Positions 1 through 64,000 of a stretch of 64,000 nt of DNA are shown in pieces. How positions within the stretch are numbered: position 1 is the stretch's first letter; each line of letters opens with the position of its first letter. The stretch is from positions 17,772,296-17,836,295 of the forward strand of contig NC_091152.1 in the NCBI RefSeq assembly GCF_040958095.1, read 5' to 3'. The DNA is from Procambarus clarkii. Its lineage: Eukaryota; Arthropoda; Malacostraca; Decapoda; Cambaridae. The notes beneath the pieces are model-generated. The model saw nothing but the letters and a program-made list of their open reading frames with translations. It did not search any database and was not told the DNA's origin. The translations under genes were made by a program, and so were the position numbers.

Positions 1-113
1 ATGTTAAGATAAGCATCTTATTGCTTCGTAATTACAATTATTACCTAACCTATACCTATAATAGGTTAAGTAACAATTGTAATTACGAAGCTATAAGATG
101 CTTATTTTAACAT
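1..113. mobile_element. Foldback MITE, near-perfect 113-bp palindrome
   Basis: Bases 1-53 are almost the exact reverse complement of 60-113, with a short central loop around CCTATACCTATAATAGG. The ends read ATGTTAAGATAAGC and GCTTATTTTAACAT. There is no coding capacity. This is the structure of a foldback MITE that terminal inverted repeats make up almost entirely. The left end coincides with the window edge, so the left target-site duplication cannot be seen. Confidence 0.7.
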
Positions 114-235
114 ACTAAGTAGGTTAGGTAAGGTCGGTGTTTTCTATGAAGCTTTTCAAGGGAAACTATTATGTTTAGTATGTCACCTATGCACGCAACT
201 AATAAGTCAATATTGACTTATTAAATTTGCGAGAA

Positions 236-290
236 CGGGTTGGCTACATAGCCTTCCCGGCTTGGTGCCTTCTTTTGATAATTACTTATT
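236..290 (+). mobile_element. 5'-truncated 3' end of the RNase H LINE family
   Basis: About 55 bases match the 3' terminus of the full-length LINE at 29041-29092: GGCTACATAGCCTTCC, then TTGGTGCCTTCTTTTGATAA and the TTACTTA tail. Only the extreme 3' end is kept, as expected for a 5'-truncated insertion. The stretch 291-840 beyond it shows no gene that I recognise. Confidence 0.65.
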
Positions 291-859
291 GTTACACACA
301 GCTAAATTGTGTAATTGAAGAGGTCTTGGACCCCTGCTCCTCCCTCTCTTTTTTAACAGGCCATAATAGTCCATAAAGTCATAATTATAGGCCTAAGTAT
401 TCAATGACAAAAGTTTTTAAAGTTTTTACCCTTCTTACCTAACATCATTTGTGCAGCATATTTTTCTTTTATGTCTCACCCAGATTTAATTTCAAAATAA
501 AACCAAACAAAATAAATTAAAAATGGGTATGTATAGCTAAGGTACACCCCCTAGCTATACTAATTGCTAGGTGAACAGGGGCATTTGGTGATAGTAAATG
601 CTCCCACTAGCCCGGGATCATCACCTCTCATATTTCATGTTCACCAGTGTTTATTTACTTAATAACTACTGGTATAATATCTTGCTATTACGAAACTAAT
701 TCTAATATCATAAAAAGACATATTTACTACAAGATTCAAGCAGAGAATACATATACAGTATAGCTAACACGAAGGACTCCTTGAAGAGACTCGCCAGCTA
801 AAATGTTTGTTTATAATAAAATCAATCTGTGTTGTGTAGAAGAGAAAAATTTAGTTATA

Positions 860-1018
860 TCCGGTTTACGTAAAGCTACGAGTGGTCGAGAGCGACCTTA
901 GCGCAACGCTGTGTACTTACGAAGATTTTCATACTTAGACGCCTACCTGAATACCGACGTAACTGCTAAGAAGGAAAACGTTCGTAAGTACGTAAGTAAC
1001 TGCTTCGTAAATCTGGCC
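860..1018. mobile_element. Degraded MITE relic (family also at 47811-47940)
   Basis: The right end reads GTTCGTAAGTACGTAAGTAA, then GCTTCGTAAATCTGGCC. This resembles the terminal repeats of elements at 47811-47940, 31776-32042 and 60478-60738 (CTTACGAA..GTTTTCC and GATTCACGAAG). The left arm TACTTACGAAGATTTTC is partly complementary to it. No ORF is present. Confidence 0.4.
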
Positions 1019-1029
1019 TCTCCTGATTT

Positions 1030-1215
1030 TTTTCTATAACAATTTCTTTTTTTAAGAAACTTCTATGATTATATGAACTCTTGAAATATTTTCATAAAAC
1101 TGAACTCTGAAAAAAAAAGAATTTTCCCCATAAGAATCCTTTAAGAATGCAGCGTCTCTTTTAGCCTCGAATTTCCCCCATAAGAATCCTTTAAAAACGG
1201 AGCATCTCCTTTTCT
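1030..1215 (-). repeat. Dispersed repeat related to 18788-19145 and 29640-30005
   Basis: Strings such as AAACTGAACTCTGAAAAAA and TTTTCCCCCATAAGAATCC match the motif of the 29640-30005 repeat (AATGAACTCTGAAAAAAAT, CCCCAATAAGATTTCC). Two internal copies of CCCCATAAGAATCCTTTAA occur about 50 bp apart. Non-coding. Orientation is given relative to 18788-19145. Confidence 0.45.
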
Positions 1216-1402
1216 AAAAACAAAAAAGGGGACGCTAAGCCGCCATCCCTACTACTACTAGTGGTCATTGTCTTGTGACTAGTGTATATTGGTCATGTAA
1301 CAAACTAGGTTTGTTGTAGACATTATTCATTATAGATCTGGCATAAATATTTCATGAGACTACATGGAATGGTTCCAAAAAACAGTGAGAGGGTAGTCTA
1401 CC

Positions 1403-1500
1403 TGACTGAGGATTTCGATTAAGTCTTATTAAAGTGAGGATAATGGTGGTATTCATTGTCACGCAGGACAGAGGGTCATACATAAGACAATAGGTCTAAT
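1403..1500 (+). repeat. Dispersed repeat, copy 1 (second copy at 12160-12243)
   Basis: The stretch from CTGAGGATTTCGATTAAG to GGTCATACATAAGAC recurs almost unchanged at 12160-12243. Both contain CACGCAGGACAGAGGGTCAT. Probably part of an undescribed interspersed repeat; the boundaries are set only by where the two copies stop matching. Confidence 0.6.
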
Positions 1501-1884
1501 AAACTGTAGGCTGAAGCACATATATATCATGGTTACGATATTGAATATTCTAGGTATTCGATATTCAATATTCTCCTCTAATTGTGCTGCAATATGTTTT
1601 GCTATATAGCTTTATGTGTTTAGATATGTACATAAGTATATATGCTTTACATAACCCAACTCCTGTTATCTGTTAGAATGATATGATAATCCGTCATGTG
1701 TTACATAGTATGAATGGGGAAATTCAACGTACTTTAATACAATTCTGGTAAAATAGGCTGTACAATCGTGGATAAATGTTCATTATCAACAATATCTTAA
1801 TGATGTATTAGTCAGTAGCCCAATAATAACAACAGCATAGTGCAATAATGGCTTGTTATGCGTATTCACAAGCCCATGAAACCC

Positions 1885-1980
1885 CCATTGATCGAAGCTC
1901 TATGCGTATTAGTAGCTTTAGGTATTGTATGTACAAGCTCTATCTATAAATCCAACATTATGTTTGTAACTCTGTATCTA
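1885..1980 (+). mobile_element. SINE-like 3' fragment (relative at 42718-42850)
   Basis: CTATGCGTATTAGTAGCTTTAGGTATTGTATGTAC..AGCTCTATCTATAAATCCAACA parallels 42735-42795 (TTTGCGTAATAGTGGCTTTAGGCATTG..ATCTATTAATCCAACA). Both share the CGTA-TAGTGGCT core seen in the larger tRNA-derived SINE family (SINE-B) of this window. Only the 3' module is present. Confidence 0.4.
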
Positions 1981-2410
1981 TGTTAGTACTTTTCCTGAAT
2001 GAAATATAATAATTATTATTATTACTATTAATATTATTATTATTATTATTATGTGGTTGGTGGGCTGCTGGCTCCAGTTTTACCGAGGTCACTGGAAGCG
2101 GTTTTTGCATTTTTACTTTTTCTGGGCATGATTTAAGGAGGACCTTCCTTTTGCACTGACTTTGTTTACTTTCCCACTGATCTCTTTGTGGGATGGGGGC
2201 CGTTAATTTTTGCATCCCCGAGGGACTCTTTGGGCTCCCATACGTCAGGCTATCAGTGAGTTTATTTGCCTCAAAACGCGTTCGTTTCCACCGACAGCCG
2301 ATGTTAATATAACTATACGAAAGTACTTGAGGAAATTCCTGTTTCAATTCGTCCTTCGTGGTCTGACACTCACATTTTCCATCACGTGTTAATTTTCGTG
2401 ATTTACACAC
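1958..2410 (-). CDS. Possible 150-codon ORF, hypothetical, Asn-tract
   Basis: An uninterrupted minus-strand frame that I cannot assign to a family. It is basic and Ser/Lys/Gln-rich, with a VKLEP stretch resembling a SUMO acceptor site near residue 110. Poly-Asn runs follow, produced by the ATT microsatellite. Apart from the Asn run it looks less repetitive than other frames nearby, so it could be an exon of an intron-containing gene. There is no promoter, no polyadenylation signal and no second exon in view. Chance openness is the main alternative. Included at low confidence. Confidence 0.2.
   Translation of the reverse strand: MCKSRKLTRDGKCECQTTKDELKQEFPQVLSYSYINIGCRWKRTRFEANKLTDSLTYGSPKSPSGMQKLTAPIPQRDQWESKQSQCKRKVLLKSCPEKVKMQKPLPVTSVKLEPAAHQPHNNNNNNINSNNNNYYISFRKSTNIDTELQT
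2007..2053. repeat. (ATT)n microsatellite
   Basis: Imperfect ATT/TAT run. It encodes the Asn-rich stretch of the possible minus-strand ORF at 1958-2410. Confidence 0.8.
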
Positions 2411-2810
2411 ATGTATATATATGTGTATATTGGTAAATATATGTGTGTATGAATGTGTATATACAGGATATGTGGAAGCTGGTCAGAATTGCATTAAATC
2501 TCTGTAAACGCACATTATGTAATAAAGACTCATCAAAGGACTGTTTATGTACGACAGACGTAAATTTGTGAATATATATATTTCTGTATGTAGGGTAGAT
2601 TCGCATTTTATAAGCACTGCAATCACCTTCTGTGGTTGATTGTTCAATAAATCACTGAACTATATGTTTAACACATCTCTAACCCTGTCCATGGAGGACA
2701 GACGAAAATGTATATATGTTGGTTAGTATTGTAAATGTGTGGCCACGTCTGTGGTAGAAAAAAATACGCGGCCCAGCCAGTGCAGCGGCTTACTCGACCA
2801 AGTACAAGGA

Positions 2811-2985
2811 AGCCTGCCCGACCAACGCGAGGCCTGCCTGACCAGCACGAGGCCTGCCCGACCAACACGAGGCCTGCCCGACCAACACGAGGCCTGCCCG
2901 ACCAACACGAGGCCTACCCGACCAACACGAGGCCTGTACGACCAACACGAGGCCTGCCCGACCAACACGAGGCCTGACCTCCAGC
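2811..2985. repeat. 20-bp minisatellite, ~8-9 copies
   Basis: Tandem units of GCCTGCCCGACCAACACGAG, with early diverged units (CAACGCGAG, CAGCACGAG) followed by near-identical ones. Overlapping open frames here on both strands are by-products of the repeat and not genes. Confidence 0.9.
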
Positions 2986-3149
2986 CACGGTGTATGCTAG
3001 CCATCACAGTTATGCCAAACATTATAGTATGCATGTGTAACGTGTTAAACTGAACAGGAGAAACATGAATGTTTGTTTGCAATTAGCCCATTAGTATCAA
3101 TGCAATATTCATGAATGTAAATTAAGTTTCAAGCTAAAAGCTTTTATTC

Positions 3150-4220
3150 ATAAACTAGCTGTACCCGCCCACGCGTTGCTGTGGGTCAGTAACCTTCCCC
3201 CTGTCTCCTCGTCCTCCCGAAACTCTCCCACTCCCGTCCCCTTGTCCTCCCAACCATTCCCCACTCCCTCGTTCGATGCATTCCCAAATGATCCAATGAC
3301 CTCATCAGAAAATTAAGAACATCAAATGATCTAATGTTCCCATCACCTGAAATATAAGAAAAACATAAAAAATGAAATGAAAAACAATGAAAAAATACAA
3401 AAATAAACTATACTCAGGAAATGAACGGTATGGTAAACAACACAGCTCAATTTCAATGCAATGTCACACAAAATAAAGTAAATCAAAATGAAAATAAATC
3501 GAAATTTATGAAAATTAAGTTTATCAATGCAATCGGAAACATTGAAATGAAATCGTAACATATTTAGTATAGCGTGTGTTGCTATTACGTTCAACAGATG
3601 GCGCTGTTTAAAAAAAAAAAAAACATGTTTTTACATGTTACAGGTGTGGCACCTATATAGTCGGTATATAAAAACACACGCGTATTCGAATGGAACGTTG
3701 CATCAAATTTTCAAAGCAATCGATGAAGAACTTTCGGAGATTTCAGCGTGTGTTGCTTTTACGTCCAACAGATGGCGCTGTTTTTTTTGTTTAAACATGT
3801 TTTTTTCTATCACAGGTGTGGCATGCATATAGGAGGTATGTCACAGGTGTGGCATGCATATAGGAGGTATGTCACAGGTGTGGCATGCATATAGGAGGTA
3901 TGTCACAGGTGTGGCATGCATATAGGAGGTATATCAAATAAAAACACGCGCCTATTCGAATGCAACGCTGTGTCAAAATTTCAAAGCAATCGGTAAAGAG
4001 GTTTCAAAGATTTCCCTCCCATGAAAAATCACATGAAAAAATACAATTTAAAAAAAAATCATGTATTTTCCCATAACAGACGTGACATCTATATATGTAT
4101 ATATAAACCCGCTCGGATGCGAAATGAACTTTGTGTGAAAATTTCAAAACAATTGGTGAAGAACTTTCTGAGATTAGCGATTTTGAACAAACGAACTTTA
4201 ATATTTGTATTTATATAGAT
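3150..4220. repeat. Old interspersed element with internal duplications
   Basis: The region starts near AGCTGTACCCGCCCACGCGT and ends near TTATATAGATAG. It holds two diverged copies of GTGTTGCT.TTACGT.CAACAGATGGCGCTG (about 3572-3610 and 3746-3785). The motif TATTCGAATG.AACG occurs at 3682 and 3952, and an ATTTCAAA.CAAT motif recurs. It looks like several internally repeated modules of a non-coding transposable element. No protein domain is recognisable, and I cannot assign a class. Confidence 0.45.
3810..3932. repeat. 31-bp minisatellite, 4 copies
   Basis: Four near-identical tandem copies of TCACAGGTGTGGCATGCATA followed by TAGGAGGTATG, nested in the older repeat region. Confidence 0.9.
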
Positions 4221-6086
4221 AGTTGAATCAATAATGACTTAACTTTCAAAGTTTCAAGCACACTATTTACACAGAAACAAATTAAAGATTAATAGGTAAT
4301 GAAAGCCTTGATCATTATCAAGGCATATGGGGGGGACCTTCGACAAGCCGCCGGCTTCCTGTTCTCGTCGAGGCCACTAGTTTTAGTTGCCCTTAGACAA
4401 ATTCAGGTAAATTATAATCGTAAAATTGCGACCCACGACCTCGGATAGCCTGGCTGAACACACAGACCGCTGTCATTTTCTATTTCAGTGTCTAATGAGA
4501 TAGCGTAGCACCCAAACATGGTGCTGTGTTGGTTATAAGGCCTATCATCCTCTTGAAGGATTATTAAAGCCTTCACAATGGCTTAGTGACCAGTCGTCAA
4601 GTATACTTTAGTCCTGGACAAAAGGAAAATAATGTATATAGACCAAGAAGCGGGGTCACCTCTCCGTGTTTTTATGAATACTTGAATAATATTTAGCAAC
4701 CTGTCCTGCAAAGAACGTCGCTTTCCGATCGTATGCGTTAAATAATGCCAAAAATTGTTGTGCTAGAAAATGCAAGCGACTCGCGAAAGTGGTATACTGT
4801 CCCGTTTTCTGTTTCAGGTCCTCTGGTAGGGAACGTACGTTCCTCTAACGTACAAAATATGTACTATCGTACGCAACAAAGTTAATGTGTCGTAAGACTG
4901 TGATTCAAAAGGGCGTATAACAAACACTGAAATGGCCTAACATAAATCTAACCAAAAATTTCCTCGGCTAACATACGCAATCTTAGGCCCAAATTAGTAC
5001 CTATCTGTACTCTATTAGACCTTGGAAGAATTAACTTTGTTGCCTTTTTCTCAGGCCCTCAACAAAATTAATGGGGACAAAATGGACTTATTTTGGATAT
5101 AACTGTGTATATTGTGTACAGGCCACCCATTGTTGCAATAGGTACTGTCACTGATGGATAGTTCCATCCATTATTGCGACAGGACTGGATGGGGTTACTA
5201 GGCTATGAATCCCCCCTAAAATATTATTAATAGTAGTCTTCGAAGAGATAATTTATATTTAACGCCAAGTTCTGCTTCTACCACATTTTTTTATAGCTGT
5301 CATTAATAATATTTAAGGCCTATAGCAAATAACACATACAGCACAAGGCACACATTACGTACAGCACGTACAGTATATGATGACAACATAATACTTACGG
5401 CTTATAACACCTAAATCGTATAAAACCTATACCATATGACATCTACATCATACAACCCCTACTGTATATGACACCTACAACCTACATCATATGACATGTA
5501 CATCATACAACATCATATGACATGTACATCATACAACACCTACATCATACGACACCTACACGACTTATGACACCTACAGTAAATCACACGACACTACGAC
5601 ATATGACATCATAAAATGTTAACTATACTTCCCTATGATATATGACCTCACGCAGACATGCCATGCCCCCACACATCGTGCGTGAGGCTAACCAACTACC
5701 ATGGGCTGTCACTCACATATACCCAGCGTACTGTGAGTAACCATACAAAATCAATCATATTTTTACTCAGATTCTTGAGGAGACACATGTAACCGGGACT
5801 TAGGATACGGTGTAAGCTTGAAATGCTACTTTTCAAGTTTGTATGCTGTGGTAACTCTGTTTTAAACTGTAACCTAACCTAAGCCGCTTTCCAAGCTTAG
5901 AAAGTTTGGAAAGCTTTCCAAGCTTCTGTAGTAACGCTGTCTTAAACTATGATCTAAGGCGCTTTTCAAGCTTGTGTTGTGGGGTGACACCTTCTTCAAG
6001 GCATAACTTACACAGGTTTCTACATTTGTCTGTGGTAAGCTAGTCTAAGGAGCATCCTTCAGTGCTGTTGCCGACATTTTCATCTG
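4221..6086. other. Intergenic stretch, no gene seen
   Basis: AT-rich sequence without a coding frame that I can support. It contains a degenerate array of ACATCATACAAC/ATGACA-type units at about 5395-5610. A GTTGCAATAGGTACTGTCA motif near 5132 recurs near 9437, and a GGTTGACTCGCC motif begins the array that follows. Confidence 0.5.
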
Positions 6087-6342
6087 AATGAGAAACCAAC
6101 CAAGGGTTGACTCGCCTTAATGAGAAACCAACCAAGGGTTGACTCCCCTTAATGAGAAACCAACCAAGGGTTGACTTGCCTTAATGGTAAACCAACCAAG
6201 GGTTGACTCTCCTTAATGGTAAACCAACCAAGGGTTGACTCGCCTTAATGAGAAACCAACCAAGGGTTGACTCGCCTTAATGAGAAACCAACCAAGGGTT
6301 GACTCTCCTTAATGAGAAACCAACCAAGGGTTGACTCGCCTT
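6087..6342. repeat. 32-bp minisatellite, 8 copies
   Basis: Exactly eight units of 32 bp built on AATGAGAAACCAACCAAGGG then TTGACTCGCCTT. Variants include GGTAAACC for GAGAAACC and CTCTCC for CTCGCC. It lies about 0.7 kb upstream of the putative promoter of gene A. The sequence 6343-7063 that follows is AT-rich and shows no gene. Confidence 0.95.
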
Positions 6343-7063
6343 AAGAGATATGTAACAGATAGCCTAGTATTAAAAACTGACGTTAGGAGACAAGAGTAAA
6401 AATATTAGAGCTCATGGCTTTGCCGCCAATATGTCACAAACATCTTCCTTTAATCCTCAGTGCAATCATTGATTAAAGAAACAAATAAACGCAAATCAAT
6501 CAAGTCTCCTTTAATCCCTGCGGGTAATGACAAACTCTTCAAACAATTACAGATATATGATACGGCGGGTTTCTAGCATATTCTGTAATTATTTTGAGCA
6601 ATATACAACTGATTTCTCACTATATAATCAACACTAAAGAGTGATTATTTAATGTGACGAAATATTTATGTGCTTATAGTATTCAATATATTAAATTAAT
6701 ATCCAAATCGTCAAACTGTAATTATCGTTTGAACTTTGAAGTGTTTATTTATTTAAATATATTTATAAATGTTTTTATACAGTTTAAGCAGTGACAACCT
6801 GTGGATATACTAACACACAACAGCAGTTCCCAAAGAAATTTTATATTTAAATATTTGCCACCATTTTGCGTCCGGAAACATTTGTATTGAACTGAAAATA
6901 CATAAAAAAAAGGAAATAACAGATCTTAACTACATAAGACACACAATTATATATTTCCCATACTATTAGCGCTAAATTTCAAGTGTATTGCAATAAAAAT
7001 AAATCATCTTACTTAACTTTGAAAATAATTATAAAGAATTTGAGGAGTCAAGAAATTGGCGCC

Positions 7064-7244
7064 TCAGTGACACAACGGCCGCCGTCGCGACCACACCGCG
7101 TCGGGCTCCGTCCCGCCCTCGTCACGCCCACGTCACGCCCTCGTCACGCCCACGCCGCCCACGTCACGCCCACGCCGCCCACGTCACGCCCTCGTCACGC
7201 CCACGCCGCCCACGTCACGCCCACGCCCACGTCGTCACTTCACA
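7064..7244 (+). promoter_or_regulatory. CpG-rich putative promoter/5' UTR of gene A
   Basis: A sharply GC- and CpG-rich block in AT-rich surroundings, ending at the ATG at 7245. It contains short direct repeats of CGTCACGCCCACGCC. CCACGTCA occurs four times (7128, 7159, 7179, 7210). Its reverse complement TGACGTGG is the core bound by ATF6/XBP1/CREB-type bZIP factors (known biology). The repeated CCACGCCC is the reverse complement of GGGCGTGG, a KLF/SP-type box. No TATA box is seen, so a dispersed CpG-type start is inferred. Confidence 0.45.
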
Positions 7245-7346
7245 ATGGGGTTATTTCCCTCCAAAAGCAGGACCGAGGTAGAGATGAAGCAGGAGAACGT
7301 GGAGGAGCTGGGCCAGGCCCGTGTGGGCCAGTTACTCATGGCCTTG
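7245..7346 (+). CDS. Gene A exon 1 (34 codons), donor within minisatellite
   Basis: The start ATG at 7245 follows the CpG-rich block. The exon reads MGLFPSKSRTEVEMKQENVE and continues to LLMAL. It ends at TTG|GTGAGT, a consensus 5' splice site, in phase 0. The terminal CTCATGGCCTTG|GTGAGTAC is the founder unit of the 30-bp array that follows, so later copies offer equivalent donors in the same frame. Skipping to later donors would add ten-residue VSTASLLMAL-like blocks. An in-frame TGA at 8712 ends this possibility. Translation could alternatively start at the ATG that opens exon 2. Confidence 0.5.
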
Positions 7347-10300
7347 GTGAGTACTGCCTCCTTACTCATGGCCTTGGTGAGTACTGCCTCCTTACTCATG
7401 GCCTTGGTGAGTACTGCCTCCTTACTCATGGCCTTGGTGAGTACTGCCTCCTTACTCATGGCCTTGGTGAGTACTGCCTCCTTACTCATGGCCTTGGTGA
7501 GTACTTCCTCCTTACTCATGGCCTTGGTGAGTACTGCCTCCTTACTCATGGCCTTGGTGAGTACTGCCTCCTTACTCATGGCCTTGGTGAGTACTTCCTC
7601 CTTACTCATGGCCTTGGTGAGTACTTCCTCCTTACTCATGGCCTTGGTGAGTACTGCCTCCTTACTCCTGGCCTTGGTGAGCACTGCCTCCTTACTCATG
7701 GCCTTGGTGAGTACTACCTCCTTACTCCTGGCCTTGGTGAGTACTACCTCCTTACTCCTGGCCTTGGTGAGTACTACCTCCTTACTCCTGGCCTTGGTGA
7801 GCACTGCCTCCTTACTCATGGCCTTGGTGAGCACTGCCTCCTTACTCATGGCCTTGGTGAGTACTGCCTCCTTACTCCTGGCCTTGGTGAGTACTGCCTC
7901 CTTACTCATGGCCTTGGTGAGTACTACCTCCTTACTCATGGCCTTGGTGAGTACTACCTCCTTACTCATGGCCTTGGTGAGTACTACCTCCTTACTCATG
8001 GCCTTGGTGAGCACTGCCTCCTTACTCATGGCCTTGGTGAGTACTGCCTCCTTACTCCTGGCCTTGGTGAGTACTGCCTCCTTACTCATGGCCTTGGTGA
8101 GTACTACCTCCTTACTCCTGGCCTTGGTGAGCACTGCCTCCTTACTCATGGCCTTGGTGAGTACTACCTCCTTACTCCTGGCCTTGGTGAGTACTACCTC
8201 CTTACTCCTGGCCTTGGTGAGTACTGCCTCCTTACTCATGGCCTTGGTGAGTACTACCTCCTTACTCCTGGCCTTGGTGAGTACTGCCTCCTTACTCATG
8301 GCCTTGGTGAGTACTTCCTCCTTACTCATGGCCTTGGTGAGTACTGCCTCCTTACTCATGGCCTTGGTGAGTACTGCCTCCTTACTCATGGCCTTGGTGA
8401 GTACTACCTCCTTACTCATGGCCTTGGTGAGTACTTCCTCCTTACTCATGGCCTTGGTGAGTACTGCCTCCTTACTCATGGCCTTGGTGAGTACTTCCTC
8501 CTTACTCATGGCCTTGGTGAGTACTTCCTCCTTACTCATGGCCTTGGTGAGTACTGCCTCCTTACTCATGGCCTTGGTGAGTACTGCCTCCTTACTCATG
8601 GCCTTGGTGAGTACTTCCTCCTTACTCATGGCCTTGGTGAGTACTGCCTCCTTACTCATGGCCTTGGTGAGTACTACCTCCTTACTCATGGCCTTGGTGA
8701 GTACTGCCTCCTGACTCATGGCCTTGGTGAGTACTGCCTCCTTACTCATGGCCTTGGTGAGTACTGCCTCCTTACTCCTGGCCTTGGTGAGTACTTCCTC
8801 CTTACTCGTGGTGTTGGTGAGTACTACCTCCTTATTCATGGTGTTGGCTGAGTACTTCCTCCTTACTCATGGTGTTGGGTGAGTACTACACGCTCTTAAC
8901 GCTTCCTTACTCATAGAGTTTGGTGAGTAACACGCGCCTCCTTACTCGTGGTGTTTGATGAGTAATACACGCCCTTAACGCCTCATCACTTTTGGTGTTT
9001 GGTGAGTAACTGTCAGGGTGCCCCAACTTGTCATTCAAATATAGTACCTATTGCGACTGTGAATGCATTCTACAAAATACGGATTTTCGCACACCAAAAA
9101 TAATAATGAATTCCATATTTTGTATTAATTTTTATAGATGACCCTAATAAAAGGCAATATCCAAATCTAACTCTTAGTATAGGGCCTAGTATAGTACATG
9201 TATGTTCTAATTTTGGCCTAAGATTTTAAGATAAGACAAGGTTTTTATTTAAGATTTATTTAAGATCTTATAGATAAGATAAGATTTTTAAGATAAGACA
9301 AACTTTTATTTGGCGTAGGATTCTTTATTTCGGCCTGTAAACTGTTAGGTGTCGACCTAGTTTCAGTTTTTGTTATGAACTTTTGGAATATATGAAAAGC
9401 TCAAAACGTAGAATGTTTTCAACACTCCGTCCACAGTAGCAATAGGTACTGTCATTTGTGGGGGATGGGATATCCCAACCCATCCTAATGAAGTACCTAT
9501 TGAAACTACTTGGACGAACGTCCAAAATTGGACTGTTGCGGCTAACACTGTTCACGTTTTGTACTACTAATTCTGTAGAGTGTAGAGGGGCATAAACAAA
9601 ACCTTCTAGGCCTAGTATGGCATATATATGTCCAGTATTAGGCCTAGGGTAGGGTATATTAAGCCTAGTGCTGTTTGGACAAGTAAGGTGAGGCTTGACT
9701 GTTCAGTTTCCATTTTTTTTAGTTTACCATTTGGGCTAATTCAGTAATATAAAATGTGAACTTTTAATGGTGCAGTCATTTCATGCATTTGACCAAACAG
9801 TTCATTTAAGTACTATCTTATGAGGATATATGTATGTATGTATGTATGTATGTAGTGTACTGCGACAACCACTCTACTTGCAGGGCCTATGTAGAATTCC
9901 TGTTGGTCCAAACAGATGGACACTGCTCCTTAATTGTCTTCATATCCCAGCTCTTATTCGGCCCTTATATCTCTTTCAAGTCCTATATAAGTCTGGCTTA
10001 GCGCTTTCTCATAATAATTACCCTATCGTAGATTAATAACTAAATAATATAGCTAATATGTCCATCAGAAGTATGTTTTCTTGAAATTATATTAATTGTT
10101 CTTTTTTAACTATAAAATTAATATGAAGTATACAACTACAAGTATCGTACGCATAACCCCACAATACAAAAATAATTAAAGTATGTTGACTAAATATTGA
10201 CCAGTTGTAATAGCCTCTATAAAATCTAGCAAAACATGTTGACTGCTTGATGTTAAGTTAATAATAGCCTTTCGATGCAAAATAGAAATTATTAACTGCA

Positions 10301-13300
10301 TAATGCTGAGTTATAGTAGCCACTTTACAAAACATAAGGAACTGGTTACCTGCTTGACTTTGACAATTTATAATAGTCATCAGTGCAGAAACGAATATGA
10401 TTAAACAGATTGGTCGCTTAGTGTTAAGTTAAAAAAAACATTTGTTGCAATCTGTTTGGAAGACATTATACCTCACCCGGTCCTTGTCCTACGAGTGAGC
10501 AACGGCATCGTTACCTGGGATAACTAAAGGTTATCTTGAGATGATTTCGGGGCTTAATGTCCCCGCGGCCCGGTCCTCGACCAGGCCTACTTTTTGTTAC
10601 ACATCCCCAGGAAGCAGCCCGTAGCAGCTGTCTTAACTCCCAGGTACCTATTTCCCGGAACCTTAGGACTATGAACCCCGAGCGCTGTCCACTCAGCTGT
10701 CAGGCCCCAAACCTGATGCTTCAGGGTTCGGGAAACTTTTTATCAGACATGGCCCGCTGCGGTAGCAGTCCCTTGAACCATTCACTGGTAGGTAGATGTC
10801 TGACTTTTGCACGCCCTAGTTATCGTTAAACTGCTACTTTGTTATTTTTATTTGCATCTCATCTTACCAAGTCGTAAAGTGCCAATTAAGACTACAGGCC
10901 AGCGATGAATCTCCTAAAGAGGTATAATCATCCGTCTGCTCTGTACTTAATAATTACTGCTTCAGTGGAGGCTGTGTTCCATCCTCGAAATATTTGCTTT
11001 CATTTTTCAGGTTATTGAAGATTAATTATTCAGTCATTGCAAAGGATATCCATGAGTTAATAAGGAAGTGAAACAGGATTATATGATAGCCTGTAGTGTT
11101 GATAAATCTGTTATCCCATACAGAGGTCTAAACAAAAATAATGTCACCCTGTTTAAAAATTGTATTCATTTTTTTTTTCAAATTTATTAAAAAAAATTGC
11201 ATTCAAATGATACCAAACTAAGTACGAACACTTGAACAAAATATCCACAAATAGGAAGCACATAGTTGTACGATGTATTAGGATTAGTGTATGCGTGGAA
11301 TTAAAATTATATAAAGACGACTCAAATTTTCAGGTGTGGATTTTGCAGTTGTAATTCTTAATTCCAGTCAATTCAACAGTTGGGGGTAGAAATAGCCTAA
11401 GTTACTAAATCCCTTTGAGATGTATTTTTTTCTTGTCTCAAACATACTTGAACTTGAATTCAACAGTATTAACCGTTTAACTCTGCTATACTTGCTGCTC
11501 TTCAGTGTACTGTATACTAAAACTTCGCATTCAAAAACTATCGATATATTCACAGTCCTCGCCATCAAAGCATTTCAGAATAAAATCTTGTATATATTCC
11601 CAGATCACTACGCTAACCACTTGGACTGGTCGGTACAGCGACGACCTCGCGTTTTGCTGGTTGGCGTACGTATCTCGACGGTCCAAGAGGTTAGACAACA
11701 TTCCTCCACTCCGTCATTATATCCCAGCTCGTATCCTGCCCTCATATCCCTCACTCCGTCATTATATCCCAGCTCGTATCCTGCCCTCATATCCCTACCA
11801 TGTTCTATAGTCATATTGGCTTAGCACTTTCTCCTGATAATTATCTGTCAATGCCGGTCGGCCGAGCGGATAGCACGCTGGACTTGTGATCCTGTGGTCC
11901 TGGGTTCGATCCCAGGCGCCGGCGAGAAACAATGGGCAGAGTTTCTTTCACCCTATGCCCCTGTTACCTAGCAGTAAAATAGGTACCTGGGTGTTAGTCA
12001 GCTGTCACGGGCTGCTTCCTGGGGGTGGAGGCCTGGTCGAGGACCGGGCCGCGGGGACACTAAAAAAAAAGCCCCGAAATCATCTCAAGATAACCTCAAG
12101 AATGGGTTATTATTATTATTAACATCTTTATTGACAAAATTAATTACAATTTTGCCTAATCTGAGGATTTCGATTAAGTCTTATTACAGTGAGGATAATG
12201 CTGGTATTCACTGTCACGCAGGACAGAGGGTCATACATAAGACCAATGGTTATTATATCGTAAAGAGGACATAACACTTGGGTGCCAGTCTTATGTTTTT
12301 CTCTGGACTAGACACATGTACAGCATTGGTTAAATGTTACAATTTGCCACAATGTGACTTCCCTTTAACTTCCTCCTAACATAATTAACTACATCTGCCT
12401 AGTACTGGATTCAGATACCGGTACAGCAGGCTCCATATTCCACTTCATACCGCTTATGAGCTTGATATGCTAAATTTTGCCTTAGATATTTATAGATCGT
12501 TCATTATAGAAATCCCTAAGAAATCTAACATTTTCAGGCTAGATCCAATTCATCTCACGCCCCATAGACTGCCTGGCGAGCACTATGCATGATTTTCTCC
12601 AAAAAGTATAGCTTAAATAAAGTCTACGCACGATACGTTTCCATCTTCTTCTTGAGGTTATCTTGAGATGATTTCGGGGCTTTAGTGTCCCCGCGGCCCG
12701 GTCTTCGACCAGGCCTCCACCCCCAGGAAGCAGCCCGTGACAGCTGACTAACACCCAGGTACCTATTTTACTGCTAGGTAACAGGGCATAGGGTGAAAGA
12801 AACTCTGCCTATTGTTTCTAGCCGACGCCTGGGATCGAACCCAGGACGACAGGATCACAAGTCCAGTGTGCTGTCCGCTCGGCCGACCGGCTCCCTGACT
12901 ATAATACATTGTTTGTTGTTGACACATTGTCTTATTTTCTGCAGATGAAAGACCTCGAGTTATGCCTTGAGTCCAGCAGACAGGATCTCAGAAAATTATC
13001 TGTCAGAGTTGATTTTTTAAAGAAGTATTATGATGTCACCATGAAGGGCATAACTATTACAACAGGTAAATGGTTATTTATTTACTTATAGTTTTCTTTG
13101 TAAGAGGTGTTAGTGGGTTTAAAGGAAAGAGCTACATCTACATCACAGCTACTTAATAGCTATATCAGTAACTTTTATTAATTTATTTATTTATATACCT
13201 ATTTATTTATTTATTTATTTATATACAAGAAGGTACATTGGGTTGAGAGTACAAAACATTGGTGTTATTACAGTCTTGCACAGCCATTAACAGGCACAGC

Positions 13301-16300
13301 GTTTTGGGCAGGCACTTAACCTAACAGATATAAAGTAAGAGTAATTAGAAGGTAGATTGTAGCAGAATTTTTATTTCAACATAAGATACATTAAAAATTG
13401 ATTGAATTAATTATACTGTTGATGCTGCATGCCTTAAGTACTGTAATAATACTGGGGAAGTAGGTAGCACAAGATACAGTGTGAGTTATACTGTTGATGC
13501 TGCATGCCTTAAGTACTGTAATAATACTGGGGAAGTGGGTAGCACAAGATACAGTGTGAGTTATACTGGTGATGCTGCATGCCTTAAGTACTGTAACAAT
13601 ACTGGGGAAGTGGGTAGCACAAGATACAGTGTGAGTTATACTGTTGATGCTGCATGCCTTAAGTACTGTAATAATACTGGGGAAGTGGGTAGCACAAGAT
13701 ACAGTGTGAGTTATACTGGTGATGCTGCATGCCTTAAGTACTGTAATAATACTGGGGAAGTGGGTAGCACAAGATACAGTGTGAGTTATACTGTTGATGC
13801 TGCATGCCTTAAGTACTGTAACAATACTGGGGAAGTGGGTAGCACAAGATACAGTGTGAGTTATACTGGTGATGCTGCATGCCTTAAGTACTGTAACAAT
13901 ACTGGGGAAGTGGGTAGCACAAGATACAGTGTGAGTTATACTGTTGATGCTGCATGCCTTAAGTACTGTAATAATACTGGGGAAGTGGGTAGCACAAGAT
14001 ACAGTGTGAGTTATACTGTTGATGCTGCATGCCTTAAGTACTGTAACAATACTGGGGAAGTGGGTAGCACAAGATACAGTGTGAGTTATACTGTTGATGC
14101 TGCATGCCTTAAGTACTGTAATAATACTGGGGAAGTGGGTAGCACAAGATACAGTGTGAGTTATACTGGTGATGCTGCATGCCTTAAGTACTGTAACAAT
14201 ACTGGGGAAGTGGGTAGCACAAGATACAGTGTGAGTTATACTGTTGATGCTGCATGCCTTAAGTACTGTAATAATACTGGGGAAGTGGGTAGCACAAGAT
14301 ACAGTGTGAGTTATACTGGTGATGCTGCATGCCTTAAGTACTGTAATAATACTGGGGAAGTGGGTAGCACAAGATACAGTGTGAGTTTGAAGAACAAGGT
14401 AGGAAACTATGTGGAGGTAATTAGGCACTTCTTGGTTTTACATTTAAATAAAGTATAGGTTGGACAGTTTTTTAATTCATTATGGAGTGAGTTCCATAAA
14501 CTAAGTCCTTTTATTTGCATGGAGTGTTTGCACAGTTTTAATCTGACTAGGGATATCTAAAAGATATTTATATCTGGTGTGGTTGTTCTTGAGTTCTGGG
14601 AGCCACTTAGTGGCATGTCTTTGCACCTCTTCCAGTTTGTTGATGTGCTTCTTAAGATATGGGCACCATACATCCGCTGCATATTCCAGCTTTGGTCTAA
14701 TAAAAGTCGTGAACAATTTCTTTAGTATTTCTCCATCCATGTACTTAAAAGCAATTCTGAAGTTAGAAAGTGTAGCACAGGCTCCTTGCACAATATTCTG
14801 AATGTGGTCCTCAGGTGACAGTTTTCTATCTAGAACCATCCCTAGATCCCTTTCTTTGTCAGAATTATTTAAAGATTTCTCACATAATATATAGGTTGTG
14901 TGGGGTCTTATGTTCTCCAATTCCACATTCCATAACATGGCATTTATTCACATTAAATTCCATATGCCAAGTGTTGTTCCATCTACTTATTTTGTCCAGG
15001 TCTTCTTAAAGGGCATGACAATCATCTAGGTTTCTTATCTTCCCTATTATCTTACCATCATCAGCAAACATGTTCATATAATTCTGTATTCCAACTGGTA
15101 GATCGTTTATGTAGACAATGCACATTACCGGTGCAAGAACTGAACCCTGAGGTACTCCACTTGTGACATTCCTCCAATCCGATACACTGCCTCTGATTAC
15201 GGCCCTCAATTTTCTGTCAGTTAGGAAATTTTTTATCCATCATTTTAGAAGCTTACCTGTCATCCCTCCAATAAGTTCCAGTTTCCAGAACAACCTCTTA
15301 TGTGGAACTCTGTCAAAAGCCTTTTTAAGTCCAGATAGATGCAGTCAACCCAACCATTTCTTTCCTGTAAAATCTCTGTGGTTCGATCATAGAAACAGAG
15401 TAAATTCGTTACACAGGATCTTCCAGAACGAAAACCATACTATCTGATATTATATCGTTTTTCGCCAGGTGTTCTACCAATTTAGTTTTAATTATGTTTC
15501 CAACATTTTGACTATTACACTTGTCAATGATACAGGTCTATAACTGAGGGGTCTTCCCTGCTGCCACTGTTGTAGATTGGAACTGTTAGCCTTTTTCCAC
15601 ACATCTGCTACGACTCCTGTACACAGGGATGCCTGAAAAATCAGTTGAAGTTGAATGCTGAGCTCAGGTGCACATTCTCTCAGAACCCATGGTGAAACTC
15701 CATCTGGACCAACTGCCTTGTTCTTACTTAGCTCCTTGAGCATTTTTTCCACTTTGTCTCTAGACACCTCTATGTGTTCTATGTATTCTATGTTGTTCTC
15801 TGGAATTCTTATTGTGTCTTGTTCTCTGAAGATTTCATTTTGTACAAACACACTGGAACTTTTCGTTTAATGTTTCACACATTTCCTTTTCATTTTCCGT
15901 GAATCTGTTTCCCATTTTCAACCTCTGAATATTATCCTTTACCTGCAATTTGTTGTTTATGAATTTATAGAATAGACCTGGTTCTGTTTTACATTTGTCT
16001 GCAATCCCTTTATCAAAATTTCTTTTTGCCTCTCTACTCACTGACGTGTAGTTGTTTCTCGCATCTTTGTATCGCTGGTATGTCTGGGGGTTTGGCCTCT
16101 TCCTGTATTGATTCCATTTTTGTGTCTTTTGGTCTCTGGCCCTCTCGCAATTTCTGTCGAACTAATCCTGTTCCATAGTTCTGCATCTCTGCTTTGGTAT
16201 AAATTTTTTGTGCCTTTATCATATATTTCACAAAACTTGACATACATCTCATTTACTTCATGTCCTAACAGCAAGTCTTTCCAAGACGTGTGTGTGTAGT

Positions 16301-19300
16301 GTGTAGGTTGGGTATTTGTGGTGTAGTGTGTGGGGGTTGGGGTTTGAGTAAATAAAGGTAGTATCGTCAGTAAAAAAAGTATAGGTTTAACAATATTAGA
16401 GACATTAGGCAAGTCATTGATGTATATAAGAAATAGAGATTCTAAGATCCAGCCCTGTGGCACCCCTACGGTTAATGGTAGTGGGAGGAGGTTATCTCAT
16501 TGGTGGCTATATATTGGTGTCGGTCACTAAGATAAGATCGAATATAATTCAGAGCAAGGCCTCAGATTCCATGGTGGTGAGGTTTAAGAGGTTGTTATGG
16601 TAACTGATTACCGTTTACTATGCAACGATTAATGTTATAAAGTAATCATCTTCATAAATGTTGAAAATGTTTTTGAACATTTTGGAAAATCACCAGCATT
16701 ATATGTTGTCATCACCTATATTTATACATTCACGTGAGGCAGGCAGAAAATTCTCTCATGTGTGTATTTAGGCTTTGAAATTGTTTTTCAGTGAAAAAGT
16801 GGTGTGATGGCTTGTTAATTAACTCTTTATGTTAATTTTTACTATTTATCATTTAATATTTAATAATTTACTATTTTGAACACTTAAACAGGTCACTTGG
16901 AATTTCTGAAAAGAAAATTGGATAAGGAAGGAGACGAGGATTTCAAGGAATGGTATGATTTCTTCGAGAGTGAAAAGAAACACTACAAGGAGGGTGAACA
17001 TACTGAACACACCAAGGAGGGTGATGATACTGAACACATCGAGGTGGGTGAAGATACTGAACACATCGAGGTGGGTGAAGATACTGAACACATCGAGGTG
17101 GGTGAAGATACTGAACACATCGAGGTGGGTGAAGATACTGAACACATCGAGGTGGGTGAAGATACTGAACACATCGAAGTGGGTGAAGATACTGAACACA
17201 TCGAAGTGGGTGAAGATACTGAACACATCGAAGTGGGTGAAGATACTGAACACATCGAACTGGGTGAAGATACTGAACACATCGAAGTGGGTGAAGATAC
17301 TGAACACATCGAACTGGGTGAAGATACTGAACACATCGAAGTGGGTGAAGATACTGAACACATCGAAGTGGGTGAAGATACTGAACACATCGAAGTGGGT
17401 GAAGATACTGAACACATCGAAGTGGGTGAAGATACTGAACACATCGAAGTGGGTGAAGATACTGAACACACCAAGGTGGATGATGATACCGAACACTCCA
17501 TGAATGATGACTCCGAACACACTGAGAGTGATGATACTGAACATACCTCAAGTGATGATTCTTATGATTCTGAATACGCCAAGAACGGTGATGATACTGA
17601 GCACACCAAGAATGATGGTACTGAACACAATACGAGTGATGATACTGAACACACCACGAGTGACGAACATGAACACACCACGAGTGATGATACTGAACAC
17701 ACCACGAGTGATGATTCTGTACTCACGAATACTACTGAGCACTCCACAAGTGATGATACTGAAAACACCACGAGTGATGCTACTGAAAACACCATTAGTG
17801 ATGATACCGAATGCACCATGAGTGGTGATTCTGACTACAGTACGAGTGATGATACTGAATACACCAAGCTTGTTGATACTAAACACACCGAGGTGGGTGA
17901 TGATATTGAACACACCAAGGTGGGTAGTGATACTGAATACACCATGAAGGGTGATGATACAGAACACACCATGAAGGGTGATGATACAGATCACACCAAG
18001 ATGGGTGATGATATTGAACACACCAAGGTGGGTGATGATATTGAACACACCAAAATGGTCAATGAGACGGAACACATCAAGGTGGGCGATGATACTGAAC
18101 AGACCAAGAAGGGTGATGATACAGAACACAAGATGAGTGATGATATTCAACACACCAAGGTTGGTGGTGATAGTGAACACGCCAAGAATGATGATACGGA
18201 GCATAGGAAGAATGAATACACTATACACATAATCAGTGATGATACTGAACATACGACGAGTGATGAGTCTGAACACATTAACGAGAGTGATGAGTCTGAA
18301 CACCCCAAGTGTGATTATATTAAACACGCCACAAGTGATGCTAAATACACTAAGATTGATGATACTGAACATAACAAGAGTGATGATACTAAACACACCA
18401 AGAAGAATGACGATTGTGAACATACCAATAGTAAGGATTATGAACACACCATGAGTGATTATACTGACCACACTGCAAGTAATGATGAACTCTCCACGAG
18501 TGATGGTGATGATGAACTCTCCATGAGTGATGAAAGTGATCACACTAGGAGTGAAGTTGACCACGCCTTGAGTAACGATGCTGAGAGCTCCTCAGACACG
18601 TAAGTCCCAAGTACTAGTATCCTGATGAGGTCATTTTCTCTCATTATAGTGTATATGTATATGGAAAAGATCTTTTGTATTTGTAACTGATATTCTACTG
18701 CTACCGATGATTTACACATGGGTAAATACCTTGTTGTATCAGTAGATTCACTCTGTCTCACCCAGACAGGAGTAGTGGTGTTGGCGTGTTAGCAGGGATT
18801 TTCAAGTTTTGCGTTCCAGTCCTCGCTAATGCGTCAGTAGTTTCAGGGAAAAAAAATTCAGTTTTAGTTCCCGCTTGCAAAATTATTTCAGAGTCTAGTT
18901 TTAGGGAAATATTTCAGAGTTCATTTTCAAAGAGTAGTTTATTACGAGTTTGTTAAAGAAATCTTATTAGGAAAATTCAGGGCAAACGTCACTGCTGTAC
19001 GTGTACTGTACTTGCTGAAATCTTTTGGGGGAAAATTCGATGCTCTGTCACACTGTTGCAAGCAGATTTTTTCAGAGTTCATTTTCGGAGAATAGTTTAT
19101 TAGGAGTTTGTTAAAGAAATCTTATTAGGGGTCAAAGTTGTCTCTGGGTTCTTAAAGAGTTCTTATGGGGGAAATTCAAATATCTTCAGAGTCTATTTTA
19201 AGACAGAATTTTTTCAGAGCCCAGTTTAAGACCGATTTTTTTCAAGTCCAGTTTTGTTAAAAAAAAGAATGTCAAAGCCTATTTTCAGAAAATAGGATTA

Positions 19301-22300
19301 TTGAGAGTTTCTTAAGTAATTCCCAGTACCCGATGCTAGTTCTTGGACCCAGCTCTATACGTTTATAAGGGTAATTTCGCTACTAGTAGCCTAATTTTAG
19401 CTCATTTTAAAACAGTCATATTTCAGACGTAGTAAGAAAAGATAATAGAATTACCGAATTCTAGCTCCTGTTTTCACGGCTTAGATCACTCGCAAATTCA
19501 ATACTATCAGTCCAATTTCCCTGAAATTTAAAACCGCATATTTCTGACATAGTAAATATGGTCAAAGTAAATACCAAGTTTCAGCTCTTGTCCTCTGCCT
19601 TAGTTCCCTGTCGTATCTTTGTTAGTATCTACCCAAATCCTCTAAAATTTAAACCCACTATATTTGAGACATAGTAAAATAAATCAAAGCAATTACCGAG
19701 CTCCAACTCCTGTCCTCCACCTTAGTTCAATGTTCATCAAACTTAGTTATTCCAGAACATCAGACCAGCTCCCATCTATCACCTTATCAAGGAAACATAA
19801 CCTCTGCAGGCGATGAGTCACAATAACGTGGCTGAAGTATGTTGACCAGACCACACACTAGAACCAGGTTTCGGGTTAACGTTTCGGTCCAGGACGGACC
19901 GAAACGGCGTCGTGCCTTCAACTTCTAGTGTGTGGTCTGGTCAACATAACCTCTCCTTCAAAAGGCTTGTTTACTCAGCTGTGTAAATAATCACTTACCA
20001 GGTAATGATCACATGGCCATACTCACCTTATCTCTCCTCCGTGCCTCCACACCCTTACGCTCACTCTTCTCATACACCCCCCAGCTCCCCCTCATAATCA
20101 TTCCTTAATTATACTCTTGTCATAGTCATTCCATAATTATATGTTCTCTCCATGTTCTGCAAATGTTCACAGCATGCTCTCTGCAAGTTCAATTCATATT
20201 TTTCACCTGTTTCTCCACCTTCTAGCCATTCTCTTTCATGTGCTCTATAAATTCCACTCATGTTCTCCACGTTATCAGAATGTTCTTCACAAGTTCATTG
20301 TTCATCCTTCATATACTGCATATTTTTTTCATGTTTTCATATTCCTCGCATGTTCACTGTGTTCATCACATTTTTTTTTTGAGATATATACAAGAGTTGT
20401 TACATTCTTGTACAGCCACTAGTACGCGTAGTGTTTCGGGCAGGTACCTGGAATACTATCCCCGCCGCGAAGAATCGTTTTTTCATCCAAGTACACATTT
20501 TACTGTTGCGTTAAACGGAGGCTACAGTTAAGGAATTGCGCCCAGTAAATCCTCCCCGGCCAGGATACATATTTATACATATTCATATAATACTTTTATA
20601 TTTTGATATAATACATATTCATATAATACATATACATATTCATTTATACATATAATACATATTCTCTTACATATTCTTTAAAATCAAATGTACAATTGTT
20701 TCTGTCATTCAGTAATTAGTTCTCTGACAGTTATTATCATCCGCATTACTGTTCCTCCTAACAAAATAGTTCAATTTCATTTAGTTTTCAAATATTTAGT
20801 TACAATTTATTTAGAGATTTACAAATCATTTAGTTACACAGTATTTATTTAGTTATTTACTTAGGTTTATTTACAATCGACTATGTCAATGTATTTTTTT
20901 TTTCAACTTAATATTTCTTACCGGCACTGTTTAAAAAAAATGTTTTTTCAGTATCAAATTTATTAGGACAATCTTTTCCTAACGTTTCTTAACTAAAATC
21001 ATTCGTCAGTCAACTGAAAATAGCCAAGTGTAACTTTTTAAATTTACTTAAATAAAATAACTCGTTCGTTTAAAAAAATATTGCCAAAGGATTCTTTCCG
21101 ACATTGATCTTAACTAAATAACACTTCTCTCAACTCAAAATAGTCAAATAGTCTTTCAATACTTTCGTATATAGCAATAATACTTCGTGGAGTAAGAAAA
21201 ATAGTCAGAGATACTCTTTAAGACATCAATAACACACTCAAAGAGATCAAAGACACACTGAGAGTCATTAAGAATACACACAAAGACATTAAAAATACTA
21301 TTCATGCCATCAAACGTTATACTTAGAGTCATCAAAGTTATTATCAGAGACATCAAGGGTACACTCAGAGTCATCAAAGTTATTCTCTAAGACGTCTTCG
21401 AGCATCAAAGAAACTTTTTAAGACGTCTTTGAGCATCAAAGAAACTTTTTAAGACGTCTTCGAGCATCAAAGAAACTTTTTAAAGACATCTTCGAGCATC
21501 AAAGAAACTTTCTAAGACATCTTCAAGCATCAAAGAAACTAAACATCTTCGTACATTTAAAGATTCTTTTAAAGACCGCAAAAATACGTTACGATATAAG
21601 TTAATTAATAGTTGCACTCTTTAACCTGTCTTTATATAAAATGATCACTCTTTAGAACTTTTGTTGTACATCAAATAATACTCTCACTGTAACGAACATT
21701 GTTCTTCATTCAATAAATAATTAGTCACTAGCATCGTTTTGTAACATGTGTAAACTATAGTTTGTGTTAATCTTACTAAGACAAGATATTTTGTAGTCGC
21801 ATAACAACTTTAAGTAATATATCAAACTAAACATGTACAATTTTTTTTTTGTAACGATTCATGGCTTTATGTACTAATAAACTTAGGCGTCATGTAAAAA
21901 TGAGTAAAATAACTTTCTTTTATGTAGTAGTACCAGTTTACTAAAACATTTACAGTCAAAACTTGTTATTAACTTCTAACATGTCACTCACAAAAATACT
22001 TCAGTTCTCTGTAACATTTCCATCATTTCAACTTCAATTTCCATCAAATTTCAACTTTACGCAACTTCCATTAAACAATAGGTTTTCTCTGTCTTTTTTT
22101 TTTTTGAGATATATACAAGAGTTGTTACATTCTTGTAGAGCCACTAGTACGCGTAGCGTTTCGGGCAAGTCCTTAATCCTATGGTCCCTGGAATACGATC
22201 CCCGCCGCGAAGAATCGTTTTTTCATCCAAATACACATTTTACTGTTGCATTAAACAGAGGCTACAGTTAAGGAATTGCGCCCAGTAAATCCTCCCCGGC

Positions 22301-25300
22301 CAGGATACGAACCCATGACATAACGCTCGCGGAACGCCAGGCGAGTGTCTTACCACTACACCACGGAGACTGCTGTTGACTGACTGTCATGTATATTAGT
22401 AAGGCAAACGTTTACCAAAGACATATCTTGTAATGAAACTTGTTTATACAATAACTTTTAGTTACATTATATTAGACCTCTGACAAAACTTTCCATCAAC
22501 TTAATACGAAGGCGCATATAACTTACCAAACTTAACTTACGTAACATATCTTACTTGAAGCATCGTCTTATTCTCTCTGGTATATCAAGTCTTCATTTAA
22601 TTTCCCAGACAACACTCTGTTACACTTACAGATATACACACCAGAACTTACATATCACATTCTCAAACATATACAAATGATTACAATAACACTCACAAAC
22701 TTATAAATAAATTCACAAACTTATACAACATAAGAAAATACTCAAACAAACTTGCACATGCACACATTTTCTCTGTTCAGCCCCCTCCCCGCTCAGCTCG
22801 TTGTCGCCGTCTGGGGGCTTAGTGGGCGGCTGCCGGAGTGTGATGCTCCTTGGGACAGTCCTCTGTCCTTTTCTAGCCTTGTGCTCCTGCTGCCGTCCTC
22901 TCCAATTCTGCTGGGCATCTTTTCCTTTTCCTTCTGTTTCGTTTTTCTCCCCCCTCTTCTCCTATCTGCTTGCCGTTTCCTGCCGACCTTTTGCTCGTTC
23001 TGGTTCTTCCCTTGGACTTCTTCTACTTTGATGCCCGGGTGCTTGAGGAGGCATACTCTTGCACCCGTAGAACTGCAGTACCCGACGTCGAGAGCGAGGG
23101 GAACCTTTTATTGTCAATCCCCACTTCGTCACTGAACCCGATCTCGACGGACTGTCGGTTTCTTAAGGTGGCGTTTGTGGGGCGTATACTCACGACGCAC
23201 CCCTAGGAGGCCCCGACAAGATCGGCGATAGCTTCTTGTTGGGTGTCCTGCCTCTAATTGTGGCTCCATGGTGGGTGTGGGGGCACATTCGTGAGTGAAT
23301 TCGTCATTTCGTCAAGATGATAACCCCTGTTTCGGCTGCTTCTGGCTTACCTTTTCAGGCTCGTGGGGTGGGCGACCAAGCCCCCGAGTCGGTCCGTATT
23401 GGAAGACCGGGCTCTGTAGCCTCCGCTGCATTGGGCCCCGACCTTGCTCCTCCTTTGGCCTCTCTGACTCCTTCCCCTGGCTCCCCTCCCTCCTCTGTGG
23501 TTGGGTCGAGCCCCAAGCCCCCAGTGGTGACTACCTCGTCCCCTGGCGCGGCTCCTTCTCTAGTTGTAACTACTGCGCCTTTTAACCCCTCTCTCTCTGG
23601 GGGTTCTCACCGCAGTTCTCGTCACGGCCGCCCTCGCTCGATTCCTTCCAGTTCTGCTACCTATCAAGCCTTGTTTGGTCCCGCTTCGTGGGCCAAATAT
23701 TTTGATCTCCTCCCTCTTGATTCTGCGCCTCCTGACGATTTCTCCCTTCATCGACATCTCATTGATTCCGTGGATGCCTCCATTACTTTTAACCCCACTC
23801 GTCTCGGTACGCGTGTCGTTGCTGCTCCTTCTCAGGATGCTGCTTCCCGCTTGGCTGCCTTATCCTGCCTTGGCGAGACCCCCGTTCGGGTCTCGAAGAA
23901 CGTTCAGTTGAATGCCAGTGTTGGCACTATTTTGCTCCCGCCCCATGTTGCGACCGGTGTTCGGGACCTACGCGACTGCCACGACGATATTCAACATATC
24001 CTCGCTGCCCAGGGCCATTCTATTCTCCAGGTGGACACGTTTACTCGTCCCCCTCGTGGTAGTCGCCGTCAACCCCTCCGGGTTGTGAAGATTACCTTTG
24101 ATGGTAGGACCCTTCCACCCTCGGTCATTCTTGCTGGTGCCAGGTGCTCTGTCCAGGAGTACATTCCTTCTCCTCGGCTCTGCAACAAGTGCTGGAGGTT
24201 TGGGCATGGTGCCCTCCGCTGCTCCGGGACTGTCTCTCTCTGTCCTTTGTGTGGTGGCGAAGGTCACTCTAAGTCGGAGTGCGCTTCTCCCCAGGCTCGT
24301 TGCCTCAACTGCGGTGAGGCCCATCCTACCTTCTCCCGTGCGTGTGTCCATTACAAGCTTGAGGCAGCCGTCCTCAACTTGAAGCACCGGGAGCGTTTAT
24401 CTTTTCCTGAGGCGAGGCGCCAGGTTCGCCGGCTCCCGCCTTATGCTAATATCTCTTATGCTCGCGTGTTGCGCTCTTCCTCTCCTCGTCCTTCCCGCCT
24501 TCCTCAGACTCACAACCGTTTCCAGGCCTTGGACCCTGATGCGCCCACTGCCCCCTCCTCTGTCCCTTTGGGTTCTCTCCCGAAGGATCCTCCTCCTGGT
24601 CCTCTGTCTGGGGTTCCCCTTCCTTCTACCCGGTCTGTCGTGTCTTCTGTGTCTCCTTCCTCGTCCCCCTCCGATCCTCCTTCCCATCCTCTTCCTCCAT
24701 CTATCGGCTCTCCCCGCCGCCTGTCGGTGCGGGCGGATGTCCATCGCTCTCCTAACGGCCGTCGTGTGTGCTCTCGTTCGGCTTCTCCTGTTGAGACACT
24801 GGAATCCGTTGCCCGGTACGTAGTTGCTGGGACACCGGTCTCTTTAAGTCAGAAGCGTAAGCCTGGCTCCTCTCCTTCCTCTTCCCCGGCGGGTAAGAAG
24901 GCTTCGCTTTCTTCCTCAGCTCCTCCTTCTGGCTCTGTTGCTCCTTCCACTCCCGTTTCAGTGCTTGCGCCCCCTGTTCCCGCTATGGAGGTTTCTTTGG
25001 CCCCTGCTTCCCTTTCGGTTGCTGCTCTTGCTGGGGTGCGCTCCTCTCTTTCTACTCCCCCTCTTCCTGCTGCTGTCCTTGGCTGCTCCTCTCCGTTGTC
25101 TCCTCCTCCTCCTCCTCCTCCTCCTCCTCCTCCTCCTCCGGACCCTGCCCGCCCACCTCTGATCTGTTCTCCCGTTTCCTTCCCTCCGTCTTTGCTCAGT
25201 TTACCCATGCCCCCTAATCCTGACTTTGCTGACCCTGATCCCGACCCTGATATTCTTTAACGTGCTCTGTTGGTCTTTCGCCTTTGTTTCTTCCTTGTTC

Positions 25301-28300
25301 TCTGTTTTTGTCCTTTCTCTTCTCGTCGTTGTCCATTCTTCAATGGAACGTTCGAGGTTATTACGCCAATTTCCTCGAACTCCAACTTCTGGTTTCGCGG
25401 TTTTCGCCCCTTTGTGTCTGTCTCCAGGAGCCGATGCTTGGTGCTCGTCCTGGTCGTTTTCGTGGCTATTCCTTTCTCTCCCCCCCCCTTAGCCATTGCT
25501 GGGGCTTCTAATTCTTCTGCTCTCTTGATTCGGGCTGATGTTCCCTTTGTTCCTTTACTTTTTCCTTCGCCTCTCCATTGTTCTGCTGCTCGTATCTTTG
25601 TGGGGAAATGGTACACAGTTTGTTCCATTTATCTCCCCCCGAGTGTCCCGCTCTCTCTTCCTGATTTGAAACACCTCCTAGACTCCTTGCCGGAGCCTGT
25701 GCTCCTGCTGGGTGACTTCAATTGTCGTCATTCTCTTTGGGGTGACGTTCTGACGAATACCCGGGGTCGCCTCCTTGAGCCGTTTCTCCTCTCTTCTTCC
25801 CTGTCTCTTCTGAATTCTGGTGAGCCCACTCATTTGGACTCTCGAACTCGTACCCTTTCTTGTCTTGATCTTTCTCTCTGCTCTTCTTCTCTTTACTTAG
25901 ATTTCACATGGCAGGTTCTTGATGACCTCCATGGAAGTGATCATTTCCCCATCCTTGTTTCCTTTTTCTCTTTTCGCCCTTCCCTCTCTTTCCCTAGGTG
26001 GCAGTTTGCTAAGGCGGACTGGACCCTATTTTCCCTCAGTGCTACTCTCTCTGACCTCTCCCTTCTGCCCCTCTCTCGCGCTCTCCTCCTTTTTCATGAC
26101 ACTGTCTTCGACGCTGCCCTCCGCTCTATTCCTCGCTCTTCCTCTCGGGGTCCACGGAAGTGCGTTCCCTGGTGGAATGCGGACTGTGCTCGGGCTGTCC
26201 GCTGTAAGCGTGCAGCCTGGAAGAAGCACCGCCGTAGGCAGACGACCGATTCTTTTCTTTTCTTTCGGAAAGCGAGTGCGGTGGCCCGTAGGGCCATCCG
26301 TACGGCTAAACGTGAATGTTGGGCATCTTATGTCTCGACAATTACGTCCGAAACCCCTCTGGCCCAGATCTGGAAGCGTATCCGCAAGATAGCGGGTAAG
26401 TTCGTTCCCGATGTTTCACCGGTCCTTCACCTCCATGATACTCTTGTGGCGGACCCGTTGCAGGTCGCTTCCGAACTGGGTTCCCACTTTTCTTCTGTTA
26501 GCTCTGGTCTTCATCTTCCCCAATCTTTCCTTCTTCGTAAACCTGTCCTTGAGTCTCGTCCTTTAGATTTCTGCACTCATCTTCAGCTTCCCTATAATGA
26601 TCCCTTCTCTCTCTCTGAACTTCGTTCTGCCCTGGCCCTCTGCGGTTCTACGGCGGCGGGCTCCGATGGTATTCATTATGAGATGCTTCGCCATCTCCCT
26701 CCGAGCACGTCTCAGTATTTACTGAGTCTGTATAATCGGATCTGGGAGTCGTCGTCAGTCCCTGAGGACTGGCTCGATGCCGTTGTCCTCCCTGTTCGCA
26801 AACCGGGGTCTCTGGGTACTTCCCCTAAGGACTTTCGCCCTATTGCTCTCACAAGTTGTGTCTGCAAACTCTTTGAACGTATGGTTAACGTTCGTCTGAT
26901 GTGGTTCCTGGAACACCATCACCTCCTCTCCCCTTCTCAATTTGGTTTCCGCAAGTGCCGCAGCACGACAGATGTCCTGGTGAACTTGGAGGTCTATATA
27001 CGTACTGCTTTTGCTGCGAAGACCTCCGTTGTTGCCGTCCTTTTTGACCTAGAAAAGGCTTACGACACCACTTGGCGTTATCATATCCTATCTCAACTTC
27101 ATTCTTTTGGCCTTCGTGGTCATCTCCCTCTCTTTCTCCGCAGCTTCCTCTCTCGTCGTTCCTTTCGGGTGCGCCTTGGTACCGCTCTCTCTCCCTCTTT
27201 TCAGCAATACGAAGGTGTGCCCCAGGGTAGTGTTCTGAGCACTACTCTTTTTCTGGTTGCCCTCAATGGTCTTCTTTCCTCTCTTCCTTCTGGTGTCTTC
27301 TCCGCTCTCTATGTCGATGATCTTACCCTTTGTTGTCAGGGTGATGATTCGCCTCTCCTTCAACGCCGGCTTCAACTTGCGATTGATGCCGTGTCGTCTT
27401 GGGCCACAGGTCATGGCTTCAAGTTCTCTACTTCTAAGACTTGTGCCATGACTTTTACGCGGAAACGGGTTGTTCTTCGTCCCTCTTTGTCACTTTATGG
27501 TCATCCCCTTGAATACAAAGATTCCGCGAAGCTTTTGGGGTTATTCCTTGACACTCGTTTGTCTTGGTCTTCCCATATCTCTTACCTCCGTGTTGAGTGC
27601 TCTAAGTCCCTTACCCTCCTTCGGGTCTTGTCCCATACTTCTTGGGGGGCAGATAGGCGCACTCTCCTTGCTTTACATTCCTCTCTCGTCCTGTCTAAGC
27701 TCGATTATGGTTGCCCTGCTTACTCGTCTGCTTCTCCTTCTACTCTTCGCCGTCTTGATGCTTTGCACCATACTGGGTTGCGCCTCAGTTCTGGTGCCTT
27801 TCGTTCGACTCCCGTCCTTAGCTTGTATGTTGACACTGGCTTCCTGTCTCTCCAGGACCGCCGTGATCGCTACTGTCTTCGCTATCTTGCGCGGTCCTTG
27901 CAACATCCTTCCTCTCGTCTCTGTCGTGCTTTAACTTTTACCCCTCCTGCGGTTCCTGTTCCTCTTCACCACCTCCCTCTTTCTGTCCGGTTATCTCGCC
28001 TGCAGGATTCTCTTTCCGTTCGTATTTCTGATGTTTCTCCTCGTGTTGTTCCTTCTTTGCCCCCGTGGAGGGTCCCTCTTCCGCGGTTTTGTACATCCTT
28101 GACTCGTATCACTAAAGCTTTTACCCCTCCTACAGTTCTAAAACGCCTTTTCCTCGAGCACTTTTCTTCTCACTCCCGCTCCGTTTCTGTCTTCACCGAT
28201 GGGTCTAAGTCAGCGGACGGTGTTGGCTACTCTGTTGTTTTTCCTGATCGCACTTATATGTGTCGCTTGCCTCCGGAGACTAGCATCTTTACAGCGGAAC

Positions 28301-31300
28301 TTTATGCTATTCTCTATGCTCTTCGTCTCCTGCTTTCTCGTTGTCAGTCTTCCTTTGTGGTTGTTGTTGACTCTCGTAGTGCCCTCATGGCTCTCGGGTG
28401 CTTTAATCCAGTTCATCCGGTAGTTGTCGAGATCCAGCATTGGCTGTTTCTCGTTCACAGTAAATTTAAGTCGGTTGAGTTTTGTTGGGTTCCCAGCCAT
28501 ATTGGCGTGTCTTTAAATGAGCGTGCGGATGCTGCCGCTAAGGAAGCTGTCCGCTCTTGTCCCATCTCTCGTAAAGGCATTCCGTATTCCGACTTTTACC
28601 CGGTTATCCATTCCTCAGTCCTTACCCGTTGGCAGGCTTCTTGGTTGTCTGTTACTGGTAACAAGCTACGTACTCTTAAATGTTGTGTTTCCTCGTGGCC
28701 GTCCTCCTTCCACCGTAACCGGCGGTGGGAAACAGCTCTAGCGAGGTTGCGTATTGGCCATACTCGCTTAACCCATGGTCACTTGATGGAGCGCCGCCCT
28801 GCTCCTTATTGTCCTAGTTGCATTGTCCCTCTTACGGTCGTGCATGTCCTTCTTGAATGTCCTGACTTCCAGGACGAGCGTGTGTCTTGCTTTCCGACCG
28901 CCCCTCGCGGTCACCTGTCCCTCGATAGAATTCTTGGTGACTCGGATACTTTTGATATCGTTCGCCTTATGCGTTTTTGTTCTCGTATTGGCATCCTTGG
29001 TGATATTTAGCGCCCTCTGATTATTTTGCGTATTTGATGGTGCTACATAGCCTTCCTGGTTTGGTGCCTTCTTTTGATAATTACTTACTTACTTCTCTGT
29101 TCAGTAACTTACTCAAGTTCTCAAACTTGTACAAAAATGCATAAGCTTGCACACATAAAACAAACACACACACTTTTACAAAACTTATGCAAATACTTAG
29201 TTCACTCATTTACGGGTTTATGCATTTTAGGGGTTATTTCTCAAATGGGTTCTATGAATGTAAGGGCTATTTATTAAAGATAGGGTATTTATGCATTTCA
29301 AAGGAATTGTTATATATTTGTATTTGTTCAGTTCAAGGAATATTTATTAAAGATGGGGTGTTTAAGAATTTCAGGGGTTAATTGTTTTAAGGGGGTTGTT
29401 AATGCTTGTCAAGGGGTATTTATTAAAGATGGAGTACTGAAGCATTTCACAGGAAGTAATATATAAGTGTTCTGTTTATTTCAAGGCTTAAATGTTCAAA
29501 TGGGAATTTATGCATTTCAAGTGATATTTGTTAGATGTGTTAAAGCGCTTTGTACAATTTTTACTTCAAGTTCATCAAGGGACTCCTAAGTTATATTTAT
29601 TATGTAAATAATTTATTATGCATATTTATTATATAAATAGACGACTTTGACCCCTAATAATATTTCTTTAACAAACTCCTAACAAACTATTCTCCGAAAA
29701 TGAACTCTGAAAAAAATCAGCTCGCAACAGTGTGACAACGCCGAGTTTCCCCCAATAAGATTTCCTTAAGAGCACAGTGATGACATTTTTCCTAAATTTT
29801 CCTAATACGGTTTCTTTAACAAACTCCTAATAAACTATTCTCTGAAAATGGACTCTGAAATATTTCCCTAAAACTAGACTGAAATAATTTTGCCCGAAAC
29901 ATTGTGACAGGAAAGTGGGAACTAAAACTGAAAACATTTTCCCTGAAACCTCTGGTGCGTTAGCGAGAACTGGGACCCAAAACTTGAAATTCCCTGCTAA
30001 TGGTCAGGTCTCCAAAATTGTGCATTTTTAAGCCGGTGTCGGCATTCATCCTCTTGCTTAATAGTGCAACAGGAGGACAAGGACCCTAAAGAATGCCACG
30101 AAGGCATTTAATACATCTTTGAAGCCAAAGATATTCTATTCTAGTTTAAATTTTCACTCGACCCCCGAGCGGTCAACGTCATAATCCCCTTAGTGTTGTT
30201 AATATCACTTAATAGTGGAGGCCTCCTATCTTCAGTAATTCTTTCTGGTGCTAGATGCACTGTACATTCTCCTTGCCTCTACAATAAGTGGTGGAAATAT
30301 GGGCATAGAATCTGCAGGTGTACAGTAGTAGTGATGTCTTTTTATCCTTTCTGTGGCGAACCTGGCCATTCTGTTAGATTGTTCTTTGGCCCATACTCAT
30401 GTAACGGCTAAGGAAATCTCTGTATTATCCTTCTACATTATTCTCCTCATGCCATCTTTCTTTTCCTTTCTTCCCTCTCTCTCTCTCTCTCTCTCCTTTT
30501 CTCCTCTCTCCTTCCCAAGTCTATCTTCTCTCCCAGACGTTTATGGTTTATGACAGGACGAGAATAATCTCTCGTTTACGGTTGATGAATTTTCCCGCAA
30601 GGACAGTTTCCTAGAGGCACTAGGCCGATGTAAAAAAACCCACACCCTCTGGTCCTTCAAGATAGGCCTAATTCTGTTGAGTGGCTTTTTGAAGGCCCAA
30701 AGGTGTGGCTTCAGAGCCTGAGGGGGTGAAGTTCCATAGCATCCTGGGCATATCTGTAGTTAACTCCTCAGTGTGAGCTTGACCGGGTGGGGTCATGGGT
30801 GTTGGTCAGCTCAGTGGGAAATAGAAAGCAAGGCAGGATAAGTTTGCAGAGTTTCTTCCCTCCCTTCCCAGAGTTTCTTTTTACCTTCCAGAAGGTAGAT
30901 GCCCTGTTAGTTTACATATTCTTGTAGAACACTACACCTTGCCTCTTAGATATATAATATTTTAGAGTAGGATATAATTGATTTTCCATTAATAAAGTAG
31001 TGTTAAGTTGTAAAAACAATTTCAATTGTAAAAAACTATTTTGTTTTTAATAAAAACGATAAAAAACTAGTTAATTGCATATTAAAACTATTTAATATGC
31101 AATTAACTCATAATTAATTGCTGTAATTTTCATGAGTAAGGTTTCATGTACAGTTTCATATATTTCTTTCATGTATATATGTAAAAATATACATGGATCA
31201 TGTATATTTAATTTTGAGTAAGGAAAAAAAGTTAAATTTTGTTAGGTAAACAAACCCCTGTTTTAAATACCTACTCCTTTCACAGATTACTATTCAGTAA

Positions 31301-34300
31301 TTCACTCAGCCTTATTTACACTATGGAGAGAGATTGGGAGAAGGGAGGAGGGGAGGGGGGTCGAATTTAATCCATTATAAATTCCAAATCTTCAGAAAAG
31401 ACGATTTTCTCTCGACTTTTTTTTTTCGCATCTTCAGAACCGTAAAAGGGAAACAGTCTTAGCCTGCATGCGTAATGGCCACAGTGGGTTGACTCTTTAA
31501 GTACTTTACAGCTTCAGAAATTCTAGATAAGGCCCAAAGTTTTACTCTTAGCAAAATCGCTTAAAATCCTATATAACTTGTACTATCAAAAGTAGTCTGA
31601 TGATAATTGATATGTTTTAATATTTGTCATCATTCTGGATCTTTCTAGTGCAGGCATTCAGTGAATTGATGCTATTATTCTTTTCTAAGAGAAGTTCAGA
31701 AACAGATTGGCCAGTGTTATAAGATGGGAACTTGAACGGTGAGTAGCGAAGGGGGTCCGGTAGGGTTGTATAAGCCTGGAGCCAGATTCACGAAGCAGTT
31801 ACGCAAGCACTTACAAACCTGTACATGTTTTCTCAATCTTTGACGGCTTTGTTTACCATTATTAAACAGTTAATGATCTCCGAAGCACCAGGAGGCTGTT
31901 TATAACAATAACAACAGTTGATTGGTAAGTTTTCATGCTTGTAAACTGTCTAATAAATGTAACCAAAGCCGTCAAAGATTGAGGAAAGATGTGTACACGT
32001 TCGTAAGTACTTGCGTAACTACTTCGTGAATCTGGCCCCTGGTGTTTGGGCAGAGGCCTATATCTAGCGCTTTACTTTCGGCACAGGTATAACACATGAG
32101 AACAGTGGCACCTTTGAATTGATGTGAGCGATGTAGAGTATTCCACGTTTGTGTAAATAACGTATAATATCCATGTTTTTCAGGGTTGGATTGGAGTTTC
32201 AGTACTTACAAAATATGATGACTTACATGAAAATTGGACTGAAGCTGTCGCTGAAGCTTCATGATGAAATACAAGAGTTGTTGAAGCAGCATCTCATGTC
32301 AAAAGAAGCAGTAGACTTACTAGAGAAGTCTCTGGGACATATACGCAAGGCCTACGAGAAGCTCTCAAAGAAAGACTTCAGCGTACCTAATGTCCAACAC
32401 AGCGTTCATGGCGCTTTATGTGATTTCTTACAATCAGGAGTGTTCGATCCTGAATTGAAGTACTTTGGCCGCTTCGTTAATATAATTGAAGATCTGTATA
32501 ACATTGAGGAGGGTGCGATCAACAGTGACCAGAGACCATCACCAACATTCTACAAGACATATTTAAATCACCGTTATAACAGTGACGTTACTTCTGGGGA
32601 CAATTGCACGCTATTGAACGTAGAAGTTGAAGAAAATTCATCCTTTGTAAGTATGCAATTGTCTTGTACACTAACAATGGTGTATATTATCACCATATTG
32701 GTATAGGTCGCTGGCCAGTGCTATCCTGGGACATGATGATAATATGCAGTATAAAGTTGATGTTGTGAGTAAGATATGATATCACCATATTGGTATAGGT
32801 TGCTGGCCAGTGCTATCCTGGGACATGATGATAATATGCAGTATAAAGTTGATGTTGTGAGTAAGATATGATATCACCATATTGGTATAGGTTGCTGGCC
32901 AGTGCTATCCTGGGACATGATAATAACATGCAGTATAAAGTTGATGTTGTGAGTAAGATATGATATCACCATATTGGTATAGGTCGCTGGCCAGTACTAT
33001 CCTGGGACATGATAATAACATGCAGTATAAAGTTGATGTTGTGAGTAAGATATGATATCACCATATTGGTATAGGTCGCTGGCCAGTGCTATCCTGGGAC
33101 ATGATAATAACATGCAGTATAAAGTTGATGTTGTGAGTAAAATATGAGGGCGCACATTTGTAATGGTGCGCGCCAGTATTTGATCATCTGCGTGAATATT
33201 ACTCGTTTCACCAGCAATAGTAACTGCGTATGACTATACAGATGTGCTAACTGAAATATCCCATTTGGCTAATTCATATCATAATGGTCGTAGGAGACAT
33301 TACCGCCGATGTGTCTCAACAAAATGCATACCTAATTATGGATGCAGAAAATTTCAATAATGCTGGTTTCAATGATGAATTCCATATTAACTAACTTTCT
33401 GTCATGGGATGGGTGAGGAAGGTGTCACTTTGATCACTCTTATTGATGATGGAGCTGGTCACATCTGTGGGTATAAGACCATTGATGGTGACAACCTGTC
33501 CGGACATCTTCCTATCATAACATAAGAATGAAGGTAACTGCAGAAGGCCTGTTGGCACATACGAGGCAGTTCCTATGAGCTACCGTTAGAGTGTAGTGTA
33601 CAGTGAGTTCAGTTGAGTACAGTGTACAGTATCATGTCCACCTTCAGTAAACCTAACTCACAAGTTGCTGCTCCCGGTGAGAACAAACTCCACCATGATG
33701 ACTGACACCCCCTCTCCCTCAGATCTGGAAGAAAATCTGTAAGATTGTGGTTAAATTTGTTCCCGACATCTCGCGCGTCCTTCACCTCCATGGTTCTGTT
33801 GTGGCAGATCCGGTGTTGGTCGCCAACGAACCAGGTTCTCACTTTCCAACAGCTCCCATTATGAAGATCTATCTCTTCTCCCTCTCAGAAATCCTGTCTG
33901 CCCTGACCCTCTGCAGTTCTACAGTGGCAGGCTAAGACGGCATTCGTTATGACATTCTCCGTCATCTCCCTCATTGCACTTTTCAGTAGTCACTGAATAT
34001 CTATAACCGTATTTGGGAGACGTCGTCAGTCCACGAGGACTGACTTGAGGCTGTTGTTCTTCCTGTTTGGAAACCCGGTACTCAAAGGACCTCCTCCCTG
34101 AAGATTTTCGCCCCATTGATTTGACGAGTTGCACTTGCAAACGTTTCGAACATATAGTCATTGACCATCTGGTGGGTTGTTCTTAGAACGCTATCACCGC
34201 CTCTTCTCTTCTCAATTTGGTTTTCGCGAGTGTCGCAGCACGACTGGTGTTTTAGTGACTTAGATGTCTAAATTCGTACTACCTTTGCTGCAAAGACCTC

Positions 34301-37300
34301 CGTTGTTGCCGTTCTTTTTGATCTGGTAAAGGCTTGTGGCACCACCGGGAAATACAATATTAAGTCCCAACTGTACTCTTTTGGCCTTCGTGGCAATCTC
34401 TCTCTTCCTTCAAAGCTTTCATTTTAGTTGTTCGTTAAAGTGAGATTTTGTATCACTTTTATTTATTCTTTTCGTCAATATGAAGGTGTTCCTCAACGTA
34501 TTGTTCTGAGCACTACTTTTTTTCCTAATTGTCCTAAATGGCCTTCCTCTCTTCCCTCTAACATTTTGACGGACCTCAATGTTGATGCTCTGCTGTCGGG
34601 GTGATGACCCCTTTCCTCTTAACAAGAGCTTCAACTTGTGATTGATGCCGTGTCATCCTGGGCCACCAAACATGGCTTTAAGTTCTCTACAACTATGACT
34701 TTTACTTGGAACCAGGTCGTTCCTTGTCCACCATTCATTGTTGCTCAATGGTAGTCCCTTTCTGTATAAAGCTTCTGCTAAGCTTTTGGGGCTGATCTTT
34801 AATTTTTTTTTGTCTTGGTCACCTCATATGCCTTTCCTCTGAGTTGAATGCTTTAAGGTCACTTTACCTTGTAAATAAGGTAACCTTACTTTAAGTCTAG
34901 TCCCATGCTTCCTGGGGAGCTGATAGATGAACCCTCCTCTTTCTGCACTCTTCTCTCGTGTTGTCTGTTATCGTGATCCCGGACTACCTGAGGGGGTTGG
35001 GGGCTAATGGAGCTTAGACCTCCAAAGCTCTGAGGCTACTGCGCCAGGCTATTCCTTGCGTACAGGTAAACAACGTTCCCCCAACCACTCTCTGCCGGAA
35101 CAGACAAACGACCTCGGCAGCCACACACTCGCTACCGACGATCGACCAACCAAAAACTGTAGAGTGCTTGTGTTTTGACCAGATCACCCTATACGCTTCC
35201 TGATCTTGGAGAGGGGGTTCAGCATCGCACATATAAGGGGTGCGCCTTCAACACTGGCCTCGTTGTCCTGTGCACACACTCAACTCGAGCCGCCGTGACT
35301 CCCCACTCTCCTTGGTTGGTATGATCTCCTCAATCCCCCTTTTCTGAAATATTATTATTCCGTACCATCCTGTCCACATCTGTGGTTCTTTCTCTCTTTC
35401 TCTTTTCTACTTTCTGGGAAGCCTCACTAGGACAAGGGTAAACACCTGTTAATTATAAACATTTAATACAACAAAGAACATACACAACACACACTTACAT
35501 ACAATACATAGGAATATAAACCTCTACACTTTATGATACTGTAACCTGGTTACAGTCCAATACCGTTATGGCTCTATCTGCCGTCTATACCAAGTGGCAG
35601 CCCAACTCCTGGCTCAACACTTATTTAATCAACCTCACCAAGTGGATTAAGTCTTGTAATACAATATAGCACAATCAGCCCTAGAATGTATATAAATACA
35701 TATACAGGTAATGCAGCCTAAGGCTGTAACACTATGAACATCAATATAAATATTCCTTGATACAAAAATGACCAATCACTCACCTTTCACTGCGTCTTGC
35801 ACGCCAAATGACACTCAAGCAAATAGTTACTCTATGAGTAACCAATATGAACCTCCTCCCTGTATCTAGAGGTTCACTACCCCTGAACATCTTCAGGTTC
35901 TCCCAGAATTGTCTACCAGGGTCTTTCACAGCTGCAGGCGATGAGTCACAATAACGTGGCTGAAGTATGTTGACCAGACCACACACTAGAAGTTGAAGGG
36001 ACGACGACGTTTCGGTCCGTCCTGGACCATTCTCAAGTCGATTGAGAATGGTCCAGGACGGACCGAAACGTCGTCGTCCCTTCAACTTCTAGTGTGTGGT
36101 CTGGTCAACATCTTTCACAGTTCTTCCGGCTGCTACACCATGAAGTTTTCCTTGAAGAGCAATGGTGCTTCACCACTGGTACCACAGAAACACGTGAAAC
36201 TCCACTCAACTGCTTCTCCTCATACAGTTTGAGGACCTGCTCCTCACTGTGGGGACTGCTCTTCCACAGAGCTCAGTATTTCTTCAATAGCCTTGGAGTT
36301 CCATCCACTGACTCCTTCTATTGGCCTCGAAGTTCTCTCAGCAACTCCTTCCTCCAGACAAACCACAGAGTTTGTTGTACACAGGGCGCGTCTTGGTCCC
36401 ATCGTCTGACGGTGGCACGCTCCTTCGCCCACAAAGTCGCTGTTTAAACTGCTCCACAAGGCTCTTCTCCTTCTTGACTCGAGCACTAAGTCGTCCTCAG
36501 GCTTCATACAAGAACGCCTGATTAATTCTCCTCTTGACGGAGCATGTAACTAGAGATTCTTCCTCTGATACCAGGAGCTTAAACACACTGCATCTTGCTC
36601 CCACGACTTCCACTACTCGAGTAAGGTAAAGACCCTCTGCAGCGAGCCTCATACCTCCAGCGAGCCTCATAGCTCCAGCGAGCCTCACGCCTCCAGCGAG
36701 CCTCACACCTCCAGCAAACTCTCCATATCTCATGTCAAGTCATATGCTTGTGTACTTTATTCACTGTCCATGCTTTTAAACTATTCATCAAATATAATCA
36801 AATATTTAATATATATATTTCCACGTCCATATTTCTTCGACCTTTCAGTTAGGTCTGGTCTGGCTGAATAACTCAAAGGGGGTAGACTCGTTTCTCAGGC
36901 AGCCCGAGATCATAACACTGTACTCGATTATTGCTGTCTCACTCGTCTGCCTCTGCTTCGACTCTTCGTAGTCTTGATGCTCTTCACCATATTGGGTTAC
37001 GCCTCAGCTCTGGTGCTTTTCGTTCATCCCCTACCCTGAGCCTGTATGCTGAAACCTCAGTCCTTTCTCAAGAGGATTGTCGTGATCGTTACTGCCTTCG
37101 CTTCCTTGCACGGTCCTTGCAACATCCTCACTCTCGCTTATGCTCTGCTTTGACTGTTACCCTTATGTGGGCCCCGTTCTCTTTCACCTTCTTTCTGTAT
37201 GGATGTCTCACTTGCAAGATGCCTTCTCAGTTCATGTTAGTAATATCCTTGTGTCGTTCCATCCTTGCCCCATGGAGGGTCCCACTTGCAAAGTTTTGCA

Positions 37301-40300
37301 AGACCTTGACCCACATGGTAGAGGCTTCTACCTCCTCCTACGCTTATGAAACGCCTTTTCCTTGAACACTTCTTCGCACTCATGCTCCATTGTCCTCTTC
37401 TCAGATGGGTCTTAAGTTTGCCGATGGTGTATAGGCTGCTCCATTGTCTTTCCTGACCCCACCTGTATATGCCGCTTGCCCCGGGAACTAACATCCTCAC
37501 GGCAGAGCTTTATGCAATATTTATGCACTTTGTCAACTGTTTTCCCAACGTCAATGTTCCGTTGTCAGTGGTTGACTCTCGCATGGCCAAGGAGTCATTG
37601 AATTTGATCCATCATGTGGTAGTCGAAAATCATCAGTAGCTGTTTCTTATCTCCAGATGATTTAAGACAGTTGAGTTTTGCTGGGGTCTCACCCATATTG
37701 GTATTACCTTAAATGAACGTGTGGGCACTGCCGCTAAAGAGGTTATCCGCGCTTGTACTATTTCCCAAAAAGGCATTCCTTATTCAGATCTCTACCCAGC
37801 CATTAATTCCTTAATATGAGACCACCGGTACGGGCGTTGGTCTGAGGTTACAGGTAACAAACTATGCACTCTTAATGGTAACCTGTCCCCTTGGCCTTCC
37901 TCCTTCCTCTATAAAAGACTATGGGAAACGGCTTTGGCTAGGTTCCGTATTGGTCATACACGATTAACTCATGGACATTTAATGGAACGCCGCCCTGCTC
38001 CTTATTGTCCAGACTGAATTATCTCTCTTACACTCGTACATCTCCTTGTGGAATGTGCAAGTTTTTCTGCAGTATTGTATGTTTTGCTTTCCTAATGTCC
38101 CTCGAAAAAAATCCTTGGTAAATGAAGGATTCACCAAGCAATATCCTGTGATGTCGCTCGCCTTATATGATTTTGTTCTCGTATTGGCATCCTCAGTGAT
38201 ATGTAGCGCCTTTTGAATATGTAGCGGCACTAAAGGTGCTACATAGTCTCCCGGCTTGGTGTCTTCTTCTGATAGTTTTTTTTTTTTTTTTGAGATATAT
38301 ACAAGAGTTGTTACATTTTTGTAGAGCCACTAGTACGCGTAGCGTTTCGGGCAGGTCCCTGGAATACGATCCCCGCCGCGAAGAATCGTTGTTACAACCA
38401 AGTACACATTTTACTGTTGCGTTAAACAGAGGCTACAGTTAAGGAATTGCGCCCAGTAAATCCTCCCCGGCCAGGATACGAACCCATGACATAGCGCTCG
38501 CGGAACGCCAGGCGAGTGTCTTACCACTACACCACGCAGATTGTAAATTTACGTGTGTAATTACCTAAGTGTAATTATGTATGTTCTAAGTATGTATACC
38601 TGTGTATGTGTGTATGTATATAAGTATGTAAGTATGTATGTATACCTAAGTGTGTTCTTTGTATTGAGCTCGCGGCAAGCTCGTACAGCTAGTGTTAATT
38701 TTGTGATACAAAAAAGCACGGGTAGAAACAGCAGGATGAATAGAATATAGAATAACATTGGTAGTATTTTTTTAAACATCAACAATTTGACGCTAGCCAT
38801 TATTTTTGTGAAACACGTTACATAAAATTCATTCTCTTTTTTTTCCAAACTATGATGGGTTCATAAGGAATGGTGCTGATGTTCGTCATGACACTGTAAC
38901 CTATATAAGAGCTTCGATCTTATTTAACCTCATTTGAAACCTGACCCCCCCCCCCCCTCTAGAAACTTTACATTTACCATATTATTAGTTTTCTTATTAG
39001 GAATAAATTATATTTTAATATAAAGTTGAAGTCGTGTTAGACAAAAAGTTGCATTCAACTGTATATATATACAGTTGAATCGACCACATGTAGACAACTG
39101 TAGGTCTACATGTGGTCGATTGACAGAATTTAATGCATATCTTTGAGTTAAGCGAACATTATTCAGATGGAAGTCAGCCCAAGAATGAATTATCGCTTTT
39201 GCAAAGATGTTGTTCAGACTTACACAGTCAGTATGAGGCTGATGATGGCTGAGCTCCTTGTGCTGTTGTTGTAAACTTGTGGTTGGCCACGGAGTCTGAC
39301 CAGGTGGGGAATCTTGGGAACATTGGCCTTAGACATAGCAGTAACTCTGCTAAGGTGTATCTAGTGTTGCACGCCATGCCGTACATGCTTTAATATACTT
39401 ACGTATGCCGTATGTATACCGTATGTGCTTTAATATACTTACTTATGCCGTATGTATACCGTATGTGCTTTAATATACTTACTAAGCTCTCTCATCTCAT
39501 TTTTCTCTTGCAATGTATCTTTATCATTTATCAATTCTGATAGAAATTACCTACTTAAAATTATCTGTTAGATTAAGGACCTGCCCGAAACGCTGCGCGT
39601 ACTAGTGGCTTTACAAGAATGTAAATACTGTACTATCCAATGTATTCTCACAAACCCAATGTACCTTCTTGTATATATATAAATCAATAAATATATAAAT
39701 ACCTGGCTGAAGGTACTTGCAATGTTGCTCTCTCCCTCTCTCTGTCCTTCAAACACAAACATTCACTCATTGTTAATATTTGACATACAGCTTCACATGT
39801 ATTCATATTTTGCCTTAATAATTCTACAGAGACAGAGTGAAGAGGATTCCGCTTCAGATGACCAGGTCAACGTTAGGATGCTCATCACCGTCGATAACCA
39901 TTCAACATATTCGAGCGACTCAGACGACAGGGTAAACGACGAGGAATCCAAGTTAGATAACTTTGTCAACAAGATGATCATCGTAGGAGCGAAAAGGTAG
40001 GCGCCATACATAGCTATTTATGTATTTATTAGTTAATTTAAAATGATTGACTAATTTGTTGATTGTCCAGGTGCACATGTCTGGCCCATTGGATATCCAC
40101 ACACATCACAGGGAGCCGGTCGGCCGAGCGGACAGCACGCTGGACTTGTGATCCTGTGGTCCTGGGTTCGATCCCAGGCGCCGGCGAGAAACACTGGGCA
40201 GAGTTTCTTTCACCCTATGCCCCTGTTACCTAGCAGTACAATAGGTACCTGGGTGTTAGTCAGCTGTCACGGGCTGCTTCCTGGGGGTGGAGGCCTGGTC

Positions 40301-42281
40301 GAGGACCGGGCCGCGGGGACACTAAAAAGCCCCGAAATCATCTCAAGATAACCTCAAGATAGATCATCTCTTGACCAAGAGCTCAACCACCGCAAGCACA
40401 CCTAGGTGAGTATATACAACTTCGCATCTGCTGGATTGATATAATGCAGCTCTGGATATATGTTCCTTTAGCAGGTATTGGCTGATAAAGGCCTTTTCCA
40501 GTTGTAATTTAAAAGTTAACATAGTTTTGGCATTTACAGCTTCGGCGGGTAAGCGGTTCCGTGGTTTAATAACCCTGTGGGTGAAAAAGCATCTCCTGTT
40601 CTCAGTTCTACATTGTGGCTTGTTTAGCTTGAAACCTTGAAACCGTTGCTTCTTGTTTGTTATATCTGACGTTGTGAAGAAATTTTCCGGATCAACATCC
40701 TCCAAATTGTTCAGTATTTTAAACCTTTCAATGAGGTCCGCTCCGTCATGCCTGGTTTGCAGTGTTGTTAGCCCTGTGGCCCTCAACCGTTCCAGATACG
40801 TGAGTTGACTCAGCTCTGGACTGATTTGTGTTGCCCGGTGTTGCACTTCTCCAGAGCAGCTATGTCCTGAAGGTGTCGTCTACATGCTTGGATTCAGTAA
40901 TCCAAATGCAATCCAGTCCATAGATTTATACAAATAAATCATTATCTTCTTTTCCTTAAAGTCGAAGGTACGCTTGATTATTCCATGGATTTGGCTAGCT
41001 TTTTTTGCCTGCTGTCCCTACCTCTTGTGCAACTTTCATTGAGTGGTGGATTTTGACTCCAAGGTTATTTTCTTCATCAATCTGATGTAATGTAATGTTG
41101 TTAATTTAGTAATTGTGGCGAGGGAGATGGTCGGCCGAGCAGACAGCACGCTGTACTGCACGATCTTGTGGTCCCGGGTTCGATCCCGGGCGCCAGCGAG
41201 AAACAATGGGCAGAGTTTCTCTCACCCTATGCCCCTGTTACCTGCAGTAAAATAGGTACCTGGGTGTTAGTCAGCTGTCACGGGATGCTTCCTGGGGGTG
41301 GAGGCCTGGTCGAGGACCGGGCCGCGGGGACACTAAAGCCCCGAAATCATCTCAAGATAACCTGGGTAGTTATGGCCCACATGCAGAGTCTTGCATTTGT
41401 TAATATTAAAAATAGTCTTCTGACCAGTTGTGGAGTTCATGTAGATCTCTTTGAAAGGCTTCAACGTCATTATCATGTCCCACTTTACCATAAATCTTTT
41501 CGTTAGTGTCTCAGCAAATTTGATGATGTGGTTTGTAATATTCCCATCTATGCCATGGATGTATATGACTAAAAGGGTTGGCCCCAAAATGGCCCCCTGT
41601 GGTACCCCACTTCACCACATTTCTCCAGTCAGATTCATTGTCATTTGCACGTCACTTTGTTTTCTTTGTTTTAACCATTGTTTTAGCCATTCTTTTGGAG
41701 ATATATACAAGAGTTGTTACATTCTTGTAGAGCCACTAGTACGCGTAGCGTTTCAGGCAGGTCCCTGGAATACGATCCCCGCCGCGAAGAATCCTTGTTA
41801 CAACCAAGTACACATTTTACTGTTGCGTTAAACAGAGGATACAGTTAAGGAATTGCGCCCAGTAAATCCTTCCCGGCCAGGATACGAACCCATGACATAG
41901 CGCTCGTTAGTATTCTTCCATTTATTCCATGTGCCTGTAATGTGTATGGGGGCAGGGAACAAAATCAGCAGACTAACAGACGTTGTCACAGCTCGAATAC
42001 GACTTGGCTACAGGTATCTGTGAGAGTTTACAGTCTCCGTGGTGTAGTGGTAAGACACTCGCCTGGCGTTCCGCGAGCGCTATGTCATGGCTTCGTATCC
42101 TGGCCGGAGAGGATTTACTGGCCGCAATTTCTTAACTGTATCCTCTGTTTAACGCAACAGTAAAATGTGTACTTGGATGAAAAAACGATTCTTCGCGGCA
42201 GGGGATCGTATTCCAGGGACCTGCCCGAAACGCTACGCGTACTAGTGGCTGTACAAGAATGTAACAACTCTTGTATATATC

Positions 42282-42318
<37 letters not shown>

Positions 42319-45144
42319 GGGTTTGTACAGAGGCCTAGATAATGTAAAGTGTATGGACAAAGACAGGGGACACACCTAAGCATTATATCTTAGGCTATGA
42401 AAAATATTAGCTATTTACAGATAAATTTAAGTTCAAGCTTGCATGAAATGGCAAACTATCTAATTACGATATATAAAATATTTGAAATCCATGATCTGTG
42501 CCCATATTTCGCTTCCAGTAGATAAATTACTTAAATGAGGCTAAAGTCCCTCTCAAATACGCCTGTGTTCTCGTCGCCGCTCCTCTATTTACGGCTCGAC
42601 GCAACAGGCACTTTTGTCACTCTTCTTATTCTCAACATACACGCGTCTCCCTACATCTGTACTGGTGCAGTCATCGGGAGGACTAACCCTTCATGTATAC
42701 TGCACCTACTATCAAGAAGAACCTGCCCGAAACGCTTTGCGTAATAGTGGCTTTAGGCATTGTGTGTACCAGCTTTATCTATTAATCCAACAAACTTTGT
42801 AAAATCTCTTTATGTATGTACCTTACCTAAATAAACATTTATTTATTTATTATTTAAGAAGAAGAACTAATATGTACTCTGCCTAAAGCCCCTAATACGC
42901 TCTACGTTTCCCGCAAGATGTAAGATTTTTTTAAACTAAGACCTAAAACTAATTGAGAACTGAAGAAATTGTACTGAAGTAGACCAAAAAAGGATGACAA
43001 TTATTACACGTTGAGTGGAACAGCTGAAATTGTAACAGAATAGCAGATAGTAACTTATATCTATCCAGGAACTAAATGGTTTCCCAATGTCAGGGAATAG
43101 GAAGCCTGGCATGCTTAGCGAGGTCCACTTAGGCCAGCTACTAATCTTCCCTAGGATGCAACCCACAGCAGTTGTCAAACTCCTGGGTACCTACCTACTC
43201 CGGGGTCCAGCAACCAGGAGGCCTGGTCGACGACCGGGCCGCGGGGACGCTGAGCCCCGGAAGCACCTCAAGGTAAGGTAAGGTAACCTATTACTGCTAA
43301 GTGAACAGGAAGTATGGAAACATGGACAAATATCTCTGCCCAACCTGTATTTTGATTATGAACCGACTGGGCTACGGACATCATTATTTGATATTTAATC
43401 CCCATTTCAAAACCACTTTGAGCACATTTATGCAGTGTGATAGTACCAATTTTCCCTGCACAAGTCTTAGGCCCAGATTGGGTGCAAGATGATTTAGGAG
43501 GCAAGAGCAAACGCCGAGCTCCAACTACTTGTTCCTCCTGTCACTGGGTCGTTAGCTCCTCAGTTGAATAATCAATGTAGAGGGTAACAAATGGTTTCTT
43601 AAGCCAAAATTGAATATTTAGTGTTTGAAGTTGTGGGCTTGATCCCAGAGCTTAAACCTGTTAATTCAAGAATTCGGAAGTAGCTTTAGCAGAACATAAT
43701 AACGGGAAGTACTCATTAAAGATTGTTGACGAAAAGACACTTTTGCAATAACAACAATTTATTCAACAAACTTACTTATTAATTCACGGTAATAACAAAG
43801 TTACGTTACGTTAATTCCAGAGTGTCACTCCAACAGCTAAACAGTACCAGCTGGAGCAAGACACGGTGCCACAACTCTGACTGGTAATCACTAGACCTAG
43901 TCTCTAGCCCCCCCCCCCTGGCACGGCCAAAAGAAACAAAGTCAACTAAGTGAACACTAGTAAACACTCGAACTCAACTGGGCTCAACCCTTGCAGTGGC
44001 AATCAACAATGATGGTAATATAACAACAAAATAACAACTTCTCACATAACAATAACAAAATAACAACTTCTCACATAACAATAACAAAATAACAACTTCT
44101 CACATAACAATAACAAAATAACAACTTCTCACAAAGAGATACTTGTCACTTGGACAATCTTCAACCAAACAACAAATTAAGTTAACACTTGTCACTAAGG
44201 ACTGCAACAAATCATTGAACAATTTAATTATTACTTAACATTAAACCCACTGTCACTCAAACCAAGATCAATAATTATGCTCAACTCTGTATGATAATAC
44301 ACACACGTACAACACTGCGATGTACGCAGCATAATAATCAATGAGAAAATAATATAACATGCGAGTGACAGTTGACACAGGGTGGCAGGTGCAACTCACG
44401 CAATGACCGCACGTGGTGACATGCGAGTAATACAGTTGACACAGGGTGGCAGGTGCTAAATATATGAAATTACCCAATCAGGCACTGGGCACTGAGGCCT
44501 ACACCAATCAGGACAGTTCCCTCCGGGTGGCGAGAGGTCGTGATGTCATAACTACGTCATGGCGGGGGGGCCTAGTGCTCACGTTGTCAGTTGGGCTTTC
44601 TGGCATCCGAATGATCGCAAACTCTTAAAGTTTCCCCCTGGCATTGTTTCTGGATACTGGATCACTGAAGTTAGCTAGTTGATATACATCACTTCTCGCT
44701 GTAATTAATAAACGGCTAGGTACGCGACGGCCCTCGCAGTAACATTGGCCTTCTGGTGACATGAACTTTTCTCAGATACCCAACAAAGCATAGCTAAGTC
44801 TTGAATTGACCAAACTCGACCTCGTGCACACACACTGTGCATTCGTGAGAGTTCAACTGTCGCGGAGCACTCACTTTGCATACATTAAGACAATTGGTAA
44901 AATCCATCCTCTCACATACAGTTTGAACATAGCATCACGGAAAAGGTACCACGTTGATGTACGCAGAATGCCGGGTAACCATATCTTGGCATCGCCAACT
45001 TAGATAATTCTGCCTTTATTCATACATACTGTATTTATATAAGATTTTTATCTATTTTTCAGGATGGAATTTTGTTACCTACTGGAAGAAGTGAAGAAAT
45101 TACAGAACTTGTTGAGAGAAACTTTTCTGCTGACAAAGACGTAA
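7245..45144 (+). CDS. Gene A: six-exon gene of unknown function with acidic/His repeat domain
   Basis: Assembled from exons 7245-7346, 12945-13065, 16892-18599, 32184-32646, 39830-39996 and 45063-45144. Together these give 2643 bp, or 880 residues plus stop. Each exon has AG/GT boundaries and the phases match at all five junctions (0, 1, 2, 0, 2), which is the main support. Order in the protein: MGLFPSK start (an N-terminal Gly could be myristoylated, inference), helical leucine-rich segment (about 35-120), low-complexity D/E/T/H/S repeat domain (about 120-640), a helical region without repeats (about 645-770), an acidic Ser/Asp segment (799-853) and a short C-terminus. There is no signal peptide and no membrane segment in the minimal form. 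I recognise no family. Intron sizes are about 5.6, 3.8, 13.6, 7.2 and 5.1 kb. The exon 5/6 junction has an alternative that gives a different C-terminus (see exon 6). Confidence 0.6.
7331..8880 (+). repeat. 30-bp minisatellite spanning a 5' splice site, ~51 copies
   Basis: Unit: CTTACTCATGGCCTTGGTGA then GTACTGCCTC. Copies differ mainly at GTACTGCC/GTACTTCC/GTACTACC and CTCATGG/CTCCTGG. Nearly every unit has GTGAGT; about five have GTGAGC. The array decays after 8790 into units with GTGTTGG, reaching about 9010. The unit is 30 bp (10 codons), so both strands stay open over long frames. Those frames are by-products of tandem duplication. The plus frame that continues exon 1 reads (LLMALVSTAS)n and stops at 8712. 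Confidence 0.95.
8881..10517. other. Intron 1 of gene A, repeats only
   Basis: No coding exon found. It contains degenerate tails of the 30-bp array (to about 9010), TAAGATAAGA-rich sequence (9220-9300) and a TATG microsatellite (9828-9855). A module at about 9890-10030 (ATATCCCAGCTC, GGCTTAGCGCTTTCTC) recurs at 11720-11850. Confidence 0.6.
10518..10690 (-). mobile_element. SINE-A fragment (tRNA-derived family), partial
   Basis: The minus strand carries the 3' body of the family: GAGGCCTGGTCGAGGACCGG-like, GCCGCGGGGACA, then GCCCCGAAATCATCTCAAGA. The tRNA-related head is missing, replaced by diverged sequence after about 10690. The full copies at 11851-12100 and 40111-40358 define the consensus. 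Confidence 0.75.
11708..11850. repeat. 46-bp direct duplication in an interspersed repeat
   Basis: A 46-bp unit with CACTCCGTCATTATATCCCA is present twice in tandem (about 11708-11799). The module downstream (ATATTGGCTTAGCACTTTCT) matches 9995-10015, so both sites hold the same interspersed repeat. Confidence 0.6.
11851..12100 (+). mobile_element. SINE-A, full-length, tRNA-derived
   Basis: The tRNA-like head GGTCGGCCGAGCGG (A box) and GGGTTCGATCCCAGG (B box) sit about 45 bp apart. They are followed by a family-specific body (GTTACCTAGCAGTAAAATAG, GGAGGCCTGGTCGAGGACCG, CCCCGAAATCATCTCAAGAT) and a short (TTA)n tail. The pol III boxes identify it as a SINE and not a functional tRNA: the anticodon stem is mismatched and the acceptor stem is absent. 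Confidence 0.9.
12160..12243 (+). repeat. Dispersed repeat, copy 2 (first at 1403-1500)
   Basis: CTGAGGATTTCGATTAAGTC, then CACGCAGGACAGAGGGTCAT, with few differences from 1403-1500. Non-coding. Confidence 0.6.
12649..12896 (-). mobile_element. SINE-A, full-length, inverted relative to 11851-12100
   Basis: Reverse-complement copy of the same SINE. It runs from TTGAGGTTATCTTGAGATGA to the tRNA head at GTCCGCTCGGCCGACCGGCT. Its end lies only about 48 bp upstream of exon 2 of gene A. With the plus-strand copy 550 bp away it could form a long intramolecular hairpin in the pre-mRNA. Confidence 0.9.
12945..13065 (+). CDS. Gene A exon 2
   Basis: Pyrimidine-rich acceptor TCTTATTTTCTGCAG|ATG and donor ACAACAG|GTAAAT. 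It enters in phase 0 and leaves with one base over. It codes for a helical segment starting MKDLELCLESSRQDLRKL and ending GITITTG, heptad-like with leucines at spacing compatible with a coiled coil. It could also contain an in-frame start codon if exon 1 is skipped. Confidence 0.65.
13170..13325 (-). mobile_element. SINE/retroposon 3' fragment with (TTTA)n
   Basis: A TTTATTTATTTATATACAAG tract is followed by AAGGTACATTGGGTTGAGAG and CACAGCGTTTTGGGCAGGCA. On the minus strand this resembles the 3' end (TGCCC.AAACGC..) of the SINE-B family, and CCAATGTACCTTCTTGTATA also occurs at 39657-39676. Confidence 0.45.
13411..14385. repeat. 75-bp minisatellite, exactly 13 copies (intron 2)
   Basis: The unit begins TTATACTGTTGATGCTGCAT, with AATACTGGGGAAGTGGGTAG in the middle, and ends GATACAGTGTGAG. 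Copies differ at GTTGATG/GGTGATG and TAATAAT/TAACAAT. Several consecutive units alternate between GTT and GGT. Units 3-5 and 11-13 share the same variant series, suggesting duplication of multi-unit blocks. Each unit junction creates GTGAGTTAT, a 5' splice-site-like hexamer. The long frames open on both strands are by-products (75 = 25 codons). Confidence 0.95.
14455..16280 (-). mobile_element. Decayed CR1/L2-like LINE, reverse transcriptase fragments
   Basis: Minus-strand frames in the right order for a non-LTR reverse transcriptase, broken by stops and frameshifts. From the N-terminal side: a linker (about 16250-15835); NKAVGPDGVSPWVLRECAPE (15730s), followed by the YRPVSLTS block; SGVPQGSVLAP and FADDGKI, the catalytic D-D pair (15006-15209); then a C-terminal segment with RPKLEYAADVWCPYLKKHIN (14501-14938). 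The endonuclease is missing, so the element is 5'-truncated. Lies antisense in intron 2 of gene A. Confidence 0.85.
16290..16620 (-). mobile_element. Second CR1/L2-like LINE fragment
   Basis: The minus strand reads the PQG..L.SLFLIYINDLPNVSNIVKP block of an RT palm domain from about 16463 downward. A low-complexity TQTPTPTHYTTNTQPTHY run follows (GTGTGT-rich DNA at 16292-16340). It differs from the element beside it, whose PQG block is at 15150, so it is a separate truncated insertion. Confidence 0.65.
16892..18599 (+). CDS. Gene A exon 3: Asp/Glu/Thr/His repeat domain
   Basis: Acceptor AACACTTAAACAG|GTCAC, donor GACAC|GTAAGT. It enters in phase 1, restoring GGT (Gly), and leaves with two bases. 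About 30 helical, charged residues (HLEFLKRKLDKEGDEDFKEW) are followed by a repeat domain covering the rest of the exon. This comprises 16 near-identical GEDTEHIEV copies, then a long diverged series of DDTEHT.SDD/EHTK.GDD units. The composition is strongly acidic with regular His, predicted disordered; divalent-metal binding is possible but only inference. Reading through the donor meets TAA at once, so an unspliced transcript would end here. Family not recognised. Confidence 0.75.
17035..17472 (+). repeat. 27-bp coding minisatellite, 16 near-identical copies
   Basis: Unit GAGGTGGGTGAAGATACTGA then ACACATC (9 codons) inside exon 3. Within the block the first copies use GAG and later ones GAA for the same Glu, with two Val-to-Leu changes (GAACTG). 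A more diverged version of the unit continues to the exon end near 18599. The change from GAG copies to GAA copies is a block pattern expected from unequal exchange. Confidence 0.95.
18788..19145 (+). repeat. ~360-bp repeat, left arm of an intron-3 inverted pair
   Basis: Runs from TTAGCAGGGATTTTCAAGTT to AAATCTTATTAGGGGTCAAA. The reverse complement of 29640-30005 matches it over its whole length with indels and substitutions (shared strings include TAGTTTTAGGGAAATATTTC and GGAGTTTGTTAAAGAAA). Related sequence continues in degenerate form to about 19330, and a third fragment lies at 1030-1215. Confidence 0.7.
19806..19946. mobile_element. Foldback retroposon-like element, copy 1
   Basis: A unique leader (GCAGGCGATGAGTCACAATA, ACGTGGCTGAAGTA) is followed by an imperfect palindrome whose outer arms are TGTTGACCAGACCACACACT and AGTGTGTGGTCTGGTCAACA. 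Flanks share about 8-12 bp (ATAACCTCT), a target-site duplication. Copy 2 lies at 35932-36110. Confidence 0.75.
20372..20575 (-). mobile_element. SINE-B, truncated copy
   Basis: The T-run at 20371 is the complement of the SINE poly(A). TGAGATATATACAAGAGTTG and GCCACTAGTACGCGTAGTGT follow, then CGCCGCGAAGAATCG and GGAATTGCGCCCAGTAAATC. It stops at CCAGGATAC and lacks the tRNA-related head. An AT-rich ATACATATTCATATAAT repeat follows (20576-20660). Confidence 0.85.
20661..21229. other. Intron 3, AT-rich, nothing recognised
   Basis: AT-rich sequence with TTTAGTTA-type simple motifs. No exon, domain or repeat family that I can name. Confidence 0.5.
21230..21545. repeat. Degenerate 24-bp repeats passing into 32-bp minisatellite
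   Basis: First GAGTCATCAAAGTTATT-like units (21230-21385). Then about five copies of AAGACGTCTTCGAGCATCAA followed by AGAAACTTTTT (21388-21540). The shared ATCAAAG suggests that the second array arose from the first. Confidence 0.8.
21546..22091. other. Intron 3, AT-rich, nothing recognised
   Basis: No exon or named repeat. Short poly(T) runs only. Confidence 0.5.
22092..22375 (-). mobile_element. SINE-B, full-length, tRNA-derived
   Basis: On the minus strand the head reads TCTCCGTGGTGTAGTGGTAA (A-box region) and GGTTCGTATCCTGGCC (B box). The body contains AATTCCTTAACTGTAGCCTC and CGATTCTTCGCGGCGGGGAT. The 3' module is GCCCGAAACGCTACGCGTAC, ending TTGTATATATCTCA plus poly(A) (the T-run at 22094-22105). 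Confidence 0.9.
22376..22768. other. Intron 3, AT-rich, nothing recognised
   Basis: Spacer rich in ACTTATA/CAAACTT motifs between SINE-B and the LINE insertion site. The same sequence character resumes after the LINE at 29105, as expected of a split target. Confidence 0.5.
23317..25260 (+). CDS. LINE ORF1 (gag-like, three CCHC knuckles)
   Basis: 647 codons. The first ~110 residues are Pro/Ser-rich. A central globular part precedes three cysteine-histidine knuckles at about residues 289-345: CNKCWRFGHGALRC, CPLCGGEGHSKSEC and CLNCGEAHPTFSRAC. The C-terminal ~280 residues are Ser/Pro-rich with a (CCT)n-encoded poly-Pro run at 25099-25140. Such ORF1 proteins bind the LINE RNA and form the ribonucleoprotein (known for I/Jockey-type elements). 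The ATG at 23317 is the first in this frame, about 540 bp inside the element. The reading frame is intact. Confidence 0.9.
   Translation: MITPVSAASGLPFQARGVGDQAPESVRIGRPGSVASAALGPDLAPPLASLTPSPGSPPSSVVGSSPKPPVVTTSSPGAAPSLVVTTAPFNPSLSGGSHRSSRHGRPRSIPSSSATYQALFGPASWAKYFDLLPLDSAPPDDFSLHRHLIDSVDASITFNPTRLGTRVVAAPSQDAASRLAALSCLGETPVRVSKNVQLNASVGTILLPPHVATGVRDLRDCHDDIQHILAAQGHSILQVDTFTRPPRGSRRQPLRVVKITFDGRTLPPSVILAGARCSVQEYIPSPRLCNKCWRFGHGALRCSGTVSLCPLCGGEGHSKSECASPQARCLNCGEAHPTFSRACVHYKLEAAVLNLKHRERLSFPEARRQVRRLPPYANISYARVLRSSSPRPSRLPQTHNRFQALDPDAPTAPSSVPLGSLPKDPPPGPLSGVPLPSTRSVVSSVSPSSSPSDPPSHPLPPSIGSPRRLSVRADVHRSPNGRRVCSRSASPVETLESVARYVVAGTPVSLSQKRKPGSSPSSSPAGKKASLSSSAPPSGSVAPSTPVSVLAPPVPAMEVSLAPASLSVAALAGVRSSLSTPPLPAAVLGCSSPLSPPPPPPPPPPPPPDPARPPLICSPVSFPPSLLSLPMPPNPDFADPDPDPDIL
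25330..29010 (+). pseudogene. LINE ORF2 (endonuclease-RT-RNase H) with one frameshift
   Basis: APE endonuclease: LQWNVRGYYANF and CLQEP (25338-25430), LLGDFNCRHSLWG (25705-25743), GSDHFPILVSF (25934-25966). Reverse transcriptase: FRPIALTSCVCKLFERM (26836), LFDLEKAYDTTWR (27040), GVPQGSVLSTTLF (27212), catalytic YVDD (27310). RNase H: VFTDGSKS (28191), TAELYAI (28291), VDSRSAL (28370), NERADAAAKEA (28516). A CPSC..H..C zinc motif is near 28811-28860. The start of the endonuclease lies in a different frame from the rest; the two meet at a run of nine C (25480-25488). The first frame stops soon after the run. No clear ATG precedes the endonuclease frame, so its start is unassigned. Confidence 0.88.
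29105..29639. repeat. Intron 3, degenerate ~60-bp repeats
   Basis: Motifs TTTATTAAAGAT.GGGTGTT, GCATTTCA.GGG and GGTTATT recur four to five times between about 29220 and 29530 at irregular spacing. Non-coding. Confidence 0.55.
29640..30005 (-). repeat. ~360-bp repeat, right arm of the intron-3 inverted pair
   Basis: Reverse complement of 18788-19145 (see there). The two arms end at corresponding positions: TTAGCAGGGA on the left, its complement TCCCTGCTAA at 29991-30000 on the right. Confidence 0.7.
30130..30410 (+). pseudogene. LINE ORF1 relic
   Basis: A diverged reading of the ORF1 segment before and through the knuckles: VILSGARCTVHSPCLYNKWW corresponds to the VILAGARCSVQEY..LCNKCWRFGHG region of the intact copy. 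CGEPGHS matches its second knuckle. Key Cys residues are lost. No other part of the LINE is adjacent. Confidence 0.65.
30411..31775. other. Intron 3, no exon seen
   Basis: Contains a (CT)n run (about 30472-30500) and a perfect 16-bp-arm hairpin around TTAATTGCATATTAAA/TTTAATATGCAATTAA at 31070-31106. No coding exon or named element. Confidence 0.5.
31776..32042. mobile_element. MITE with ~100-bp terminal inverted repeats, copy 1
   Basis: The ends read GCCAGATTCACGAAGCAGTT and AACTACTTCGTGAATCTGGC. Complementarity continues for roughly 100 bp (ATCTTTGACGGCTTTG against CAAAGCCGTCAAAGAT). No coding capacity. The second copy is at 60478-60738. It lies about 140 bp upstream of exon 4 of gene A. 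Confidence 0.85.
32184..32646 (+). CDS. Gene A exon 4: non-repetitive helical domain
   Basis: Acceptor CCATGTTTTTCAG|GGTTGG, donor CATCCTTT|GTAAGT. Phase 2 in, phase 0 out. It codes for 154 whole residues of ordinary complexity: VGLEFQYLQNMMTYMKIGLK, a predicted helical bundle up to about FLQSGVFDPELKYFGRFVNI, then a more polar end with SDVTSGDNCTLL. This is the best segment for a homology search. I do not recognise a family. Confidence 0.8.
32686..33147. repeat. 92-bp minisatellite, 5 copies (intron 4)
   Basis: Unit GATATCACCATATTGGTATA, GGTTGCTGGCCAGTGCTATC, ..., GATGTTGTGAGTAAGATAT, beginning only 40 bp after the exon 4 donor. Every complete unit contains GTGAGTAAG, a strong 5' splice-site-like string in sense orientation. 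Confidence 0.93.
33148..33711. other. Intron 4, nothing recognised
   Basis: No exon or repeat family that I can name. Confidence 0.5.
35932..36110. mobile_element. Foldback retroposon-like element, copy 2
   Basis: Bracketed by TCTTTCACAG at 35922-35931 and 36111-36120 (a 10-bp duplication). The leader CTGCAGGCGATGAGTCACAA is followed by a near-perfect palindrome of about 140 bp centred on TCAAGTCGATTGAGA, with arms containing GACGACGTTTCGGTCCGTCC. The leader is present on one side only, so it is not a simple TIR element. Nested in the LTR-like insertion. Confidence 0.85.
36637..36716. repeat. 17-18-bp minisatellite, ~5 copies
   Basis: GCGAGCCTCATACCTCCA-type units in tandem, inside the 34966-36917 insertion. 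Confidence 0.85.
38278..38541 (-). mobile_element. SINE-B, full-length
   Basis: A T-run (38276-38291), TGAGATATATACAAGAGTTG, the body as in the 22.1-kb copy, and a tRNA-related head ending at CACTACACCACGCAGA. It abuts the 3' end of the decayed LINE. Confidence 0.9.
38542..39571. other. Intron 4, hairpins and short repeats
   Basis: A C-run at 38946. Two adjacent hairpins lie at 39056-39120. A ~42-bp unit (ATGCCGTATGTATACCGTAT, GTGCTTTAATATACTTACT) occurs about 2.5 times at 39388-39483. No exon seen. Confidence 0.6.
39572..39692 (+). mobile_element. SINE-B-related 3' module
   Basis: ACCTGCCCGAAACGCTGCGCGTACTAGTGG, then TTTACAAGAATGTAAATACT and CCAATGTACCTTCTTGTATATATAAAT. Only the 3' part of the family is present, ending 137 bp before exon 5. 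Confidence 0.7.
39830..39996 (+). CDS. Gene A exon 5: acidic segment
   Basis: Acceptor AATTCTACAG|AGACAG, donor GAAAAG|GTAGGC. Phase 0 in, two bases out. It reads RQSEEDSASDDQVNVRMLIT and continues STYSSDSDDRVNDEESKLDN to IIVGAKR: Ser/Asp/Glu-rich with likely casein kinase 2-type sites (inference). A weaker upstream donor ATC|GTAGGA at 39983 would end the exon in phase 0 and change the C-terminus of the protein. Confidence 0.72.
40111..40358 (+). mobile_element. SINE-A, full-length
   Basis: Begins GGGAGCCGGTCGGCCGAGCG. B box GGGTTCGATCCCAGG, body and 3' end CATCTCAAGATAACCTCAAG as in the 11.85-kb copy, with few differences. Located 115 bp after exon 5. Confidence 0.9.
41122..41361 (+). mobile_element. 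SINE-A inserted in LINE
   Basis: GGGAGATGGTCGGCCGAGCA head, GGTTCGATCCCGGGCGCC B box, and the family body to ATCTCAAGATAACCT. Interrupts the minus-strand LINE, so it is younger. Confidence 0.88.
41697..41907 (-). mobile_element. SINE-B, head truncated
   Basis: GGAGATATATACAAGAGTTG through CAGGATACGAACCCATGACA to AGCGCTCG. The tRNA A-box end is missing. Confidence 0.85.
42032..42316 (+). mobile_element. SINE-B, full-length with ~30-base poly(A)
   Basis: The head CAGTCTCCGTGGTGTAGTGG carries the pol III A box. The B-box region reads CATGGCTTCGTATCCTGGCC (one change from GGTTCG). The body and 3' module follow, then A(30) at 42285-42315. The long pure tail points to relatively recent retroposition. 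Confidence 0.92.
42718..42850 (+). mobile_element. SINE-like 3' fragment with (TTTA)n tail
   Basis: ACCTGCCCGAAACGCTTTGC, TAGTGGCTTTAGGCATTGTG, then ACCTAAATAAACATTTATTTATT. Same 3' module as 1885-1980. Confidence 0.55.
43125..43288 (+). mobile_element. Diverged SINE-A relative
   Basis: CCAGGAGGCCTGGTCGACGACCGGGCCGCG and GCACCTCAAGGTAAGGTAAGGTAAC. The 3' body is shared with SINE-A but the upstream half differs (GATGCAACCCACAGCAGTTG), indicating another subfamily. Confidence 0.65.
43289..45062. other. Intron 5, no exon seen
   Basis: Contains a 29-bp minisatellite at 44024-44135 (CAAAATAACAACTTCTCACA plus TAACAATAA, about four copies). A direct repeat of about 30 bp (CAGTTGACACAGGGTGGCAG) occurs at 44369 and 44433, and there is a C-run at 43911. 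No domain recognised. Confidence 0.55.
45063..45144 (+). CDS. Gene A exon 6, C-terminus (two possible frames)
   Basis: Acceptor TTATCTATTTTTCAG|GATGG. With the stronger exon 5 donor (39996) it restores AGG (Arg) and reads MEFCYLLEEVKKLQNLLRET to a TAA at 45142-45144. With the weaker donor after 39982 it reads DGILLPTGRSEEITELVERN and stops at TAG 45177-45179, giving about 887 residues. The second frame is purine-first in most codons and looks more coding-like, while the first has the better splice site. Both could be used. I cannot decide without transcripts. Confidence 0.5.
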
Positions 45145-45219
45145 TTGAGCAAGAAGCGGAGAGTACCTGGTGGAAATAGGACCTGCCTCAGCTTACCAGA
45201 AACTAGACCCGCTGCTGAT

Positions 45220-46535
45220 GCCCCGGGTGCTGGTATTATACTGTACTTTAAGACCCGCTGCTGATACCATACAGTACTACAAGACCCGCTGCTGGTACTA
45301 CACTACTACAATACCCGCTGCTGATACCATACAGTACTACAAGACCCGGTGTTGATACTACACTGTACTACAAGACCCGGTGTTGGTACTACACTGTACT
45401 ACAAGACCCGGTGCTGGTACTACACTGTACTACAAGACCCGGTGCTGGTGCTACACTGTACTACAAGACCCGGTGCTGGTACCACACTGTACTACAAGAC
45501 CCGCTGCTGGTACTACACTGTACTACAAGACCCGGTGTTGGTACTACACTGTACTACAAGACCCGGTGCTGGTACTACACTGTACTACAAGACCCGGTGC
45601 TGGTACCACACTGTACTACAAGACCCGCTGCTGGTACTACACTGTACTACATGACCCGGTGCTGGTACTACACTGTACTACAAGACCCGGTGCTGGTACT
45701 ACACTGTACTACAAGACCCGGTGTTGGTACTACACTGTACTACAAGACCCGGTGTTGGTACCACACTGTACTACAAGACCCGCTGTTGGTACTACACTGT
45801 ACTACAAGACCCGGTGCTGGTACTACACTGTACTACAAGACCCGGTGTTGGTACCACACTGTACTACAAGACCCGGTGTTGGTACTACACTGTACTACAA
45901 GACCCGGTGCTGGTGCTACACTGTACTACAAGACCCGGTGCTGGTACTACACTGTACTACAAGACCCGGTGTTGGTACCACACTGTACTACAAGACCCGG
46001 TGTTGGTACTACACTGTACTACAAGACCCGCTGTTGGTACTACACTGTACTACAAGACCCGGTGTTGGTACTACACTGTACTACAAGACCCGGTGTTGGT
46101 ACCACACTGTACTACAAGACCCGGTGTTGGTACTACACTGTACTACAAGACCCGGTGCTGGTACTACACTGTACTACAAGACCCGGTGCTGGTACTACAC
46201 TGTACTACAAGACCCGGTGTTGGTACTACACTGTACTACAAGACTCGGTGTTGGTACTACACTGTACTACAAGACCCGCTGTTGGTACTACACTGTACTA
46301 CAAGACCCGCTGCTGGTACTACACTGTACTACAAGACCCGCTGTTGGTACTACACTGTACTACAAGACCCGGTGCGTGTACTACAAGACCTGGTGTTGGT
46401 ACCACACTGTACTACAAGACCCGGTGTTGGTACTACACTGTACTACAAGACCCGGTGCGTGTACTACAAGACCTGGTGTTGGTACCACACTGTACTACAA
46501 GACCCGGTGTTGGTACTACACTGTACTACAAGACT
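45220..46535. repeat. 31-bp minisatellite, ~42 copies, in putative 3' UTR
   Basis: Unit ACCCGGTGTTGGTACTACAC then TGTACTACAAG, with GCTGCTGG/GTGCTGG/GTACCAC variants. It starts about 75 bp after the gene A stop codons and ends about 200 bp before the poly(A) signal, so it would lie in the 3' UTR. A 31-bp period makes the frame rotate with each copy. Three plus-strand frames are therefore open for hundreds of codons without implying a protein. Confidence 0.93.
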
Positions 46536-46734
46536 TACGAGTAAACTTGTCTATGGGAGCCTAATATTGACGCTGCTCATCACCACCGTCTACTGCTTTC
46601 CTTAGCCTCAACATCACCTGTGTGGGTTATATTTTTTCCTTTATTAATTGTTTTTCTATTTTGTTCCTTGTCTGTTTATATTGGAAGACACTGAAGAACC
46701 TCTTTATTATATAAAGCCACATAATTAATTCGTA

Positions 46735-46740
46735 AATAAA
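46735..46740 (+). terminator. Poly(A) signal candidate of gene A
   Basis: AATAAA followed by GCTTTTTATTGCTG. It is the first canonical hexamer seen downstream of the stop codon and the minisatellite. The stretch 46741-47189 has no gene. Confidence 0.45.
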
Positions 46741-47189
46741 GCTTTTTATTGCTGAAATGAGAGGATAATAGTAGCCTATTGATATAATTTTAGTTCATTG
46801 ATGAAAGGTCACATGTGGAGTTGATGTTTGTCACGCTGAGTTGTTTCTAGTGCCTGAAACAGGTCATGTTCTGGTATCTATAGTAGTGTTATTATTGTCT
46901 GTAATGACAGTGTTCTCATGTTAATAAATGACCTAGGGATAGACGTTCATTTTGTTCACCGATTTTGTTCTATTTGATTTGGGTTGAGTTAATGTGATAT
47001 CAATAATATATTAAAGGAAAACTGTGTTATTATATATGCTTGCATTATGTTGCAATGTTTGTGCTAGATAGGAATATTAAAATTTTGGCCAAAGTCGTGT
47101 ATTATTGTTTCATTTAAAATCCTAAAATACTTCTCCAAAGTTGTGTATTATTTTATATAAAAATCCTAAAATATTTGGTTTATTTACAG

Positions 47190-47359
47190 ATGTTTTACTT
47201 GATAAGGCATGTGTAAGATCATTCATGTTGAAGTTTACAATGATGAACTATACAAGAGCAGCTGAGGGGAGATTAAATGACGAAAAGAAACTTGTAGCGG
47301 AAACCCTGGTTGGTAACTATACGGCTGTGTATACATTCATCCGTGTATACATCAGAACG
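47190..47359 (+). CDS. Orphan exon candidate, phase 1 in, phase 0 out
   Basis: Acceptor TTGGTTTATTTACAG|ATG and donor AGAACG|GTAAGA. Only one frame is open across it: DVLLDKACVRSFMLKFTMMN, YTRAAEGRLNDEKKLVAETL, and on to IRVYIRT. Entry phase 1 does not match the exit of exon 5 or either clear reading of exon 6, so its place is unknown. It could be an alternative exon of gene A, part of a separate gene, or chance. Its last ~50 bp are homologous to the tandem repeat that follows. Confidence 0.35.
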
Positions 47360-47640
47360 GTAAGATAGGAATATGCAGATATGTTTATATGCATTCGTAT
47401 ATACATCCGGCTGGTAACTAAGGAATATGCAGCGATGTATACATTAATACATTAGGCTCGTAACTAAGGTAGGAAGATATTCGGCTCTGAATACCCCAGG
47501 CTGGTAACTAAGGAAGGAAGATATTCGGCTATGTAAACATTCATACGTATATACAGCCAGGCTGGTAACTAAGGTATATAGGAAGATTCGGCTATGTAAA
47601 CATTCATACTTATATACAGCCAAGCTGGTAACTTACGTTT
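47305..47640. repeat. Degenerate ~60-bp tandem repeats, disrupted by insertions
   Basis: Units like GGCTGGTAACTAAGGTAGGAAGATATTCGG then CTATGTAAACATTCATACGT, about five times. Isolated further units lie at 48597-48650 and 50010-50045. The array therefore seems to have been split by later insertions (47641-48596 and 48651-50009). Confidence 0.75.
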
Positions 47641-47810
47641 TCCTATTTAAGGAATACTCACATTAATGAAAAATATAATATTAATTATGTTTTGTTCTTG
47701 CATGAAGGCATGTATATATATTTATAATGTGTCGTATAGTTTGGCAACAGTTGAGAGGAGCGGGTTTGCTCTAGTCATACGTCCAGCACTTAAATCCCGG
47801 AATGAACTAT

Positions 47811-47940
47811 ACGAAGGTTTTTCCACTTAGTGTAGCTACTTGAATACGGACGTAGCCGCCACGAAGGCGCTAAGAGGGAAAACGTTCTTAGCTAAGAGGA
47901 AAAACCTTCGTAAGTACCTTCCTGAATCCGGCCCCAGGAC
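47811..47940. mobile_element. MITE relic (family at 860-1018)
   Basis: The outer arms ATACGAAGGTTTTTCCACTT and GAGGAAAAACCTTCGTAAGT are complementary. The internal GGACGTAGCCGCC region matches the CCGACGTAACTGC region of the 860-1018 copy. The rest of 47641-48596 has no gene that I recognise. Confidence 0.5.
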
Positions 47941-48645
47941 CTGTGAATTTCATGATTATAAATTTTGATCCTGTTCAGTTGTGTAGCTGCCAGCAGTTTC
48001 CTCTATTATTCTAAATAAATATATTTGTTTTATATAAACTACATTACCTCTGTTGATGCATGTCAATCTAATCATTCATATTTAAGTTATTCTAATGCTT
48101 GCCTTAGCCCAGTTATGTTTCTCATTTAAGTAAGATAATTTTATATAAATTTACCATGCGTTATGTTGTGGAGGATCGCGAGCGGCTTCCAACGCCAGTT
48201 TGAGTTAGTAGCTGAGAGCGGCCATCCAGTCAACTGGTCTGATTCTGATAAGTTGTCTGTTTTACATTATGTGTTTGTCTTAGTAGTTACAATTATCTGG
48301 CGAGCAAAACGTTATTATATTATACTATTTAATAGGCCATCTGATTACTGTTATACCTGAAGGATAATATTATTTATGATTTATGCATTTTTATTATTAT
48401 ACAAATGTTTTGTATACATGTGAATTGATTTATAACCTGGTGAAATCATTTAAATTACTATTGTGTGTGACGTACTGATGAGGCACCCTGGCTGAACGCC
48501 TTTTTGATACAGGTGTTAACTCCCAATGACCCCCCCTAGATAACACCCTATTTTATTGACCCTGTAGTTCAACGAGCGGGTCGAACAAGACGTAACAGTA
48601 ACTAAGGTAGGAAGATATTCCGCTATGTATAAATTCATACGTACA

Positions 48646-49384
48646 TACAGGAAAGTGTAATGAAATCAGGCGAAGGTAGCAGAAGGCTGAACACAAGATA
48701 CGATTTGGGAGGTGAAATCCTGCAAGAGTCAAATAGAGAGAAAGATCTCTGGGTTGATATCACACCGAACCTGTTCCCAGAAGCCCACATCAAAAGGATG
48801 CCATGAGCAGCTTATGCTAGATTGGCCAACATAAGAACTGCCTTTGGAAACTTCTGTAAGAAATCGTTCAGGACCTTGTATACCGCCTATGGAATATGCA
48901 GCTCTAGCCTGGAGTCTATACCTAGTTAAACACAAGACAAAGTTAGAGAAGGTTCGGAGGTATACCACCAGGACTATTCCCGAAACTGAGAGGTATGAGC
49001 TACGAGGAAAGCTGAACCTCACGTCCCTGGAAAATAGAAGAGTAAGGGGAGACATGATAGCTACCTACAAAATTCCCAAGGGAATTGACAGGGTGGTTAA
49101 AGACAAACTCTTTAACACGGGTGGAACACTAACAAGGAGACAGAGGTGGAAACTTAGTACCCAAATGAGCCACAGAGACATTAGAAAGAATTTTTTCAGT
49201 ATCAAAGTAGTTAGCAAGTGGAATGCATTAAGCAGGGATTTGGTGGAGGCATACTCTATACACAGTATCAAATGTAGATTTGATAAAACCCAGTAGGCTC
49301 AAGAATCTGTACACCAGTTGATTGACAGTTGAGAGGCGGGACCAAAGAGCCAAAGCTTAACTCCTACAAGCACAACTAGGTGAG
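48646..49384 (+). mobile_element. CR1/L2-like LINE 3' part
   Basis: The plus-strand frame 48844-49296 has PPMEYAALAWSLYLVKHKTK, LENRRVRGDMIATYKIPKGI and SHRDIRKNFFSIKVVSKWNA, which is the post-RT region of CR1/L2-type ORF2. The preceding frame has the NREKDLWVDI motif. The RT core is absent, so it is 5'-truncated. Confidence 0.82.
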
Positions 49385-49988
49385 CAAGTAAGTACGTAAT
49401 TATCAAAGAAGGTACCAAGCTGGGAAGGCTATGTAGCACCATCAAATGTGCGGAATAATCAGAGGGCGCTAAATATCACCAAGGATGCCAATATGAGAAC
49501 AGAAACGCATAAGGCGAACGATATCAAAAGTATTCGATTCACCAAGAATTCTATCGAGAGACAAGTGACCGCGAGGGACGGTCGGAAAGTAAGACACAAG
49601 CTCGTCCTGGAAGTCAGAAATTCAACAAGGATATGCACGACAGTAAGAGGGACAATAAGGAGATTGGCGGCGCTTCATTAAGTGTCCGTGAGTTAAGTGT
49701 GTATAGTCAATACGCAACCTTGCCAGAGCCGTTTCCCACCGCCGGTTACGATGGTAGGAGGAAGGCAACAGGGACACACTACTCTTAAGAGTGCGCTGTT
49801 TGTTACCAGTAACAGAAGGCAAACAACCCTGCCAACGGGCAAGGATGGAGGAATGAATAACTGGGTAAAAGTCGGAATAAGAATACCTTTACGGGAGATG
49901 GGACAAGTGCGGATAGCTTCCTTAGCAGCAACGTCCGCAAGCTCATTTAAAGTGACACCAATATGGCTGGGAACCCAGCAAAACTCAA
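49385..49988 (-). mobile_element. 5'-truncated RNase H LINE with 17-bp target-site duplication
   Basis: AAGCACAACTAGGTGAG occurs at 49368-49384 and 49989-50005. The 604-bp insert is the reverse complement of the 3' end of the family. It carries the tail at 49385, the end of ORF2 with AKEAIRTCPISRKGI, and RNase H residues FCWVPSHIGVTLNELADVAA near the truncation point. It inserted at the 3' edge of the CR1/L2-like fragment. Confidence 0.92.
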
Positions 49989-50045
49989 AAGCACAACTAG
50001 GTGAGTACATCCAGGCTGGTAACTAGGGTTGGAAGATGTTCGGCC

Positions 50046-51070
50046 ATGAATACATACTGTTATGATTGCCGTCCAATAAGTCCTCTACGGCCTCAAGAGT
50101 CATTTTTCCCAGCTAGGAAGATCGCAAACGGCCAAAACATTAGTTTAAGTTAATTATGAACCGTCTTTTGCACAATTTTAGGATCCATTTAGCTAAAGGA
50201 GGTAAAGTGTTACAATTTGTGAAGCAAAATGGCGCCCGGACTGGGAGCAAGACATCCGGGATCTCATGCAGGGCGATGACATATGCCTTAGGGCCGCACA
50301 ACGAGATGGGCGAGTGGTGGTGGCTCAGGTGCTCGGCCAACCAGCAACCTGTAACGTCATCCGGGCTCCTTTGGCTCACTATCTAGTCACACTTCGTACG
50401 GGGAGGACCTAATCTTGGCGCGCACGTGAAAATCCGTCAGATTTGGGTTATAAGTGGCGAGTTGAGCTCAAAAGGTGGTGCAACAAGATTCTTGATCACG
50501 CACCAAAGGTCTGGAGACCTTTTGAAGAAGGTGAAGAGCATTTTGACAGCGAAGGGATCAGCTGATGGCCCGGCAGCAAGCCTGAAGTTAGAAAGTGCCG
50601 TAGATAGAGGAGCGGCGACTAAAACAGAGATGGATGGAAGAGGGAGACTTGCCGCGCGCACCGTAGAGCGGGACGTCGAGTTCGTGGCGACAGCTGTTCC
50701 ATGGCGTAGCGTTGTGTGAAAGACATCTACTAATATTTTTCCTGGAACTTGTATATCGGAAAGCGCAAGCAGTACGCTTCCCAAATCATCCACGTGTCAA
50801 AGGACACCCGGCCACTAGGCGGCGCCTTTGGCTAAGACATCCTATTTGGCACCCTATAAACAAACTCCTTCACCCGCGGCACCCCAGATAGTATAAGAGC
50901 ACCACGGGATCGGAGGCCCCCGGGCATCCCGATAACGGCCCAACACCGGACCTTCACAGGTCACGACCCCGGCAGCCGGGATAAGGCTTCCCCCAGACAG
51001 GGGCAACGAAGGAGGGGGAACCGCAGGGGACGCAGGCGCGGCATCGACGCCCCCTGGCGCACATCTTTCT
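50046..51070. other. Retroelement-like region, unclassified
   Basis: Begins TGTTATGATTGCCGTCCAAT, resembling the ends of the insertion at 34966-36917. It becomes GC-rich towards 51 kb. No RT or integrase motif is visible. It probably belongs with the gag-like relic that follows on the minus strand. Confidence 0.35.
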
Positions 51071-52409
51071 TCAGCACCAAGACGAGGCCCCATTCATCAG
51101 GGGCAACTCCCCACTGCGGGGATCCAGCAGCAGGGGGGGGGGGGGGCAGAGGAAGCAACTCTGATCCCCCTCACAACTCCCGTCATCTACGGCGGGGGCG
51201 TCAGAACACCATTCTCCCCCACCGCCTCCCAAGGCACACCACGAAGGGGAGTCACTCTGAGCCCGCCACGAACGCTTCGAGACAGGCCGCACCACACCAC
51301 TCCCAGCAGGCCCCTCCGCAGGCACAGCCACCATCTTCACACCCGCACCGTCCGAAGAGTCCACAGAGGCCACATCGCCCGCACTGTCCACATCGCCCGC
51401 ACTGTCCACATCATCCAGGGAAACAGCCTCAGAACACCGGCGCGCACGCTTCTGCAAAGGGATGAAAGCATCAGAAGTACAGTTGCCGACACACACAGGC
51501 ACGGCAGGCACCTCCCCCTGCCGAAGCACCCCCCTCCAAAACAGCAGAACCCGCGTCCCCGGGAGCCGGGACCACATACACAGGCGGGGGCGGGACATGG
51601 ACCTTCACTGGGACATCCTTCACTACACGCAGCGCAGGCGACGGCCCAACACCCACACACACCGGCTCAACAACCCCAGGGGCCACAGCAGTCACCAGAC
51701 GTGTCGCATAGGCCGTAGAACCCGCCGCAACAGGCGAAACAGCAGACAGGCAATCAGGCGCCTCAGGCTCACTACCTACTCCATCCTCAGTACCGCCCGA
51801 ATGCGACAGGGGCAGAAAATCCTCTTCACGAAAAATATGCACCTTACCAGTTGCTCCCACGTCGCACGCTGCAGCCAGATGATCCTCGTGACCACACCGA
51901 TAACAGGTGCGCGGTTCTCCCCCCCCCCCGATACAGGCAGCGGAGCGTGTAACCCAACACGGACATCAACAACGGTACACTACACTTCAGCGACATCGTC
52001 AGAGTGCGGGAGCCGTCAAGCATCCCAGCACAGTGCCCGGCAACCAACGAACACTTAACACTGTCCCAAATCATTCAAAACAGGAGGTTAAAAGTTCGTC
52101 CTGAAATTCGAAGGGGCACCATGCACCGCCACATGCGTCAAGGCGACACTAAGATTCACCACTTTAACAGAACCAGCAGTATCAGGGAGAGGGTAAACAC
52201 GCCCCTCGAGAAACGCCTGAAAGGCAGCTTGAAGGTGGAACTTGACCACAGCACTGTTGCCCTGAAGCAGCTGGATGCCCACTAAGACCAACAGCTACAC
52301 ATGAAGCACGTCCACTAGGACGACCTCAACCAACGGATGGTCCACCGGCACCATAAACGCCAGACCAGCCGACAATGTCCTCTTCACTGGAGGTCGAGAA
52401 GTCCCCATG
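51071..52409 (-). pseudogene. Gag/ORF1-like relic with CCHC knuckle
   Basis: The minus strand starts near MGTSRPPVKRTLSAGLAFMV (about 52409) and continues through GIQLLQGNSAVVKFHLQAAF (52250). It then has a clear knuckle CYRCGHEDHLAAAC (51860-51903) followed by Val/Pro/Gly-rich and acidic low-complexity frames down to 51071. At least three frame changes or stops break it. A nucleic-acid-binding gag or LINE ORF1 is the likely origin; no polymerase is adjacent. A G-run lies at 51136-51148. Confidence 0.6.
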
Positions 52410-52599
52410 GCAAAACCAAATATCGCCCTGTTAGTGGCAAACCACTACCAGCAGGCCAACCAGCAATCGACCAACGTAAATACTAGCGGAGACACCTCAG
52501 GAGCGTCCGACCCGACCGGTGGTCGCCATTCAACTCCAAGATAAGAGTTCATTCTCAGAATATCTAATTGCATCTCTGCTCTTCAATGGGGGGCTAGTC

Positions 52600-53800
52600 T
52601 GCACATTTTACCATGCCTTCAAATTTGTGTAAAGATTTGGAACCAGCCCCTGTAATACTGTCCAAGCGTAAATGATTATGTATCTGTCACCCGCATTCTA
52701 GGGAACTCAGATTTAAACATTTTAAGCATTCCCAATACTGTAATTTAAATTGTTTTATTAAGTGGATTCTAGCAGTAAACGAGCTTTATCCGTTCTCAGG
52801 TCATCACTTTCCCCAGCTTTTCAATGGCGCCGTTATTGTGCAACAATATTCCACCCTAGAGAACACTAGTGTCTTGGCCGTAGATTAATGGTACGGTATC
52901 CCGTTTTAAAGCGTCTTGTCAACCTGTCATTTTTCTTGCTGTTGTGACAGCTACTTTAGTGTGCTCATTAAGAATCAAGTGCTGTATTCCAACATGATTA
53001 CGCCCAAACCCTTCATAATACTTTCATTTGATAATGTGCTTTCAATTTCTATATATTTCCATACTGCAGGAGCTGGAACTTATTTTCATTACTCATTTTT
53101 TGATGACCTGATTGTGTCCTCTATATTGTCAACTTGTACAAATCTTAGTATCATCTACAAAATATGAAATGTACTATAATTTGTGTCCTTGCTCATGTCT
53201 AAAATGAAGATGAGAAAAAGTACTGCAGTAAGCACAGACTGGGGACTGAGCTTTTCATGGTGGGTGATTCAGATTCTACTTTATTATACACTGGGTTCTC
53301 TTCATTAGGACCTTAAAGATACATCTTCCTACTTTATCAATAATTCCTTGCGTGTGCAGGAATTAAACAAATGTGACCATGACTTTCATGTGATCATGGT
53401 CACATTTGACAGCTTTCATGAAGCGCCTAGTATATTACATTAGTGTTTTGCTCATCTTCTGACTTCCATGGCAATTAAGGCAATGTCATAGTGGTCTAGT
53501 AATTATGAGCAACAACAACCACCCCCTCCCATCCCGTTGTGAACCCGTGTTAAGTAGCTGCTGTGATTCCATGCATTTTTTCTTACTTATTAGCATTTTT
53601 TTGTTTCCAAAAATTTGTGTGAAGTTAGTGTTATCAGGCTATAATTTTTGGCGTCTGTTTTATTTCCTCCTTCAATGACTTGGCCGTTTGAAACATGTCG
53701 GATTTGTATATCACTGCTAACCTTGGACCAGCAGAGCAGTATCATAAGCCGCCCTCGACTGCCCTTCACATCAAAGCCCCTGCACCACAAGCTATATGGA
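52600..53800 (-). mobile_element. Heavily decayed LINE reverse transcriptase
   Basis: On the minus strand, NKTDAKNYSLITLTSHKFLE (about 53650-53590) matches the KKGNK.D..NYRPISLTS block of CR1/L2-type RTs. FLIFILDMSKD and VDDTKIC (about 53210-53130) correspond to the PQG-to-FADD region. Stops and frameshifts are frequent. The limits are approximate. Confidence 0.6.
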
Positions 53801-53864
53801 GCAGTATATAATACACTTTGCCTTTATACCACTCAAAAAGTATTGTAACTATCTTAAAAGTTAG

Positions 53865-56473
53865 ATAAAAACACCTAAATTTGCATATTTTTATTACTTT
53901 TTCGAGTTGATACAAAACTTATCATTCTCCATTCCTGTTACCATAAGCAATGAGGCCACTTAGCGTAATATAAAAATGAAATCAAGTTGTATATTTAAGC
54001 ACACGTACACTAGTTTTTTGCATTTTGTCATTTTAGATTTTTTTTTACAAGTAGCTTTAAAAAACAATCATGGTCAACATGATAAGGAAAGTTTTTCAAG
54101 TAGCTTTATTTTTTGTTACTCGGCAACTTACGTTTAATGCCACAAATGTAAGGAGATTTAAACTGATATTTGAATGGTGAACAATTCAACATCCTCACAC
54201 CTGCTAAAAAAAAAAAAAAAAATCTAATTACCTTAAGATTTAAAGTCTTTTACACTATTTTCTTTTTTTTGTTCCATTTGGATTTGTTAAACACACAGTC
54301 TGCACCAACCTACAGAACATTTGGCTGACTTATAACCCAAAACATTACTAATTTATATTAAGAGGAATTGCCTATATGAGAGAAAACTTACACTTTACAT
54401 TACACTCAGAACATGATCCAGGGGAAAAAATGCAATACTTGCATATCGGTCTTGCAAAGCAATCCCTTTACACTTTATTCACACTGGTGCCTACTATGAC
54501 TATACAAAAGCTTTGGTGTATGTTTTTTGTTATAAAATGCCACATGAAAAATAAAAATTAAGGCAAGAAGAAAAATTTGTGTACAGAGGATGACCACTAC
54601 ACATCCAGGAAATTGTCAGTAATGTACTGTACAGTACTCAAGAAAATTAGTTGGCCTTACATAAAAAAAAATTTAGTATCAATTTTTTTTTCAAGCAAAA
54701 CTGATTTTATGGTTTGATTGCACATGTATAATACATAATCTTTGCCATGCAATAAATGGTGACAAGAGGGAACAGGTAGCAGCAAGATATCCAACAGTGC
54801 AAAGTAGTAAGCTATTTAAAGAGCAAAGTTGTGAAGTGTCAATTGATTTAGGAAACCATTAAAAATACAAAAAATAATAAAACAGGTGATAAAACATTAA
54901 TCCAAAGCTTCTGACCATTAAAAGGGTGCATCCTTGTACACACAAGTGACCTGATATGCATGTAGTAAGGCTACTCAGCACAACTTTTCCCACTTTCAGG
55001 GAACATCTCAAATTACTGTCAAGAATTATAATGGCTCACAACCTTTGTCTGCATGGTATTGAGAGCGGAAATGAATGCTTGCACCCACTCCTGAGGGGCA
55101 CACGAACAATAAATATTCACAATTGCAGTGTTAAATGTTGAGGCAACAGTGAATATTTTCATTCGGAGGATGAGGGTGCTTCAATTTGAAATTTACAGCA
55201 TAATTTCTTAAATGGTTTACATAATTAGGAGTATATTCATGGCACAATTAAGAAGACACAGCGAGTTTTATTGGACATTACATTCTTTAATTTACCATAC
55301 ATATCCATCTGGACTTGCCTCTCAATTTCACAGTGAAATTATATATATAAAAAAAAATACCTATAGAACTTTAAAATTTTTGATTCAATTTATCTATACA
55401 AAGTTATTATCAGTTCTTAAGATGCTGACTGTAAATAAACAACCTTTACACAAATGGACACACATTAATAAACTCCCATTACCACACAGAGTGATCTCTG
55501 AGCGGGATCACTTCACACCAGCCACGTTACTTCTCACTCGTATATACCATCAACTTTAATATATATCGAGGAAATTGCCAAACTTAATGATGTTTACCTA
55601 TTAAGATCATTTGACTACCTGTTATGATAGGTTTATAAAGATCAATGTTTTAAGTCACAATAATCAGTGACTTAAACAAGTAGGAACACAACCGTGGACC
55701 TCATGAAATATCCAGCCATATCACTATAATCTTCCACCATCTAATTTTTGGATATTCAAAAGTAACAACAGATTTTCTTAATAAAATTACCAACTAAAGC
55801 TTTATACAGAGCCTGCCAAAAGAAGTTCTGGGATTTAAAATTTTGACAATTACATTATTCAGGATAATTATGAAGCCATAATTGTATCTCCCAACCCTCT
55901 CCAAGAGTGAAGATTAGTCTTGGCTTTCATTATGGACAAGACAGATGACAACTGTGCCAATTGTCAAACTATTTCAAAGAAACATGCTCCATAAATCAAG
56001 CTCAAAGAGCATACTATTGAAATTGAAAATATTGAAAATTTGGTGTTAATATTGGGTTTTCTGTTCACATCATCCATAGGATGTCAAGACTTCGGCACAT
56101 CCAACAGTAAAGGCTAAAGTATATCACAAACAAATATATCAACACATTGTTCTCTATTAGTACATATAATTTTATGAAAAGAATGTTTTTAAGCTGCCAT
56201 GATGGAATGCTCAGATTTGAATTCAATTTTCATAAGAGAATAGTGTTCCTCTTGTCCAATGGTTAATAATAAACACTTATCTTTACATATGAAGCGGAGG
56301 GTTGGCATTATTACTGTACTTGGCAAAATATAAAAAATCCACACATTTCTTTTGACATACCCGTATATTGACCAAACATTTCCAAATTGTCTCAATAACC
56401 AAAATGGCCAAGTATGACAAAATAAATTGTCAACATCAATGACATGTGGAAATAAGGTGTTAAAACATTTTAC

Positions 56474-56513
<40 letters not shown>

Positions 56514-58919
56514 TGACATAATAACAACAGTCCCCTGAAATAGTATTTCTGTATCATCAGCAAAGTTAGCATGTTGTCAAGTAAATAAAATAAGAGCCAT
56601 CCAGCACAATGACTGACTGTCCATCCTCCACACACGCCAGCAAGTGAGGTCACTGGAAGCAGGAAGGTAGTGTACTTTAGGTTTCAAGGCTCCTGCTGCC
56701 AATAACCTACCGACAACGGTATCAAAATGGGTCACAGGCATCCACACACTGACCAGTCCACAACGTAGTTAAACTTCGTATGCTTTTGAGTAGGCCAGAC
56801 AAATGGTAAAGAACTAGCAGTATGAAGATTTATTGGGCATAGACTTGTGGTGTCACAGGTAAGGTTAAACATTGTCAACACAACAGTACCTTCGAGTGCA
56901 TTATGTATAAATACGTCTATTTTGCGTATTTATCCCTCTTAGTTGCGTGGGATCACAGACTTTAACACAGCCTTATAGTTGAGGTATAATTATGGAAACT
57001 CATTTGCAGATCATCATTTTCCTTTGTGAAAGAACATCAGTTCTGAGCCTTCTTTTTTTTTATTTGAGTCGACAGAAAATGATTTTAACCACCAAAGAAT
57101 CTGAAGAAAGAATGGCAATGTTTATTCAGAATCTGAGGATTTTTTCTCCAGATTCTTTGAAAAGAAGCTGCCATGTTCGGGTAGTTAACACCACTTTCCC
57201 AAAAAAACTATGAACCAATTTTGCTACCACAAGTAGTTTAAAACATTGCAACTCAACAACTATGAAATATAGATGTATATCTAGTCATTATAAAATTTGT
57301 CATGTCTATCAATTGCTGAAATTTTAAGCAGGTTTTTATACGCATATTTAAAGCCTAAATGAAATCAAGGAGCTCAAAACTGTTGCTCTCACCTTTAAAC
57401 AGACTATCACATTTTCCTTGGATATAATGGCATCAATTTCTTAAGTTTATAAATATTTCATCAAGTGCTACACTGCACAACACCATACACAACCTCTTAC
57501 CAAGTCATGCATTGCCCTTGCAGGGATAACGGCAGGTCCCCTGACCAGGTAACAATAACTGTGTTAGGGCTGCTGAGCAGTAGCCGTCCCATGGATATGA
57601 TGGATGAATGGAAGCTTTGTATTTTTACCTGCTTGTATAATAGGTTTGTGATTATGTACATTATGTAGGTATTTTTATAACACATACATACAGTATATAC
57701 TCGAAAGCCACAATTACAGGCATATATGATGCCATGTCATGTAACAATTCCACTATCCTGCCTCAAAGTCATTTAAAATTAAAATTCACAGCTTTAAATT
57801 TAAATGACTTAAATCGATATAATTTTGACATGATGGGTAGAAATGGCCTACCAAGGCAGAATGTTGCGGGGCCACCCGACAGCTGCATCACTCCTGCTTG
57901 AACCAAAGTACGGTATTTTCAACTGTCGACCATATCAAAGTAAACCATCATTTATCAGTTGGCCAAAATATCCAAGGACAACGAGATATGCCAATACCTG
58001 TATGTTTTTGATGACTGCTATAATCTCTACCCTACAATTAATTAATAACACTGAAATCTTAAGCAAAGTGGTTAAGTAGTGCTTACATTCATCAATAATG
58101 ATTCATAATAAGAAATTTTGGCAAGTCATATACACAATCAAATGTCATTTGGGGATTGTTCTGCACTCATAAAATATCACCTACAACTACAATGAAAATG
58201 AGACTGTTAAGCTCCAAGTTGTGACAATCTAGGTAGTTAAACAACAAGTGCTCACACAACATTCACTCTCCCTGACATCATTCACTCACTTGGGGGACAA
58301 TCACTGCAGGTAAAGTTTGCAAAGTATGATGACCTTTTTCTATTATTAAGCATCACTAAACTACATGGAGATGCAGAACAAGCAACAAAAGCAAGGGAAA
58401 AATTATCACCCTAAGTGGCCTCCAGTAGGAAAACGTTTTGCGAACACATTCGTTACACTCACTCCAACAAATTCAGCAATACTGGGTTACAACGTGACAT
58501 TGCAAGTGCTCTCGGCTCCAGCACCAACCACACCACCACCAACATCAAACTCCCAGCCATTACTTACTTCTCCTTCAATGAATGAATCACATTCTTACTC
58601 AATCTCCTTCTTCCACACCACTTATTCTCTATTGATCTTTAACTGTTTGCCTCAAGGTCTTGGCAAAGTTTTTGAAAAGCCAACATACATATGCATATAC
58701 ATGTACATACATATGCATGCATACATACACAAACTACAAACTTCCATTTCAAATACGAGACAGACAGACAGACTTCACCAAAAATGTTATGAGAATTTAA
58801 AATTGTATTGGATGTTTGATTCCATTCTGCTATAGTCTTGTAATAATATATCAAGGTAGGAAGGCGAGGGAAGGATGGAACTGGTTGGGGAAGGGGGAGG
58901 GAGGGGAAAAGGGAGGGAG
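53865..58919 (-). other. CSDE1: Putative ~5-kb 3' UTR of CSDE1/Unr
   Basis: About 5 kb of AT-rich DNA directly downstream of the CSDE1 stop codon. It shows none of the SINE, LINE or MITE families that fill the rest of the window and no convincing ORF. A minus-strand AATAAA lies at 53890-53895, just before repeats resume. Sudden absence of transposons over a span next to a terminal exon suggests constrained transcribed sequence. It contains an (AAT)n run near 56480. The extent is inferred. Confidence 0.55.
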
Positions 58920-59097
58920 TTAAGGTTCTTCAGTGGGCACAGTTTCGGATATTGTGCGTTCTAAAATAAATCCCTTGGTGCCATCGGGACCTTTTGGTTG
59001 GCGTAAAACAGTCATGCGTGGCTTACTATTGTCGCATTGCAAGTTCTTGAGTCTACTGATGAGACGATCAGGCCGTTGTGTTGGAACAGTTTTAGAC
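58920..59097 (-). CDS. CSDE1: CSDE1/Unr terminal exon (SUZ-C motif)
   Basis: Minus strand, acceptor T-run..TTACAG|GTCTAAA at 59098, stop TAA at 58920-58922. It codes for 58 residues after one split codon: QRPDRLISRLKN, then PRMTVLRQPKGPDGTKGF and ER, ending TVPTEEP. This matches the C-terminal end of animal CSDE1 (Unr), where RPDRL.NRLKN is followed by the SUZ-C motif VLRQPRGPD..GF..ER (family knowledge). CSDE1 is a cytoplasmic RNA-binding protein with cold-shock domains that controls mRNA translation and stability. Those domains must lie upstream (higher coordinates, beyond the window). Converges on gene A. Confidence 0.9.
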
Positions 59098-59512
59098 CTG
59101 TAAAAAAAAAAAAAAAATAAAAAAAAAACTTTGGTACATAAAGTAATAACCTTAAAATAGTTTTACATTAATAATGAACAATCATAAATAAATACATCAC
59201 TACATTTATTAGTGGCTGTATCTATCAATAATTCTCCATTCCCAAGTAAAGGAGAGAAAATAAGATATATTTATTGTTATTTACATTATGGTATGGACGC
59301 CTGCTGGTTAAGGCAAGGTAATGTGTGAGGGAGGGGGACAGGCATTGTTTACATAAAGAATTAAGTACTGTACATGGCTGTATTCATTTCGACTTGCAGG
59401 GGGCACATTAAAATAAGATGGAACATAAAATAAGATTTATACAATAAAAATAAGTACTCAATTAAACATGCTTCTTAGAATACTGTAAAGTGAAATTCAA
59501 ACTTCAAAACTG

Positions 59513-60073
<561 letters not shown>

Positions 60074-60477
60074 TATATATATTACATACACACACACACA
60101 CTATTCTCACCAAAAGCATAACATCTGTACTTCTCCATTAACGCACATCTCTGCTGTGTATGTTCTTCCTTGTATATTCAAGGGAAAGTTTTCAAACTAA
60201 GAAACTAAATGTGGATGGATATAGATTCCGTTAATGTAATTTCCACACAACACATTTGGAAAACAGATGAGTAGTCAGAGAGAGAGAGAGAGAGACTGCA
60301 CTGTTAGAACAATACCAGAGAACCTAATGAATCTCATATCTTTAAATAAAACAATGATATTGTATATCAAGATGTAAAAGGAATTGTGAGAATGTCAACA
60401 GCTAATACAGCCTTTAAAGATTCTTGTACATGACAGCATTAACGCTTTGAAGATCGTATTTTCTGGGGTAGCCCCCT

Positions 60478-60738
60478 AGGGCCAGATTCACGAAAGCACT
60501 TACACAAGCACTTACGAACCTGTACATCTTTTCTCAATTTTTGGCGGCTTTGTTTCCAATTATCAAACAATTAATGAGCTCCGAAGCACCAGGATGCTGT
60601 TTATAACAATAACAGATGAATGGGAAGTTTTCATGGTTGTAAACTGTTTAATAAATGTAACCAAAGCCGTCAAAGATTGAGGAAAGATGTACACGTTCGT
60701 AAGTGCTTGCACAAGTGCTTTCGTGAATCTGGCCCCTG
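60478..60738. mobile_element. MITE with ~100-bp terminal inverted repeats, copy 2
   Basis: GGGCCAGATTCACGAAAGCA at the left and TGCTTTCGTGAATCTGGCCC at the right. Interior strings AGCTCCGAAGCACCAGGATG and GTAACCAAAGCCGTCAAAGA are as in 31776-32042. Confidence 0.87.
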
Positions 60739-60989
60739 GTGACTGCTTGAGCTATCTCGCAGAGATTGCTCCTAAGAGGAAGGGTTTGACCTACCAGGAA
60801 CCAGAACCTGGCCCCCCACATGGAGTCGCAGAGTGCGTGCCATTCTGCTAACCCAATGGGAAAGCATCCAATCACCACAACATTAGACAACTACATGCAT
60901 CACAGAAAAAAAAATCTTGAAACTACCAAACACCTCTCCAAACAATTCAAAAGAACAATTTGATACATTCAAAATAATTTTGAACCTGT

Positions 60990-61165
60990 TAGTACCTACC
61001 TTGAACCTAGGTAAACACCTCCAAAGGATACCTGATCAACCAGGCTGTGATTCATACGTCAGGCTGCGAGCAGCGGCGTCCCAACAGCATGGTTGACTAG
61101 TCCAGCAATGAGAAGGCCTGGTCGAGGACCGGGCCATGGGGATGCTAAGCTACGCATGTCTAAGT
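60990..61165 (+). mobile_element. Diverged SINE-A relative
   Basis: GAAGGCCTGGTCGAGGACCG and GGGCCATGGGGATGCTAAGC match the SINE-A body. The upstream part (CTGATCAACCAGGCTGTGAT) is specific to another subfamily. Confidence 0.6.
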
Positions 61166-62156
61166 CACGCCACATGCTAATCATCGCACGGTAAGGTAAC
61201 CAATAACCTGCCTAGGTGGCCAGGAGCCTGTGCCCCCCTTTTCCCCGCCAATACTCCAAAGTCAGTTCTTTAGCTGATGAGGACTATACACAATGTTGTA
61301 GTGTGTGTAGGATGCCATCAGAAGAGGCAGGTCCTTATGCTTTTAAGCCAATTGCCAGCCATCCTTGTACTTTGTCCTGTAAGGGACCATTACCTTATGT
61401 ATTTCAATTTTCGGCATTTGCTTCACAAGTGTTCTCTACCTGGCTTGTTGTTTGGGCTTGACTTTTTTAGTGCTTCAGGCTGCACGAGCCCAGGGTTTCC
61501 TTCCATGGCTGCCCACTACTGCTTTCCCTGCACTTGGTTATTTCTCTGGTAAGTTTGAGTGTTCGCCTTTTTGAGTGCCAGGCTACCCAGGAGCAGGCCT
61601 TACCTTGAGTATTTCAAGTCTTTGGCTTCTTTGTTTAGGCCCTCGGTTGGGGGCATTCATTTTTGGCTGGGTTTGGGTACACTGGGCATGATTATCCATA
61701 TGGCACACTGCAGTCATCCTGTGTAGCCCTGACTTTGGTAGCTATGCAAGAAAATTGTTCTTTCAGCAAGTATCCCGTGCCCAGGTGTCCCGTATAGCGA
61801 ATTAACTTCAGGCTCCTGTTAATTCCCGCGCAGTGTTTCAGCATGCCTTCCCCACGGATTAGCCCATCAAACCTGCTCTCACTATTTACATGTTTGAGGC
61901 GAGTTTGTTCACCTGCTGTATGGTGATAATCATTATTTCTACCTCCACCTTACTGCCTGTTGGGTAGTTGACAGAGTCCTGTGGTACTTGTGCCCTTAGT
62001 CTATTTTATTCAATCTGGCTTATAAACTAAAACTAATGTGAATGTTTATCAGGTCGTTGCTGCACTGCAGGCCAGGTTTGCCTGTATTGAACATTTGTGG
62101 CTTTATACTCATTTGTATGCCCCAGAATTGGCATGTATTGAGAACATAAGGAAAGA

Positions 62157-64000
62157 AGTAAGTAATTATCAAAAGAAGGCACCAAACCGAGAAGGCTCTG
62201 TAGCACCATCAAATGTGCGGAATAATCAGAGGGCGCTAAATATTACCAAGGATGCCAATACGAGAACAGAAACCCATAAGGCGAACGATATCAAAAGTAT
62301 CAGATTCACCAAGAATTCTACCAAGGGACAAGCGACCGCGGGGGACGGTCGGAAAACAAGAGACACGCTCATCCCAGAAGTCAGGACATTCAACAAGGAT
62401 ATGCACGACCGTAAGAGGAACAATGCAATTTGGACAATAAGGAGCAGGGCGGCGCTCCATTAAGTGACCATGAGTTAAGCAAGTACGGCCAATATGCATC
62501 CTCACCCGAGCCGTTTCCCATCGCCGGTAACAGTGGTAGGAGGACGGCCACGAGGACACACAACTCTTTAAGAAAGTACTATACGCAGTTTGTTCCAGTA
62601 ACAGAAGACCAACAACTCTGCCAACGGGCAAGGATGGAGGAATGAATAACTGGGTAAAAATCAGAATAAGGAATACTTTTATGAGAGATGGGACAAGAGC
62701 GAACAGCTTCCCTATTGGCAGCATCCGCACGCTCATTTAAAAACACCAATATGGCAGGGAACCCAGCAAAACTCAACCGATTTAAATTTACTGTCAATAA
62801 GAAACGGCCAATGCTGTATCTCGACAACTACTGAATGAACTGGATTAAAGGACCCGAGAGCTATGAGGGCACTACGAGAGTCAACGACATCTACAAAGGA
62901 AAATTGACAAGAAAGCAGGAGATGAAGAATAGAGAGAATAGCATAAAGTTTCTCTTTGAAGATGCCAGTCTCTGGAGGTAAGCGACACATAAGTGCTGTC
63001 AGGAAAAACAAAGGAATAGCCTACACCGTCCGCAGACTTAGACCCATCGGTGAAGATGGAAACGGAGCAGGAGTGTGAAGAAAAGTGCTCAAGGAAAAGG
63101 CATTTCAGAACCGTAGGAGGGGTAAAAGCTTTAGTGATGCGGGTTAAGGATGTACAAAACTGCAGAAGGGGGACTCTCCACGGGGACAAAGAAGGAACAA
63201 CACGAGGAGAAATATTAGAAATATGAACTGAAAGAGAATCCTGTAAGTGAGATAACCGGACAGAAAGAGGGAGGTGGTGAAGAGGAACAGGAACCGCAGG
63301 AGGGATAAAAGTTATAGCACAACAGAGGCGAGAGGAAGGATGTTGTAAGGACCGCGCAAGACAGCGACGACAGTAGTGATCACAGCGGTCCTGGAGAGAC
63401 AGGAAGCCAGTGTCAACATACAAGCTCAGGACGGGAGTCGAACGAGAAGGCACCAGATCCGAGGTGCAACCCAGTATGGTGCAACGCATCAAGATGGCGA
63501 AGAGTAGAAGGAGAAGCAGACTAGTAAGCAGGGCAACCATAATCAAGTTTAGACAGGAAGAGAGAGGGATGTAAAGCGAGGAGTGTGCGCCTATCCGCCC
63601 CCCAAGAAGTATGGGACAACACCTGAATGAGGGTAAGGGCCTTAGAGCATTCAACACGGAGGTAAGAGATATGGGGCGACCAAGACAACAAACGAGTGTC
63701 AAAAATCAACCCCAAAAGCTTAGCAGAATCTTTGTACACAACGGGGTCACCATAAAACGACAAGAAGGACGAAGAACGACACGCTTTCGAGTAAGTCATA
63801 GCACAAGTCCTAGACGTAGAGAACCTGGAGCCATGATCGGTGGCCCAAGACGACACGGCATCAATCGCAAGTTGAAACCGGCGTTGAAGAAGAGGTGAAT
63901 CATCACCCCGACGGCAAAGGGTAAGATTGTCAACATAGAGAGCGGAGAAGACACCAGAAGGAAGAGAGGAAACAAGACCATTTAGGGCAACCAGAAAGAG
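62157..64000 (-). pseudogene. RNase H LINE copy, minus strand, runs off the window
   Basis: Starts with the complement of the family tail (GTAAGTAATTATC) and end module (GGCTCTGTAGCACCATCAAA). It is then the reverse complement of ORF2 from its C-terminus through RNase H (SIFTDGSKSADGVGYSFVFP at about 63050), the C-terminal linker (STPVLSLYVDTGFLSLQDRC) and into the RT palm at the window end. Frameshifts separate minus-strand frames (63702, 63011, 62827, 62736), so it is a pseudogene, though closer to the intact copy than 33.7-38.3 kb. Confidence 0.9.

Follow-up and report, generated by a model that had tools for sequence, protein, structure and literature searches.

We identified a 30-bp minisatellite that repeats the predicted 5' splice site of exon 1 about 50 times in a putative gene of Procambarus clarkii, here termed gene A. 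The array probably represents a mirage-type minisatellite that duplicated the predicted boundary between exon 1 and intron 1, with one or a few donors on the exon side being used and the rest of the array being intronic. Mirages are tandem repeats whose unit contains an exon-intron boundary and a splice signal; the unit of the gene A array contains both, the boundary being predicted. All positions below refer to the window, the whole 64,000-nucleotide stretch of DNA that we analyzed, unless another contig is named.

Anatomy of the donor array

TRF reported 51.8 copies of a 30-bp unit at 7332-8887, with 95% matches and 0% indels. With its decayed part included, the minisatellite extends from 7332 to 9010. 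Based on TRF and the donor layout, the regular part of the array on the + strand (7332-8831) consists of 50 units in register, TTACTCATGGCCTTG|GTGAGTACTGCCTCC, which hold a 30-bp step from the first unit start at 7332 to the last at 8802. Half of the unit is the end of the exon and the other half is the start of the intron. From 8832 onward the register is lost through indels, and the decayed copies at 8832-9010 (+ strand) retain three intact donors, at 8879, 8923, and 9002.

We then counted donors as GTGAGT, GTGAGC, or GTAAGT between 7245 and 9060 and found 53 (48 GTGAGT, 5 GTGAGC, and 0 GTAAGT). Fifty of the 53 are in phase 0 relative to the ATG at 7245, and 46 of these 50 lie upstream of an in-frame TGA in the 47th array copy (8712-8714, + strand). 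The original prediction had described an in-frame 30-bp donor amplified about 50-fold, with about 46 phase-0 donors ahead of the TGA and with exon 1 ending in the phase that the acceptor at 12945 takes, phase 0; the counts and phases agree with it on each point. Donors 3' of the TGA cannot give a full protein from the ATG at 7245.

The array opens with five identical consensus units, and its last copies are decayed. In this one assembly, near-identical 5' units together with decayed 3' units are compatible with turnover, and this suggests that the exon side of the array was recently homogenized or turned over. Only 4 of the 30 columns vary among the first 49 in-register units (columns 2, 7, 21, and 25), and a single one of them, donor position +6, falls within the donor 9-mer. 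The antisense strand through the array carries an open frame of 543 aa (7235-8866), which is a by-product of the repeat.

We also analyzed the folding of the array RNA. The unit holds TACTCA and TGAGTA, separated by 9-nt loops either way, and hairpins are possible. The four-unit folding energy was matched by shuffles as low at frequencies of 0.10 (mononucleotide), 0.20 (dinucleotide), and 0.15 (donor-fixed), and the accessibility of the array donor was the same as in shuffled units (0.45). A hairpin that hides the donor was rejected, since the folding energy is ordinary and the donor is as accessible as in the shuffles.

Predicted exons of gene A

Four predicted exons on the + strand (102, 121, 1708, and 463 nt) join in phase into 798 codons with no stop. 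The coding part of exon 1 (7245-7346, 34 codons) begins with MGLFPSKSR..., which we take to resemble a myristoylation motif, and is predicted to end in phase 0 at the first donor copy. Its ATG has a good start context and lies within a GC/CpG-rich 5' region on the + strand (7060-7346; 69% GC; CpG o/e 1.15 versus 0.65 for the window), inside which CGTCACGCCCA repeats occur at 7109-7227. A possible core promoter lies at 7030-7068 (+ strand), where TATAAA at 7030 and TCAGT at 7064 are presumably core-promoter motifs; the A of TCAGT lies about 36 nt from where the TATA begins, a slightly long distance. Outside the array, the first 12.9 kb of the window held three ATG frames of at least 20 codons that reach a phase-0 donor-like site, one of which has a good start context.

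Exon 2 (12945-13065, 121 nt, phase 0 to 1) follows the acceptor CTGCAG|ATG at 12945. Exon 3 (16892-18599, 1708 nt, phase 1 to 2) encodes acidic D/E/H/T repeats, and exon 4 (32184-32646, 463 nt, phase 2 to 0) is predicted to be spliced at the donor TTT|GTAAGT. Exon 3 was also observed to be largely a coding minisatellite with 27/24-bp units (16992-18554). If exon 4 of gene A is read through, a stop follows a hydrophobic tail with a best 19-residue mean of 1.86. Neither ATTAAA nor AATAAA was seen in the 2.9 kb past this exon.

Database searches with the gene A exons gave nothing above the cut-off in Pfam (best CdrL_M, E 0.17) and no convincing match in PDB (best E 0.34 and 0.15), and one scan of viral contigs with exon 4 gave no relative. 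Up to E=1, no match to the Ifi-6-16 family of Pfam was obtained with the joined exons 1 and 2 or with the frames of exons 3 and 4. No exon 5 was recognized in a comparison of + strand frames of at least 25 codons past exon 4 with the sequence that follows exon 4 of the paralogue described below (E <= 0.5, with minus-strand matches of the paralogue dropped and 195 matches left); the best 45 of the 195 look like shared interspersed repeats.

A diverged paralogue with its own donor array

When the genome was searched with exon 4, one diverged relative came up on contig C46, with an E-value of 3.2e-6 and 26% identity. A third place from the same search, on contig C48, had an E-value of 4.74 and contains a stop, and was taken as a chance match. 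Exon 2 (E 0.28) and the start of exon 3 (E 5.9) gave weak matches upstream of the C46 exon (exon 4'), in the right order, although in the 100 kb around the paralogue they stood among similarly weak matches elsewhere. Read from the sequence, exon 2' has 121 nt, like exon 2, and phases 0 to 1. Exon 3' has 394 nt (1708 nt in gene A), phases 1 to 2, and acidic repeats, and exon 4' has phases 2 to 0, matching exon 4 of gene A. The weak E-values alone would be insufficient, but length, phase, order, and repeat type in combination make the paralogy convincing. On this reading of the sequence, the C46 locus is a diverged paralogue that repeats exons 2 to 4 with identical phases. The shared phases uphold the earlier call of gene A from exon 2 on, and from that exon onward they support gene A as a real gene.

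Genome searches with exons 1 to 3 returned three matches, all three being the gene A locus itself. Neither the genome nor the 100 kb around the paralogue yielded an exon 1', in searches that 34 residues at about 30% identity would escape. The best candidate among those shown for the paralogue's exon 1 (E 7.6e-4) was rejected, being a match of a repeat frame to a non-coding frame of the array. Exon 2' begins in phase 0 with no ATG at its start, and therefore a phase-0 exon is expected upstream of it. The prediction of exon 1 in gene A draws on its own sequence, namely its start context, the CpG block, and its phase-0 end.

The end of exon 4' carries an 18-bp array of its own, TTAATCTTCGTAAGTTAY. 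Of its ten donor positions, seven are intact (GTAAGT) and three read CTAAGT. The array lies at L003:1935-2106 (G000:C46, about 17755040-17755211), and its units encode YLIFVS. All ten donor positions are in phase 0 despite a spacing that changes from 18 to 15 to 12. Exon 4' may be spliced at this array or may be terminal; read through, it reaches a stop after a hydrophobic tail with a best 19-residue mean of 2.39. Past the paralogue, we found ATTAAA at 60878 and AATAAA at 60946 and 62205, in the coordinates of the fetched stretch. Contig C46 also holds a 33-bp array at L006:9191-9614 (G000:C46, about 17713797-17714220). Its unit holds ATGGGTAACAGCTTC, so that MGNSFS is repeated many times, and we take this peptide to be a myristoylation-like start.

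Origin of the array and comparison with chance

We searched the 4.03-Gb assembly for the 30-bp unit with at most 2 mismatches and found 49 matches at the array locus and 0 elsewhere; the reversed unit, used as a control under the same limit, gave 0 matches. As a repeat, the array far exceeds chance. Because the unit is confined to one locus within 2 mismatches, the array is a locally born minisatellite, and an origin from a dispersed satellite or a transposon was ruled out.

A tandem array bearing GTGAGT is not beyond chance in the present genome, because spaced GTGAGT triplets numbered 560,550 genome-wide versus 537,007 for the reversed motif (ratio 1.04), in a count of matches, not of arrays, in which long arrays weigh most. 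Spaced GTAAGT triplets, counted in the same way, numbered 115,500 versus 74,997 in the control (1.54-fold), and TTAGG/GTTAGG-like arrays were prominent among the GTAAGT matches listed. A drive that favors donors in minisatellites was unsupported given the GTGAGT ratio, although the GTAAGT excess speaks against rejecting it. A donor as strong as that of the array was rare in mononucleotide-shuffled 30-bp units (0.0045), a frequency to be read knowing that the array was picked for its donor.

Around gene A, arrays with at least 3 copies and a period of at least 9 account for 10.0% of 104 kb; around the paralogue they account for 33.8% of 100 kb. Two of the seven predicted donors of gene A and the paralogue, pooled, lie inside arrays. 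The period was divisible by 3 in 25 of 63 non-overlapping arrays of at least 4 copies in the two regions, a set that includes both donor arrays and the coding arrays of exon 3. Donor-bearing arrays are thus roughly the expected output of a minisatellite-rich genome. Given the triplet ratio of 1.04 and an array coverage of 10-34% of the two regions, chance together with local duplication suffices to account for the array.

Relation to known systems

The original prediction also knew of no described gene with such an arrangement. This does not hold, and precedents are human IFI6 and the mirages of lancelets. The human gene 6-16/IFI6 has a minisatellite that, in the words of a title, "provides multiple splice donor sites" (Turri, Cuin and Porter 1995), and two downstream repeat units are reported to serve as extra donors (PMC4526556). 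The array of gene A has the same anatomy, with a minisatellite in a predicted transcript and successive units that, in IFI6, are alternative splice donors. The genes are unrelated, gene A having no match to the Ifi-6-16 family, and donor usage is reported from transcripts in IFI6, whereas the gene A array is known from genomic sequence. The IFI6 minisatellite has a 12-bp unit in about 26 copies, compared with a 30-bp unit in gene A.

In the lancelet (amphioxus), mirages are described as tandem repeats across exon-intron boundaries of the Adh3 and globin genes (PMC3087553) and also in PGBD5 and troponin C (PMC3902484). They are reported to evolve in concert, with cluster ends less homogenized, and to show length and somatic instability; many of them carry splice signals, and the units in Adh3 measure 10-72 bp (PMC3087553). 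They are reported to leave regular splicing undisturbed (PMC3087553, PMC3902484). The gene A array likewise spans an exon-intron boundary, here a predicted one, and its decayed end is less homogenized. It differs in the animal group and the genes involved and in its roughly 50 in-frame donors, as opposed to 6 and 3 units in two haplotypes of BflGb6. Work by Canestro et al. 2002 is cited in the lancelet mirage literature.

The arrangement is therefore already known in kind, and the gene A case has a large copy number, with 46 donors sharing a single open frame. In arthropods, our literature search, which missed most subscription papers, found no case of a donor-spanning minisatellite. Crayfish genomes are reported to be minisatellite-rich (PMC13130569); the main text of that study does not use the word intron, and splice-site arrays are not its subject. 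The present case extends donor-spanning minisatellites to another gene family, in a decapod, and the dense minisatellites of a decapod genome may make such arrays common. Roughly 50 near-identical donors in one pre-mRNA would form a natural test series for position effects of 5' splice sites, which could be read from long cDNA with the sequence context unchanged.

Possible use of the donors

The amplified piece takes 15 nt from the end of the predicted exon 1 and 15 nt from the start of intron 1, and slippage or unequal exchange may have amplified it. Most transcripts would probably have one of the first donors on the exon side joined to 12945 and lose the remaining copies as intron. Since lancelet mirages are reported to spare splicing and IFI6 to use two extra units, use of one or a few donors on the exon side is expected. 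The 46 donors before 8712 are in frame, so that a later donor, if used occasionally, would keep the protein open and add VSTASLLMAL blocks to it. The array may persist because it would do little harm: use of the first copy leaves the mRNA unchanged, and use of a later copy stays in frame. Among equally strong donors, U1 occupancy can favor the copy on the intron side. With such a preference, many extra blocks or read-through into the TGA would be expected, and this counts against the reading that we prefer.

It is possible, though rather unlikely, that many of the donors are used and that between 0 and about 45 VSTASLLMAL blocks are added to the protein, with one or more blocks giving a membrane-spanning stretch behind the myristoylation-like N terminus. 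All 46 donors ahead of the TGA are in phase. A single extra block lifts the best 19-residue Kyte-Doolittle mean from 0.80, the value for none, to 1.90, and two to four blocks bring it to 2.02, which predicts that use of a later donor would put a transmembrane-like stretch after the N-terminal MGLFPS. The donor array of the paralogue is likewise in frame and hydrophobic (YLIFVS), and in IFI6 two repeat units past the first donor are reported to be used (PMC4526556). However, the lancelet arrays are reported to occur with no aberrant mRNAs (PMC3087553, PMC3902484), and the in-frame state of both donor arrays was noticed post hoc and is not rare (25 of 63 arrays). Spacings in the open frames are all multiples of 3 (30 in the gene A array; 18, 15, and 12 in the paralogue), which is a weak, post hoc sign that later copies end up in the protein instead of simply being removed. 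The two donor arrays sit at different sites, in exon 1 of gene A and in exon 4 of the paralogue. It is very unlikely, in our judgment, that in the family of gene A and its paralogue the donor arrays arose twice independently and in-frame donor choice sets the number of hydrophobic blocks as a heritable, tunable membrane-anchor switch.

We regard it as decidedly improbable that the array is an ordinary intronic or intergenic minisatellite, with exon 1 spurious and transcription starting elsewhere. The dense arrays of both regions fit this explanation, as does the failure to find a paralogous exon 1, either genome-wide or in the 100 kb surrounding the paralogue, in searches that a 34-mer at about 30% identity would escape; the phase-0 start of exon 2' with no ATG, which calls for an upstream phase-0 exon, and the good context of the ATG at 7245 within a CpG-rich block argue against it. 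A function as a sink for U1 snRNP, which would shield the long first intron from premature polyadenylation or modulate splicing, appears highly improbable. About 50 good U1 matches are concentrated in one place, and the predicted U1 duplex is -10.6 kcal/mol for the consensus copy and -8.1 kcal/mol for the GTGAGC form, compared with -8.8, -6.0, and -7.3 kcal/mol for the donors of exons 2, 3, and 4. GTGAGT is also carried by the units of a 75-bp minisatellite in intron 2 (13411-14387, 13 copies, + strand) and a 92-bp minisatellite just past the exon 4 donor (32688-33147, 5 copies, + strand), but shuffled units reach best donor scores just as good (0.28 and 0.36, respectively). The array donor 9-mer is predicted to be almost never unpaired (<=0.0007 versus 0.0025 to 0.016 for the donors of exons 2-4). 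Since genome-wide GTGAGT triplets are just 1.04 times the reversed control, nothing points to arrays being kept as U1 sinks.

Other repeats and elements in the window

Among the 15 window arrays examined, three carry GTRAGT on the + strand and one on the - strand. A 31-bp minisatellite at 45226-46534 has about 43 copies and 3% indels, and its unit lacks GTRAGT. Intron 3 contains two long ORFs that resemble a non-LTR retrotransposon (23299-29010). The first of them gave matches below the cut-off only, one of which was a zinc knuckle, and the second, at 25261-29010, gave matches to endonuclease, reverse transcriptase, and RNase H families. A nearly perfect TA repeat of about 565 bp occupies 59518-60082.
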